Below are positions 1 to 64,000 of a stretch of 64,000 nt of DNA, in pieces (the first letter of the stretch is position 1; each line of letters starts with the position of its first letter). A model generated the notes under the pieces. That model made no database searches and was not told the DNA's origin. It was given only the letters and a program-made list of their open reading frames with translations. The translations under genes and the position numbers were made by a program. The stretch covers positions 42,467-106,466 of the forward strand of contig JALQPE010001824.1 in assembly GCA_030407315.1 (NCBI GenBank). The letters run 5' to 3'. This DNA comes from Asparagopsis taxiformis (lineage: Eukaryota; Rhodophyta; Florideophyceae; Bonnemaisoniales; Bonnemaisoniaceae).

Positions 1-131
1 AATATGAGGGAGGAACTTAACTCCGCGAGAACTTTGAAGCCGAGACCTTCAATCCCCGTCTGTCCCAGGCGTGATTGCCGCGTAGTTTGCAAGCGTTCAA
101 GCTGCTGGTGTGTCTGCAGGAGGTCGTAGGC
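1..131 (-). other. Possible partial exon running off the left edge
   Basis: Read on the minus strand, a frame of about 40 codons stays open from position 131 to the window edge. It encodes a Gln/Leu-rich stretch resembling ordinary soluble protein (LLQTHQQLERLQ near its start). Just upstream is a pyrimidine-rich tract ending in CAG that could be a 3' splice site, but no donor or upstream exon is convincing. It may be the internal exon of a host gene lying mostly outside the window, or chance. No family is recognised. Confidence 0.25.
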
Positions 132-791
132 TTATGTCTTTCTATCTAAAATCTGTCGAGGCGATATAGCATAGAGGCTTGACTGAGATTTGGAGATGAT
201 GGTAGAGAATCAAAGGTTGCAGTGAATACGAGTATATTCTCAGGACGCATAGTTTCATTGTGGCTTTTGAAGAAAGCAAACATTGTAGATGAAATAAAGG
301 TTAGATTCTTCCTCTTGTATATGAATTGTTGGTGGGCTTGCGACAATGAGAGTGGGCTTATGATGTTGAATTACTAGAAACTCTTGAAGTTCATGCACAT
401 TGGGCTGATCGAATTGTCAGTTACAGTCTAAATTTTTGCGTGGATGATCGCTTCGTAAAGACGAGATATCGAAAGAAAGCCAATTAGTTATGGCATGCAT
501 CCGAAACATATCAAAAGTACCCTCCACGCCCCATCTCTGGAATTTACTGGCCAAGTCGATCCATGCATCCCTACAGGTTTACAGAACTGAAGCTTGATAA
601 ATTAAATCTCTAGGCAAAGATGAAAGTTGTTATTCAACATACCCATCAGATGTGTACACTTCAGATGAAGCAATCTCTTCATCATCTCGTGCGAATGACG
701 AGTCATATTCAGCTCCATATTCTGTTTCATGAAAAAGAGATGCCCACGTGCATCTATAAATAAGGATAGGTTCTCGATTTATGGCAGAATT

Positions 792-883
792 GATGACGTG
801 GCCGAGTGGTTAAGGCGATGGACTGCTAGGGTAGCCGATATCCATTTCCTTCGGGAGCGAGAGTTCGAATCTCTCCGTCATCG
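792..883 (+). tRNA. tRNA-Ser(GCU) with an 11-nt intron
   Basis: Acceptor arms GATGACG/CGTCATC pair perfectly. A-box (TGGCCGAGTGG) and B-box (AGTTCGAATCT) promoter elements are present, and there is a long variable arm as expected for tRNA-Ser. The anticodon loop reads CTGCTA, giving GCU, with 11 extra bases after position 37, where eukaryotic nuclear tRNA introns sit. Removing them leaves 81 nt. A T5 run at 891-895 is a likely Pol III terminator. It decodes AGC/AGU. The exons are identical to the neighbouring copy at 980-1075, and only the intron differs. Confidence 0.93.
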
Positions 884-979
884 GAATAAATTTTTCAGTT
901 TTTGATTCTTGAGTTCCTTTAAAAATTATGTTTTGGGTGGTATTAATAATGGATCCTGAAAATGTTTCGAACGGCGATT

Positions 980-1075
980 GATGACGTGGCCGAGTGGTTA
1001 AGGCGATGGACTGCTAGATTACGCTGCGGAGATCCATTTCCTTCGGGAGCGAGAGTTCGAATCTCTCCGTCATCG
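980..1075 (+). tRNA. tRNA-Ser(GCU) with a 15-nt intron
   Basis: Second copy of the gene at 792-883, 96 nt downstream in the same direction. All exon bases match the first copy, but the insert after position 37 is 15 nt and unrelated in sequence. Acceptor, D, T and long variable arms are intact, and a T5 run at 1086-1090 is the likely terminator. Both copies should give the same mature tRNA. The 50-60 bases around the two genes share little except the few bases before the 5' end. Confidence 0.93.
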
Positions 1076-1364
1076 CGCAGAATACTTTTTGGCGCTCCTG
1101 CAGTGATCTACTCGCGCCTCGCTGGTAATCATTATGGTGCGGACCAGAACTTCACTTGATCTGGCCAAATTGCAAGTCGTAAGTGCCGCAAATGGTCAAT
1201 TCATTTACCTCAGGTTTGTTCATAATAGACGATTGCTATTCGACTTGAACATGTTCTAACCAATTCATTCAATCCGCATCAAATGTACCAACAGAAAACA
1301 TCTTCTACCGCTCCAAAACTAATGATGTATACGTCGGCTCAAACGCTTCATCTCAGTCGCCTAC

Positions 1365-1937
1365 TTATGGGCAAACGCAGTAGCATTTCCCATATTTGCA
1401 GATAATATGGCATGAGGCATCCGGGCATGCAATGTTTGAAGGCCGTGGGAAAAAGTTTCTTACAGATTGCAGATCGTTGTTCACACGGTCCAGTTTCCTC
1501 GTCGCCACTCCATATTCAATTCTGTTCTCTTCGCATGCCTTTTTCACTTTGGCCAGTCGCATTTTAGCCGAAACGTATTCCTGTTGCTTGCGTGCAATTG
1601 AACGGCATACAGATGTCGACATATTAGAGCTTTCACGGCATGCCCTTTCCACTTCCAAAAGTTTGCGACCAGTTTCCACAACCGCTGCCACTGCTTGATC
1701 GCGATTTTGGTTCACAATGCGCGCGTCAGCTTCCAAACGCGTCTTTTCGTTTGCCAGGAATTTGTGCTGACGAACAAGTACGTTCATGTCCCGTTGCGTC
1801 TGTGGAGTTGCCATGCGTACAGCGTCCTGTTCGAGACTGAGCTGTGGCAACTCATTGCGAGCGGTGCCGGCGTACCGTGCCTCAGCACACGAGAGGACCA
1901 GCATTGACAATGCTACGAACATGGAATAGTTGACCAT
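1365..1937 (-). CDS. Secreted coiled-coil protein with C-terminal cysteine cluster (family copy 1)
   Basis: 190 aa from the preferred start; the frame is open further upstream to 2078, but a TATA box at 2040-2047 places transcription start inside that extension. Residues 1-20 form a hydrophobic signal peptide (MVNYSMFVALSML...). Residues 25-165 are Lys/Glu/Arg/Ala-rich with heptad-like spacing, predicted helical, with two cysteines in the middle. The last 20 residues hold six cysteines spaced C-x4-C-x3-C-x4-C-x-C-x-C around a K-Y-G-K core. Paralogues lie at 3957-4493 and 7693-8214. No named family is recognised. The likely role is extracellular, and the close CxCxC pattern suggests disulfides or metal binding. 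Function is unknown. Confidence 0.8.
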   Translation of the reverse strand: MVNYSMFVALSMLVLSCAEARYAGTARNELPQLSLEQDAVRMATPQTQRDMNVLVRQHKFLANEKTRLEADARIVNQNRDQAVAAVVETGRKLLEVERACRESSNMSTSVCRSIARKQQEYVSAKMRLAKVKKACEENRIEYGVATRKLDRVNNDLQSVRNFFPRPSNIACPDASCHIICKYGKCYCVCP

Positions 1938-2039
1938 GGCGATGGGCTGTTGGAGATTGTCGATTGCGAGGGCGTAATCGAATTGTGGACGGCTAGCTCT
2001 ATGTCTGGAAGTTGTGCATCCTGGCTGGTATGCTGGTGA

Positions 2040-2047
2040 TTTATATA
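2040..2047 (-). promoter_or_regulatory. TATA box of family copy 1
   Basis: Reads TATATAAA on the minus strand, about 100 nt before the preferred start codon at 1937. The position argues that the upstream part of the open frame is not translated. Confidence 0.6.
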
Positions 2048-2089
2048 CAGGGAACAGAGGCATGGATAGTGTTAACATTGGAGTGGCAT

Positions 2090-3956
2090 CAGGGGTATTG
2101 AAGGCTACTATGGTGGAATTGCGACAGAGTGTTTTGATCGATCATGCGAGGTGGAGTAGTTACACACACGAATGAGTTACTGATATCGAAGAGATGAATC
2201 TTTGGATCGGGGCGCACGTTTGAAGCGTCGAAACTAAGCGTCACAAGATGAGGTTGTGGAATAGAAGGGCAATGCATTAGATGTGGGAGGTGTATCACTT
2301 TGTTACAGTGTAGTGTCTATCGTGGCGAAAACGGTGGACGGTGAGAATATTGCATTGAGCGCAATGGGAATAATGTCTTCCTCAGCACACATCAGCGATA
2401 GCAGTGGTACTGGTTTCATTGTAGCTGATGTTTGGTCGATATCGAAGGAAACGATCGGAAATTGCGTGCGGGAATTTTGAATTGGTCGCAGTGGTGGACT
2501 GCGCGAAAAATCTAGCAAACCAATTTATTGGCGCTGAAGACGACTTTGTTCCGAGTTTGACATGGCGGGTCTTCGAGCGCTAGTGAAGCTGCGAAGAAAA
2601 TGCTGCAAGCGTGTTACACTGATTGGTTTTATAATGGCGTCAGCAGAAGGAATATAAAATGTGAAAGGACAACTGGTCTGGAAAAACGGAAAATATGTGT
2701 TACAAACCGTTTCAAAGTGATCGACACAAACGGGATTACGTCAACCACGCAAAAAGCTGTTTCTGTGGTAGACAAGATGATCAGCAATAAAACAACAGCA
2801 TGCATATCGTCAAATTGCTGTTCGACACAGCTAGGCTCATTTGAAGCAAGTCGCGGCACAAAACGGCAAGCACTGGTGTGGCAAAAGACGGCGCCGGCGC
2901 CACATATGAGAGTGGCAGCAGACGGAGAAAATGGCACGGCGCGGGGAGCAAGATGGATGTCTAGTAGAAAGCGAGGAATCACGATCTAGTCAGGTAGAGT
3001 TGTAAATGATGATGAGCAACGAATTGATTTTACAATTTATTCATCAAACGTTGGCAGGTGAGAAATTGAGAATCGCGAGATGTTCCCTGCAGGCAATTAC
3101 ACTGGAAGATTCTTTAGAGCATATGAGAGCGAGTTGCAGGCTGCATGCATGGCGTATGTGGAGAACGAATCATTGTACAGAGTGATTTGTCGATCGGTTG
3201 CTTGTCGCCGCGCGTGAATATTACAATGGGAAAGGACGGTGCGACTTTTCTAACCAGAAGTTTTGCTTGCCGCACGCGTCGCTTGCATGCGCTCCATGAG
3301 TGTCATAGATGCAACTCGAACACTCGAACATGGGACATGACAAAGTGTGTGCTCGATATGCGACGTTTTTCGTTGAAAGCGACCAAACGTTTCTGTGAGT
3401 TTTCGCCGAAACGTTTGTGATCTTCATGTCATCGAAAACCAAAACCCAACCGAGCTCTGTACAAGTAACCCGTTCAATGCGCTCCAAGCTGACACGTTGA
3501 GGCACCACCATCGACGACGCGCACGGCACCACTTTGTTAGGCGCATGCGTGAATTTGACGCGCCAACAGATGACGCTTCTTCGTCCGTAATGCAGCCCAA
3601 GCTGTGGCGGTCTCGTGATACATCACTCATCATCTTCATCACCAGGCATAGCACAGAATCAATGCAAGTTGATTTGCATACTCCCCGACTGTTTAGCGCT
3701 GTTGCGTCGTGCCACGTTGAATTGGCTACGAAAAGTGTACTGTACGATGGTTAGTTAATTGTGTTACTGTTTCAGCACTTATCATGCCGTATATCTGATT
3801 AGTAAACATTGCTTACTCCCCACCATCACTCCACGTATCCCATCGTTCCCGTCGAGCGTTACTTGCTGCCCTTCAAATCCACTTCAACATATGTACCACA
3901 ACTTTACTCGACCCGACGTGTAAACATACCACTACCACTAATAACATACACACCGT
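2090..3956. other. Intergenic, no gene seen
   Basis: Several short open frames overlap here on both strands, none with a homologue I recognise, a plausible promoter or domain-like composition. No repeat shared with the rest of the window was noticed. Confidence 0.5.
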
Positions 3957-4493
3957 CTAGTTCAGACAGTAGCAATAGCACCTTCCATGTTTACAGAAGA
4001 TCTTGCAATAAGCACCGATGCAAGGAGAATCACGAGGCTCAACTGAAGGTGCAGCTCTCCCCGCCCTCATCAACGAGTCAATTCGAAGGCCGACCTCTTC
4101 CAGTTGTGACTTGCTGTTCTCATACCCGACAAAGTTTCCTCGAACAGCTTTGCTAGCATGTTCCACTTCGACCTTGGCGGCCGCAAGAGCCCTCATCTTC
4201 ATTCGCAAACCTGCGCACTCCACACCACCAATTGAAGCACACGTCTTTTTCAACTGCACCAACTCATCACGTGCCGTCTGCATCTTCTGCAACGCCGCTT
4301 CCTTTACGCCCTGGACAATTTCACTCTCCTCTTCCAGTCGCATCTTCTGCTTCATCAACGACCTTCGCGTCCGCACATACCGTTGCAGTCGACGTGTCCT
4401 ATCTGGTGTGCCCATGTTAGACGCATCCATCCCGGTGCCGACACTCACAACGACCAGCAGGGCCGCGATCATTGCAAAGCTTTTGAAAGACAT
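3957..4493 (-). CDS. Secreted coiled-coil protein with C-terminal cysteine cluster (family copy 2)
   Basis: 178 aa. Residues 1-22 are a signal peptide (MSFKSFAMIAALLVVVSVG). An R-Y-V-R-T-R-R-S-L-M-K motif follows that aligns with R-N-L-M-T-A-R-K-S-L-M in copy 3. The central helix region, about residues 45-145, contains the pair C-x7-C (KKTC...EC). The tail has six cysteines spaced C-x4-C-x3-C-x4-C-x-C-x-C with a K-H-G-R core. A strong TATA box (TATAAAAG, 4589-4596) lies about 100 nt upstream, so the start codon is well supported. Same orientation as its two paralogues. Function is unknown. Confidence 0.85.
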   Translation of the reverse strand: MSFKSFAMIAALLVVVSVGTGMDASNMGTPDRTRRLQRYVRTRRSLMKQKMRLEEESEIVQGVKEAALQKMQTARDELVQLKKTCASIGGVECAGLRMKMRALAAAKVEVEHASKAVRGNFVGYENSKSQLEEVGLRIDSLMRAGRAAPSVEPRDSPCIGAYCKIFCKHGRCYCYCLN

Positions 4494-4588
4494 GATTGGT
4501 GATAAGGCGCGATGCTCGGTGTGTTGACGAGTGCTTGCTTCGAGTTAATGAATATGTTTCGTAGAACACTAGACGTAGGTGTTGCCCC

Positions 4589-4596
4589 CTTTTATA
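4589..4596 (-). promoter_or_regulatory. TATA box of family copy 2
   Basis: TATAAAAG on the minus strand followed by a run of G, roughly 95 nt upstream of the ATG at 4493. Confidence 0.7.
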
Positions 4597-4599
4597 ACA

Positions 4600-6925
4600 A
4601 ACGAGACTGTCAGTACTACTCGCACCACCGAACTAGCTTTCAATTACCCTAATCGCTCGCTCTTCGAATGGTAATGATACACATTCCCGATTCGTATATT
4701 TCCTTGGCCACTATCTATATTTGTAGCATATGAGACTTGGGAGCATGTCAGACCTTGAAAACACTGGTCTCGCTCCCTGTTCATTGCGTAGTGGTCAGTA
4801 TTTGCCAAGTGTAAATTGGAAACAAATTGAGCGATGTTATAGCCTCTCAGGTCGCTTTTATCTGATTCGATTCACTGTGTCGGGGCTCAATGGTGCAGAT
4901 CAATCACTGTGGCATGAAAGGCATGCGTGTTTTAAACATGAATGGCTATGTGAGTGCGGTAAGCTAAGCACATTTTTGTCTCCACATGCCGTGACAGTAG
5001 GTGTATCCCATCGCGCCATCCAAACTCATCTTGATAAAGCATACGTCTCTCATCATTGAGGAAGATTTAGTGCATCCTTATCCGCATTTTCACTCACTAA
5101 TATACGTGCTAGAAAGAAGCATGGCTAAGGGTGAATCGGCCCAACAGTATGGATTCAAACACGCTGGCAAAACATGGACGCTGGTGTGGTATGAGTGTGC
5201 ACGACATCTCGAGACACTCACTTATGTACTGCAGTTTGCTCAGTACGAACTGCGCTCGCTCACATTACTGCGCATACCGATGTACAGTATAGAATTTGTA
5301 TATAGGAAAAGTAAGTGGCGCTGCCCATAATGAGCGGTGAAAAAAGAACGTGGGAACCGCTCGGTGAAGCTGAAGTGCGGATTGAGAGTATTTTACCGCC
5401 ATATTTTCTTACCGTTCTTGGATAGCATCGAAAGGCTGTGTCTGAGATGGTGAACAAGTGGAGTGCGGACGGGCGAGCGAGTGTTGCGATACTATGTCTG
5501 ATTTCGAGAACATGTACGGTGTGGCAATAGTCCGTTGTAGCAATCGAGTGCAAGATGGCTCTTTCCAACCGGATATACTGTGGTGGTTGTTGGAACGCCT
5601 AAATTCTGTACGCAGATAAATTGCTTCCGGCAAGTAGAATTCACAAACCACGACAACATGTATCAGCAGCACGACACCGCTGTAGCTGCTGTTACCACCG
5701 TGAAGAGCTGTCACCTCGCGAACCAACCGGTAAGCAGCAGTGTACCACTATTGCCACTATAGCGGTGCAGAGACGACGAGTCGGTGGGATATTTGTTGCT
5801 TGGCAGAAACATGTAAGGCAAACAACTGTGTTAGTGACACCACTCGGTCATTGGACAATGATGCAACATCTGTGGATAGAAATTTCATTCATACGCGACG
5901 GTCCATCAGCGTCCTGCGCGACCATTGGAGCCGAGCAGGATATTTTGCCGCTCGCTGGCTATGTCATGATGATTGGAAATCATGAACTTGTACGCGCGCT
6001 ACAGTTATATAATAGATGCAGATGAGAACAAATCGAGCGCGTAACTAAACCTAGCGCGAAAATGCCAGACGACTTATGTGCGGGACCAATGGGACGGCAT
6101 AGGACATGCGTTGTTGCGCAAGCGTATTGGGTAGGACGGCAGTGTCTGGACGCAGATTTGAAAGCGCGCGACGGTGGGCGGGAATAGTAGCGCAGCGGAT
6201 CGTAGTAAATGTCGGACATTGGAGAGCCACGAGCTGACGTGACGTTGAGACGGACGCACATTAGTTGCATGGCGACAGGCGTGACCGACCATACCTAAAT
6301 TCAGCATGGCAAAGGGTGTGTTTCCGGCGAGCGGACGGCCGTGTGTGTTGACAGTCTACTGAAATTGGTCTAGACGCGTGCGGTGCACGCGAGGTGGTGA
6401 GGCATTGCGGAGGTTCGACGCAGAGCCGTTGGTTTGTGTATGCGCGGTGTGCAATGAAAATCGAGGTTCAGTATTAGGGTTTAGGTAGGGTCATCGAGTA
6501 GCGGACATTGCAATGGCGAATGGGCACGCGGGCTAGTTTGATGATGTTGACGTCGTTCGAGAAGGATAGATGGCTGGGGAATGTTTTGACAAGCTTATTG
6601 TTGTAATCCAGTCTTCAACGCACGTGAACGTGATGCAACAGTGGAGCTCATAGTCGGGCAATTGTATGAAGGAGAAGATGAGCGGTGAAGGTAGAAGATA
6701 TGTCGAGTACACACAGGCCGTGCACCTCCACAAATAGAATCGGTGCGTGTAGAATGGTTTAATTTTCGTGAGCTGGCGTCGATATATGATCGCGATCGAG
6801 GAATCGGCTTTTGAAATCCAGAATTAAAATGTAAGCAAAACAAAATCGCATACACCCGAGTCATCATTCACACGCAACTCATGAGATTCGTCGCCTGTTT
6901 TTCATGCCAAAGGCATTCTGGTCAC
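4600..6925. other. Intergenic, no gene seen
   Basis: 2.3 kb with only short overlapping open frames on both strands. No domain, RNA gene or repeat family could be supported. Confidence 0.5.
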
Positions 6926-6951
6926 ACTTATAAAGCCATTGCATAACAGAT

Positions 6952-7644
6952 ATGCTTTCTAGTACCATCACCTTTAGAGCAAAATCATCTCCTGCATCCC
7001 CTCTGTCATCCCACGGCTGTACCCAACAACAACAACGTCACGCAAACGCTACGAAACCAACACAGTGCGCTTCAATTTCCTCGACGCAAGTCCACGTCGA
7101 ACCTATCACTCGTACGACCAATGTTCAGCCTTGGCTGCATTTTCATAACGTTCATCTCGCTGTCATGTCGAACATGCGCTTCGTTTCGTGCCATGAATCA
7201 TTCCCATCAACCGCAGTCTGCTCGCACTGCGCGATATTTCTCGCCATGAACGTTGTAACAAGGCACAACAACGATGCCATTCTTACACATTGCGCCCTGT
7301 ATGATTTCGCTCTCGATTTTTTTTGGTCGAGATACACTTGCACATTTACAGTGCATCATTCTGCGCACAACACCCACTCGTTTCAGACTATTTTCCGCCT
7401 TACGAAACCCTGGGTAATGCCCACTCCCTCCCAACCGCCAAGTAGAGCTCGTTATCGCCTCAAAATTCTTCTCTATCAGCATTATACCTCAAAATTGCTT
7501 TATTCATCGATAGAAACGGACGCTCAGACGAGTAACTTTTACAAATTCTGTGACCGCCTCATTCCCGAAACTGCTGTTCCATCCAACAAGGCTACAAAGA
7601 ATTCAACTTTCTTCCCTAAACATACAACTGTTGAGAAGACATGA
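6952..7644 (+). CDS. Doubtful 230-codon open frame
   Basis: The frame is open for 230 codons and a TATA-like CTTATAAAG sits at 6928-6936, but this is only about 20 nt from the first ATG, too close for a normal leader; translation might start at an internal Met near 7165. Composition is Ser/Thr/His-rich with no signal peptide, membrane segment or family I recognise, and the 3' end runs into the flank of the gene at 7693. Probably chance or a relic. Confidence 0.2.
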   Translation: MLSSTITFRAKSSPASPLSSHGCTQQQQRHANATKPTQCASISSTQVHVEPITRTTNVQPWLHFHNVHLAVMSNMRFVSCHESFPSTAVCSHCAIFLAMNVVTRHNNDAILTHCALYDFALDFFWSRYTCTFTVHHSAHNTHSFQTIFRLTKPWVMPTPSQPPSRARYRLKILLYQHYTSKLLYSSIETDAQTSNFYKFCDRLIPETAVPSNKATKNSTFFPKHTTVEKT

Positions 7645-7692
7645 ACCAAACGCATTCAATTAATCTCACATCAAATACATCTTTCAATCAAT

Positions 7693-8214
7693 CTACCACT
7701 TGCGCGGGCACCAGCACCAGCAACGGCCGTGCTTGCAAATGACGCGGCATCCATCCGGACAAGCGGGCACGGACGGTTTCGGGTAGCCAGTCCTCAGCGT
7801 CAACATAGTATCACGCACATCCTCCAGCTTGCTCAACGTCTCCTTGAGCTCGACTGAATTTTCCTTGAAAGCGCTCTGAGCCTTACGATATCTCTCCGAC
7901 GCCTTCACAGCAGCCGTCTTCGTCTGGCGCATCGACACACACAGAGAACTTCCATCCGCACATGCCTTCTTAGTCTCTTCTAGAGCCTCCCGCGACCCCT
8001 GAAGATCGCTCAATGCTGCCTCCATTTCCTCACTGAGACTCGGTGCCGCGGCCTCCAGTCGCATCTTGGTGGCCATGAGCGACTTTCGTGCCGTCATCAG
8101 GTTGCGCATCTCGCGTTGCTGCTTCGGGGTCGCCTGTCGAAGCGCCTCCTGGTCCAGTGTGGCGGCGTGCAGTGCCGCGAAGAAGAGCGCGATGACAAAG
8201 ATAGACTTGAACAT
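7693..8214 (-). CDS. Secreted coiled-coil protein with C-terminal cysteine cluster (family copy 3)
   Basis: 173 aa. Residues 1-18 are a signal peptide (MFKSIFVIALFFAALHAA). The region 25-140 is a long amphipathic helix (Ala/Glu/Lys/Arg-rich) with a central C-x7-C pair. The tail has cysteines spaced C-x3-C-x3-C-x4-C-x-C-x-C with K-H-G-R between the third and fourth and Trp in place of Tyr between the last ones. A TATA box at 8312-8318 lies about 100 nt upstream. The segment before the helix (Q-A-T-P-K-Q-Q-R-E-M) matches copy 1 (M-A-T-P-Q-T-Q-R-D-M), so the family shares a propeptide-like motif as well as the tail. Confidence 0.85.
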   Translation of the reverse strand: MFKSIFVIALFFAALHAATLDQEALRQATPKQQREMRNLMTARKSLMATKMRLEAAAPSLSEEMEAALSDLQGSREALEETKKACADGSSLCVSMRQTKTAAVKASERYRKAQSAFKENSVELKETLSKLEDVRDTMLTLRTGYPKPSVPACPDGCRVICKHGRCWCWCPRKW

Positions 8215-8311
8215 TTTTTCTGAAGCTGAGCGGTTTGGATGAAGGGGAGATGTGGAGGATTGGTGGTTGATGAGATGGTCTGGTAGGTTGAAGAGGGGAG
8301 CATTGGTCGCT

Positions 8312-8318
8312 CTTTATA
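8312..8318 (-). promoter_or_regulatory. TATA box of family copy 3
   Basis: TATAAAG on the minus strand about 100 nt upstream of the start codon at 8214, the same spacing as for the two paralogues. Confidence 0.65.
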
Positions 8319-8329
8319 AGCTGGGTGAG

Positions 8330-11300
8330 AGTGGAATGGGCTCTATGTTGCGCTGTTGGAGAACGAATAACATGCGTGAAACGAGCTGGAATTGAAACGG
8401 GTGGGGATAAAGTGTGTAAGGAATGAAGAATGACGAATCGAATCGGATCGGTGTGATATACTTGAATTGTGTTGTTTGAGCAAACTATTGTGTCATTTCG
8501 GATCTGGTACATATGATCAAGAGGTGAAATACAATGTAATGGAATTACTTTTATGATACGGAAAGGTCCGCTGACACATGACCTGTTCCCGTGGACAGGA
8601 CTGACGATTGACCGGTTGATAAAACATCATTCTGGAATTCTCATATCGAACCTTTCATAATTTTAATCGTTTTCTGGTCGTCGTTGTCATCTACACGCGG
8701 CCCATATTGAAACGTTGAATCAGTATACATTCAATCCCAGTTTAGAACTTTTGATGCAGTTATCAAGTCTCTGACACTTCGTCAACTCTCTGACGTTCCT
8801 CTGATTGGAACACGGACTCGAAGGTGCGATACTTCCTTACCTTTGAAATGTACGACGCTCTCGTCGTGTCCATACGTCGTCGATTATCACGACTACGTTA
8901 CCCACGTGATTCAATTTCCCGCAAACATGTTACTGTGGTTAGCACGCTCGTCCATTTGTGCTGACATTACACGTCTGCCCTCGTCATGACCGGTCGCCAC
9001 AATGAAGCAACTCAAAGTCCAATGCTGCAGTTTTCCGACCAAGGGACAATCCCTTGCGATTTCAGATGCAGAGTAAAAGCCTTGTAGCACAATAAGGGGT
9101 GGAAAACTACACTGCACACATTGTCCACTCAAGCATCCAACTCGTTCGATCGCACTAGAGCACAACCCACTTGATTGGTTAGGCAGACCGTTCGACCATT
9201 TTTGCTCTTCTCACACCGCTCCCATTTGACCAACGATCGATTCTTGGTCCATTGCATCCTTTCAGCGACTTCGCTATTGTGTAAATTTCTTCGCCTTTCA
9301 TACATCGCTTGTAAGCACGTCTGAAAAAAAACCGTCAAACAAATTTCCAACAAAACATAGTCGTCCACATGACATCACTTTTGACGTTTGACTCGGCCAA
9401 ATTTACTTTGCGCGGCTGATGTTACAACATCGCTTCTTGTCCAGGAATGAGTCCGACTATTCTCGGATCTCCGCTAAAATGCCAAACCATAAACCCATTT
9501 CTTACAACATTACTTCTTGAATTGAAAACCAACATGTGTTTGATGCCTGAACCACTTATTTCGCATCACACAACAATGCACTTTTGTAAGCTCTATTTGA
9601 AATCAACATATCGGTTTCTTGGCTCTCATTCAATGCTTGCGCCAGTATTTCAGGCCATACGTCACCCGTGCATTGTTCTCATCTGTTCAATTGACTGCGA
9701 TTCGGCTTTCGCACACTCCTTATAGTCAGTGAACTTCACCTAGTGAACACTTGAGCTCTAGAATGGAATTGGTTCTTCAATACCGGCAGGAATCTCATTC
9801 CACATCGAACACTGACTATTACTTTTCGGATTCCCAACTATGCAACTATGCATTTCCCCTGTAGCGTTTTTTTTGTTCCACACCAATCAAGACCAGGGTA
9901 TATGGAAAACGCGCTCGAGACAAAGCAATGTAGCTGAGATAAACATTGCAATACAACGAGAGCCTAACAACTTTACCTCGGCACTATATCTCCTCATGCT
10001 GTTTCACATCCCATCATATACCGCAAAAGAAAAAAAACGTACTCCAACGTCGATAAACACACACAATTTTCTAGTAAGGAAATGCATAGGCGACCTTATT
10101 TTCCGAGTGTGCGCTAATTTTGGACATGGGCAAAATAAAACAACTGAACACCTTACTAATCCAACATCATCATGAAGAAAAACTGCTCGCGTAATTGCTA
10201 CAAATGTCCCTACTTGATTCAGAAGTATTGCATGGGTACACAGAATATACGGTCATGATGCGCGTTCCATCTGCTTGTACAAGCATCTGCGCAATTTTCG
10301 GATAATTCAACAGGAGGATCTGGGACACGTTTGGTGTCTCTACACCACCTCAACGGAAGATATAAAATCTGCATCCAAAGCAAAACACGCTGTCGTTTCT
10401 CTGCTAGTTTTCCATGAACGTATCCACGCGGTGAATTTCATGGTTGTTGTACGGCTGGTATGCGATGCGGAGCGGGCGATTGCATTTAGCAGTTTGCGGC
10501 TTGTCGTTGACCCTATCAGTGAAGATCATGGACTAATGGGATAAAGCCTTGACATGATGTTGATTTGGACTGGTGACTGTGCCAGAGCTAAAGAAATGAC
10601 ACCGAAGTAACCGCTACATGCACTTTCCAACAGCATGCAATCCATAGTTTTGCATCATATACCCGCACTTGGAGTCTGCAGCTGCTATAATCTGTAACTA
10701 GGATATGAATTGATTTGTTTGGGAAACAAACTATCCATCGAGTAAGGAAGCAGTGAAGGACGAAAATCAAATACGAGCCGCACATGGTTGGCGGCATTCA
10801 GTTGCTTAAGAGGTAACATGTTGTTTTCTTATCCATGCCGCACGAGATGCAAACGAGCAGAAAGTAAAGGCACATGTTTGGAGCAAAATTAAGCCCTCAA
10901 CGACTGTAAACTGAATGTGTGTTACATATCTGTAAGTTGGAACAAATTTTCATCTCATCATGTGATGGCAATATAGTTGCCTGCGTGTCCAATATCTGAA
11001 ATTTCTACCAGCGTATGACTGCAATTCCCAATGTTTACAGTTTAGTATCCTTCGGTACCTCCATGCTTTCGAGCTGCCTCCGTGAATTAACGTATCGACT
11101 GCACGAATTACGATTTGGATGCAAACATATCAAGCTCGGGGAGGGGTGCCATAACAACATGTCAACTTTTTCTTCCTGAATCATAGCTAGAGCGAGTGAA
11201 TTCCGAATCCAAGTACCATTCTCTTCTATTTGAAACTGTCACTATACCATGGGCAGTTGATATGATATAGATGAGTTAGTCCTACTCTCTGCGACAAGTA

Positions 11301-11660
11301 CAGACAATGGTGATTTTGTTAAGTCGATGTTCTCCTATCTATGGAAAACAACCTAGCCATCCCATATTTCGCTGCTCTTCTTCCGTCATGCCTATGTTCT
11401 TTCCGTAACTTTTCCTTAACCAATCAGATATTTTCCTCTTACACGCAAGATAGGTACTTCATTTCATCCGAATTTGCGCAAAAGATGACTGCATGAATCA
11501 CTCCTATCCTACGAGTTAACCTCCAGCCATTTTGTTTCAAACCAGATGAATGTTGTTCGAGGATTGGTATGACCAAGGGTATCGATCCTAGATTATTAGA
11601 TATTATCCGAATGGAGTGGAGTTGATTGGCTGAGGGGAATCATAGAGTGTATGGATTTGT
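8330..11660. other. Intergenic, AT-richer, no gene seen
   Basis: 3.3 kb without a convincing ORF, RNA gene or repeat shared with the window. The longest open frames (about 110 codons near 9.8-10.2 kb) look random. Confidence 0.5.
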
Positions 11661-11664
11661 AGCT

Positions 11665-11698
11665 GTATTCTTGTGTGCTGAAGTGCACACAAGAATAC
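11665..11698. repeat. Perfect 14-bp inverted repeat
   Basis: Arms GTATTCTTGTGTGC and its exact complement are separated by 6 bases (11679-11684). It lies about 80 bases upstream of the tRNA-His gene. Its role is unknown; it could be a small foldback relic. Confidence 0.75.
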
Positions 11699-11780
11699 GA
11701 GGGGCACAGCTCAAATTCATTAAATTTTTGTACTGTGGTTTTCAAAAAAAAAACGGCCACATCGGTCATAACGCCAATCA

Positions 11781-11863
11781 GCGGTGTTCGTCTAGTGGCT
11801 AGGACCTCACGTTGTGGATAAGGCATAACCGTGAAAACGGGAGTTCGATTCTCCCACACCGCA
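11781..11863 (+). tRNA. tRNA-His(GUG) with an 11-nt intron
   Basis: Acceptor arms GCGGTGT/ACACCGC, anticodon stem TCACG/CGTGA and T stem GGGAG/CTCCC all pair. The loop reads TTGTGG, giving anticodon GUG, followed by 11 extra bases at the canonical intron site after position 37. The mature length is 72 nt with A at the discriminator. A T6 run at 11868-11873 should terminate Pol III. Confidence 0.92.
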
Positions 11864-12073
11864 AAACTTTTTTGACGCGGGACATTTCTGCATAAGCCCC
11901 TCAGCTGCGGACATATGCCTGTTTTTGACTGACATGTTCCTTTTGTTCTACCCCATGGTGTGACGACACTTGGGAGGCTTTCAGCTGCTGAGGAGAAACT
12001 GCATCCTGCATGATGCAACGGGAAGTCAGGCCTTTCTATAGGTTTTGCACGAAAACGTGCATGAACGTGAACG

Positions 12074-12205
12074 TGATGGGAAAAACGATACCCGAAAATT
12101 AGAATGACAAGTGTTCGGTTCGGATTGGCGCAAAACGGTGCGCGCGATTATAGCCGATGGTTGTTGGTGAATGTTGATGCTGATGATTGCTTCGGAGCCG
12201 AAGCA
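12074..12205 (-). repeat. Copia-3 left LTR, distal piece
   Basis: 132 bp nearly identical to 42477-42608. It ends in AAGCA, the 5-bp target duplicated by Copia-2. Confidence 0.85.
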
Positions 12206-12306
12206 TGACGAATAACTTACAGTACTTACAGTTATCCCAACTAGTTATATTCGCCGTCGAGATCGGCGCGACAATAAAGAAGTCAAGGAACATCGATTCT
12301 TTCACA
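12206..12306 (+). repeat. Copia-2 5' LTR (101 bp)
   Basis: TG...CA ends, contains a CAATAAAG poly(A)-type signal, and matches 36798-36898 at 100 of 101 positions. Unusually short for a Copia LTR. Confidence 0.88.
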
Positions 12307-12320
12307 GGTTATGAGCCCAA
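12307..12320 (+). promoter_or_regulatory. Copia-2 primer binding site, half-tRNA type
   Basis: GGTTATGAGCCC immediately follows the LTR and is complementary, with one possible mismatch, to the anticodon arm of initiator tRNA-Met (GGGCCCATAACC). Priming from an internal cut in that tRNA is known for Drosophila copia. That this element uses it is inference. Confidence 0.65.
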
Positions 12321-12411
12321 TACGTTAACCTTTCTCCATCCCGCCCTCCTCCTCCACCATCTTTCACAACATTCCCTGCGCCGCTCAACGAATCCGGCGA
12401 CAGCGTACATA

Positions 12412-12741
12412 TGTTAATTACAACATTGGTACAGTGGCTCCAATTGTTGAACTGGCATTGTTTCGATGTTCTGTTGTACATGAGAAATCGAGTATCGATA
12501 TTGACTTCGATATTCGTCCTGCATTTGGACATATTTGATGTGCTGTTCTATGACGTGTCTTCGGTGTTTACGGTTTATGATTGATTGCTTTTGGCTGGAA
12601 TATAACTGTGGATATTGTAGTATAGGTTGTAGAGCTAGACCGTGCAGCTTGACGACGACGACGACGACGACGACAACGAAACGAAAAACTATTCTTTCTT
12701 CCAACTACCGAGCATCATCAACTTATCATCACACCTTTATT
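12412..12741 (+). repeat. Copia-1 5' LTR
   Basis: Starts TGTTAATTAC, ends CCTTTATT, and contains a (GAC)n run at about 12651-12675 that is three units longer than in the 3' LTR. Confidence 0.85.
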
Positions 12742-12756
12742 GTTATGGGCTCCAAC
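12742..12756 (+). promoter_or_regulatory. Copia-1 primer binding site overlapping the start codon
   Basis: GTTATGGGCTCC abuts the LTR and resembles the copia-type site complementary to the initiator tRNA-Met anticodon arm. The ATG inside it (12745) is also the first codon of the gag frame. Confidence 0.5.
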
Positions 12757-12927
12757 GCTACTCTTCCGTCCCGCCCGAGGTTTTCGTGGGATGTTCGCTC
12801 AGTCCCCTGGACTGATGGAAAAGGTGATCAATCATAGTATGCAAGTGCTGTCGCACTTTGGCAACTTTTTCACAATGGCCTACCGGAGAATAACTCCAAT
12901 AAGATTCCGCTGAACTTACAAGGAATC

Positions 12928-15900
12928 ATGCTGAAGTCTCAGCTGTTTGGTCTGGCGTTTGATTTGTGTCGACATGTATCTGATGAAGTTATCCAGTCTG
13001 ATGATGGTGTGGATGCCATTGTTGATGCAATCCACAAAAGAGATCCTTTGGCTGTTATCGGTGATGTGTATCAAGATTTCTTGGATGTTTTGAATGTCAA
13101 ACGCGGTGAAAAGGAAAGCTTCAAGAATTATGAGGCACGTTTTGATGCGCATGTGAACAAGTTCAATTCTCATGCTGAATCAGCGCGACTACCTGATGCG
13201 TTAGTTGCGTTCATGCTGCTTGCTAATGCAAAAGTTGATAGCGCTCAGCGTGTTTCTGTGCTTGCTTCTGCGTCCTCTCGCACAGAAGGTCTTACTTCTA
13301 AGTCTTCAACAGCAGAATATTTGCAAGCAGTCTCTTACAGTTCGGTTGCGTCTGTAATCAGGCAATGTGATAAACCGGCTTGCTCTTCTTCTAGTGACAA
13401 TGGAACACTTTTTGCTAATTATGTTTCCACATCGCGGCGCAAACAGCATAAGTACAGAAAATCTAAGCTTAGCCCGGAAGATCTAGCAGCTCTTAAAGCT
13501 AGAAGCAGGTGCCGCAAATGCCATATGATTGGTCACTGGGATTCTGACCATAATGCGGACGGAACTTACACATCGAAAACAAACAATGACCGTTCTTCTA
13601 CTTCTCAAGGTGGTTTAAAGAAGTCGGTCACATTTAATATGGTACAGTTGGGCAAAACAGATATCCTTTCTGGTGGATACATTGGTCCTCTTGTGGATGA
13701 TGGAGCACCATACAGTGGGATTGGTGAGGATGAGTTCAAGATGCTCCAGCCACTACTCCTCCCTGAATGGTCTAGGAAGTATGAGTCCTTACCAGATACG
13801 ATTCGTGATCGCCCCTATTGGCAATACGGAACTGGACAACATTCAAGCCAGTTGCGTCGTATTATTGGATCTATATCATTGACTGCAAAGTCTGATAATG
13901 GTAACGCAGTAATCATACGACATCTGGTCATCTCAGGTTCCTCTCAGTGGATCATAGGCAGAAATGTTACTCGCAATTGCAACATTGTTCACCTTGGAAC
14001 TAATATATTACAGCTTCCAGTTGCAGATGGATGCCTTACACCTGACTCAATTACCATGATTGACTATGACTTTCATAGCTATTTGTCTTATGAACTGTTC
14101 CTTGATAACGATTTACACCGATCTGAGGATGTTGAACGAGCTATGTTTTGTGCTACTGCTCAGATTAATGGTTATGATTCAAACCTGATGTGGTCTGATA
14201 AGAAGAAGATCATTGATAAGGTCCACAATCATATTTGTGGGCACTCTTCTTACACTGATATTAAGATATTACTTCAACGGAATAACATATGGGATTCCGA
14301 TGTACAGAAGTATCTAAGCTCTGTTCTTGAGACGTGTTCCAGCTGTAACACTACAAGCACACCTACTCAGACGAGGAAAGTGTCTTTGAGCTCTCTATCC
14401 CGTGAGTTTAACCAAGTTGTGTGTATTGACCACTTCTTTGTGGATGAGCTAAAAATATTTCATGTCATGGATTCAGTAACCCGGTATTCTGTTGGTACAG
14501 TTGTTTCTGATACCTCTATGATGTCAGCAATTACGGCTTTTGAGATGCTTTGGATTACTCCTTTTTGGACGCCGGATACTATTGTATGTGATGCTGCATT
14601 CAAGAATAAGACTTTCATGGACTATCTTCATACCAATGGTATTACCTCGCGTATATTACCCCCTCGCCGTCATAATAAGAATGTGATTGAATCAAAACAT
14701 CGCATTATTCGGGATTTGTATCTGAGACTCAAATCTGATGTCGATACTCCTAATAATCTCACTAACATGCTACTTATTCAAAGGGCTATACGAATCTCCA
14801 ATGACTTATACGGTAACGATGTCATGTCAGCCAATGAAATGGCAAAAGGTTTTACAAGACCTGTGTGTGATGGGAAATTTCCATCAGCAATCCCAGATGA
14901 TATCAGTGATGCACACAATGCCTTGTTGGCAAAGCGCAAGCTTACACTAATACTACGTTCGAAGGCCATCAGTGAAGTACCTATCAGTGTTGGTGATCTT
15001 GTTCAATTATATATCAAGCGTAATAATGACAAGAGAGGCAAATGGACAGCTGCTAAAACTGTCCTTTCTTATGATCATGCCTCCAGAACAGTGACTGTTC
15101 CTGGTAAAAGTGGTCGGACAATCTCAGCTTCTATTGAGGATGTTAGACCTGCACTGTCTGATAGCTCTCTGGCTACTGCTATACAAGAATCAATTGATTA
15201 TATGGATTCCGTGCTCAGCGAAGCTGTTTCTGACATGACAGATGATGACTCAGGTCATGATATTCATACCAATTCAGTCAGCAATGATCAAACAGATGGA
15301 AACTGCAAACTGGCTGATGTTGGTAATGATTTTGACTGTGAAAGTATTAATTCTACGTATGAAGTACCACATGTAGGTCAGGTCATTGAAGTTTATTGGC
15401 CCGATGACGACCAATACTATCGTGGTACAATATCAGAGTATTCTCCTGATACACTGAAACATACAATCCTTTATGATGATGGTGATGTTGAAACGCTAAA
15501 ACTACAATGTGAGACATGGCGTACTGTATCGGTCTCTGATGATAAACCACGTCCTTCTGCAGCACAAATTAATTTGAAGTGCAATGGAATTGAGCTACAA
15601 CCTGGTACTGAGTTGTGCAGTACTGAGAAAGAGGATATATCTTTATACTTTGACCAATTTCGCAGTAAGGAATTCATGTTTCATCAAGCTCAGTCACTTC
15701 CGTCATACGTTCTGCAGAATGCCTACATGAAAGAGGAAAAGTCATTCAAGGAAACCATACAGGCTGTACATGTGTCGAAGGTCCCGAAGCATGCAAACAT
15801 CATTACAAGTCATGTATTATACAAGGTCAAAGTGCTAGATGATGGTGAAATGCTTGTGAAAGCACGTATAGCTCCACACGGAAACAAAGATGATGAGAAG

Positions 15901-17091
15901 TCTTTACTCAAGACTGATTCACAGACATGTCCGCCTGTTGGAATACGTATTCTACTCTCGATCTGTGCTATACAAAAGTGGAAACTTGCCAAGATTGATG
16001 TCAAGTCTGCTTTCCTTCAAACCGGTTCTGCACTCAGGGATGTATATGTGATCCCGCCTCGCGAATGTTCTAATCGGTCATTTTATTGGCTGTTATTAAC
16101 TGCTGCTTATGGATTAGTTAACTCTAATGCCAAATGGCAGTACCATAGTGATTCATTTATGAAATCACTTGGCTTCTATCAACTAATCTATGTACCTCAA
16201 CTCTTTTATATATCTGAGAATGGGAGTTTGCAGATAATTGCTGTCAAGATTGTGGATGATATATTGCTTGCCGGACAGTTACCCTGCCTTCGTGCATTTG
16301 TTGATCGAATTGGACACAAATACAAACTTGGAACTATTGCATATACACCTGGAACGATCAAGTTTTATGGCCTGACACTGTCTCAAGATGAATCCTGTCT
16401 TATTACGATTCATGGTGATGAAAAACTAGCATCAATACAGCCATATCCTATTGATAGGAATCGTCGGAAGAGTACAGATGATACTCTAAATGCTGTTGAG
16501 TTGTCCACATTCCGATCCATAAATGGTGTTTTAGGATGGCTGGGGACTGCAATTAGTCCATTCTGTTCCTTTACTTCAAGCTATCTGCAGCAGAGAAGGG
16601 TTAACGCGAACGTTTCGGATTTAGTGCAACAGATTAACATGTTACGTCTATTGAAGAAGCTTGGAACTACAACTACTTATAAGCGACCTGTCTCTGGGAG
16701 TGACTTAAAACTGTCTATCCTAGTCTTTTCTGATGCAAGTCGTTCATCGGATCATGGTCAACTTGGTTTTATCTCTGGTCTACTGTTTGGTGAAATGGCA
16801 TCAAAGTCTGTGTTTCACGTGCTACAGTGGAGCTCACAGAAATCTAAACGTCCTGTGAAATCTGTTGGTGCTGCAGAGACTCTTGCTGCAGGATGTGCAA
16901 TTGATGAAGGAAAGATTCTGGTCAAGGCATTTGAGGAATTACTATTGTTCGGACAGAACTTCTTATTGCTGTTGACTCCAAAGATTTGTATGATACACTG
17001 TCTACATGTCGAAATGCCACGGACAAGTCTATTCGCGGCGATGTCAGTGTTATCAGATATGAATTCGAGACTCGAAACGTTAGTCGAATGA
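12928..17091 (+). CDS. Copia-1 Gag-Pol polyprotein
   Basis: 1387 aa open. The original start is probably the ATG at 12745, in the same frame, interrupted by one TAG at 12835-12837. Order by residue from 12928: Gag; zinc knuckle at 195-208 with ligands C-C-H-H (last Cys replaced by His); protease V-D-D-G-A near 256; integrase with D501, D554 and E588; a Tudor-like module at about 816-865 (V-G-Q-V-I-E-V-Y-W ... Y-D-D-G-D-V-E); reverse transcriptase with I-V-D-D near 1109; RNase H. A single-base shift near 16955 moves the end of RNase H into another frame, which ends at 17243. The Tudor-like module resembles those of plant PDS5 and MSH6. Confidence 0.85.
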   Translation: MLKSQLFGLAFDLCRHVSDEVIQSDDGVDAIVDAIHKRDPLAVIGDVYQDFLDVLNVKRGEKESFKNYEARFDAHVNKFNSHAESARLPDALVAFMLLANAKVDSAQRVSVLASASSRTEGLTSKSSTAEYLQAVSYSSVASVIRQCDKPACSSSSDNGTLFANYVSTSRRKQHKYRKSKLSPEDLAALKARSRCRKCHMIGHWDSDHNADGTYTSKTNNDRSSTSQGGLKKSVTFNMVQLGKTDILSGGYIGPLVDDGAPYSGIGEDEFKMLQPLLLPEWSRKYESLPDTIRDRPYWQYGTGQHSSQLRRIIGSISLTAKSDNGNAVIIRHLVISGSSQWIIGRNVTRNCNIVHLGTNILQLPVADGCLTPDSITMIDYDFHSYLSYELFLDNDLHRSEDVERAMFCATAQINGYDSNLMWSDKKKIIDKVHNHICGHSSYTDIKILLQRNNIWDSDVQKYLSSVLETCSSCNTTSTPTQTRKVSLSSLSREFNQVVCIDHFFVDELKIFHVMDSVTRYSVGTVVSDTSMMSAITAFEMLWITPFWTPDTIVCDAAFKNKTFMDYLHTNGITSRILPPRRHNKNVIESKHRIIRDLYLRLKSDVDTPNNLTNMLLIQRAIRISNDLYGNDVMSANEMAKGFTRPVCDGKFPSAIPDDISDAHNALLAKRKLTLILRSKAISEVPISVGDLVQLYIKRNNDKRGKWTAAKTVLSYDHASRTVTVPGKSGRTISASIEDVRPALSDSSLATAIQESIDYMDSVLSEAVSDMTDDDSGHDIHTNSVSNDQTDGNCKLADVGNDFDCESINSTYEVPHVGQVIEVYWPDDDQYYRGTISEYSPDTLKHTILYDDGDVETLKLQCETWRTVSVSDDKPRPSAAQINLKCNGIELQPGTELCSTEKEDISLYFDQFRSKEFMFHQAQSLPSYVLQNAYMKEEKSFKETIQAVHVSKVPKHANIITSHVLYKVKVLDDGEMLVKARIAPHGNKDDEKSLLKTDSQTCPPVGIRILLSICAIQKWKLAKIDVKSAFLQTGSALRDVYVIPPRECSNRSFYWLLLTAAYGLVNSNAKWQYHSDSFMKSLGFYQLIYVPQLFYISENGSLQIIAVKIVDDILLAGQLPCLRAFVDRIGHKYKLGTIAYTPGTIKFYGLTLSQDESCLITIHGDEKLASIQPYPIDRNRRKSTDDTLNAVELSTFRSINGVLGWLGTAISPFCSFTSSYLQQRRVNANVSDLVQQINMLRLLKKLGTTTTYKRPVSGSDLKLSILVFSDASRSSDHGQLGFISGLLFGEMASKSVFHVLQWSSQKSKRPVKSVGAAETLAAGCAIDEGKILVKAFEELLLFGQNFLLLLTPKICMIHCLHVEMPRTSLFAAMSVLSDMNSRLETLVE

Positions 17092-17288
17092 TCTGGATTC
17101 CAGGTCTAACCAATCTCTCTGATCCGCTCACGAAGCCGAACAGTCCGCTTACTCAAGCACTACAGCTTCTTCTTTTCACTGGTGAAATTCCTTTTGATTT
17201 TCCTGCATGTCAGTCTAGTTCATCTGATCAGTTCCTGGGCTGATTTGTACCTCCGACCTAGCATATTTTAGCTACAAAACAGGTGGAG

Positions 17289-17609
17289 TGTTAATTACAA
17301 CATTGGTACAGTGGCTCCAATTGTTGAACTGGCATTGTTTCGATGTTCTGTTGTACATGAGAAATCGAGTATCGATATTGACTTCGATATTCGTCCTGCA
17401 TTTGGACATATTTGATGTGCTGTTCTATGACGTGTCTTCGGTGTTTACGGTTTATGATTGATTGCTTTTGGCTGGAATATAACTGTGGATATTGTAGTAT
17501 AGGTTGTAGAGCTAGACCGTGCAGCTTGACGACGACGACGACAACGAAACGAAAAACTATTCTTTCTTCCAACTACCGAGCATCATCAACTTATCATCAC
17601 ACCTTTATT
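17289..17609 (+). repeat. Copia-1 3' LTR
   Basis: 321 bp, matching 12412-12741 apart from a 9-base shorter GAC run. Confidence 0.85.
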
Positions 17610-17736
17610 ACATCACCGCCCAAAAGCGCGATCTGATTACACCCTCTGCTCAAAAAGCACGGTCACTATTTGCCCCTGATCAATCATCACGGCATCGACT
17701 CAACCTACCACATACGCAACTCAGCGTCCATTTACT

Positions 17737-19170
17737 ATGGCTTCCATCCCGACAACTGTCCCAATTCAACACCAACTGGAAATACCACTACTCACCTTTA
17801 GCAACTTCATCCCGTGGCGTATAACAGTTGATCACTTCGCCAGATCACAAGGAGTATACGACTACTTATATCAACCCGCTCCAGAGTCTGCTGATCCCAC
17901 TATTTGCAATGAACACCGCGAGAAACATGCACAAGCACAGCTCTTGGTCCTGTCCACACTATCTCCAGAAATCATGCAACACTTCACAAACCATGAGTTT
18001 AATGGCCAAATCCATTTGCTATACAACAAAATCCAGGTCCTACTCTCCTTCCCAAATCCGGAACATACACCGGACAATCTACGTCGTAAAGCACGCGACA
18101 TACACTGGGATCCCACACTCCCCATTTCAGACTACATCGAAAAACACAAACAACTCCGCATCCTCATGATCCGCGCAGCATATCCGGATATCGAAAACGA
18201 ACAGACCACATTGAGATTCATGCTAGACGGTCTTGAAGACAAGCAAGATTGGGTACTCCTTCTACAAACCATCTCTGCTCACGCGGATTTACACCCAAAG
18301 CAACCACTGTCCCTTGATCAAGTCATTTCAATGATGACGAAACATGAAAGCATCCGTCTTCGTGCGCGCCCCTCTCCCACTTTAACACCACCTCTACATC
18401 CTAGACGCCATCGTCATTCCCACCCACGCCGCAATTTTGATCGAAACCACAAACCTTCCCGACAACATAATTTCCATCCGGCCAACAACATTCCACGCCC
18501 ATTCAACCGTCACGGACGCTGGTGCAAATATCACGGCACAGACACCCACTCTACCGAAAATTGCAATATGCGCAAAATGTTTGAGAGCTTTCTAACATCC
18601 CACAATTCTTATCAACCTTCTCAGGCTCATCGCTTGACTCCGCCAGCTCCCTCCAGCTCCACCACTGACAACAATCTGTCCCTCTCACACATATCATCTT
18701 CAGATGAAGTAAGTCATGGACTACCCAACTCGTATATTATCGACTCGGGAGCTAACCCAACACATCTAACCACACCACCTCCAGGACTCCCCGTGAACAC
18801 CTCCACCACAATTTGTGCAGATGGCCATCCTTCCGTCACTACGCACCGTGGCAACACTTCACTTCCTCTCACAAGTTCGAGTCAGCTCCCACCGCATGAT
18901 GTCCTCGTAGCTCCTCACCTCGAGTCAAATCTACTTTCCATTGGACAAGTTGCCAAGAACCACGACGTACTGTTTCAAAACGAATTTGCCTACATTAAAA
19001 TGCCAACTTCCCCTCCACCGAAGAATGACGTCATTGCAGCCATACCTAAATCAAGCGACGGATTGTACCGCTTGCACACGCCACTCAAGCTCAAACGACA
19101 AAAAAGCGCCACAAGAAACAGTATCCGCGAACGCTTGCCTCTAGCTGTACCGCAAGAGCTTTCCCACTAA
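17737..19170 (+). CDS. Copia-2 Gag and protease
   Basis: 477 aa. The N-terminal 200 residues have the UBN2/Copia Gag look (LLTFSNFIPWR, later DYIEKHKQLRILMI). A basic His/Arg/Pro-rich stretch is followed by a zinc knuckle at about 266-279 (C-x2-H-x4-H-x4-C). The protease motif I-I-D-S-G-A is near residue 336. The frame ends at 19170 because of a single-base shift near 19140. In the adjacent frame pol continues through 19443, ending in the gag-pre-integrase motif (Y-H-A-W-H-L-K-L-N-H) exactly where TE-A is inserted. Confidence 0.85.
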   Translation: MASIPTTVPIQHQLEIPLLTFSNFIPWRITVDHFARSQGVYDYLYQPAPESADPTICNEHREKHAQAQLLVLSTLSPEIMQHFTNHEFNGQIHLLYNKIQVLLSFPNPEHTPDNLRRKARDIHWDPTLPISDYIEKHKQLRILMIRAAYPDIENEQTTLRFMLDGLEDKQDWVLLLQTISAHADLHPKQPLSLDQVISMMTKHESIRLRARPSPTLTPPLHPRRHRHSHPRRNFDRNHKPSRQHNFHPANNIPRPFNRHGRWCKYHGTDTHSTENCNMRKMFESFLTSHNSYQPSQAHRLTPPAPSSSTTDNNLSLSHISSSDEVSHGLPNSYIIDSGANPTHLTTPPPGLPVNTSTTICADGHPSVTTHRGNTSLPLTSSSQLPPHDVLVAPHLESNLLSIGQVAKNHDVLFQNEFAYIKMPTSPPPKNDVIAAIPKSSDGLYRLHTPLKLKRQKSATRNSIRERLPLAVPQELSH

Positions 19171-19443
19171 AACGCAAGCACACTACGAAACTGAGTACCA
19201 CTGGTCGCCCACCCTCTCATACCCCGATCATACCCAACAAAACAGTTCACGAGAAACACATTTCACAACCTTCAAAGACAATCACGTCCATAGGCAAGAA
19301 AATTCACAAAATTTCCACTTCCCCGAAGTCAAAAATATCCACCAAGCCAAGACCGCGCATCAAATCCGACCTCCCTTCCACAATTCGGGACTACCACGCA
19401 TGGCATTTGAAACTGAATCACATTCACCCGCAAAAGATCCATT
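19171..19443 (+). pseudogene. Copia-2 pol piece up to the TE-A insertion
   Basis: Open in the frame +1 to the Gag ORF. Ends with a gag-pre-integrase zinc motif half (H...H). The codon interrupted at 19440 is completed at 33325 after the transposon: removing TE-A and one copy of CATT restores an uninterrupted frame into M-A-K-H-K-L-V-P-H-M-P. Confidence 0.8.
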
Positions 19444-19490
19444 AACACTGATTTCGATATGAACAGAACGTACTTTCGAAACCAGAATCC
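19444..19490 (+). repeat. TE-A left terminal inverted repeat
   Basis: 47 bp matching the reverse complement of 33278-33324 at 45 positions. Confidence 0.9.
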
Positions 19491-19820
19491 GAAAATTTTT
19501 CGATGTTGATTGACTAATTATAAGTTGATTGAATTGTGGCCAATGAGATGAAGATGTTGACTGACTGGGTGGCATTGCGCTGACAGTTTCAAGTATAGTA
19601 CTGCCGTGCTCAATACGATCGCTAGACAGCCTGTCACAGCACTGTTCATTTCTGCCTTCAAGTCTGGCTGCAACCGTATTGGTAGTTTCCAATATGACCT
19701 GATCATATCAAAATTGGTAGTAGATGAAAATATCAGAATTTATTTTATAAAAACTTATATGTGCACCGTGTTTCTACTCACTATACTTATGCGCCGTGCA
19801 GACTCTCGCAAACTTGCCAA
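19491..19820 (+). repeat. Cargo-side subterminal region of TE-A
   Basis: Homologous to 49612-49968 (TE-B) and, inverted, to 63406-63760 (TE-C). Two copies of the 9-mer GTTGATTGA lie just inside the inverted repeat and may be transposase binding sites. No ORF is conserved across the three copies. Confidence 0.8.
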
Positions 19821-20048
19821 GAAGCCCTGAGAAGTGGCTACTAGTCGTACTTCACCCATTAAGGGCGAATGTGCCCGCCATATTTGTACGCAGATAGGTA
19901 GTCAAATCAGCCTCGTCCAACGCAACCAACCCGCATTCACCAGCCGCATTTCCATACTGGCACACAGCATCAGTACGTTGTTAGCCGTTGAGATCCCTCA
20001 TAGAAAACTGCTCCTACACGTACAATTGAATGGCGTCATCGAGAAAAA

Positions 20049-20592
20049 TTAACGCAGTCGCGTGCAGTAGATCGCATCATCGCCGCGAACTTTCCAGTCC
20101 TCGAATACATCGTTCACCAACTTTTCCTCATCCTCCATCTCGCATGGACCAATATGACTTCCTTTTCGACACTGCGCACAGATCGCTAACAAGCAATACG
20201 CGCATCTTACAATATGCGCATCTTCCCAGCCCATCTTCGACAAACGCCGCCATCCTGGACGAATCCTAGAACATTGAAAAGCGAGGCAACGTTAGGGAAG
20301 AAGTATTCGTGAAATCGCCACCACACCAGACATTCTTCCTGTCCAGCTCGTTGAATACTCTTCTTGAATGTGCGAAACTTTCCCAGTTGTCTTGCCAACG
20401 TAAATGATATGCTTCCAGAACATGAACTGCATCCGCATTACCCTCGCCATCGTCTTTTCGAACTTGCAACTCCTTCAGATATTCATTGAGATCTTCTGGA
20501 GTGGTCTGAACAGCACCCGACTCCTCCAGGGACTCTAGACGATTGCATACCGACAGAGCCAAGTTCACAGTGCGCATCACTGCGTCGGACAC
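20049..20592 (-). pseudogene. TE-A cargo: fragment with a RING/IBR-like cysteine cluster
   Basis: Two open stretches in different frames. The 3' part (20049-20243) encodes C-A-Y-C-x5-C-x2-C-x4-H-x3-C, resembling the IBR or second RING-type zinc site of RBR ubiquitin ligases such as RNF14. The 5' part (20266-20592) encodes about 100 residues of helical protein I do not recognise. Frame change and lack of a start and end indicate a captured, decayed piece. The ligase assignment is weak. Confidence 0.45.
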
Positions 20593-20599
20593 TGTTTCC

Positions 20600-21760
20600 C
20601 ATCCAGTGAAATATATCGCTTCCCGAATGCTTTTCCGTCATGCAGTCTGTGCCCTTGATACAGCGTCACAATCTCTGTCGCGTATTCAAATCCCTCCGCT
20701 GGCGCTTCCGGTTGATAAGAATCCGTCTACGACAATGTTCCCATATCTTGTGATACAACCGCTCCGATTGGATTCATATTAGAATAACCAGTCTGCTGCG
20801 ATTGTGCCGCTTCTAACGGCCTGATTTGTTATGCTTCCTCGCCCGTGGGGAATCCGTATGTCGGCATCGGCTGCACGGCAGCAGTCATTGTCGGCTGCTG
20901 ATGCATATATATTGGTTGCGCATCAGGTTGGCGTTCTGGCGTTTGGAAATGTCGCTGAAACGGCTGTGCGGTTTGTATTGCGGAATGATGCACAGGCGCG
21001 TGCTGAACACCAGGGTGGTAGGCATTGATGGGATGCGTTGGATACTACGTGTTGGGAGGATATGATGGTGCTTGTGCCTGCAAAGGCATCAGTGATGCTG
21101 AGTACAGAGCGGAGTCTATATCATTTTGAGATCCTTGAGCGCGCGTTTTGTTAACGACGAATGCGAAACCGATGAGGACCACTGCGATAAGTGCTGCGCC
21201 TCCCGCTGCGGCGCCGATGATTAAGGGTGTGTTCGTGCCAGAATTGTCCACGACCCTGTTGGTGATTGAGGAGAATACTGCGTTAGTTGATCTCCCAACG
21301 AAGCGAGCAAAGAGGATTCAGACAGCACTGCTCAGAGCATTCATGCACGCTCTCAGTGCACATCACAACACCTTTCGATAACGATATTCAGTTCCTTTTC
21401 TAATTCAGCATCCCAATCTTCTTGAACTTCTTCTCCGACGTCACCGACATTATAGGTGAATCCAGATGTGGATGCTCCGGTTACCTTCTGTACAATTTCT
21501 GATTCATCTCCGTCATTCTGAAGAATATTCTGTGATATATCATCATATTGCTGACGCAGATCTGCCGCTATTTCCTTGATTCTCGAGCGAACATTTTCCG
21601 CTGCGTTGTTGGCATCTTCATACCCAAAAGATGAAGCTACGAGACTAGTCAAACTCGCAATATCCGCTGCTGCTGCAAAGCATTTCATTTCTCCGAGGCT
21701 CATAACAGTTGTCCACATCGCGAGAACAAAACGACGCGGGGAGAACAAGCAATAACGCAT
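20600..21760 (-). pseudogene. TE-A cargo: remnant of a single-pass membrane protein
   Basis: On the minus strand: an extracellular-looking segment (21353-21760), a break, then a 24-residue hydrophobic helix (LIIGAAAGGAALIAVVLIGF) at about 21160-21235. A Pro/Gln/Tyr-rich tail follows in the same frame to about 20600, with three in-frame stops (after the P-P-N-T and G-E-E-A motifs and further on). The layout is ectodomain, membrane anchor, cytoplasmic tail. Family unknown. Confidence 0.5.
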
Positions 21761-21915
21761 GCGTGCACGTATTCAGCTCCAAGCGTAGTTTCCTCGGACC
21801 GCGGGGGAGCAATCAATCCTATCATTCAGGTAATACTTTCCACAATGTATTCTGAAGAGTACTGAACTGCAGTATCCCAATCTTCGTAGTCGTACAGGAT
21901 TCCAGCCAACACATA

Positions 21916-22174
21916 CCCTATAAGAAAATGAATATGTACCCAGGATATACCTCAGATGAACCTATGATGTACGTGATATCTCTACTGTGCGCAAGAGATA
22001 CTTCGGTGATGTCCGAAAGATGAGCGTAAAGACATCTCAGGTCTATCTTTGGTGTATCGCTATGCGGCCATCAGCTGAAGAGCGATTGTTCCTTATCGGT
22101 ACATCAGAGAAACACCATGTATGTCATATGTTCATCATACGGCCATCATTGGTACATCTTCGAGTCTTACTGGG
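21916..22174 (+). repeat. 259-bp dispersed repeat, copy 1
   Basis: Over 90% identical by eye to 33792-34050 inside insert D, with sharp ends (CCCTATAAG ... TTACTGGG) at both sites. It lies between two cargo fragments. A 60-codon frame is open in both copies, but the differences change amino acids freely, so coding is unlikely. Confidence 0.8.
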
Positions 22175-22189
22175 ATATTTGCATCGTAG

Positions 22190-23889
22190 CTGCTACCGAA
22201 GTCCTCGCTGTTGGGGTGCTACCAAATCATCCGGATCCTCTTGACGGTGCGAAAGTTCTGCTCCGTGAGCCATTTCTCTCGTTAAAGCAAGCCTCGCTTC
22301 GACAACTGCACCTAAGCCCTTTGTCAAAATTGCGTTCTCACATTCCAGTTCACTTGCCAGAGCTAGAACAAGAGCCGTGTCATGGAAACTGCCAAGTGCC
22401 TTTAACGCTTCGTGGATTAAGCGAAGAGCTTCCCGTAAATTCCCAGTATCTTTGTAGGTCTTGGAAATCCGAAGCAGAATACGAGCCTGTTCGGATTGGC
22501 ATCTGTTTAGCGTTGCCCACTCAAGCTAGCTTGAGTGGGAGCTTCCTTAGTAGAATGTCACCAGAGAGATCTTCGTTTTCCTTCGCCAGACCACTGACGT
22601 CGCTATTATCCGGGAGATAATATTTACTTCTTGTTCTCTCATCAAGTGCTATTGTACCAACACTGTCTCTTACCAATGCATCAAAGTGTCGCTTGATCGT
22701 TGTGTCGTAGCGTGCGAATAGTTCTTTCACTCGAGAACAACTTGGATGGACAACAGATGCTTGATATCCAATTCCAGGGAACTTAAGTAATGATGCATGA
22801 GTAAGACTTGGTGTCTGAAAAGCAGATTGTGGAACCATCTCCTTTGAGCATAATCTCCTCAGTAGTTGGATCAAACACATTGTGGCTTCCACTTATTGCT
22901 GGATCAGAATCTCTTCCGTCAATAGAAAACATTCCAGCATCGGCTCTGTTACTTTCCTTTTCCGGAAACCAGGATAGGAAACTTACAGATCCATCATCAA
23001 CAGCTCTACTCTCACTAGAATCACCAGGAGGAGAATGGCCCTGTTCCAAGACAAAATCATCCGCCCAATCGTCTGTTTCTGCAGCAGGATCTGCATACAC
23101 GCCAATGACATTACTCACACGAGGAAGATCTGATGCACCTAATTTGGCGTGCTGGTCCAACTCTTCGTCAAATGCAGTGAGAGTAATTGTATCGCGTGGA
23201 CCGTGATCTCTAACACTGTTTGACGAGGTTGCTTTCTGCGGTGGTGATCTGCGATCGTGAAGACGACTTATAGATCCGCTTCGGGTAGCGGCAGTTCCCT
23301 TCGCTGGAAACTTGGTTGGTGCGATTTCAGAGTCATCAGACAGTTCATCCTAGCCCCAATCGTCCACAGAGTCATCTGTTGTAATTGATGTACGTGTTGG
23401 AATGCGCGAAGAAAGAGCTAGTGTGGAAAGAGTTTGGATGGTAGAAGTGTCTGGCAGATGGGTAGAAGGTGGAGGAATAGTTGGGCTCGCACTTGAAGCA
23501 TTACGAAGACGCAAGGGCTGACGAGGAGTGGGGAGAGGATCGGGTAAGCGAATGCGAGGACTGTCATTGAGATTAAGTGTGTCTGTCGACGATACTTGAG
23601 CAGATAATAGTGGTGGTCGAGGCGGAAGGGCAGGAGTGGCTGTTGCAGAGGTGCGACGAGTGGTGGCTTGAGCAACAAGACGAATATCGGAAGACGTTGA
23701 CTCCTGAGAACTGCGCTCGGAAAAATTTCTGGGAAGCTGGCGATGTGTTTTAGCTGTGTGCACTGGAGGAAATGACGAAGATGAGGGCACTGTTGGCGAA
23801 TTATGCGCTTCCGAGAGGCGAATTCGAGCGCCACCTTTGGTTACGACATCTGAAGTATGGTTGATCAGACAAAGGCTGAGGAAAGCCAT
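22190..23889 (-). pseudogene. TE-A cargo: large fragment of a TPR-like protein
   Basis: Starts MAFLSLCLIN at 23889 with a Ser/Pro-rich N-terminal 175 residues ending S-V-D-D-W-G, then a stop at 23350. The frame continues (D-E-L-S-D-D-S-E) to a second acidic motif T-D-D-W-A-D-D-F near 23070. After two frame changes it ends in helical repeats of TPR type (I-S-K-T-Y-K-D-T-G-N-L-R-E-A-L). Paired D-D-W motifs occur in some septation and cytokinesis regulators, but I cannot name this protein. Several breaks make it a pseudogene. Confidence 0.5.
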
Positions 23890-24139
23890 GCGAATGGGCG
23901 GTAGAATTTGGTGGTGTTAGTTGTGGTCGTTGCTGGTGATGCCATTATAAAAAATTCGCCAGAACAATTGTTTCCGCTTGAGTAGAATTGATTTCGCCCA
24001 AGTTGGCGACGGAAACTTGCGGTGAACAGGCGGGGAAGAATGCACGGAATACGCAGAGAGCACTTACGACGCGCGAAAACCTGAGAAATGTGTGACTATC
24101 ACTCATGGAAGACGTTGAGGGCGGAAGGGAACACATTGC

Positions 24140-25028
24140 AGAGGGAGGATGTGCGAGGCGGGAGGGAGAGGGAATAATTTCATGGCCTTGATGGGTCATG
24201 CATGTACGGCTTACAGAACATGTGCATCTGGCAGTTAAATGGCCGGCGTGCTTCCAGTAGAAAGCCGCCGGCCGCGGGTACAAATTTGATCACATGTCAC
24301 AATTCAAAATTGTGACTCAAAATTTTGTACCGGCCTGTTGTGCTTCAATTTCAAGCACACCCCTCTGTGACATGTTGTACCTCCCGCCAACAAGTAGCAG
24401 TGTTTCTTTTGCATACTTTGAGCATAATGTGCACAATGTGCACAATGATTGTGTACATGTGTGTACTCGAGACGCCATGGCGTGGATGTCTTGGCGGTGC
24501 TCATTGTAATTCACGCACAACAGTGCGTGCATGCCGACGCGGACATCAGCACACGACGGAGCATGTGATACGTCCATGCATGGACTGCATCACACACTGA
24601 ACGTGCAAATAGGATCTTATAGCAGTCCATGCCTGGAGCATATGACTGTAAAGGGGTATAGGAGTGGGGAGCATGTATGACACGGATGGTTGTACACATA
24701 AGTGTGTGGCGTTCGAGAATCAATAAGTGGAGCAGTGTATGGTCGTCGGCACTTTGCAATACGGCGTGTATGATTGTACAGGGGTATAGGAGCGTGGAGC
24801 ATGCATAGCATGGATGGATTTACACATATGTTTGCATGAGTCTGTGGCGTGCATGGATTGCACGGAAGGGTGTACAAATAAGTGTGCATGTCTGTGTGGC
24901 GGCAGTGAAGCAATCAGTGCAACAGTGCATGCACGTCACAGCACTTTGCAATATGAATTATTATGAATGAGTGAGTGGCATTAAAGAGATTCTGAACGAC
25001 ATACATTTATGTGAACGGTCTTACCAAC
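24140..25028. other. TE-A backbone between cargo and accessory gene
   Basis: About 24150-24510 is homologous, inverted, to 59150-59480 of TE-C, including a G/C-rich CCGGCCGCGGGTAC block at 24270 and the GTGCACAATGATTGTG palindrome family near 24440. The rest is rich in short imperfect repeats of the type GCATGCATGGATTG. No coding frame is supported. Confidence 0.7.
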
Positions 25029-26111
25029 TTATTTAAACGATGGCAACTGCTCTCGTACTCGATCACAGGTTGCACCATCTAACTTTCCGTCCACTAGCGA
25101 GTCAAACGTTGTAATCACCGAAGTAAGCGCAATTGTGTCAATCCAGGGTGTAGGAGTGCCGAGCACAAAGCACGGTTTGTACCTACTCCGGTAGGAGTCA
25201 GCGTCCGTTTTGGTGTACCAATGAACCATCAATTTTGCGATACGGTTTCCCTTGCGCGTAATTCTATGTGTTCTCGCCACCCAGAACGGCTCCTCATCCG
25301 TACACTGATCCCCTTTGACCACCAGAAACAACTTCTTTCCCGATTGTGTAGCACTCAGAAGACTCGGCGGCGCCGTTTCTTCGTGAATCGAAAGCGTCTC
25401 CGAATTTTCGGACTGTTGCACGATGGGCTTTTCAGTAGCTTTGGAGGGTTGAAACTGCTGCTCAGCACGCGATACTTCATTTTTGTCCGTAGGCTCAGCA
25501 CGCGACACTTCATTTTTGTCCGTAGGAGATTGCGGCTGTGTTTGCGTCGCTAGATGTTTGTCCATATCAGATTTCTGTGCACTGAACGTGTCAATGTGCG
25601 AATTTTTCGGCGCGGATTGATGCGCTTTGTCTGCCGGCAAGCGTACTCGATGGTGCGGAGATGGAGAGCGGAGTCGCATACAGCGCTCACAACGTTCACA
25701 CTCTCCCCCCTTTTTTTTCTCGATCGCCAGTTGCGCAGCTTTTTTCAGTGGTTTTTTGTTTGACCACTGCATCTCGCGGGAGAAGCCGAATACCTGCGTT
25801 AAGAATTGATAGCAGACGGCACTCCCGCGATATGCGTACATTTCCGACACCGGCTCATATAACGATACTAAGTAGCGCTGTCGTCTCGTACGGTCATACT
25901 CAACGACTCGAAATGAGTCCCTTACTAGATCTTCGCTGGCAGCAATTTCGAAGCAGCGCCGGGAACAGCATTGTACCTTGTGCAATTCTCCATCTTCGAA
26001 CTTTTTCGCTATGATTTTTGCCCTGTTCAGATTTCTCTTCCTGATAGAGGACACCTGTCCTTTCATCGCGAAAGACAGTCGGTCTATTTTAGATCCTGAT
26101 GATTCGGTCAT
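25029..26111 (-). CDS. Accessory protein: transposase N- and C-terminal domains without the catalytic core
   Basis: 360 aa. Residues 45-130 (C-C-S-R-R-C-F ... Y-L-V-S-L-Y-E-P ... V-C-Y-Q-F-L ... F-G-F-S-R-E-M-Q) align with the cysteine-bearing N-terminal domain of the transposase at 30800-33175. Residues about 265-345 (E-E-P-F-W-V ... V-H-W-Y ... Y-K-P-C-F-V) align with its C-terminal Tudor-like domain. The linker is low complexity, with a tandem T-D-K-N-E-V-S-R-A-E, and no DDE core is present. A TATA box lies about 60 nt upstream, and the gene is divergent from the methyltransferase. It recurs in TE-C, so it is a stable component. A regulator or repressor of transposition is plausible (inference). 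Confidence 0.82.
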   Translation of the reverse strand: MTESSGSKIDRLSFAMKGQVSSIRKRNLNRAKIIAKKFEDGELHKVQCCSRRCFEIAASEDLVRDSFRVVEYDRTRRQRYLVSLYEPVSEMYAYRGSAVCYQFLTQVFGFSREMQWSNKKPLKKAAQLAIEKKKGGECERCERCMRLRSPSPHHRVRLPADKAHQSAPKNSHIDTFSAQKSDMDKHLATQTQPQSPTDKNEVSRAEPTDKNEVSRAEQQFQPSKATEKPIVQQSENSETLSIHEETAPPSLLSATQSGKKLFLVVKGDQCTDEEPFWVARTHRITRKGNRIAKLMVHWYTKTDADSYRSRYKPCFVLGTPTPWIDTIALTSVITTFDSLVDGKLDGATCDRVREQLPSFK

Positions 26112-26167
26112 TGTTGATGGAGGTGGTATGGGGCGAAAGTGTCGGGGACTTGCAGCACATGTCCTGC

Positions 26168-26175
26168 TTTATACC
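26168..26175 (-). promoter_or_regulatory. TATA box of the TE-A accessory gene
   Basis: GTATAAAG on the minus strand about 60 nt upstream of the ATG at 26111, comparable with the CTATAAATA box before the TE-C copy. Confidence 0.65.
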
Positions 26176-26179
26176 AGAA

Positions 26180-27273
26180 CGGGAACCAGCTTCTAATCAG
26201 TTATAAACGTTCAGGATGTAAATATGTCACAAATGAGCGCTTTCTGTACTTTTCGGAACGAGATGTATTCTTGAATTATGAGCCTTGAATCCATCGATCT
26301 CATTGGACGCCCGGAACTCTCTTGAATTGAAGGATTCCAGCGTGCCAGTCGTAGTTCAACCAGCAATGACTGTGGAAAGACATGTTATCTGTCTGATCTC
26401 TAATCCGAATACTCTTGGTGGGAACGATTCATTATCTGCTCCCGTTATTATTCCACATGTTCGTAGAACAATATTCTGTTCATTGAATGGAGTCATAATG
26501 TAAATGTTCTACCATTTATATGTATCAAGGTGCATGCTATTGCACCTGAACCTTGTAAACACCATTTTAGTTGTACAAAAATCGAATCAAGCTTCTGTAG
26601 TTTGAGAACAGTACAACGTACTACTTTTCGGCAGGCCTGCTTTGTGCACCGTTCAAGCAATAATAATGTTCTTTCGGTCTGAGTTTCTATTTCTAATATG
26701 CATTGTTTATCGTCTAAGTTGCAGTGGGTAGGAATGTACTCTAAGGTGTAATGTAGGATGTGGAATGTATTAAGGGATGAAAGAAACCTGGTAGCTGCGC
26801 TGTTTACTGAAAAATGGCATTGCAATGGGGAAATGAGAATGGGTTTTCGGTGTGCAAGATACTCAGACCTGTTCGGTAATATTGGTATCGGAGGGGAAGG
26901 TGGCGAAACCTGTTCAGACATTCCTGCTATTAGCAGCGAAAAGATGATGTGTACGGCCCATTTCCTGTATAGGAAATAGTCCTGGTGAGATGGGCCATTC
27001 CTGGGAAATATGAAAAAAAATATGCCAAGTGTTGTGAGCAACATAGCAAATCAGATGGCCAAATCATTCCATCATCTGGATGGACACGGCCCGGCGCAAT
27101 ATAATTTTTAGAATACCCCGCTACTTATATTTCTGACTGGTAATCATTGGGAGAGTGCTTGCGTCTCCTATCCACTTCAATTGTCTTCCGAGCAATGGTA
27201 ACCACGATACTCGGGCCACCACCGCCGTCGTAATCCGGTTTGAGCCGTGTCGTGTCCTGCATGGCCAAGATGC
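26180..27273. other. TE-A divergent intergenic region
   Basis: About 1.1 kb between the accessory gene and the methyltransferase. Only short overlapping frames are present and no conserved ORF relative to TE-C is seen. Confidence 0.5.
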
Positions 27274-27377
27274 TTCACCATGCATAGTACACTGGCTCAA
27301 AACCGAAATGACCGTTCACATTGGATCCAATGTGAACGGTCATTTCGGGTCTGGGCCAGTGTACTATGCATGGTGAA
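27274..27377. repeat. 104-bp near-perfect palindrome
   Basis: Two 52-bp arms meet at GGATCC (centre 27325/27326) with three mismatches. It lies about 145 bp upstream of the methyltransferase start. I did not see it at the equivalent place in TE-C, so it may be a small foldback insertion or a regulatory cruciform. Confidence 0.85.
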
Positions 27378-27520
27378 AGTACACTGTACTTGAGTATGGC
27401 GTTCATGACAATCATTTCAAGTCCTTCATGCGAAAGTGCGAGAAATTGATACAGAGTTTTATAGCTTCTGTTTCCCCTTCATTTCTTACCCGGCACTTCA
27501 TTATTTCAGAACTGGATGAC

Positions 27521-30460
27521 ATGACGAGATTCTTCAAGAGGAGTGGGTCCAGACTCAGTTCCAAATCAGGTCCTCCAGAAGAGGAACCGGGTACTTCCAC
27601 CATGAAGCACACTAATACCGCCTTATTTGCAGACGTCATGGAAGGGTCTACGAACACACGTGTTGATCCGCGGGCATGCATCCCACTCACTGCTGTTCGA
27701 CAAGTAGTGCGCTCTGGTGTGTTGCGATTGAAGTCGATATTTTCTGGAAACATAAAGTCAGCACAATGTCGAGAACAAGATGAAACAAACGGAATTGATG
27801 GATTCATTTCGGGCTCCGACAATGCGATCGTAGTCGAGTTGACCGGGTCGTTCCAGCGCCACATTATTGACTTTTTCAAAACGATACGCGGTCCTCAGGG
27901 TGATTTTCTTTCTGACAGTGAGGCGAAAGAGAAGTCCGAATGCCGTTCCGTTTGGTACGGAGTTGTTGACGGTATGCACAGACTGACTGCAATCCAGGAG
28001 TTAATGGATGAGAACCCGGAGAGGTGGGACTCTTTTATGTGGCCTGTCACGATACTGAAAGGAGGTCATTCTATCCAAGTTCTGAAACAACTAGGCAGAC
28101 ATCAGAACCGTAAGCATGATGCAACATTATATGTCGAAACCACGTTCTATGATATCCTGAGCGGAATGAAAGAAGAAGCCCACCGGATGCAGAGCATGAC
28201 CTCAAAGCCACCTACAGCCAAACAAGTTGCTGCCGCATATGATGGTTGCTCCCACCTCAAGGATAACACCGTGAGACAGACTGCTGCGACGGCATTGCGC
28301 CTTCCTGTGCGAGTGATCGAAGAGATTGGAACAATTATGAATTCGGAGCATCCAGACTTGGCAGAACCTCCTTCTAGCAACAGTATGGCATTGAAAACTC
28401 GGAGAAAGGGTACTAATACCCCAATGACAAGCGTTGACTGTCGCGTGTATCGCAAATTTGTGAATTTAACATCTTTGAAATCTGCAACCAAGTTCATGAA
28501 TGCTTCGGGTACTGATGCTGAAGAAGTTCAAGTTCATACTCTTTACAGGCTTCGGGGAATCTCCAGATTGAATAAATTCAAACCAGTATCATACAAAGAT
28601 ACCCTCCAGCAATACGAATACACATGCGCAGCGATGAAAGAAGCGCGTAAGTTCGAGGTTCTTCATGAAGGACAGGTATGGCCAAAGGGCATGGAATCAA
28701 TCAAGCAGAATCTACTTCGCTCATCAAAGTTCGATACTGATGTTATGGAGAACATGGGAAACGATTATAATATTCTGGATGCTCTTTTGAAGCAGTACCG
28801 GAAAGTTTGCCCTCAAATTGCTCCCATGAAGGAAAAGAAGTATCGGGAAAGCCATCGAAAAGACCCAGATCCCGATTCTTTCTGTCAGGAAATTGGCAAG
28901 ACGGCAGCCGATAACGAAAATGCAGATACAAGGGACGCGAAAGAAGAGAAACAAAAAGATGTCTCGAAGGAAGATAGTGTTCCTCAACTAGGCTCCGAAA
29001 TATGTGATGAGGATATAGTCTCGGTACCGAAGATGAGCCAGATAACGCAAGAATCTGTACAAGATGAAGTTGACGCTTCCGAAAAGGTTATCACCGGACC
29101 GAAAACTTCTATTCCAGTGGACCGAATGATAACAGAGAACGATGTCTCTGCTTCACCTAGTATCAACTCAGACCGCCTCAACCTTCATTCTAAACGCGGT
29201 TCATCTGGTACGAATGAGCCAGAAAGAAAAGACTACGTTCTTGAAATGGGAATTACATGCTATCAGATGAAATGGCAGGACTTCGACAAGGAAATATGGA
29301 CAGATGAGTACCCTCTTCAGGATTTAGTTCTTACCGACCCTCCGTATGGAACTCCGAATTCTAAATCCCTTCGTAATACCGCATATAACAATTTCATAAG
29401 TGATAAGGAAATCAATGCATTATGCCAGTTTGCAAGGAGAGCCTTGAAGCCAGGTGGCTGGTTTTTCTGTTTTGTATCATTCCGAAACTTTCCAGCATTC
29501 CTGCATGAGCTGAGAAACGTCGGTTTCGACGGTCCGGAATACCCTTTCGTATTCATGAAAGACACGAACACTGTACAAGCACATCGCGGAGATATGTTCC
29601 CACAAAACGCGTGCGAGTTTGCAGTTGTTGCCAGGGCTCCCGGACATCGTAAGGACGGTTTCAAGCCAGACCTTCGAAGCCAATATCACCTCGTCCCAAC
29701 AGAAACGAAACGGAAATTCGCTGCAATGTCCAGAATTCCCGTTTCGAAAGAAAAACTTCTCACTCCAGGAACAAAATCTCCTGTTCTAACAGAAGAGAAA
29801 CATATTGGAATGTTATCCGAGATAATCAACACGTTTTGTCCTGAGAGGGGTTCAGTTATTGATGTTTACGGAGGAACACTTACTACTGCGATCGCAGCGA
29901 TGAAGACAGCCCGTTCATGTGTGGTTGTGGAAGCTAGTACCAAGATTTTCCGTCTCGCTCATGAAAGACTTCGTTCTATTGCCGATGCTTTGTATCATAA
30001 TGATCTGAGATCACGTATCGGATCGAAGAAAAGGAGAACAGGGAATCATGCAGAGGATGGCGTTCTGCTAAGCCAACCGAAAATCTGTTCGCTACAGAAA
30101 AAGGGAAAAGATGATAATACAAATGCCGGTAAATCCACTATCGAAGGAATAGAGAGAGTACTGAAAGGAGGAGATTCTGTTGAACTATACATTTTGGATC
30201 AGGTCGTCGGAAAAGCGTCTCTCCTTTGTGCAGGAACTAGTGATGAGAGGTTCCAAACTACAATACACAATGTACCTCTAGCGAACTTTCAAGGTGAGGA
30301 TCAGAAACTTGTATCTTGTTATATGTTCGAACCGAACGAATGTTGTTTGGATTGTCCTTACCCGTACAAATACGGTGGTATTGAACCTCCTCCTGGAACT
30401 TTGAAAGGGCTGAACGGGATATTCGCATGGGACTTGAACAAGATGAGGCCGTTGTCTTAG
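27521..30460 (+). CDS. ParB-like domain fused to DPPY-type DNA methyltransferase
   Basis: 980 aa from the ATG that aligns with the TE-C copy; the frame also offers an ATG at 27428. The N-terminal third is ParB/sulfiredoxin-like (D-P-R-A-C-I-P-L near 49; V-V-D-G-M-H-R-L-T near 148, the G-x-H-R signature). An acidic, charged linker follows at about 440-560. The methyltransferase domain has catalytic D606-P-P-Y and later the cofactor-binding D781-V-Y-G-G-T, the order (motif IV before I) of beta-class N6-adenine/N4-cytosine amino-methyltransferases. Such fusions are typical of bacteria and phages, which suggests transfer. It is co-oriented with the transposase, 339 bp upstream of it. A likely role is methylating transposon DNA or ends. 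Confidence 0.85.
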   Translation: MTRFFKRSGSRLSSKSGPPEEEPGTSTMKHTNTALFADVMEGSTNTRVDPRACIPLTAVRQVVRSGVLRLKSIFSGNIKSAQCREQDETNGIDGFISGSDNAIVVELTGSFQRHIIDFFKTIRGPQGDFLSDSEAKEKSECRSVWYGVVDGMHRLTAIQELMDENPERWDSFMWPVTILKGGHSIQVLKQLGRHQNRKHDATLYVETTFYDILSGMKEEAHRMQSMTSKPPTAKQVAAAYDGCSHLKDNTVRQTAATALRLPVRVIEEIGTIMNSEHPDLAEPPSSNSMALKTRRKGTNTPMTSVDCRVYRKFVNLTSLKSATKFMNASGTDAEEVQVHTLYRLRGISRLNKFKPVSYKDTLQQYEYTCAAMKEARKFEVLHEGQVWPKGMESIKQNLLRSSKFDTDVMENMGNDYNILDALLKQYRKVCPQIAPMKEKKYRESHRKDPDPDSFCQEIGKTAADNENADTRDAKEEKQKDVSKEDSVPQLGSEICDEDIVSVPKMSQITQESVQDEVDASEKVITGPKTSIPVDRMITENDVSASPSINSDRLNLHSKRGSSGTNEPERKDYVLEMGITCYQMKWQDFDKEIWTDEYPLQDLVLTDPPYGTPNSKSLRNTAYNNFISDKEINALCQFARRALKPGGWFFCFVSFRNFPAFLHELRNVGFDGPEYPFVFMKDTNTVQAHRGDMFPQNACEFAVVARAPGHRKDGFKPDLRSQYHLVPTETKRKFAAMSRIPVSKEKLLTPGTKSPVLTEEKHIGMLSEIINTFCPERGSVIDVYGGTLTTAIAAMKTARSCVVVEASTKIFRLAHERLRSIADALYHNDLRSRIGSKKRRTGNHAEDGVLLSQPKICSLQKKGKDDNTNAGKSTIEGIERVLKGGDSVELYILDQVVGKASLLCAGTSDERFQTTIHNVPLANFQGEDQKLVSCYMFEPNECCLDCPYPYKYGGIEPPPGTLKGLNGIFAWDLNKMRPLS

Positions 30461-30799
30461 TCTTATTACGTATAGTTTCGCTCGGCCTTCAGAGAGGAAA
30501 GATTGTTGTCATTTTTCCCCGTAATCATGGGCGCATGAAGAGCACAAATCAACCAATCAGCCGTACTCCATTCACAACAGAGATTGATTTGACATAGGTA
30601 TTTGGCGCTGTATCCTGGGCCAACTATCGCCGTCGAGGAGGCCACTCTGCATCCATATTAGATGAACGTCTCACCGGTGTCATTCCTACTCACCATGCAT
30701 CTTGATCAACCGATATACTCGTCTTGCAGCCATCTCTTTTCCACGCTACCTGCAAATCTAACTACCGTTCAGAGATCATTCGTTCTGCTCCCACAGCAG

Positions 30800-33175
30800 A
30801 TGGCTCCGCGTTTTCATCTCGCCGAAGCTAGGAATGACGCACTGGAGAAAGCCGAATCATACATGAAATCTCTTTCTAGGGACTCCGAATCAGAACACGC
30901 TCCTTCTGTTGAAACCATATCTATGCCGCGTAGCCACGATGAAGTGATGCATGGAATAGTGGGTACTTCTTCCGACTCTTTCCGATCCACGGCTTCGATG
31001 TATAAACCATTTTCACGACTACAACACAGGAAGAATTATGAAAGTGTGACGAGGTCCAGTTCAGTTCGTCGAAAGAGCAGCATGCTAGAGAGGCGGGTGA
31101 AGTTCAGTTTGTCACTGCCCAAAACAGATATAAGAAGAATACCATGCTGCAATAAGGGATGCTTCAGAAAAACCGACCATGTTTTCCTTCGGAATGAAGC
31201 AGAACGAGTTTTGTTGTACAACAGGGACGATCGCCGCAGGTATCTGCACGCTCTACTGGAACCAAACAGTAACCGGTTCTACTTCTCTGGGAAGCCTGTG
31301 TGTTGCGAATTCCTAGAGTTCAGCTTCAAGTTTTCACGACACCTGCAGACCTCGGTAAAGAAAGCTTGCCAGAATGGGAGTCTTCCATTTATGGCTTCTC
31401 CGAAACGAATTTCTGGCTCTCCACATAGAGATGCAGTGATCTGCTTCCTTGAACGCTTGTCTGCCTCGACTGCTGATATGATGCCAGACAGTGGAGAGAA
31501 GCATCTGCCTCTTTTCGAGAAGAAGGCTGTGTACGAGATGTTCTGCGACCAATTTACGTTATTATACTCGAACCGGAACCCACCAACTTTGAGCTACTTC
31601 TACAACACCTGGAACACGTTTTGCGCGAATATCAAGGTTCGGCGTGTCCAGAGGTTCACGAAATGTTCGGAATGTGAGTACATACGTGATAAACTGGAAG
31701 CCATCGGGACAGATATTCAACGCACTGCTCCGCTTCTGGAACGTCGCCAGCGTCATATCGAGATGGTGGCACGGGAACGCAGGGAGTATCAAAAGAAGTG
31801 TGAAGAAGCGTCACTATATCCCTCCAGGTTCACGTCTCTGATCGTAGACGGGGCTGATCAATCAGGATACGGTCTTCCCCATTTCACGGTATGTACAAAA
31901 GCGACTGTTGGTCATAGTTTGAAGGTGAGACTCATAGGTGTTCTCGAACATGGTGTCCGAAAGCATCTTTCGTTGTACACACTTACTGCTGAATTCGAAA
32001 CTGGGGCAAATCATATCATCGAGGCAATTCACAGGACTCTTACCAAAAAGGCTATGGGTTCGAGTCTTCAGGGAACACTGTACTTGCAGGTAGACAATTG
32101 CACGAGAGAGAACAAGAACACGTTTCTGTTTTGCTATCTAGAATGTCTCGTTGCTTGGGGTGTGTTTGAAGAAGTACACTCTTCTTTCCTACCCATCGGC
32201 CACACACATGCAGACATCGACCAGGCCTTTAGCTGTACCTCTCGCAGGCTACGTTCCCACAACGCCGTCACTATGGAAGATTTAGTTGAACAACTCAGAG
32301 TTTCCTATACTCCGGAACCCTCTGTCTCTCGTATGTTGCACGTGGCAAACTTCTCCGGTCTCTGCCGGAGTGAGAATTCGGTTGGAAAAGTGCATGCTTT
32401 CTCAAAATTCAGATACTTCAGGTTTCACCGATCCCAAGATACAGGAAAAAGTTATGACTTCTACAGAACTGCATGCGATGTTAAGATATTTTGTGAAGAC
32501 AACTGGAAGCCTCTCCCAGTTCTCACTCAGGGGCTGAATGGTTTCCTGGTTAAGCCTCCTGAACTGAAACGAACACCGAGTAATATCATACGTTCTCCTC
32601 CAGATCGACATGAAGTCCTGCTCCGTTTTCGTTCGGAAGAGAGCAGGGTCAATAACAATTCTAAAATGGATCAGCTACATGAGCTTCTACGACAGGTTTA
32701 TGAGGAAAGGGAAGATTCTTTTCATTGGAACCTCACCGAATGTTTCGAGATGAATGGCATGTATCGAAAAGGGAATCGGAACGTCGTCCCGATGGAGGAG
32801 GAACTCATGTCGACTGCAGATTGCATACCACTATCAGACTTGCCCTACTCGGTGAATCGCTTCGTGGCTGTAAATGGAGAAGACTGTACTACTGAGATGC
32901 CGTTCTGGCTAGGACAAATTATGAGTTGTAAGAAAAACAACGAAGGGGTTATTTGTCAGCTGTGTGTTCGGTGGTACGAGGTCTACGATGGAAGAGACGC
33001 ATGGTCAGGTAAGTATAGGCCTGCCATGCTTCGCAAGGGGAGAACAACAGTGGCTTGGAAGGGACATATTTCGGTTGACACCGTCATTGCAGAGTTCCCT
33101 TCACTAACAAACAAGATGATAAGAGCTGGGGTAGAGAAAGAGATCAGGTCAGGCCTGGCGTCTATTCCGAAGTAA
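30800..33175 (+). CDS. DDE-like transposase (DUF7869-like core)
   Basis: 791 aa from this ATG, chosen by alignment to TE-C; the frame is open back to an ATG at 30662. The N-terminal 100 residues are Ser/Arg-rich. A cysteine-bearing domain follows (C116-C117-x3-C121), then a C-x2-C pair (T-K-C-S-E-C). The core is RNase-H-like with D350 (I-V-D-G-A-D), D432 (Q-V-D-N-C-T-R-E-N-K-N) and D472/D474 (G-H-T-H-A-D-I-D). The C-terminus is Tudor-like (M-P-F-W-L-G ... V-R-W-Y ... Y-R-P-A). The core pattern is that of the DUF7869 family as I remember it; calling it the transposase rests on its presence in both inverted-repeat elements. Confidence 0.8.
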   Translation: MAPRFHLAEARNDALEKAESYMKSLSRDSESEHAPSVETISMPRSHDEVMHGIVGTSSDSFRSTASMYKPFSRLQHRKNYESVTRSSSVRRKSSMLERRVKFSLSLPKTDIRRIPCCNKGCFRKTDHVFLRNEAERVLLYNRDDRRRYLHALLEPNSNRFYFSGKPVCCEFLEFSFKFSRHLQTSVKKACQNGSLPFMASPKRISGSPHRDAVICFLERLSASTADMMPDSGEKHLPLFEKKAVYEMFCDQFTLLYSNRNPPTLSYFYNTWNTFCANIKVRRVQRFTKCSECEYIRDKLEAIGTDIQRTAPLLERRQRHIEMVARERREYQKKCEEASLYPSRFTSLIVDGADQSGYGLPHFTVCTKATVGHSLKVRLIGVLEHGVRKHLSLYTLTAEFETGANHIIEAIHRTLTKKAMGSSLQGTLYLQVDNCTRENKNTFLFCYLECLVAWGVFEEVHSSFLPIGHTHADIDQAFSCTSRRLRSHNAVTMEDLVEQLRVSYTPEPSVSRMLHVANFSGLCRSENSVGKVHAFSKFRYFRFHRSQDTGKSYDFYRTACDVKIFCEDNWKPLPVLTQGLNGFLVKPPELKRTPSNIIRSPPDRHEVLLRFRSEESRVNNNSKMDQLHELLRQVYEEREDSFHWNLTECFEMNGMYRKGNRNVVPMEEELMSTADCIPLSDLPYSVNRFVAVNGEDCTTEMPFWLGQIMSCKKNNEGVICQLCVRWYEVYDGRDAWSGKYRPAMLRKGRTTVAWKGHISVDTVIAEFPSLTNKMIRAGVEKEIRSGLASIPK

Positions 33176-33277
33176 AAACGCCTCGTCTTCGACGACACGA
33201 GTAGTTCAATCAACTTTGTTATCCTATTCAATCAATATGAAAAAACATCTCTCATGTTCAATCAACTTCAGAAAGTT

Positions 33278-33324
33278 GGATTCTGGTTTGGAAAGTACGT
33301 TCTGTTCATAGCGAAATCAGTGTT
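33278..33324 (-). repeat. TE-A right terminal inverted repeat
   Basis: Inverted match to 19444-19490. Inside it, about 33180-33277 carries three TTGATTGA-type 9-mers, spaced differently from the left end. Confidence 0.9.
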
Positions 33325-33762
33325 CATTACATGGCAAAACACAAACTGGTACCACATATGCCTCGCTCACTCTTACGCTCCCCTCCTCGCGACTTCTCCT
33401 GCTCAGGCTGCGCAAAAGGCAAAACCCATGCAGCTCCTTTCCGGCGACGCAACCGTTCCTACTCGATCGGCAGCCACCTGCACACTGACGTGTGCGGCCC
33501 TTTTCCGGAAACCTCCCTCACCAACAATCGCTTCTTCATCACATTCCTCGATGAAGGAAGTCGCTTCCTGACCCTCCGATGCATGCCAACCAAATCCATG
33601 ACCGCGACACATCTAACACAACACATCAACGACACCACGGCTCACACGCCATATCGCATCAAGCACATCACATCCGACAATGCCCTTGAGTATTACTCGC
33701 ATGAACTCCAACAATTCTACAGAACACACAATATAAACACACACCCAACCGTTCCGCACACA
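33325..33762 (+). pseudogene. Copia-2 integrase, N-terminal piece
   Basis: Begins with the duplicated CATT and continues the pol frame: the C-S-G-C half of the HHCC zinc site (C-S-G-C-A-K-G-K), then the integrase core with L-H-T-D-V-C-G and I-T-S-D-N-A as first and second catalytic Asp. Cut at 33762 by insert D within H-T-P-Q-E-N, which is completed at 34707. Confidence 0.82.
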
Positions 33763-34706
33763 CTGTAGCAGGTAGAAAATCCGCTAGAGCGCCCTATAAG
33801 AAAATGAATATGTACCTATGATATGCCTCAGATGAACCTATGATGTACGTGATATCTGTACTGTGTGCAAGGGATACTTCGATGATGTCCGAAAGATGAG
33901 CGTAAAGACATCTCAGGTCCATCTTTGGTGTATCGCTATGCGGCCATCAGCTGAAGAGCGAGTGTTCCTCATCGGTACATCAGAGGAACACCATGTATGT
34001 CATATGTTCATCGTACGGCCATCATTGGTACATCTTCAAGTCTTACTGGGGCGGCAAACCACCCGACAGGTGTCCCGAGCCTCGGTAGAGGAAGTGGTAG
34101 AGCAGATGAACCTTATAGTATACCCAGCGGGTAGTCTCGTATGAGAGAAAGGGATCGCTACCCGGAAGGGGTTAGGCGAATAGGAATGCTCACGCTAGGT
34201 GCGTATAGATGGAGCGAGTGACGTAATCCGTCGAGCTGTTAGCTAACCCTAAGGTTGTCCCTGAGAGGGTTAAACACTAGGTATGCAAACACTGTTCCAA
34301 TGGGTCGTAATTCCACTTGAGTTTACGTTACTCTAGAAACCGTGCCTACTGGCTATTCCAGTGGCAGTTTTATACTAAGTCTACTGTAAGCTAGGGTTAG
34401 TGGTTAGGAATAAATATCCAGTTAGTGACCAATCAGAACCCAGTTACTGGCGCCCGCCTACCCGCGAGGTTATTGCCAATAGGCTTACATTGTAATGTAT
34501 GGCTGATCAGCCTAAGTTAAAGTTTGCCCCTTGTGGGGTCTTGGCCGGGGCCGATAGGCCCGAGTGGGGTATTTGCAGCCTTGCGCTTGTCCCAATTACA
34601 GGAAACACGCCCAGTTGGCTGGTGCCTTGTGATTGGCACATCCCTTAAGTGGGTACCCAATAGGGAAGCGACACGCTCAGATTGGGAGGACCGCCAGGCG
34701 GTACGA
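33763..34706 (+). mobile_element. Insert D: 944-bp non-coding insertion in Copia-2 integrase
   Basis: Flanked by CACACA on both sides (33757-33762, 34707-34712), and excision restores the integrase frame exactly. It starts CTGTAGCAGG and ends with a short hairpin ACCGCC-A-GGCGGT. It carries the 259-bp repeat near its left end. The rest is rich in small stem-loops with no ORF. Possibly a non-autonomous element or SINE-like sequence; no class could be assigned. Confidence 0.7.
33792..34050 (+). repeat. 259-bp dispersed repeat, copy 2
   Basis: Matches 21916-22174 with sharp ends. The two copies sit in unrelated surroundings: insert D here, TE-A cargo there. Confidence 0.8.
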
Positions 34707-36755
34707 CACACACCGCAGGAGAACTCTCTCGCGGAACGAGTGAATCGCACAATAATGAACACAGCCCGTGCAACACTGCTCTCCTCTGATCTTCCAATCA
34801 CACTTTGGGACTACGCGGCGATGGCTGCTGCGGACACATATAATCATACACCACACTCCGCCCATGGACAATTACCAATCGCGCTCTGGAACAACTGCAC
34901 CCCCGAAGTGCACACCTTATTACCATTTGACACACAGGGATTTGTTCACGACCCAGCCCCACATCACAAACTCCACCCCCGTGCAACACTCGTCCATTAC
35001 ATTGGACGAAGCGACGAGCGACACTATTTAATATACAATCGTGTCAACAACAAAGTTAGCCGATGCCGCATGGCTGACTTCACGGTATATAATCCACATA
35101 ACGACCCCATTTGTACCACGCTACCATCATCCTATCATGCTCATGCATCCATAGTATTCACGGAACCAAAGAACATCAAACAAGCTAGACAAGCTCCAGA
35201 TGCCTCTCAGTGGGAAATCGCGTGGAACAACGAATTAGATAACCTTGAAGCTAGAGGTGTACTCACCTTCATACCCAAATCAAACATTCCATCAGACACC
35301 AAACTCCTCCCAGTCACAACGGTACTTAAACTCAAGAAAGACAACAATGGTGAACCCACCCTACGCAAAGTACGTTGCACCATTCGAGGTGACCAGCAAG
35401 AGTCAGGCATACACTACGATCCACATGACCTGTCCAGCCCAGTCGCCAGTCGCGATGAGATCCGCTCCGCACTCGCATTGGCGGCAGCACATGATTACCA
35501 TACTTTCCACTGGGATTTAGAGTCTGCATTTTTGCATGAACTCTTCACAGAGGATCGCAGCATCTTCATCCATCAACCCCGCCGCTTTGACGGCACCCAT
35601 AAATATCCTAACCACGTTGCTAAGCTCACGGGCAACATGTACGGAAGTCGCCAAGCCTGTAAAATATTTACAGAAGGCTTGGCAGACTTCCTATCACTCT
35701 CACAGTTCTCCCGGTTAGCATCAGACACATGCTCTTTTATACTCAACAGTCGTAAGAATCCAAGCCGATTCGTACTGCTCGTTATCACCGTCGATGATTT
35801 TCTGGTGATAACTAACCACACCCCACTTACAGACAAAGTCAAAGCACGCCTACAACAAAAATATTCATTGAAAGACCTCGGTCAAGTACAACACCTACTT
35901 GGGTGGAAAGTCACACACACCAACGATGGCATCACCATCTCAAAGCCAAGTTATATCCGAGCATTAATTGAAAGATTTGGACAAGATCAAGCAAAAACAT
36001 TTCCGTCACCCATCGCTTCTGAGCTTCTGGCCGACAACCCTGCCAACAGCGGTGACCTTGACACAACACAGTTTGAATACAAGAGCCTAATAGGCTCATT
36101 AAGATATCTTTGCGACTCCACACGCCCAGACATTTCGTTCATCGTTGGCTACTTATGCCGTTACGCTCAAAAACCAACTCAATTTCACTGGAAAGCAGCA
36201 ATTCGCGTCCTGCGATACCTCAAAGGTACAACTGAACTAGGCATTACATACCCCCGTGGCCTCAAACAAGGTTTAGTAGCTTTCGCCGATTCAGATTTCG
36301 CCGCATGTCCTGACACTAGACGATCCACCTCCGGTTCAATTATTTTCTTTAATGGCTCTCCAATTGCCTGGCAATCCAGACGACAGCGAAACGTTGTCAC
36401 ATCTACACATGCCGCAGAGTACATTGCTGGCTTTCAAACTACCCAGCTCTTACAGACCGTATCAAACTTCTACAAGGAAATTGGTGAACAGCACAACAAA
36501 CCCATCTCACTCTATATCGACAACACAGCTGCCATCAGCACAGCAAATGCAAAATTCCCCACTCCTAACTCACGACACATCGACGTGAAGTACCATTGGC
36601 TAAGAGAACAAGTTCAGCAAGGATTTATCACACCAACTCATATACCCTCCAGTAACAACCCTGCTGACCTTTTAACGAAAGCACTCAAGCCCGCCCAGTT
36701 CACAGAAAAATCTCCTCTTCTCCGACTGGGACTGTCCACAGGGTGCGGCGACTGA
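34707..36755 (+). CDS. Copia-2 integrase C-terminus, reverse transcriptase and RNase H
   Basis: About 680 residues of well-conserved Copia pol. The integrase ends with the catalytic Glu in P-Q-E-N-S-L-A-E-R-V-N. The reverse transcriptase carries W-D-L-E-S-A-F-L-H and the active site T-V-D-D-F-L-V. RNase H has A-D-S-D-F-A-A-C, A-A-E-Y-I-A and Y-I-D-N-T-A-A-I. It ends with the typical N-P-A-D-L-L-T-K-A-L. No internal stop. Closely related to the truncated Copia-4. Confidence 0.88.
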   Translation, partial: HTPQENSLAERVNRTIMNTARATLLSSDLPITLWDYAAMAAADTYNHTPHSAHGQLPIALWNNCTPEVHTLLPFDTQGFVHDPAPHHKLHPRATLVHYIGRSDERHYLIYNRVNNKVSRCRMADFTVYNPHNDPICTTLPSSYHAHASIVFTEPKNIKQARQAPDASQWEIAWNNELDNLEARGVLTFIPKSNIPSDTKLLPVTTVLKLKKDNNGEPTLRKVRCTIRGDQQESGIHYDPHDLSSPVASRDEIRSALALAAAHDYHTFHWDLESAFLHELFTEDRSIFIHQPRRFDGTHKYPNHVAKLTGNMYGSRQACKIFTEGLADFLSLSQFSRLASDTCSFILNSRKNPSRFVLLVITVDDFLVITNHTPLTDKVKARLQQKYSLKDLGQVQHLLGWKVTHTNDGITISKPSYIRALIERFGQDQAKTFPSPIASELLADNPANSGDLDTTQFEYKSLIGSLRYLCDSTRPDISFIVGYLCRYAQKPTQFHWKAAIRVLRYLKGTTELGITYPRGLKQGLVAFADSDFAACPDTRRSTSGSIIFFNGSPIAWQSRRQRNVVTSTHAAEYIAGFQTTQLLQTVSNFYKEIGEQHNKPISLYIDNTAAISTANAKFPTPNSRHIDVKYHWLREQVQQGFITPTHIPSSNNPADLLTKALKPAQFTEKSPLLRLGLSTGCGD

Positions 36756-36797
36756 CGAATAACTTCTCCTCTCCACCCTGCGTCCATTCCCAATCTC

Positions 36798-36898
36798 TAA
36801 CGAATAACTTACAGTACTTACAGTTATCCCAACTAGTTATATTCGCCGTCGAGATCGGCGCGACAATAAAGAAGTCAAGGAACATCGATTCTTTCACA
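36798..36898 (+). repeat. Copia-2 3' LTR
   Basis: 100 of 101 bases match the 5' LTR. The first dinucleotide is TA instead of TG. Confidence 0.88.
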
Positions 36899-36903
36899 AA
36901 GCA

Positions 36904-37114
36904 AGTCATCCTTTTATTCTAGTTACTAGCTTCTACTTTCTACAACAGATACTATTCTAGGTGGCTAGTAAATTCAAATTGTAGGTAGCGTAGTGTTGAC
37001 GTTTCAGTCTGAGTGACTAAAAAGATTAGTGTTACCTACATATTGATTTACATTGTAGCCTACCATTTTTATGTAGATTGAATAGTGTGGGCTACAAAGT
37101 GTAGCCCACGGACA
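36904..37114 (-). repeat. Copia-3 left LTR, proximal piece
   Basis: 211 bp matching 42609-42819. On the minus strand it begins TGTCCGTGGG and contains the GTGGGCTAC...GTAGCCCAC inverted repeat. Confidence 0.85.
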
Positions 37115-37179
37115 CTTCCCTCTCTTGAATTCCGAAGACGGTTCGACTTAATGGTCGATTACATACTGTTCCACGGGAT

Positions 37180-38833
37180 GAGAGATCTTATGAGTATCAA
37201 GAAGATTCTTTAGAGCTTCATTTTATGCAAGTTTAGTCAGACCATCGGCCGGGTTAAACTCGGATTTGATTAATGCAATGTCATTGATCTCTTTTTCGTT
37301 GTAGGCTTGACGTGCAGCTGCAATGTCTATCATTAGCTTTTTTCCGTAGTGTATTTTGATCTTGTAATTACGTCGAAGAGAGCCTTAGAATCAATAAACA
37401 TCAGGAGAGGAATAGTTTTGTTTAAAACTTTCTCAAGATCGAACTTGATTGCGTATGCGGCGTCAAATGCGTCAGCAAAGGCAGATATTTCAGCCGCCAT
37501 AGAAGACCTGGAAATTCGTCTGGATTAGTGTGAGGAGTACCTCAGAATAGCGAAATTGTTCATAGAATCTGAGAGTAATATGATGAACCCGATTTGGGAC
37601 GAGTTGTCATCGTTATTTGAGAAAGATGCATCAGAGTACGTTGTAATGCGCAATGACTCTTGATCAAGTTTTGGATAGCGAAGAGAACGGTATTTTGTTT
37701 TCTTCAAGTGTTTTATCACGCGGTAGATGTCACGTATATGAATTGACTGGAATGTATTCGAGGTGATAGCAGAAAATCTGGAAACAGCGAAAGCTATGTC
37801 AGGATGGGTATTCGTTAACCAGTTTAACTTTGCTCTCATGGATCGGAAAGCTTCGAAAGAGCAATTGGATTTCAGTAATTCAAGTCTTCCGATGTATTCA
37901 GATTGAGATAACGATTTGGAGTCTTTATCGTCTTTAAGCTGTAGTCCAGTAAAGGTAAAGGACCCTTTCTCGGGATCTTTAGTGTCAAAGGTAGAAGCCG
38001 TCATGCATTGGGATGAATGTTCGAATTTCTTCGTACCGCAACGAATTATGTCGTCAACGTAAGAACCAGATATCCCTACAAGTCTGTTCCCAATATGTTT
38101 GAAAAATAATGAGAAATCTCCGGTAGTTTGCTTCATTCGTAAGTCTTTGACATTGTGGGAGTGTAATGTTTCTTCCCAATAGTCACCAGCGTCTGTGAGT
38201 CCATAAAGAGGATTTATGACTTGTAGAAGTTCTCCGTGATTCAACTCCATAATTTTTTGGCTTAATAAACACGTCACGCTTTAATTTAGATGCAGACTGT
38301 AGGTAATCTTGTTTGATGTCAGTGGACCATATTTTGAAGCCGAATATGCTTGCCAGGGAGAGGAGAGTTCTGATTGAGGATTGTTTTAGAGTCGTCGAAT
38401 TATGAACAATTGTTCTCTTATCTTTGTCTCTATGTCCTCCAAGGACGAATCGGACTTTCAATACTTCTTTGTTTTTTTCTCCATTCTTGATTGCGAGTGC
38501 AAAACGAGAGGGTATTATATTTGCGTTTTCGGGTAAGTCTTCTTGGAGTACAACTTTGAAAGCTCCGCGATCGGTGAGTCCTTCAATTTCCTGTCTTTTC
38601 GCGTCATCGAAAAGTTTTTCGCGGGGGTCCCCTTTGTTTATTATTTCAGTGAAGAAGATCTTCGACGATTCGGAGTGGTTTAAGGAACGAAATAGTGCTG
38701 GTTTGACACTTGAAATGTAGTTTCGGGATCCTTGCCTTTCCCCGAGGTCAACCAGCACCTGTTTCCTGTCGTTGCTAATGACAGTATGAGTATCTGTCCA
38801 TTGTTTAAAGCGTTCTCGGTATACGTAAACCAT
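37180..38833 (-). pseudogene. Copia-3 reverse transcriptase and RNase H
   Basis: Two overlapping open pieces (38183-38833 and 37525-38277) joined by a frame change, then a third to about 37180. Recognisable motifs are R-F-V-L-G-G-H-R-D-K, W-S-T-D-I-K-Q-D-Y-L, Y-G-L-T-D-A-G-D-Y-W and active site Y-V-D-D-I-I. RNase H follows with Y-S-D-A-S-F-S and, beyond a stop, A-A-E-I-S-A-F and M-F-I-D-S-K. A second Copia lineage, distinct from Copia-2 and Copia-4. Confidence 0.8.
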
Positions 38834-39117
38834 ATTTACAGGACTGATGTCGTAGTCTGTAGCTGGAGGGGGGGTTTTTGCGTAAGGCTCGATTCAATTT
38901 TTTGAGAGGAGATGAATCTCGGAAATTCATTTCTTGCCGATTTCATTGCTGTAAGGCGTTCCTGTTGTGACTTTGACTGTGCTTTGATATGTGGTAAGTT
39001 CGGTAAGGCGCCGAACACCAGAAGGGTTGGCACGAGTCCATTGGGACCTGCAGTATCGTTCATTGCTTTTGTTGATAGCGAGAGTACGAGTTCGGGAGAG
39101 AAATCTGGGTGTTCGAG

Positions 39118-39651
39118 TCAGACTTTGTTGTAAATGCGTCGTAGCATAGCATGATAAGTTTCTCCATTCCCTAGTGAGTTGTGGGATTCTGTACCTGTGT
39201 GACGAAGGTCTATTTTTGATGAATGACATGACGTTGTCCATTCTTTGGATACGAAGACTGATCCTTGGTCCGTGAGCATGCTTTCTGGGAAGCCAATGTA
39301 ACAGTTAGCCCATGCTTGTAGAAAAGTGTTCCAAACTGTGGTTGTGTCTTGTTTCGGGATGAACCTTGCCGCGCTGAAGTTGGTTGCAGAGTCGATTATG
39401 TGTAATACGGCCTTGCTGTCCAGAAACATCAGATCTAATTTGATTTCCTGGTTGAATCTGACATTGTCGTTGTCTCTGATTTGAAAAGTGACGGCTTTCG
39501 GTGCGAAAGATTGACAAGGGTGGCTACTTTTTGTAATATCTTCGATAAGCGATCTTGTTTCGGCCGTCATTTGTTCTGGAGATGCTTTGTTTAGAAACTC
39601 ATATAGCTTCTTGGAGCTGGGGTGGAACATGTGTTTATGAATTCGTGTCAA
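39118..39651 (-). pseudogene. Copia-3 integrase
   Basis: 177 aa with the N-terminal zinc-site histidines (I-H-K-H-M-F-H-P), core first Asp (L-D-L-M-F-L-D), second Asp in L-T-D-Q-G-S-V-F, and third residue region S-L-G-N-G-E. Frames shift at both sides, toward protease at 39.66-40.1 kb (L-F-D-T-G-A-E-K) and toward RT. Confidence 0.75.
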
Positions 39652-40116
39652 CTGGGCTTTGGAGAAAAATTCTTAAACTGTATTTTCCAAGTCATGTAGA
39701 TGTGTCCGAGTTTACGTGAGAGAGGTATATTCCAACCTTCAGGGACGGATTGAAGAGAATTCTCGACGGTAAGAACGTTCCATTTTTTTATCCAGTGAAT
39801 CGAGGCCTATTAGAAGTGGTATATCTTGAGGGATGATGTCAGTTCTAATGGTACTGAAGCCAGATGGTGTGGGAAGTATAATGTTCATCCATCCGATGGA
39901 GGAAGTGGAGTAGTTTCCAAAAGAGAATTTTGAATTTGATTTGAAGGGTTCGAAGGGTATTCCTGCTTCATAACAGTAGGCACGGGCTTGTTTTACACCA
40001 ATGACTGTCTTTTCTGCTCCAGTATCAAATAATGCTCCCTTAAATGCATGGGTAGAATTTTTGAGATATCGTTTGAGATTTTGAATTGGTATTTTAACAT
40101 GGAAGATTTTGGATAG

Positions 40117-40596
40117 CTAGTTCTGTTCGTTTTCAGGGATTATATCTCCAAACGGTAACGGTGCATCATTGATCTCGTCCGATATACAGCTTGACAAGAA
40201 GTCATTGAAGGTGTCATCTGCTATGTCATCCATATTGTGTTCCTCGGTTGCTTCATGCTCATCGTATTGTTCATTCAGCTCGAAGAGGATTTTGGCAGCA
40301 GCTTGAACGGGATGTTCATGTTGGTTTCGGATTCTGCTGCGCACGGCGTCGTTCATAGTCATGCGTTTCTGTTCTCGACAGTTGAAAGCGTAGTGCCCCT
40401 TCTTATAACAGCGGTAGCACGTGACTTCTGATTTGTTGCGATTTTTGAAATTTGAGTTTCGGGTGTGACGCTTATGGTGCGGGTTGGCATGCCTAGCACC
40501 GTGGTGAATGGAAGTCATATGGTCGGCAAAGTGACTGTGGTCACTTGAGATAGACGAATCTAAACCCTTCTTTCGCTGGGACTCTTCCCAGAGCAA
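40117..40596 (-). pseudogene. Copia-3 nucleocapsid region
   Basis: 159 aa with a canonical zinc knuckle C-Y-R-C-Y-K-K-G-H-Y-A-F-N-C (CX2CX4HX4C) preceded by a His/Arg-rich basic stretch. Separated from the gag ORF by a frame change that coincides with a 19-bp perfect inverted repeat. Confidence 0.8.
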
Positions 40597-41609
40597 CTTA
40601 CTCTGGGAAGAGTCCCAGCTTTGAAAGCTGAACTATATAGCTCGGAGTATATCTGTGCGAATGGTAAGTTCTCTCCAAGAGTTCGCTTCTTAGCATTCTG
40701 GGCCCACTCGAAGTTATCCACTACGTGGAGGAGTTGTTCAGTTTGGAAAACTTCACCACGTTTTGATTTTGTCCCTTGGGGGTTGAACCGGTCTATTTCG
40801 TTGTATATGTGTCCGAGTGCTTGGACAGTTCCGCATTGTAGCTTATGGACAGTTTCTTTCATCGACATTGACGATATGATATGGTCAATCTGCTTCTGGT
40901 CAGTCGCAGTATCGAATTTGTTCGTGAGAGATTCGAAGACGGAGCCTATTTGAGTGATAGCAGGGTTATCTCGGATGTGACTGGACCAGTAGGTCCAAGC
41001 CGGTCCACGTAAAGCACAATGGACAAGTTGTACTTTCTCTGATGGAGAAAAACCTTTGTCATGACAGTATGTCAGGTAGGCGTTTTTTGTTTCTGGGAGA
41101 CTAGGATTCTCGCCAGGGATATCACTGTACTTCTGTTTCTCTGAGAAGTGATGAGCGGTATCATCAACTTTTCGCGATAAGTCCGGCGGATTATAGGTAT
41201 GTTGCGGTGGTGCCGGCTCGCGATCTGTGGAAGTGACAATGACGGGCTGACTAGTGTCCTTTCGAGAATCTGAGATTAGTTGTAATGCTTCTCGCTTGAG
41301 GTCATCAGGGTACATCTTCTCTGCAATGGCTTTTGCGATCATTAAGCCTGATCGTCTCGGAATTCGATGTCCATTGCAGTCGCAGATATCCTTTATATGG
41401 GTGAAGAGAGCTGTGTTCGGTAAACAGTCCCTATGGAACAGGAATTGCGGAGGGAAGAGTTCGGAAAAGGAGGTAGCAAACTCATCCTCGGGCGGTGCAA
41501 GTGTGATGAGGGCAGTCGCAGCTCCTGTCATGGAGTTCAGTATGTCGTTGCACGTAATGAGTTTTCCAAGAGAAATCCAAGTGGGATTGTCATCATATGG
41601 AGTGTTCAT
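40560..41609 (-). CDS. Copia-3 Gag
   Basis: 349 aa open from M-N-T-P-Y-D-D-N. The central part (L-R-G-P-A-W-T-Y-W, L-T-N-K-F-D-T, M-S-M-K-E-T-V-H-K-L) has the capsid look of retrotransposon Gag. The true product would continue into the nucleocapsid at 40117-40596 but for the inverted repeat at 40575-40619. Confidence 0.7.
   Translation of the reverse strand: MNTPYDDNPTWISLGKLITCNDILNSMTGAATALITLAPPEDEFATSFSELFPPQFLFHRDCLPNTALFTHIKDICDCNGHRIPRRSGLMIAKAIAEKMYPDDLKREALQLISDSRKDTSQPVIVTSTDREPAPPQHTYNPPDLSRKVDDTAHHFSEKQKYSDIPGENPSLPETKNAYLTYCHDKGFSPSEKVQLVHCALRGPAWTYWSSHIRDNPAITQIGSVFESLTNKFDTATDQKQIDHIISSMSMKETVHKLQCGTVQALGHIYNEIDRFNPQGTKSKRGEVFQTEQLLHVVDNFEWAQNAKKRTLGENLPFAQIYSELYSSAFKAGTLPRVSCSGKSPSERRV
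40575..40619. repeat. Perfect 19-bp inverted repeat in Copia-3 gag
   Basis: Arms GCTGGGACTCTTCCCAGAG and its complement flank 7 bases. It sits exactly where the Gag frame breaks, suggesting a template-switch or foldback mutation rather than a functional hairpin. Confidence 0.9.
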
Positions 41610-41774
41610 TGTGAACAGTTAGGACAAGGGAACAATTAATTCAGAATTGGTCGTATGAATTGCCCTTTAATTGTACTAATTATTTCCTGCCTTGCGCCTA
41701 GCGTTACGAAGCTTGTCACCAAATCGGTGGTTGTCAAAGTTGTGTACGCTATTGAAGTCTAAGTCGCAAATCTC

Positions 41775-42125
41775 CTAGCGGAGGGGATTTTTCTCTAGTT
41801 CGGTCTTTTCTACTTTGTTTTTGTGACCTTCAGATCCCCTATGAATGAGCAACTGCTTGCGAGAGGTGAAGGTGCGGTCGCAGAGCTTACACTTCGCTGA
41901 CTTTACAGTGCGTTTCTCGATCCTGTCCGTTGCAACGCGGTGGATGTGTCGGGACATGCGATCGTCCAGTATCTGAAGGCCACCTGTCGAGGAAGATGCC
42001 TGATTGGCTGAGGAAGACGAAGCCCGATTGGCTGTAGAAGCGGAAGCCTGATTGGCTGGTCTGCTGCGGGGGGCCTTTTCGCGAAGGACCGCAGGGTCGT
42101 TCTCGGGCCTCTTGCAACGAGCCAC
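41775..42125 (-). CDS. Zinc-finger ORF in the Copia-3 leader
   Basis: 116 aa between the 5' LTR (ends 42477) and gag (starts 41609), same strand. Residues 23-46 repeat A-N-Q/R-A-S-S-S units. Residues 78-98 hold one C2H2 finger, C-K-L-C-x12-H-x5-H, followed by a basic tail. Copia elements do not normally encode this. It could be an extra upstream ORF, a captured host piece or a chance frame; the finger spacing argues for real protein ancestry. Confidence 0.5.
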   Translation of the reverse strand: MARCKRPENDPAVLREKAPRSRPANQASASTANRASSSSANQASSSTGGLQILDDRMSRHIHRVATDRIEKRTVKSAKCKLCDRTFTSRKQLLIHRGSEGHKNKVEKTELEKNPLR

Positions 42126-42476
42126 TGTAAGTAGGTTAGCAATCTCCTTCTTTGAAATGTTTTTTTGATTTTTGTCAACTTACTTTCTTTTCGATTATTT
42201 GCAGCGAGTGAAAATATACCGCAGTATACGAGAATTTGAAAATTCAGGGGAAAAATGTCCACAAAGTGATATAATCTGATAGGATAATGACCACAGGGTG
42301 AAATTAGTCCTTTGCACACGTGTAAAAATCTTTTTTTCTTTTTCTTTTTTTGCTCTTTTAGTTTTTTATGAGCTTTTGGCTTTTTTCCATTCATTCATTC
42401 TTTTCTTTTTTTTGCCTTTTTTAGTTTTTTTCAAATTATTTTGATTTTGGGAAAGAAGTTTTCCCGGTCTTGCAAG

Positions 42477-42819
42477 TGATGGGAAAAACGATTCCCGAAA
42501 ACTAGAATGACAAGTGTTCGGTTCGGATTGGCGCAAAACGGTGCGCGCGATTATAGCCGATGGTTGTTGGTGAATGTTGATGCTGATGATTGCTTCGGAG
42601 CCGAAGCAAGTCATCCTTTTATTCTAGTTACTAGCTTCTACTTTCTACAACAGATACTATTCTAGGTGGCTAGTAAATTCAAATTGTAGGTAGCGTAGTG
42701 TTGACGTTTCCGTCTGAGTGACTAAAAAGATTTGTGTTACCTACATATTGATTTACATTGTAGCCTGCCATTTTTATGTAGATTGAATAGTGTGGGCTAC
42801 AAAGTGTAGCCCACGGACA
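42477..42819 (-). repeat. Copia-3 intact 5' LTR
   Basis: 343 bp, TG...CA on the coding strand, followed on the right by target duplication GAACG (42820-42824). It equals the sum of the two left LTR pieces. Confidence 0.88.
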
Positions 42820-43109
42820 GAACGAGCTTGAACACTCATAATTTGGCCAGCTATGCGGTCTCTTTAATATTAAACGTCGTAAGCAATACATTGATCGTGA
42901 ACGTATGAGAACGTAAGACGAAAGACACTTGGCGTAGAGTGGGAGGGTGGTCACTGGAAGTTATCTCCGCGGTGATGTCAGTATCCTGTGAAACAAAACG
43001 GCATGTGTGGATGTAGTTGCAGGATATTGAAAACAAACAGTGCGGAAACTGTATCCATGTGCGGAAGAAAATGATGAGACAAACACTGCGGCTGATGAAG
43101 TGCATATAC

Positions 43110-43239
43110 TGTGGTGAATGTTCCGTTGTTGGTAGTTATGAAGATCGTAACGTCCTAGCTACTTTATTGTGGCGCAAGAGTCAGCGCCGGTGAGTATATA
43201 TAGTGGTGACAGGTGTAAGTGCTGTACTACGTATGGTCA
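43110..43239 (-). repeat. Probable Copia-4 3' LTR
   Basis: On the minus strand it begins TGACCATACG, overlapping the pol stop codon. It contains a TATA box (TATATATAC, about 43193-43202) and the signal AATAAA (43163-43168), and can end in CACCACA. Layout resembles the 101-bp Copia-2 LTR. No second copy is present, so the limits are uncertain. Confidence 0.5.
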
Positions 43240-44597
43240 TCCGACACGGAGACTGTAACTGGTCGCGACGTGGATTCAGGATTGGTCATCCGACAGTCGC
43301 CGCACGGCGCGGACTGTTGTAGTTGAAGGAGAGTAACTTTTGTTGTGAATTGAGCCGGCTTGAGCGCTTTTGTTAGTATGTCCGCGGCGTTGAGGTTTGT
43401 GGAGATGTGCTTGAGGTCAATATGTTTTCGTTGCACCTCTTCCTTTAGGAAGTGATAGTTGATGTCGATATGTTTCGACTTGGGAGTGGAGTGAGGCGTC
43501 TTTGCGGCTGTGATTGCGCCTGCGTTGTCCATATATAGTGTTACTGGTGTGTTAACCGGGTACCGTAGGTCATCCAGTAGTTCGCGGATGCAGTTAACGT
43601 GTACGGTAGAGTGGAACGCCGCGACGAATTCGGCCTGCCACGTGCTTGTCGCAATGAAACGTTGTCTTTTTGACTGCCATGCGACCGGTGAATTGTTGTA
43701 AAAGATTACTGTTCCCGATGTTGATCTCCGGGTTGAAGGGCAAGCAGAGTAGTCACAGTCGGAGTGGGCTGCTAAGTCTGTTTTGAACTTTGACGAGTAG
43801 GTTATGCCCGTCCGTTGTGTGGTTTCCAGGTATTTCAGGACTCGAAGGCCAGCATGCCAGTGGAGCGAAAGTTGATTTTGTGAGTAGCGTGCCAAGTACC
43901 CAATGATAAAAGCAATATCCGGGCTCGTCGAGTCCGCCAGATACCACAGACTGCCAATTAAGCTGAGAAAGTCTTATTGCTTAATGTTGAGGGGGGAAGT
44001 GAGTTGTTCGGTGGTGTTGAGGATATCGTTGGCGATGGGTGAGGAGGTGGGTTTGTATGCAGTCAGGTCATATTTCTGCAGTAGTTGTGAGATGTAGGAG
44101 GGTTGTGATATGGTGATGCCATGTTCAGTTCGATCCACCTTCCATCTAAGTATATACTGGACGGGGCCGAGGTCCCTTAACTTGTATTTATTCTGTAGTT
44201 TCCGTTTGGCTTTTTCGCGCAGGGTCGAGCTGTTCGAAATCACGAGGAAATCATCGATTGTGATTACAAAGAAGACGAACTTTGATGGGTTTGTGCGGTC
44301 TGTGAGCAGGAATGTGCATCTGTCACTGGTTATGCGGTTGAAATGTGACAGGTGTAGGTATTTTGAAAGTCCCGTGGTGAAGATGGAGCAAGCCTGTTTA
44401 GCTCCATACATATTTCCGGTTACTTTGACGACATAGCCAGGATATTTATACGAACCGTCGAAGCACTTGGGTTGGTAGATGTAGAGTGTCTTGTCATCCT
44501 CGAAGGCCTCATGTAGGAAGGTGGAATCCAAGTCCCAGTGGTGGGCTTGGTAGTTGTGTGCTGCGACGAGTGCGAGTGACACTCGGATGGCGTCTCT
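43227..44597 (-). pseudogene. Copia-4: 5'-truncated reverse transcriptase and RNase H
   Basis: One frame interrupted only by a TAA at about 43974-43976. Motifs are W-D-L-D-S-T-F-L-H, active site T-I-D-D-F-L-V, RNase H S-D-C-D-Y-S-A-C, A-E-F-V-A-A, Y-M-D-N-A-G-A-I and the ending A-A-D-I-L-T-K-A-L-K-P-A-Q-F-T, shared with Copia-2. Homology stops at about 44597, where a GGACGTCC-rich repeat begins. Same subfamily as Copia-2 but diverged. Confidence 0.83.
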
Positions 44598-44668
44598 ACG
44601 TCTGTGTTTTCGGAAGTGGACGCGGACGTCCAGTCTCTCTAGTACGGGTCCTAGTCGGCCCCGAGATT

Positions 44669-44743
44669 TACTAGAACAAATGAACGTCCGCGTCCAAAAA
44701 ATAATAAAAATTTTTTGGATGCGGACGTCCACTTTCTCTAGTA
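44669..44743. mobile_element. Small foldback (MITE-like) element
   Basis: About 75 bp forming one long imperfect hairpin: TACTAGAACAAATG... pairs with ...CTTTCTCTAGTA and the inner ACGTCCGC/GCGGACGT meets at an A6-T6 loop. A direct copy of its GCGGACGTCC...CTCTAGTAC part lies at about 44620-44647, right at the Copia-4 breakpoint. Confidence 0.6.
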
Positions 44744-44898
44744 CATATGGCGGAATACTAGGACCCGACATCCAGTATACAATATTTCAGCGAAAACCTG
44801 GAGGGAAGAAATTACAGCGGATGGTAAATTCAGGGCCCATATCGGACCGTATTTTATTCTCTCATTTAGGAAACTGCTCGTATACAATACGTCTCTCT

Positions 44899-45032
44899 AG
44901 AATAGGGAATACATATCTGGTCAGAATAGGAAATAAATACCCGGTTAGAATAGGAAATACGTATCCAGCCAGAATACGGAATATATATCCAGTCAGAATA
45001 CGAAATACGTATCCAGCCAGAATACAAATTAC
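44899..45032 (+). repeat. 24-bp minisatellite
   Basis: Units of 24 bp (consensus AGAATAGGAAATACGTATCC plus four) start at 44899, 44923, 44947, 44971, 44995 and 45019, the last partial. No spacers. Confidence 0.9.
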
Positions 45033-45634
45033 CTGTCAGAACACGTTTCCGGTGGAGCAAGAACGAAGGCGCTTGGTTCCCCCCGCTGCGGCGCCTGTAG
45101 TGGCGAAGGAAGCATGTTACATCCAATAAGGAAGGTCTGCGGCACGATCCCAGAAAGGATGCAGTGCTCAACCCATTGCCCGATACGCTCATCCTGTCTT
45201 GAAAACTCGGCAATCGGTAATGCCAGACGAACAATCTGCTTGGCTCGCTCAACGTTCATCTCTGCCATGACGATTTCGGCAACATCCGCCTCGACTCCAG
45301 CATTCTTCGAACGACCGCTGAAGGCCATGCTGAGTCGACCTTGCAGCGCCAGAAATTGTTCTTCTGTGCCCTGTGCAACCCAAGCGCCAAGATCCGCGTA
45401 TGTGAAACCTCCCGGCTTGTCCGTCAAGTCTGCGAAACTTGAGTGGGCGAACAAATCCAGCAAGAGGCGGAGGAAGTCTTTGCCAGCGAGAGTAGATTCG
45501 CGGGCGGCGCTACCTACGTTTCGACGTGTACCCATGTCACTAGAATCCTCCCAAGGGCTAGCGGGTTCGCGCAGATTTGGCACGGTTGCGTCGTCAACGA
45601 TCGGATTGCTGTTGCGCCTGCGCTTATTCGTCAT
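45029..45634 (-). CDS. Hypothetical protein, 201 aa
   Basis: Starts M-T-N-K-R-R-R-N-S, a basic start that could be a nuclear signal. The remainder is a compact helical protein (F-L-R-L-L-L-D-L-F-A-H-S-S-F; E-E-Q-F-L-A-L-Q-G-R-L; a V-E-R-A-K-Q-I-V-R-L-A-L helix; W-V-E-H-C-I-L-S-G-I). No family recognised. Its 3' end abuts the minisatellite. GC-rich codons contrast with the AT-rich flanks, and the surroundings are repeats, so it may belong to an unrecognised mobile element. Confidence 0.55.
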   Translation of the reverse strand: MTNKRRRNSNPIVDDATVPNLREPASPWEDSSDMGTRRNVGSAARESTLAGKDFLRLLLDLFAHSSFADLTDKPGGFTYADLGAWVAQGTEEQFLALQGRLSMAFSGRSKNAGVEADVAEIVMAEMNVERAKQIVRLALPIAEFSRQDERIGQWVEHCILSGIVPQTFLIGCNMLPSPLQAPQRGEPSAFVLAPPETCSDR

Positions 45635-45988
45635 AATGGAATGAGTGGAAAATTCGGTACAGGATGGCGACCGCTCGGCGAGACAGTCAAATTTGACGAC
45701 GTATCTCGTGACGTTTGCTCACTCTTTCGTGAGGAACACTGGTTGATATCGAACGGAACAGATTATACGGGTACACAGCACTGGAAAGGTCTTGAAACCC
45801 GTAACCGGTGTAGGTAATAAGTTGTGACGGATACGTGGTAGACAAAAATTTTAAAAAGATTGTGATTCCCTGTCTTTGAGGGTTGTACTGCACGGCCGCC
45901 ATGGCGGCTGTGACTGCAGTCACATAGGTTGTCACAGGTGCATCACGCTTACCAGGTGAGCGACATCCGGACGGCCACTGGACATGGG

Positions 45989-46167
45989 GATGTCCAGCTC
46001 AGATGCATTGCTGGCCAGACCAGAAATTCTACAATTTCGGGCAGAAAAAATATTGCAAAAAACATCCATTTCGGCGGTCGATTGTGCCGTACGGCACACC
46101 CCCATCTCAAAAACATGTTCACATGTGCATGTTTTTGAGAATAGCCCAAATTTTAATTCAAATCAGG
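45989..46167 (+). repeat. Twin-palindrome repeat, copy 1
   Basis: One of four copies of a roughly 180-bp sequence. It contains palindrome GTGCCGTACGGCAC (46084-46097) and hairpin CTCAAAAACATG...CATGTTTTTGAG (46106-46139) with a 10-base loop. Confidence 0.85.
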
Positions 46168-46464
46168 ATGCAGATATTCGTCTTCTAGCATTGTCAGAAC
46201 ACATTCGTATAACCACAGTTGGAGAACCTGAGCCCAGAGCTATCGGTTTTGGCGGGAGCTAAGCCATATCTCATATAATCAGTAACTACTTCCCGCCAGC
46301 TGAGTGGTGGAACCCCTGCTATTTCTACCAACGAGACATACGGGGTGTCAACTCGGCAATCGTATATGATTTGGGTGCTAAATTTATTCAAGAGACGAAT
46401 GGGCTTCGAAAAGGAGCCCAACAACGTCTTCTTGTCATCCATGGGTATAGGACTACTCTATTCT

Positions 46465-46680
46465 TCTCCAGGCTTCCACCATAGCCTCCTCCACCTCCGT
46501 TAATGGAAAGAATATCCGAACCGCACCTCAACATGTTCTTGTGATCCATGGGTACTGACATCTCACATGTTCTCCAGGCTTCCACCATAGCCTCCTCCAC
46601 CTCCGTTAATGGCAACAATATCCGAACCGGACCGGAACATGTTCTTGTGATCCATGGGTACTGACATCTCACATGTTCTC
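46465..46680 (+). repeat. Tandem duplication, 106-bp unit
   Basis: TCTCCAGGCTTCCACC recurs at 46465 and 46571 and the whole unit is repeated twice with few changes. Confidence 0.8.
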
Positions 46681-47170
46681 AACCACATCTCTCCGGGATG
46701 AAAACGGACGGACGACATAGGGTTTGTAGACGTTTAGAATCTTGTTAGAAAAAAGTAAACGAAAGAGAACCTTTCTTTCATTGAATGATATCTCGTCCCT
46801 GTCGCAATATGTTCCATTTTCATTTTCTCGGGTTGCACACCCATCATGGGTGATCAAGGCCTGGATCGAACCCTCCGAGGGTCTTCGATGGATAGGACAG
46901 GTAGTGGAAGGCTTTTAAGCCTGTGACCAAGCGGCTATTGATTGGTTGGAGGAAGGAAATTACAGAGGAAATATAGCTGAGTACGGTGCTCGCGATAGCT
47001 GTTAGGTTAAAGTCAAATATGTTTTTCGATTATTTTTCGTACGGAAATGCCTTGGAAAAGACGATGCTTTATCGTTCTCTTGGAGGGAGTCCGTTGCATT
47101 GCACTCAATTCGAGAGCATCGTCATGAAGGAGAGGATTCTTTCTGCTTGTTAGAATCGGTTTAGAGGAGA

Positions 47171-47345
47171 TAGCTAATGCATTACTGGCCAGCCCAGAAC
47201 TTGTAGAATTTCGGGCAGCAAAAAAATTGCAAAATTTTATCGATTTGGGCGGTCGAAAGTGCCGTACGGCACACCCCCATCTCAAAAACATGTTCACATG
47301 TGCATGTTTTTGAGAATAGCCCAAATTTTAATTCAAATCAGGGTG
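47171..47345 (+). repeat. Twin-palindrome repeat, copy 2
   Basis: Both palindromes are conserved although the left part has diverged most among the four copies. Confidence 0.85.
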
Positions 47346-47550
47346 TCTAATTTGGCCAGAACGGCCCCAGGCACCGGCCGCCGCCCTGAGTGGGGTTGTC
47401 ACTGGCTTCTGTACGCACCAACTGTAAGGCTAAATGCCGTCTGACGAAGGGTCAATTTCAGGCACAATACGCCAGGGACAGGTCTTGGTCCTTGTTCCAT
47501 CACGGTCCCGCCTCACTCTCTCACGACCAACCTGAAATGGACGTCTGGTG

Positions 47551-47731
47551 GATGTCCAGCTCGATTGCACTGCTGGCCAGCCCAGAAATTCTAAAATTTC
47601 TTGCAGAAATAAATTGTAGAAAAACATCGATTTGGGCGGTCGATTGTGCCGTACGGCACACCCCCATCTCAAAAACATGTTCACATGTGCATGTTTTTGA
47701 GAATAGCCCAAATTTTAATTCAAATCAGGGT
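47551..47731 (+). repeat. Twin-palindrome repeat, copy 3
   Basis: Part of a larger tandem unit: the about 200 bases on its left and right (TAATTTGGCCA.AACGGCCCCAGG ...) are themselves duplicated around 47345 and 47731. Confidence 0.85.
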
Positions 47732-48050
47732 GTCTAATTTGGCCACAACGGCCCCAGGAACCGGCCGCCGCCCCGAGTGGGGCCATCACTGGCTTCTGTA
47801 AGCACCAACTGTAAGCCAAAATCGCGTCTTACGAGGGTTCGATTCCAGGCCTCAAGCCTAAGTTATGCTAGGGTGACATCTTTTTCCCTGTTTCATCATG
47901 GTCCCGCCTTACTCCCTCAACACAAACACTACTCACCTATCACGTTACTCATATTCCGTGTACTTTGTATTAGTAGTGAACCCGCTGGCTTAGTTTCTGC
48001 AATGCGTCGATGTAGGCAGCACACGACCAACCTGAAATGGACGTCCGGTG

Positions 48051-48233
48051 GATGTCCAGCTCAGATGCACTGCTGGCCAGCCCAGAAATTCTAAAATTTC
48101 GGGCACAAAAAATCTTGCAAAAATCAACAATTTGGGCGGGTCGATTGTGCCGTACGGCACACCCCCATCTCAAAAACATGTTCACATGTGCATGTTTTTG
48201 GGAATAGCCCAAATTTTAACTCAAATCAGGGTG
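48051..48233 (+). repeat. Twin-palindrome repeat, copy 4
   Basis: Hairpin has one change (TTTTTGGG for TTTTTGAG). It ends about 340 bp before the ATG of the ParB-like ORF. Confidence 0.85.
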
Positions 48234-48577
48234 TTCCCCGGATAAAGGGGTGCTCGCAGCCGCCCCAAAAGCCGCCTAGCTTGACAGCTGTAATTTTAAC
48301 ACATTACACATCAAGGACACTGCCTGCTTCACGCCACCTCGTCAGGTTTCGAGAGCCCGACTCGGGCCCGTTCCGAACGGACACTCACATCTCGATTGCC
48401 TGTCTTGCATTCCAGCGGTCACGATAGGTGTGTACCTAACAAAATTTCGGTTGTATTGTGTTATTATTTCCAGCGATTGGCGTTCACGACCATTCTTCAA
48501 GCAACGTGAAACCTACCATCCACATCACTCCAATACGTCAACGTCAACCATCTCTTTTCCTTTCCAACTCAACAACC

Positions 48578-49564
48578 ATGGCGGATACGCATTTCAGCAG
48601 TTTGTTTTCAACGGTTTGCGGCGATCAAGTGAGCGCGTCAGCGGAGTCGCGCGGACTCAAGCGCGGCGTCGATGTCAATTTGTTTGCGGACGTGGACGGT
48701 GCGGCTGTGCATATTGGGACGGCTTCGGTGAGCACTGCTGGTGGCGATGTTGGCCTTCCGCGCACGCTGCACAACCACCACCTGCCGGAAACCGACGAGG
48801 CGGACTATATCGTCGTGCGCAACATTGCCACTAAGGACAAGTTCAAGGACCTCCCGTTCCCGTACATGTTTGATGGCGCCGACGGACCGCCGGAGACGAT
48901 AGGTGGAGCATACGCCGCGGCGTTTTACCCTTGGGATACTCGGATGGTGCGCCCCGCTGCGGAGGATGGCCCTAGCGACATTCGTACCCCTGCTGCAGCG
49001 TCAAACTTCAACGCAGCGACGAACCAGGCCAGCTCGGTACGGATGCCCAGTACCGGTCCGGCAGGCGAAATCACTGGTTCGGGGGGTACGAAGCATCCTG
49101 CACGCTCCGTCCCGGTTTCGGGAGGCACGAAGCGCCCTGCTCGCTCTGCAAGACCCTCCAGTGGAGGCACGAAGCACCCTGCTCGCTCTGCCAGAGCCTC
49201 CAGTGGAGGCACGAAGCACCCTGCTCGCTCCAACGTCACCGAAGGTACTACGCAGGACGTAACCGAGGTGGACGACGAACCGGAGGTGGCGGAGAGCATT
49301 CGTGAGCAGCAGGGGACGCAAATTACGGTGCCCAAGTTTGTGACGTCGGATTACGTCGGAGAAGGAGCGACTGTGTTGGTGAGGCAGCTAGTGGAACCGG
49401 CCGTGACCCTTCGGGATGTGAAAGAAGACCACGTGGAGGACCTGCGCAACAATATGTTGGCTGTGGGGTATGTGAGCTCTTCGCGTATCACTGTGACGGT
49501 GCTGAGGTCGCAGAACACGCATCTGCCCGCCGACACGCGTCTGTTCCAGAATGGCAAATTCCAT
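48578..49564 (+). CDS. ParB-like protein, C-terminus cut off by TE-B
   Basis: The ATG lies in a CCATGG context and the frame is open to the TE-B terminus (it runs on to 49630 inside the element). Residues about 167-225 contain 14-15-aa tandem repeats with core S-G-G-T-K-H-P-A-R-S. Residues about 262-310 (V-R-Q-L-V-E-P-A-V-T-L-R ... H-V-E-D-L-R-N-N-M-L-A-V-G-Y ... I-T-V-T-V-L) look like the start of a ParB-type domain, where a conserved Val-x2-Leu helix precedes G-x-pro/ser. The rest of that domain is missing. The link to ParB is moderate. Confidence 0.6.
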
Positions 49565-49968
49565 AACACTAATTTGCATATGAACAGAATGTACTTCCGG
49601 AAACAGAATCTGAAAATTTTTCGATGTTGATTGACTAATCGTAAGTTGATTGAATTGTGGCCAATGAGATGAACATATTGACTGATTGGCTGGAATTGCG
49701 CTGACAGCTCCAAGTTCATCACTGCCCAACCCAATTTGTTTGTCTTACAACCAGTCGCAGCTTGGTTCGTTTACAATCCTCTGACAGCCTGTCGACAATC
49801 TGCTCGCTTCTGCCTTGAAAGTCGCGTTTCAACCGTATTGGTAGTTTCCAAAACAATCTGACCATACTAGAGTTCTTATTTGATAACATTATCTGTATTT
49901 ATTTTATAAAAAACTATATGTGCACCGTGGTTCTATTGTTAATATTTGCTCGCCGTGTTAGTGCAGCA
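49565..49968 (+). mobile_element. TE-B: cargo-side end of a third transposon
   Basis: Starts AACACTAATTTGC and is homologous to the left end of TE-A and the right end of TE-C over about 400 bp, including GTTGATTGA motifs and the GTGCACCGTG block. It interrupts the ParB-like ORF. The other end of TE-B lies beyond the window, because TE-C (50482-63806) is inserted in TE-B cargo. Confidence 0.8.
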
Positions 49969-50228
49969 GCATGAAAGCGATCCATTTCATGTCTGCCGAT
50001 GCATTGCACCCATGCGCATAGGGAGATAAATGAATAGTTTAACTGGAACATGCGAGTGCATATCCCTTGTCTAAACGCACAGGATCCGTATGGCGCGCTT
50101 GGTGGGTTTGTCGAAATATAGTTGCCTGATAAGACAACCTGCTAGAGTAGACGAAACATATTTGTAGTACAAAATGACTACCGTCATTCCAAGGTCGCAT
50201 TCAATACATCACGACGAGTCTGTGTTGC

Positions 50229-50481
50229 TCATACTGGCCGAGGAACTTGATCGCTTTGTATCCCAATATCTCCACGTAGCCTTGGTATGAGCCATTCTAA
50301 TAAATCCTTCCTGAAACCGGAGTTCAGGTTATCGAAAGGCAGATGACAGTATGGAATAAGGGGTGCAAGACCGACTGTGTCGAACCAGCTATCCAGGCAT
50401 TTCATCGCAGACTCTCTCACACTCTTCTTGATGTCTACACATCCCTGCCCGAGAACAGCCGGTACTACTGTTTTCACATGT
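50229..50481 (-). pseudogene. TE-B cargo: XMAP215/MOR1 (TOG-domain) fragment, 3' part
   Basis: Encodes about 84 residues of HEAT repeat: K-K-S-V-R-E-S-A-M-K-C-L-D-S-W ... G-L-A-P-L-I-P-Y ... G-F-R-K-D-L-L-E-W-L-I-P-R-L, typical of the TOG domains of XMAP215/CKAP5/MOR1 microtubule polymerases. The upstream part continues on the far side of TE-C at 63812-64000. A captured fragment with no start. Confidence 0.65.
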
Positions 50482-50737
50482 AACACTGGTTTTTGTCTGT
50501 ACAGAACGTACTTTCGAAATCAGAATCGGTTTTTTTCATAATGATTGAATAGGTGATATGACAAGTGTCATATTGATTGAAGCTATGTCAAGTTGATTGA
50601 ATTTTATTTTGTCTTAGTGGTTACCTCAGCATTGATGCTAGCCCAGCTCGGATTTCTTTTTCTACTCCTACTCTAATTCTTTTGTTCGTGAGTGACGCGA
50701 ATTCAGCAATGACGGTGTCGACTGAAATAGTACTCTC

Positions 50738-53120
50738 CTATGGTACCGCCCTATTACGCTTTCGTATCACTGCAGGGCGATACTTCCCGGTCCATACATT
50801 CCCCTTATCGTAGACCTCGTACCACCGAACTGATAATCTTTTGATAACCCCTTCACCGTTTTCCTCACAAGCTTTTATCTGCCCCAACCAAAACGGCATA
50901 TCGGTTGTACAACCTTCTCCGTTTACGGATACAAAGCGATTTACAGAATAAGGGAGGTCAGTCAACGGAGCCGAACATGTGTTCGAAATTTCGTCCTCCT
51001 CATGTAGAACCAATCTATTCGAAACTTGATTGCGGTACACTCCGTTCAGCTCGAAGCAGTCATGTAGGTTCCAGTGAAAAGGGTCATCCCTATTCGAATA
51101 TACCTGTTCAATCAATGCATGTAATTGCATCATCTTTGACGTACTATTAACTCTGGTTTCCTCTGCTCGAAGTCTTAACATGACTTCGTCTCGATCCGGC
51201 GGACTTTTCAACACTGTGGGAGGAACTACTTTGAGATCCGGTGGTACCAATGTGAAGCCCTTTAGACCCAGTGTGATTGTTGGGAGGGGCTCCCATTCAT
51301 CGTCGCAGGAGAGCTTGACGTTGCATGCCGTGTTGTACCAGCCAGTACGACGATCCGAACTTTCAGAGCGGAAAAACTTGAAGTACCTGTACTTTGAAAA
51401 TGCATGCACCTTTCCAATCGAATTTTCGTTCGTGCAAAGGCCAGAGAAATTTGCGACGTGATTCATACGACAAACAGATGGCTCCGGTGTGTAAGAAAGC
51501 CGTAGCTCCCCAATTAGATCGTCCATGGTAGCTGCATTATAGCAATGCAACCTCCGCGAGGTGCAACTGAACGCTTGGTCAATATCAGCATGAGTGTGCC
51601 CAATTGGTAGGAACGAAACTTGAACTTCAAGGAAAACACCCCATGCGACAAGGCACTCCAGATAGCAGAACAGAAACCTATTCTTGTTCTCTCTTGTGCA
51701 ATTATCAACTTGCACGAATAGTGTCCCTTGCAGTTTTGATCCCATAGCTTTCCTTGTAAGAGTCCTGTGTAGCGCCTCAATTATGTGGTTAGCGCCGGAT
51801 TCGAACTCAGCAGTCATCGTGTAGAGCGAAAGGTGCTTCTGAACTCCATGCTCGAGAACGCCTATTAATTTCACTTTCAAGCTATGGCCCACGGTTGCTT
51901 TCGTATTGACAATGAAATGAGGTAGGCCGTAGCTGGACTGGTCAGCCCCGTCGACAATCAATGATGTGAATCTTGTGGAAATAGCGCCGCCTGCTCACAC
52001 TTCTTCTGGTACTCCCTTCGCTCCCGTGATACCATTTCAATATGCAGTTTACGGCGCTCAAGAAGTGGTGCAGTGCGAGAAGAATCAGTTCCGATCCTTT
52101 CCAGATGATCCCGTAGGTATTCACACTCTGAACATTTCATAAATCTGTGGATTCTCCTGACCTTGATATGACTGCAGTACTTTTTCCAAGTTGTGTAAAA
52201 GTAACTTAAAGTGGGAAATGCCTTTCCGGGATAAAGAACGTCGTACTGATCACAAAACATTTCGTATACAGGTCTCTTCTGAAAGAGAGGTAGGTGTTTC
52301 TCTGCTCTGTCTGGCATATCATCGGCAGTAGAAGATGCTAAACGGTCGAGGAAACAGATGATTGCATCCCTCTGTGGTGAAGCAGCATCTCTTCTCGCAC
52401 CTTTGAACAAGACTGAGGTTCCTTCTTCAGCAGATTTTTTAACTGAGCTCTGGAGATGTCGCGAAAACTTGAAGGAATACTCGAGGAAGCGATAACAAAC
52501 GGGCCTTCCTGAGAAATAGTACACTTTCTTGTTGGCCTGTAGCATGCTCAGTAAATATTTCCGCCGTTCTTCCCTGTTCCATAGAAGGACTCTTCCTGCT
52601 TCGTGGCGCAAGAATACGATATCGGTTTTCCAGAAGCACCTCTTCTCACAACACGTTTTTTTGCGAATGTCCATAGCTAAGAGAGAGTTGATGAATTTTT
52701 TTTCTTCTGCCGCATTGTACTCATCGTAGATTGAGACGGAACAGCTGCTATGTGATCAGAAGTAGCGCATTCTCCATTTCGAAGTCTAGAAAATGACCTC
52801 TTCAGTTTTGTTACAGGCTTGGAGATGGGCGAGGTTGAAATGTTATTTGTTTCGTTACCAAAATCGGAACTCTCCTCGGAGTGACTGTGTGCAGTGTTAT
52901 TCTGCGTGCCGTTGCCGGGACAAGAACCAGGTCTCGAGGGAACAGCGTTGTACCATGAGGTGCTTCCTGTGCTTTGATACTCGATGAAAGGAGTACCACA
53001 TGGAGATGTATCGCTCACGTGACGAGAAGATAACGAGCGCAACATATGTTCTTCACTCGACTGCTCTTCACTCGACTGCAATTGGGAACGGAATTGAAGT
53101 GGCGGCCGAAAGTGATTCAT
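50738..53120 (-). pseudogene. TE-C transposase, broken
   Basis: Three open pieces (52677-53120 in a frame open to 53213; 51958-52674; 50738-51961). Breaks fall at an A8 run near 52690 and at about 51960, just before the first catalytic motif. Each looks like a one-base loss relative to TE-A. All core motifs survive: I-V-D-G-A-D-Q, Q-V-D-N-C-T-R-E-N-K-N, G-H-T-H-A-D-I-D. The N-terminal 130 residues have diverged strongly from TE-A whereas the core is highly similar. Confidence 0.82.
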
Positions 53121-53387
53121 GGTGGGGAAACGATCAGATTTGTTTCGGTGACTGCGGAGTGGCTTTGATGGAAGCTTGAGGTAATAGAAATGGAAACAAA
53201 TGGATTTCTGCAAAATGACTCAGTGGACTTCAGCTCGATTTCTCATGATACTAACGGGCAGCGAAGGTCAGTATCCGCCGCCGGAACCAAATAATGAAAT
53301 CTGGTTCCTCTAATCCGGATTAACTAGCACCAATGGATCATGAAAAATGATTTGTCATTGACAAAGTGTCTGGATATCGATGGAATA

Positions 53388-56347
53388 CTATTTCGACTCG
53401 GGAAAACTTTGACTTCGTTTCGGTTCCATGCTGAAAATATCCCAAGCGAATATTCCAAGCAGTCCCTTCAACGTTTCCGGAGGGGGCTCCAAACCACCGT
53501 AACAGTAAGGATAGGTTCGGTCTCCGGAACCCTCTCTCAGTTCGAATTTGTAGCACGAAACGAGTTTCTCTCCCTTCTTTTCGAATCTAGAAAGGGGTAT
53601 ATTGTGAATAGTAGTTTGAAATCGATCACCAGTAGACAATGGACGAAGCAAAGTTGCTTCTCCCACTGTTTTCCCAGATAAGCACAAATTGACAATATCC
53701 CCGCCTCGGAATATGTGATCTGGCCAATCATCATGCTCACTTTCCGCTTGGCAATTTCTGTCGTCCTTCCGTTCCTGAAATCCTTCTTTGTCGAGACCAG
53801 AACCCAATTCCTGGTTGGGAACAGATTCCTGGGAAGAGCTTATAGTGTCCTCCACGCATTCTCCTGTTTTCCGCCTCTTAGACCTTCGAATAGGCTTGAT
53901 TTCTTGGTTGTATAATATTTCAGCTACAGAACGGAGTCTCTCGTACGCTAAACGAAAAGTGTTGGCACTGGCCTCAATTATCACGCACGAACGAGCAGTT
54001 CTCATGGCTGCAATGGCGGTTGTTAATGTACCCCCGTAAGCATCGATGACAGAACCACGTTCCGGACAGAACGTATTGATTACTTCCGAAAGCAAACTGA
54101 TATTCTTTTCTTCTGTCAGAACTGGTGACTTTGTTCCTGGAGTGAGGAGCTTGTCCTTCGGAACAGGAACTCCAGCAATTGCAGCGAAGTTTCGTTTCGT
54201 GTCAGTTGAGATGAAGTGGTACGGGCTACGAAGGTCAGGTTTGAACCCATCTGTTCGGATTCCCGGAGCTCTTGCGAAAGCGGCAAATTCACAAGCATTC
54301 TGTGGAAACGTATCGCCTCGGTGGTGCTGAATAGTACTCGTATCCTTCATAATAACAAAAGGGTAGTCCGGACATTCAAAGCCTGCATTTCGGAGCTCAT
54401 CAGTGAGGAGGGGAAAGTTCCGAACAGAAACGAAACAGAAGAACCAGCCCCCAGGCTTCAAAACCCTTCTTGAAAACTGGCATAGATCCTTGATATCTTT
54501 GTCGGAAATAAAGTTATCGTAAGGTGAATTACGAAGCGATCTGGATCTAGGTGTACCGTACGGAGGATCAGTTAGCATCATATCTAGAAGTGGTTTTCAT
54601 CTGTCCAGAACTCCTTATCGAACTCTTGCCATTTCATCTGGTGGCAGGTTATCTTCATTTCGGATACGTATTCAATGTTGTCATGTTTGCCAGCCCCAAG
54701 GGAGTTTCGCTTTGCGCGTAGGTTCAGTCTCTCAGAGTTGACACTTTGAGTTTCTGCAACTTTCTCCAGTGTTTTCGGTGCTGACTCACGTTTCGAACTT
54801 TTTTTTGCTTCAGTACCCATTCCGACTGCGTCTTGGACAGAGCCAGTAGTAACCTGACTGAACTTAGGCTCTTCTCCAACATTTTCCTGCTTATTTAATT
54901 CCTGCACTTCGCACGGGGGTGGACCGTGGATCAGGTCAACATCGTCTCCCACGCGGGAATTAGGGTCAAGATCTCCGGATGTCCTTTCATCTTGCCGAAA
55001 ATCGGTCTCCTTCTCTTTAGAATCCTGGTCCGGTTCTTTGTTTCGACTTTCGGCATATTTCTTCTCTTTCAAGGGGGCTATCTGTGGACAAACTTTCCTG
55101 TACTGGTTCAGGAGTGAATTCAGAACGTCATGGTCATTGCCGAGGTTTTCTGTGACTTCGGCATCAAACTTTGTAGTGCGAAGCAAGTTTTTTTTCGTTG
55201 CCTCCATTTCAGGAGGCCATGTACTATCTTCATGTAGACTTTCAAATTTGCGAGCCTCTTTCATTGCTGCACACGTGAGTTCGAACTGCTGTACTGTTAT
55301 CTTGTATGAAATCGGTTTAAACTTGTTCAATTTGGAAAGATCTCGCAGTCTATACAATGTGCAAACTTGAATTTCCTCAGCATCTGGTCCAGAAGCGTTC
55401 ATAAACTTCGTCGCCGACTTCAGGGAAGTAATGTTAATAAAGTTCCGATATACTCTGGTTTCCACTGTAGATATCTTTGAATCACCTCCTCGACGAACGT
55501 CTTTGGTACCAGAAATGGATCCTACAAGATCAGGGAACTCTGAATTCATTATCAAACCGATCTCATCCACCACCCTGTCGAGTAGTCGAAGAGCAGTGGC
55601 AGCAGTTTGTCTGATGGTATTGTCCTTCAAGTGTGTGGAGCCGTCGTATGCTGCTGCTACTTGCTTGGCCGAGGGTTTCCGGGATGACATGCTCTGTAAT
55701 CTCTCAGCCTCCTCCTTCATGCCATGAAGCATATCATAGAAAGTGGTTTCGATGTAAAAGTTCGAGTTATGCTTTCGATTCTGGTGTCTCCCGAGCTGCT
55801 TCAGTACATGAATAGACTGCCCCCCATCAAGAATTGTGACTGGCCATAAGAACGAGTCCCACCTTTCTGGTATTTCTTGCATCAGCTCTTGTATTGCCGT
55901 AAGTCTGTGCATCCCGTCGACGACACCGTACCAGACAGAGCGGCTTTCTACTTTCTCTTTCGCTTTCGATTCGCTAAGGAGCTCTCCATCCGAGCCAGTT
56001 TGGGATTTGAAGAAATCCAGCACGTGTCTTTTCAAAGACCCTGTCAGCTCGACAACGATGGCATTGTCGGAACCGGCTACAAAGCCATCTACACCATCTG
56101 TTCCATCACACGCCGAATCATATTTCATCGATCCAGTGAATATCAGTTTCATTCGTTCCACACCAGACCGCACGATATTCCGAACAGCAGTAAGCGGTAT
56201 ACACCCGCGGGGGTCGACACGGGTATTCATTGATCCTTCCATGACATCCCCGAATAGAACTTCAACTGAGTCTTGAAATCTTCCGGAACGAAGTTCCTTT
56301 CCATGCCCGGAAGTTTTCGCTCCAGGTCTTGTGCTTGGCTTCTTCAT
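53388..56347 (-). pseudogene. TE-C ParB-like methyltransferase, broken
   Basis: The N-terminal piece (54584-56347, 587 aa) holds the ParB-like domain (D-P-R-G-C-I-P-L, V-V-D-G-M-H-R-L-T). The C-terminal piece (53388-54581, 397 aa) holds T-D-P-P-Y-G and D-A-Y-G-G-T. One missing base just before the D-P-P-Y motif separates them. The start at 56347 is fixed by an in-frame stop immediately upstream and helps choose the TE-A start. Confidence 0.83.
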
Positions 56348-56349
56348 TG

Positions 56350-57605
56350 TTTAGGTACAGAATGCCTGCAGATGTCAAGAGGAAATGGAAATAAATGGGG
56401 GTCCTGATATCCGGTACGAATCCAGTTCAGCCTACCCTTAGAGCGGAGAAAGAAAGGCCGGAGAGGTCCAGAACGAAAGAATGTTCTAGCAGCAGAAGAC
56501 GGGAGCTTTCCAGTCACTCCAGGCAATGAACGAAAGTGAAAAAAGAACCCCTGGACATACAATAGAACCCACAGTGTATAACTGATGGAAGCTCATGAGG
56601 CCAAATCAGTCTTTGTCACGTGCTACGATCGTCGGCGCCAAGTCACTCTTAGATCTGATGTGCAGGGGGCGCTGCAGCTCACATAGGTTTCTAGTTGTTA
56701 TGCCGGGACGGCCCTAAATTTGTTATCAGTAATGGGAAATTACTATTTCGTTATGCAGTTGGGCCAGTTCCATCCAATTACAAATCATATGACGGGATTT
56801 TATTTCGTATTTTGGTTCTTGAGCCGATTTCGTACGTTTTCCTGTTCTGATTGATGTCCAAGATCATCACAGCCAAGTTGCTGTATGCCAAATGATTTCT
56901 TGACACGTTTGCGTACCATTTCCAGGGTTTTTCTGTGTTACAGCTTGTGGAAGCAATGTACGTAGTATCCATATTGCGGGATAGGTCTTTCAGTGAGTGC
57001 ACGATTCATAGCTATGGTTCGCATTCGAAAAAATTTTGTTTCTGATCGTTCCAAAGTATACCTTCAACTATCAACAACTGCTGCCTTTACCGCTACCCTC
57101 ACCATGACTTTTGGTGCGAACCAAAATATCAGTTCGTTCAGCATCATATCTGTCCACAGTCTATTCGAAGGCACTCAACTTATCCAAGTTGTGCCACCAG
57201 ATGCGATACCTCATTTCGAAACTGGCTACTTGAACTTCAGAGCCATATTGAAGGCTTGAACTACATAGATTACTTCCTAATTTGTCTATTGATGTCACGA
57301 ACACTTTGAAGATGAAAGGTTGAATGCAGTTCACCGAACAGGATAATCAACATTGTTTGCGGCATTTCCTACTCATACCCATATAGACTTTCCTGATATA
57401 GAACAGTGTTACCACTTGGAACATTATGTTCCAGCTCGTTGGAACTGTTCAGTTCACGACCTGTCGTGGAACTGCTCAGATGTGGTGTCGAAAAGACATT
57501 TTGTCAGAACTATTCAAATGTATGCCATTCGACTGATCAGTCATCAGCAAAGCGCTGCACAGTCGGCAGCCACATGGCAACCGAACTTGATCAGAAGTTC
57601 GTTCC
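56350..57605. other. TE-C divergent intergenic region
   Basis: 1.25 kb between methyltransferase and accessory gene. No ORF shared with TE-A and no counterpart of the 104-bp palindrome. Confidence 0.5.
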
Positions 57606-57610
57606 GAAGT

Positions 57611-57619
57611 CTATAAATA
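57611..57619 (+). promoter_or_regulatory. TATA box of the TE-C accessory gene
   Basis: CTATAAATA about 55 nt upstream of the ATG at 57673. Confidence 0.7.
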
Positions 57620-57672
57620 TAGTGTTCTGCGTTCATACTTGGATTCTGTTTCACTTCACTATCCTATCAACC

Positions 57673-58694
57673 ATGGACGCGCCCCTCAAGAAGCGCAATT
57701 TACAGCATGCAACGCACCACCAACCACCGTCTCCGTCACCATCCCGGCCAGCCTCGTCTCGTACTCAGCGCTACAGCGCTAGAGCAGCGAAGATCGCTGA
57801 GTTGAATGCGGCTGGAAAACTGGGTTCCTTTAAATGCTGTGATAATCGGGCATGTTTTGCTGTTGTCGATGGGGACAAGCTGTCCGAAGATACGAAAGCA
57901 ATGTCAGTGAGCACTACTGCTGTTCGCAACAAGTATTTGCGTTCGCTCTATGACTGTGTGTCCGAGATGTATACGTATAATGGAAGGGTCGTGTGCTATG
58001 AGTTTCTAACCAAGTCATTCGGGTTCTCCAGGGAGATGCAGTGGTCTAACAAAAAAATTCTAAAGCGGGCTTATCAGATGCTGGTGGTCAAGGGAATCGT
58101 GAAGATTTTGGACGGTGATTCTACCGCCGAGGAGCTCACAGAGTGGAAAATTTAGATGGAACGGATACTGGCGGACTCGCGGAATTGCAGGAAACCGGGC
58201 AAAGCGGTGCAGATGGGAGGGGGACAAGCGGTACAAAAAGTGACGGAATTGGACGTCGGGACGTGGCTTCAGGTGTAAATCAGGAAATGGCAGAGCAAGG
58301 ACATCAGAAAATGGATGCGCGCGCGCACGACGAGGACCAAGACAACTCCACGGACACCACCATGCGCCCCTCTCTCCCGTTACCCGAAAAAAATGGGTTT
58401 GTGGTCATCCGTGGTAATGAGTGTACTCCTGAAGAGCCATTCTGGGTCGGAAAGGTACAGAGCGTAAGGAAGAGAGGGGCGGGCGTCACAAAGCTGCGCA
58501 TACACTGGTTTCAGAAGGAAGGAGATGCATTCGAAAGCCGCTACAAGCCTTGCTTTGTATTGAATACACCTACTCCCTGGTGTGACTTCGTCGATCCCAG
58601 CTCGGTGATTGCCACATTCCCCTCTCTCCCCGAAATGCGCTTACCAAAAAGTATTTTTCAGGACTTGAAACTACATTCCCAGCGCCTCCGTTAG
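57673..58694 (+). pseudogene. TE-C accessory protein (transposase without core), frameshifted
   Basis: The N-terminal half (57673-58155) aligns with the TE-A accessory protein: C-C-D-N-R-A-C-F, Y-L-R-S-L-Y-D, V-C-Y-E-F-L, F-G-F-S-R-E-M-Q-W-S-N-K-K. The second half, in another frame to 58694, carries the low-complexity linker and the C-terminal domain E-E-P-F-W-V-G-K ... I-H-W-F ... Y-K-P-C-F-V. The frame changes at an A4 run near 58149. As in TE-A, no catalytic core is present. Confidence 0.78.
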
Positions 58695-58789
58695 TCTCAC
58701 CGTAAAAGAGTTTTCCAAAGTTTTGCAAAGTTACTTTGCAACACTCATTGTCAGCCTGTCTTTCGTGAGCTCACGGAGGCGCCGGAAGA

Positions 58790-59205
58790 GACATCCACGC
58801 CATGGCATCTCAGGTATACACATGTGCACAATCGTTTTGCACATTTCGCTCAAATAATGCAAAAAAACACAGCCACTTACTGGCGGGACATCCACGCCAT
58901 GGCGTCTCAGGTACACACATGTGCACAATCATGCACAATCATTGTGCACATTACGCTCAAATACAACAAAAACACAGCAACTTATTGGCGGGACATCCAC
59001 GCCATGGCGTCTCAGGTACACACATGTGCACAATCATAGTGCACATTACGCTCAAAGAATGCAACAAACACACAGCCACTTATTGGCGGACATCCACGCC
59101 ATGGCGTCTCAGATACACACATAGCGTCTCAGGTGCACACATGTGCACAATCATTGTGCACATGACGCTCGAAGAGTGCAACACAAAGACAGCCACTTAT
59201 TCGCG
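58790..59205 (+). repeat. 97-104-bp tandem repeat with GTGCACAAT palindromes
   Basis: GACATCCACGCCATGGC recurs at 58790, 58888, 58992 and 59089. Most units carry ATGTGCACAAT-C-ATTGTGCACAT, a perfect 11-bp inverted repeat. TE-A has a single inverted unit near 24384-24500. Confidence 0.85.
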
Positions 59206-59655
59206 GGAGGTACGGCGTGTGAGGTACAACATTTCACGGAGCGATGTGCTTCAATTTGAAGCACAACTGGTCGGTACAAAATTTTGAGTCATAATTTTGA
59301 ATTGTGACATCTGATAAAATTTGTACCCGCGGCCGGCGGCTTTCTACTGGAAGCACGCCGGCCATTTCACTGCCAGATAGTATGTTCTGTAAGCCGTGCA
59401 TCCATGACCCACCAAGGCCTTCAAATCGTTCCCTCTCCCTTCCGTCTCCCAAATCCTCTGTGTCCAGCACCATGTGTGTGATGAAGACATGGTTGCCATC
59501 TCCTCCAGGACATTTTGTACTACCTGCATCTGTGCATCTCCCTTCCCGCTTTCGTCGCGAGGGCGGTTCAGGTTACTGTCATCAGGTTGGGCGTTGTTTT
59601 CAATTTTTAGATGACAGAAACAATTGTTCGTTCCTTTTTTTGGGACGAACATCAA
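59206..59655. other. TE-C backbone next to the cargo
   Basis: Homologous (inverted) to about 24140-24385 of TE-A up to roughly 59480. The remainder before the Sly1 fragment is unassigned. Confidence 0.6.
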
Positions 59656-59659
59656 CATG

Positions 59660-60045
59660 GAAGAGAACGTTCGATTTGGACAAGGGCGATGCGTTCTGGG
59701 CAATCAGGAACTGACGAAAAAGAAGCGCACAATTGATCTACACAATAACATTGCGACCGCTCTGCTCGATCAGATTAACGATCGTGGATTGGATGGTCAC
59801 TTTCAGGTGGAGGAGGAGGTGCTTGCTCGTCCAGGAAATTTCGATTTGGAACGCATTCTAGCGTTAATTCGTGATGTTAGGGGTTCTCCATCAGACAAGC
59901 TTTGTCTGTTTCTCATACACTATTTGTGCGTCGACATATCAGATGAATTGTCTTCACGTACTTCAGCGCTGCAAAGTTGTGGCTGCACAGACATGCGAGC
60001 TTATAAATACCTTCAGACTATTCCGGCATCCTCTATCAATGCGCA
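59660..60045 (+). pseudogene. TE-C cargo: Sly1 (SCFD1, Sec1/Munc18 family) fragment
   Basis: F-D-L-D-K-G-D-A-F-W in one frame, then, after an apparent internal deletion, K-K-R-T-I-D-L-H-N-N-I-A-T-A-L-L in another, followed by E-E-E-V-L-A-R and the S-P-S-D-K-L-C-L-F-L-I-H-Y-L signature. These match the central and C-terminal region of Sly1, the SM protein of ER-Golgi fusion. Homology ends near Y-L-Q-T-I-P-A. Not functional. Confidence 0.75.
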
Positions 60046-60679
60046 CGAGATTACCGCCGCGTCTGTTATGTTTTTATTGTCGGTTACAGGTGCAATTTCA
60101 ACCGGTGTTGATTGCGCGGTATGCGCGCTTTCATTGTTCGCTGCATTTCATACACGGTAACCCTGAGGCGACGATGAAGCAAGACGAGGACGAGGATCAT
60201 GGTGATGACTTGACGACGCACCGCTGTGTGCAATATGAACATCGCGATCGAATTAACCACTGTGGTTAGCTGTGACAGCTCTATGCACACCAGCTACAAG
60301 GGGAGATTCTAAGCAACGCTACCGATCATGAACTGCAATTTGAAATGCCGTTAAACGCTCTATACACACTCCATTCTATTTGGAAAAGGGTATTACTAAT
60401 GCACGTCAGACTCAAATATCAGTGGAAACCGGGGCTAGCAGCAGTCACTTACCACTCCTCAATACACGTTGGCACCCGCCCCGCTTCACACCATAAGCTT
60501 CACAGATGAACATGACCGCCGCGTTGCACTTCACAGACGCTTAGAACCAGACATGATTCAATATTATTCCGGCCATGATGATGTCCTCTATCAGTTGTAT
60601 CTGCCTACCGTAGTCGCTTTGAAATCAAGGTAGAGTGAGGTCGCGTACCAAATCCCACCACCACTTTTGATGAGGCTAG

Positions 60680-60680
<1 letters not shown>
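60046..60680. other. TE-C cargo spacer, unassigned
   Basis: No coding homology recognised. Short overlapping frames only. Confidence 0.4.
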
Positions 60681-61075
<395 letters not shown>

Positions 61076-61109
61076 ACGCCACAGCACCCACCCGCCCCGG
61101 TTGTTGTTT

Positions 61110-61800
61110 CCCCACAGCCGATACAAGGATGCTAAGAAAGACTATGCATTGATATTCAAGATGCTGACCGGTGATAAGGACGCAGCTCAGAAATTTAAAG
61201 AATGCAAACGGTGAATCAGAAAGATGGCATTTGCAGAGTCCATAGAGAGTGAACTTCTACGTCAGCGCGTCTCTGATACAATCGATGTTGACAGCATGAC
61301 CGTAGGATTCCTATACTGGACCTCGGATACAGGAAGACGGCACAGTAACTCTTGAATTTGAGCAACTGTTGAGCACATTCCGTAATCAGGAAAAGCTTCA
61401 TATGAAATATGCAGTCATGATTGTTCTCGCTGCAAAAAAGATTATGGATACACTTCCAAACATTGTGAAAGTTCCAGTTCGTGCAGGAGAAAAGATCATG
61501 ATCTGTGGAGATGTTCATGGACAATATTATGACCTGGCCTACTCTTTATTTAAGGAGAACGGTAAACCGTCGGCGGATAATTCATACGTCTTCAACGGGG
61601 ACTTTGTGCACAGAGGCTCGTTCAGCGTTGAAGTGATACTGACGCTATTGGCCATCAAAGTTTTGTGTCTAGAAGCCGTCCACTTGCCAAGGGGGAATCA
61701 TGAGTCGCAAAATATGAACTGCATCTACGGGTTTGAAGGTGAGGAGTGGGCGAAGTATACAGAAACACGTTTCAACCTATTCACGGAGTTTTTCCAAAGT
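61110..61800 (+). pseudogene. TE-C cargo: protein phosphatase 5 (PPP5C-like) fragment
   Basis: Begins in the last TPR and linker of PP5 ([21 protein letters not shown]) and continues through the catalytic domain: C-G-D-V-H-G-Q-Y-Y-D-L, F-N-G-D-F-V-H-R-G-S-F-S-V-E-V, R-G-N-H-E-S. The metal-binding G-D-x-V-D-R-G motif has His for the second Asp. Frame breaks near 61215 and 61350. The C-terminal half is missing. Confidence 0.82.
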
Positions 61801-63405
61801 CAACCATTCGAGGCTCGAAGAGGAAATGCGTCGTGTGTATACCGGACCCATCAACGCTTGTAAGCAGCAATGCGAAGCTGCAACCGAGGCGTGGCGTGTC
61901 GCGCGGAAGAACAGCAAGTCGAAGGGACAACAGACCACTGAAGTAATCAATGCCTCCGATTACATTTCAATCAAGTTGTCGCAGAGACATAAAGAACTCG
62001 TCGACGTTCAGGACGGCGCTCGAAGACGAGAGCGCGCTATTCAGAAGGCACTAGCAGAATTGGCTGAAGCAGAAGAAATGTACAGGAATGACGTTTCTCC
62101 AACGTTAGAAGCCGAGTTGAGCGGAAAGCTTGCAGCTCTCCAAGACACCAGGCCCAAGATAAGAACCTAAATCCGAGCACAACAGGCAATGAAAGACTCC
62201 CTTGAACAGCAGAGACATAGTGCCAGTCGTGGCATCAAACACAAAAATCATCGCCTTCAGAATTTGAATGATGTGCGGAAGCAGCGTATGAAAATTCTGT
62301 GCCGCTTCCAACGCAACAGACGTGTTGCAGACTGCGACGCCCTAGTAAGCCGAATGACAGAGCAGAAGAAATTCCGAGGCTAGGTTTCTGGACCTGTTGC
62401 GGCGGAGATTGAGGTCGATTGTTAATACCACGGCAGAATTATGGAATCTACTGTCTTTGGATTTCTACTGACGTGCTTTGTGACAGAAAGCGCAGCAGAT
62501 TCCCGAACTCTCATGAATGCGTGCCGTCGGGAACTCCAAGGTTGGGCACCCAACCTCATCACTGCACCGAAAACTCGTGATGATGAGCCTGATACGTACG
62601 CGATTCAAGCACAGGTTCCGAGTCGCCCTGTTGATGATCGACTGCGACGTCTGGGAATCGAATGCATGGTTAGCGAAATTTACAGAGCTCAGGGCCCTGT
62701 TCGGGCGGCTTTGAATGCGCCGGCGATGCTGTAAAACATCCACGTGGGCAGCGGTGAATCCGAGGGGTGGAGCGAGGAGTTGAGGTATGAATTTCTGCAT
62801 GGTACACACCCAAAGCTCGATGCAATGTCGTGCGATCACGCTATGACGGCTCTGTGCGAAATCTTCGAATGGACACACAGTTTGCCAATGTGAGGGGGGA
62901 AATGTACTCTGGTAGATTTGACCAGGCAGCGAGGGAGACGGATCATCTGAAAAATCTGATTCGGGAAGAAGAGGAGAAGTTGCATGTCGCAAACAAGAAA
63001 ATGAAAGACGTTGAAATGCAACTGCAGGAACTGAACGGCGCTATGAGAGACTGTACAATGAAAATTAATGAAGTAGTTACGGAGAGAACACGGCAGTCCA
63101 ACCTGAAAGAGAATGTGAAACGAATGAAGGCGAACCTAAATGATTTACGTCGTCGCGCAGAAGCGAAGGACACGGAACAAGAAAAGGCAGTTCTAGAGCA
63201 GTGCATCGCAAGCCTGGAAGGAAAAGTAATGAGAAACGTATCGAAAATGACAGAAAGTCTGAAGGGGCTGCGGGATTCGTTGTCTAGATTAGACGAACTT
63301 TTGGTGGCGAGGGTTGAAGCGGAACGTCAGCTAGAAGCTGAGAAGGCGAAACATGCGTCGGTGGAGGAACAGCTGAACGAGGCGGCAGCAAAAAGAGATG
63401 ATGAT
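61801..63405 (+). pseudogene. TE-C cargo: SMC5-like fragment (coiled coil, hinge, coiled coil)
   Basis: Starts in coiled coil (61801-62170), then R-L-Q-N-L-N-D-V-R-K-Q-R and K-F-R-G-x-V-S-G-P-V-A-A-E-I-E-V, the hinge entry typical of SMC5. Hinge-like L-R-R-L-G-I-E-C-M-V-S-E-I-Y-R-A follows at about 62640. A second 190-residue coiled coil (62830-63405) completes it. Several stops and shifts. ATPase heads are absent. SMC5 is preferred over other SMCs on the hinge-entry motif, with moderate certainty. Confidence 0.6.
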
Positions 63406-63806
63406 GGGATGCACCAACACGGCGAGCAAGTATGAACAATAGAAACACGGTGCAGAGTCTTTCTTAATAAAAATAAATACAGATAGTGTTATCAAATACC
63501 AACTCTGGTATGGCCACATTGTTTTAGAAACTACAATACAGTTCAATCGCAACTTTCAAGGCAGAAGTGAGCAGATTGTCGACAGACTGTCAGGATTGTA
63601 AACGAACTAAGCTGCGACTGGCAGTAAGACAAACAAATTGGGCAGGGCAGTGATGAACTTGGAACTGTCAGCGCAATTCCAGGTAATCAGTCAATATGTT
63701 CATTTCATTGGCCAAAATTCAATCAACTTATGATTAGTCAATCAACATTGAAAATTTTCAGATTCTGGTTTCGAAAGTACGTTCTGTACAGACGAAAACC
63801 AGTGTT
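63406..63806 (-). repeat. Cargo-side terminus of TE-C
   Basis: About 400 bp matching, inverted, 19444-19820 and 49565-49968. Ends in the 46-bp inverted repeat (63761-63806). Confidence 0.85.
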
Positions 63807-63811
63807 TATGT

Positions 63812-64000
63812 ATGATTGCCCTGGTCCCATCGCTTGAAAAAGCGAACCGACAACAGAAAACGTCATTGGCTAAGTTAAGATTGCTATCCTCAGCCGTGCC
63901 TCAATGCTGAAATGAGCCTCCTACCGACTTCGGCTGACGAAATCACCAGGTGTTCGTCCAGAATGAGAGTAATGGCTGTCAACGCATCTTGCCTTTTCTT
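63812..64000 (-). pseudogene. TE-B cargo: XMAP215/MOR1 fragment, 5' part
   Basis: Read on the minus strand: R-Q-D-A-L-T-A-I-T-L-I-L-D-E-H ... S-A-E-V-G-R-R-L-I-S-A-L, then after frame changes D-S-N-L-N-L and V-V-G-S-L-F-Q-A-M-G-P-G. In MOR1-type proteins these precede the segment found at 50229-50481, so one fragment was split by TE-C. Confidence 0.6.

What the first reader, a model, noticed from the sequence alone, without database searches (positions are those of the whole stretch)
19444..33324. A three-gene DNA transposon family carrying a ParB-like/DNA methyltransferase fusion
Insertion into an alignable Copia gene fixes both ends: 47-bp inverted repeats, CATT duplication, 13,881 bp. The backbone encodes a DUF7869-like DDE protein, an accessory protein and a 980-aa ParB-like plus beta-class amino-methyltransferase. 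The same three genes in the same arrangement recur in TE-C. A prokaryote-type N6A/N4C methyltransferase as a conserved partner of a eukaryotic transposase is unusual; it could mark element DNA, control excision or counter silencing (inference).
Basis: partly seen in the sequence, partly recalled or inferred. Interest (0 to 1): 0.92.

Follow-up and report, generated by a model that had tools for sequence, protein, structure and literature searches.

The report
Red-algal transposon carrying DNA methyltransferase
A 14-kb jumping DNA element, present in many near-identical copies in what looks like a red-algal genome, carries a bacterial-type DNA-methylating enzyme as a long-standing partner of its transposase, which suggests the element writes chemical marks on DNA as part of its own life cycle.

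Summary
TE-A is exactly 19444-33324 (13,881 bp), with 47-bp inverted repeats (45/47) and a CATT duplication, inside a Copia frame. The inverted-repeat tip occurs 268 times in the genome (control 0). Of 13 facing pairs among the 100 places listed, 11 (TE-A included) enclose a listed copy of the same methyltransferase. Three of five copies checked have perfect 4-bp duplications.
Additions: (1) the 'accessory' protein is a transposase paralogue without the catalytic core; (2) methyltransferase and transposase co-diverge (r=0.90, six physically linked pairs) and both are constrained over that divergence; (3) an inward-facing TTGATTGA motif sits 2-3 times at each of nine ends checked; (4) the left arm, partly host-gene fragments, is exchangeable while the cassette stays near-identical.
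Most likely a multi-gene cut-and-paste transposon whose methyltransferase acts on the element's own DNA. The methylation is inferred; the ParB fold rests on motif and predicted secondary structure, since the fold search never ran. Transposon-borne methyltransferases are known, so this is a new variant of a known kind, superfamily unassigned.

The parts
19444..33324 (+). TE-A, whole element, 13,881 bp
   Evidence: TIR 45/47, flanks CATT/CATT; Copia frame open when flanks are joined
19440..19443 (.). target-site duplication CATT, left copy
33325..33328 (.). target-site duplication CATT, right copy
19444..19490 (+). left terminal inverted repeat, 47 bp
   Evidence: 268 tips genome-wide
33278..33324 (-). 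right terminal inverted repeat, 47 bp
   Evidence: 40 scored right-end matches of 280 candidates
19506..19532 (+). left subterminal motif array, TTGATTGA at 19506 and 19525
33206..33265 (-). right subterminal motif array, TTGATTGA at 33206, 33228, 33258
20266..23916 (-). left arm: exchangeable region with gene-fragment-like frames (one weak TPR-like match below cut-off, the other frames scanned without a match) and a 259-bp Copia-region piece at 21916-22174
25029..26111 (-). accessory gene: transposase paralogue lacking the catalytic core (360 aa)
   Evidence: BLASTP 3e-14 and 2e-11 to the two ends of the transposase; profile positions 88-197 and 661-791 of 794 only
27428..30460 (+). ParB-like (unproven) plus beta-class amino-methyltransferase (1010 aa; DPPY motif at aa 637)
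   Evidence: PF01555 9.1e-12; DpnA/CcrM-type chains in PDB; model secondary structure
30662..33175 (+). DUF7869 DDE-type transposase (837 aa)
   Evidence: PF25273 2.9e-49; model with D396, D478, D518/D520 in RNase H-like order
50482..63806 (-). TE-C, related element in reverse orientation, 13,325 bp
   Evidence: TIR 44/47, same three genes
50738..52755 (-). TE-C transposase, in two frames
53388..56350 (-). TE-C methyltransferase, in two frames
57397..58694 (+). TE-C accessory gene (core-less transposase paralogue), in two frames
   Evidence: 217/220 identical to part of P0133, a 409-aa database protein
59615..60160 (+). TE-C left arm: Sec1-family gene fragment
   Evidence: PF00995 6e-12
61306..61863 (+). 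TE-C left arm: PP5-type phosphatase gene fragment; 15 matches in the genome
   Evidence: PF08321 1.3e-11 and PF00149 1.1e-12
49565..50481 (+). truncated left end of a third related copy next to TE-C (only its first ~400 bp are matched)
   Evidence: 402 bp at 87% to the TE-C left end

Best explanation
TE-A is a recently active multi-gene cut-and-paste DNA transposon. Shown: a DUF7869 protein with invariant acidic residues in an RNase H-like order, 47-bp TIRs, 4-bp duplications, and an inward-facing TTGATTGA array next to each tip. Inferred: the DUF7869 protein is the transposase. The core-less paralogue keeps its cysteine-rich N-terminal module and C-terminal beta-barrel, so it probably binds the same end sites or partner and acts as a structural or regulatory subunit, or as a brake. 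The ParB-like plus methyltransferase protein most likely recognises the element's own DNA (plausibly the TTGATTGA arrays) and methylates adenine-N6 or cytosine-N4 there, so that methylation state sets when the transposase may assemble and cut, or keeps the ends from being silenced. Left-arm exchange would follow from use or recombination of alternative left ends, which also picks up host gene fragments.
For: Structure and copies. Near-identical copies (40 scored methyltransferase matches of 177 candidates, listed at 100% over 701 bp; 40 scored transposase matches of 246 candidates at 99-100%) imply a recent burst. Co-divergence of methyltransferase and transposase: r=0.93 for 8 pairs, 0 of 20,000 permutations; r=0.90 for the 6 pairs physically linked in this genome, 1 of 720 permutations, the identity itself. 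TE-A versus TE-C: synonymous change saturated (pS 0.80-0.85) while pN is 0.24-0.26 (methyltransferase) and 0.19-0.26 (transposase). DPPY present in TE-A, TE-C and all 8 further ParB-type loci of this genome where that stretch could be read. Core-less paralogue in both elements. Motif array: 19 of 19 occurrences in nine 400-bp ends face inward; 11 of 16 in the window lie within about 120 bp of five ends; 16 observed against 5.4 expected by shuffling.
Against: No methylation data; the enzyme's target and base are unknown. DPPY is altered in two of the ten database relatives (P0008 DPSY, P0010 EPPA) and missing in the truncated P0009. Between near-identical copies constraint is weak or variable (dN/dS 0.53 for L033/L034, 0.75 and 1.00 for the two parts of L021/L022, 0.21 for L024/L023; few changes). 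The ParB fold is unconfirmed and the model of this protein only moderate (mean pLDDT 62). Nothing links the TTGATTGA array to the methyltransferase rather than to the transposase or the paralogue; the motif was picked post hoc and the left ends are homologous to one another. Two of five copies checked lack a duplication. In 5 other loci the two genes are divergent rather than in tandem, and in 4 of 9 ParB-type loci no DUF7869 was seen in the stretch read. No relative of the accessory protein outside this element group was found.
Confidence: 0.5

Rival explanations
1. Counter-defence: the methyltransferase protects excised or newly integrated element DNA from host nucleases or installs an active-chromatin mark over the whole element, without any role at the ends in transposition itself.
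For: Another high-copy family in the same genome fuses a methyltransferase of the same type to a SET domain (PF00856 4.3e-6), and a third has a weak SET-like match, which points to chromatin control; 6mA is associated with permissive chromatin in other eukaryotes (PMC12695648: title, abstract start and four passages seen); transposon-coded anti-silencing proteins exist in Arabidopsis (VANC, PMC5735166 and PMC10398659, search listing only).
Against: No host methylation-sensitive nuclease or silencing data; the motif array at the ends suggests an end-specific function for at least one of the proteins.
Confidence: 0.28
2. The methyltransferase domain no longer methylates in this element, or does so dispensably; the protein is mainly a ParB-like end-pairing or partition factor.
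For: The N-terminal part holds many of the invariant columns; two of ten database relatives have altered DPPY. Raised from 0.10 to 0.12 for the latter.
Against: DPPY and the SAM-motif region (VIDVYGGTLTTAIAA) are intact in TE-A, and pN over the methyltransferase half is as low as over the N-terminal half (0.24 against 0.26) between TE-A and TE-C.
Confidence: 0.12
3. Passenger gene: the methyltransferase was captured as cargo and has no role in the element.
For: The elements do capture host gene fragments in their left arm.
Against: Cargo varies between copies while the methyltransferase keeps its place; it has co-diverged with the transposase down to about 30% identity and is constrained between TE-A and TE-C.
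Confidence: 0.05
4. Stable host gene or assembly artefact rather than a transposon.
For: Some contigs appear to be duplicates of one another (C2543 carries the same insertion with the same 15 bp of flank shown).
Against: Independent insertions with different flanks and their own duplications; 268 TIR tips.
Confidence: 0.01

Closest known systems
Sola2-type DNA transposons and their Fanzor chimeras (Bao and Jurka 2013, PMC3627910, passages read)
   Same: 4-bp duplications, long transposase (888 aa there), families in which one part with the transposase is nearly identical and the rest entirely different
   Different: Their TIRs are 12-21 bp and duplications AT-rich (AWWT or similar); here 47 bp and CATT, ATAG, GGTT; partner there is Fanzor1, here a methyltransferase; homology of DUF7869 to the Sola2 transposase could not be tested
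[quoted passage not shown] PMC3627910, passages read)
   Same: A DNA transposon carrying a DNA methyltransferase next to its transposase
   Different: Different transposase superfamily (TA duplications), C5 or Methyltransf_26 enzyme, paired with a nuclease, located in viruses; no long-term co-divergence mentioned in the passages read
Retrotransposons with cytosine methyltransferases in dinoflagellates and charophytes (PMC5890265, abstract and outline read)
   Same: Mobile elements that incorporated a DNA methyltransferase (a section title speaks of hundreds in Symbiodinium)
   Different: Retrotransposons with C5 (DNMT) enzymes described as host-derived; here a DDE-type DNA transposon with a prokaryote-type amino-methyltransferase
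VANDAL/VANC anti-silencing (search listing only) and CACTA En/Spm TnpA (recalled)
   Same: A transposon-coded protein that binds element DNA and is tied to DNA methylation (for TnpA, short repeated motifs near the ends; recalled)
   Different: VANC and TnpA are DNA-binding proteins without a methyltransferase and are linked to loss of methylation (recalled)

Membership tests
DDE cut-and-paste DNA transposon (class II, TIR order) | Terminal inverted repeats and target-site duplication of constant length | tested here: met
   TIRs 42-45 of 47 in five copies; 4-bp duplication perfect in 3 of 5 copies (TE-A, C504, C2332), absent in C2648 and TE-C
DDE cut-and-paste DNA transposon (class II, TIR order) | Transposase with RNase H-like fold and three catalytic acids | tested here: inconclusive
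   Confident core model; D396 at the end of a first strand, D478 at the end of a later strand, D518/D520 at the next helix, all invariant in 66 sequences; comparison with solved folds could not be run
DDE cut-and-paste DNA transposon (class II, TIR order) | Multiple copies at different sites | tested here: met
   268 TIR tips, control 0; 11 of 13 facing pairs among 100 listed tips enclose a listed methyltransferase copy
Sola superfamily | 4-bp target-site duplication | tested here: met
   CATT, ATAG, GGTT; 2 of 5 copies have none
Sola superfamily | AT-rich duplications (AWWT) and 12-21 bp TIRs as reported for Sola2 elements | tested here: not met
   47-bp TIRs; CATT, ATAG, GGTT
Sola superfamily | Sola-type transposase homology | not testable with these tools
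   No Sola reference sequence was at hand; Pfam gives only DUF7869
Beta-class N6A/N4C DNA methyltransferase | DPPY (motif IV) N-terminal to the SAM motif I, target-recognition stretch between | tested here: met
   PF01555 over aa 632-845; DPPY at aa 637; SAM-motif region (VIDVYGGT) at about aa 810-817; 5hek (DpnA) 1.2e-12, 6pbd (CcrM) 6.4e-4 (motif names recalled)
Beta-class N6A/N4C DNA methyltransferase | Methylates adenine-N6 or cytosine-N4 in DNA | not testable with these tools
   No methylation data or assay
ParB/Srx superfamily N-terminal domain | Recognisable sequence or fold similarity to ParB | tested here: inconclusive
   No Pfam or phage tblastn hit and no meaningful PDB-sequence hit; motif-like DGMHRLTAI and QNxKH (recalled comparison) and strand/helix order in a moderate model

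The most novel reading that the evidence does not exclude
The element carries a self-contained epigenetic control circuit: its ParB-like methyltransferase reads the TTGATTGA arrays at its own ends and writes 6mA or 4mC there, which licenses or blocks synapsis by the DDE transposase, with the core-less paralogue competing for the same ends; in this alga several high-copy families (with ParB-methyltransferase or methyltransferase-SET proteins) would between them write most of the genome's amino-methylation.
Probability: 0.22. Interest if true: 0.93.

Novelty: new variant of a known kind. Interest (0 to 1): 0.78.

Why it matters
Transposons are usually the objects of DNA methylation. Here a eukaryotic DNA transposon family has kept its own prokaryote-type amino-methyltransferase through deep divergence, next to a transposase known in Pfam only as DUF7869. 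If the enzyme is active, it offers a tractable case of a mobile element that writes its own epigenetic state, a possible source of 6mA/4mC in an algal genome, and a test of whether end methylation licenses transposition. Near-identical copies suggest that it moved recently, so the test is feasible.

Tried and rejected
IMG/VR scans for both proteins confirmed no relative. GTDB gave one weak relative of the methyltransferase domain only (24% identity). Phages hold distant relatives of the methyltransferase domain (71 records; 25-26% in the 15 rows listed); the N-terminal part finds none. Solved-structure sequence search of the transposase profile: one meaningless hit at E 0.6. Fold searches never ran (queue full or library not ready), so RNase H and ParB folds rest on motifs and predicted secondary structure. 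Sola membership considered and not claimed. Papers: DUF7869 is in none of the held papers; among the listings of searches (23 and 54 not listed in full) I saw no report of an amino-methyltransferase in a eukaryotic DNA transposon of this kind, beyond the viral Mariner elements of PMC3627910; only listings were judged, and subscription journals and preprints are not held. Two pairs in the distance test were matched by equal contig length only (7926 and 8748); the test was repeated without them. Pfam scans of six left-arm frames of C2648 and C2332 gave nothing. My own notes had ten PP5 copies at 99% or more; a recount gives eleven.
Full report
WHAT WAS CHECKED. The window is part of contig C1701 of a 141.5-Mb assembly of 3156 contigs. 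Thirteen phycobilisome-linker matches (PF00427; 14 candidates, all scored) point to a red alga; no name is given and the lineage is an inference. TE-A is exactly 19444-33324: 13,881 bp, 47-bp inverted repeats identical at 45 of 47 positions, flanked by CATT on both sides. Removing the element and one CATT joins the flanks into one open Copia pre-integrase-like frame, so the insertion and its ends are secure.

GENES. The right-hand gene (30662-33175, +, 837 aa) matches DUF7869 (PF25273, 2.9e-49). Its AlphaFold2 model from 66 sequences has a confident core (mean pLDDT 81, 536 residues at 90 or more). The invariant residues include D396 at the end of a first strand, D478 at the end of a later strand and D518/D520 at the following helix, the order expected of an RNase H-like DDE/D transposase (inference; no fold search could be run). 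The middle gene (27428-30460, +, 1010 aa) holds an N6_N4_Mtase domain (PF01555, 9.1e-12) with DPPY at aa 637 before the SAM-motif region at about aa 810-817, the beta-class order; the nearest solved chains are annotated DpnA (M1.HpyAVI, name recalled) and, more weakly, CcrM. Its N-terminal part (aa 67 to about 480) is well conserved but has no Pfam or phage match and no meaningful PDB-sequence match.

THE ACCESSORY PROTEIN IS A CORE-LESS TRANSPOSASE PARALOGUE. The third gene (25029-26111, -, 360 aa) matches the transposase at its two ends only: a cysteine-rich module (within aa 133-240 of the transposase, 3e-14) and the C-terminal domain that the model shows as beta strands (aa 734-834, 2e-11). 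A transposase profile hits it at positions 88-197 and 661-791 of 794 and nowhere between; the two frames of the TE-C accessory gene behave alike (88-189 and 655-788). The database search gave only two relatives (E <= 1e-3, 2090 candidates): one identical to the TE-A protein, one 99% identical (217/220) to part of the TE-C protein; so no relative from outside this element group was seen. It evolves faster (pN 0.40-0.49) than the other two genes.

GENOME-WIDE ARCHITECTURE. The TIR tip occurs 268 times at up to 2 mismatches (140 and 128 by strand; 0 for the reversed control). Only the first 100 places are listed (contigs up to C1934). Among them are 13 facing pairs within 30 kb; 11 of 13, TE-A included, enclose a listed methyltransferase copy, ten of these 11 at 13.5-15.9 kb and one at 24.9 kb; the two others are C533 (16.2 kb, nothing listed inside) and C712 (26.6 kb, accessory gene listed). 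The methyltransferase DNA has 40 scored matches of 177 candidates, listed at 100% over 701 bp. Within lists capped at 40 or 150, 27 of these 40 have the transposase 2.3-4.5 kb downstream, 25 the right end 3.5-4.5 kb downstream, 26 the accessory gene 3.5-11 kb upstream, 34 at least one of the three; 6 have none listed. Conversely 27 of 40 transposase copies have a listed methyltransferase; the other 13 may or may not be cap effects. Of 40 right-end matches, 28 had a listed methyltransferase or DUF7869 hit within 12 kb and 12 had none. Copy numbers are not loci: C2543 carries the same insertion and flank as TE-A, and runs such as C2664/C2665 look alike, so numbers may be inflated. Duplications: CATT (TE-A), ATAG (C504), GGTT (C2332); none in C2648 and none clear in TE-C, so 3 of 5.

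EXCHANGEABLE LEFT ARM. Only 3 of the 40 methyltransferase copies have a place among the 40 best left-end matches (305 candidates): TE-A, its duplicate contig C2543, and C504. C2648 matches TE-A (97-99%, with gaps) only from element position 2217 rightwards, C2332 (95-98%) only from 3570; to the left, only the outer part is alike (77-86% over 125-190 bp, then 67-68% in patches to about 340), the rest has no match. The TE-A cargo stretch has 20 matches (all candidates), on 12 of the 40 methyltransferase contigs, C1701 and C2543 included. TE-C carries fragments of a Sec1-family gene and a PP5-type phosphatase gene; the latter has 15 matches (all candidates): 11 at 99-100% with TE-C itself among them, three at 93-94%, one of 50 bp; some of these contigs have adjacent numbers and may be duplicates. 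This fits use or recombination of alternative left ends with capture of host sequence (inference). Similar half-identical, half-different elements are reported for Sola2-Fanzor and MCi-2 elements (PMC3627910, passages read).

SUBTERMINAL MOTIF. TTGATTGA lies at positions 63 and 82 (+/-1) from each of seven left tips examined and two to three times between 60 and 112 from both right tips examined; all 19 occurrences in these nine 400-bp ends face inward, although left and right ends are not alike beyond the TIR. In the window it occurs 16 times (5.4 expected by shuffling, largest of 100 shuffles 13), 11 of them close to the five ends. The motif was chosen after looking, and left ends are homologous to each other; the sharing between left and right ends is the telling part.

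PARTNERSHIP AND SELECTION. From the 150 scored PF01555 hits I chose 20 places to read. Nine hold a TE-A-type protein (L023, L024 and probably L025 are one family); in 5 of these 9 a DUF7869 frame lies in the same stretch, there in divergent orientation; in the other 4 none was seen within the stretch. Pairwise distances of the two proteins co-vary: r=0.97 for 9 pairs and 0.93 for 8 (0 of 20,000 permutations; two pairs rest on equal contig length only); with the six pairs physically linked in this genome r=0.90, reached by 1 of 720 permutations, the identity. TE-A and TE-C differ at saturated synonymous sites (pS 0.80-0.85) but pN is only 0.24-0.26 for the methyltransferase and 0.19-0.26 for the transposase. 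Over long times the enzyme is thus maintained like the transposase, which argues against a passenger. Between near-identical copies the picture is weaker: dN/dS 0.53 (L033/L034), 0.75 and 1.00 (two parts of L021/L022), 0.21 (L024/L023), on few changes. DPPY is present in TE-A, TE-C and the eight further ParB-type loci of this genome where it could be read (not readable in L026), and in 7 of 10 database relatives; P0008 has DPSY, P0010 EPPA, P0009 ends before it.

AGAINST OR LIMITING. PF01555 is not restricted to this family: 150 of 2605 first-look candidates were scored, all over the cut-off; 78 of them share one score (65.6 bits) and belong, as far as read, to a different family. Eleven of the 20 loci read hold methyltransferase families without DUF7869 in the stretch read. 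One of these families has a SET domain and another a weak SET-like match. No methylation data exist here. Which protein reads the motif is unknown. The superfamily is unplaced: 4-bp duplications recall Sola, but TIR length and duplication sequence do not fit the Sola2 elements described, and homology could not be tested.

MECHANISM AND VERDICT. Shown: a recently amplified multi-gene transposon with fixed ends, an old transposase-methyltransferase pair constrained over deep divergence, a core-less transposase paralogue, a subterminal motif array and an exchangeable left arm. Inferred: cut-and-paste by the DUF7869 protein; methylation of the element's own DNA by the ParB-like enzyme, plausibly at the ends, setting expression or synapsis; regulation by the paralogue. 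Methyltransferases in mobile elements are known (viral Mariner elements, PMC3627910, passages; retrotransposon DNMTs, PMC5890265, abstract and outline), so this is a new variant of a known kind, with a strong and testable novel reading.

Noticed in passing
L029:2645-6202 (same family in L027, L028, L030, L031, L038, L040; 78 hits of one score): A second high-copy family encodes a 1186-aa protein with N6_N4 methyltransferase and a C-terminal SET domain and, by eye, a ParB-like N-terminus; it adjoins an 826-aa frame (L027:7522-9999) with a 2-oxoglutarate-oxygenase-like end (recalled; no Pfam hit).
   Followed up: partly
window 45043-49630; L037: Mostly 97-98% copy of part of a third methyltransferase family (about 1080 aa, weak SET-like match) with repeated ~180-bp units; its frame 48458-49630 shares the C-terminal ~110-aa domain of the TE-A methyltransferase (1.5e-9).
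   Followed up: partly
L006-L008, left ends: Mosaic ends: a tip of TE-C type (97.8% over 46 bp to the TE-C right tip) joined to a TE-A-like left end at 94% over 339 bp, a sign of recombination between subfamilies.
   Followed up: no
window 21916-22174 and 33792-34050: 259 bp (95%) inside the left arm of TE-A match the Copia region just right of TE-A.
   Followed up: no
C90, C1919, C1780, C1667: A larger relative: left end 92% similar to TE-A with a DUF7869 gene about 15.7 kb away on the same contig, a 939-aa frame in three of these four.
   Followed up: no
window 792-1075: Two similar tRNA genes in tandem, 92 and 96 nt long, suggesting introns.
   Followed up: no
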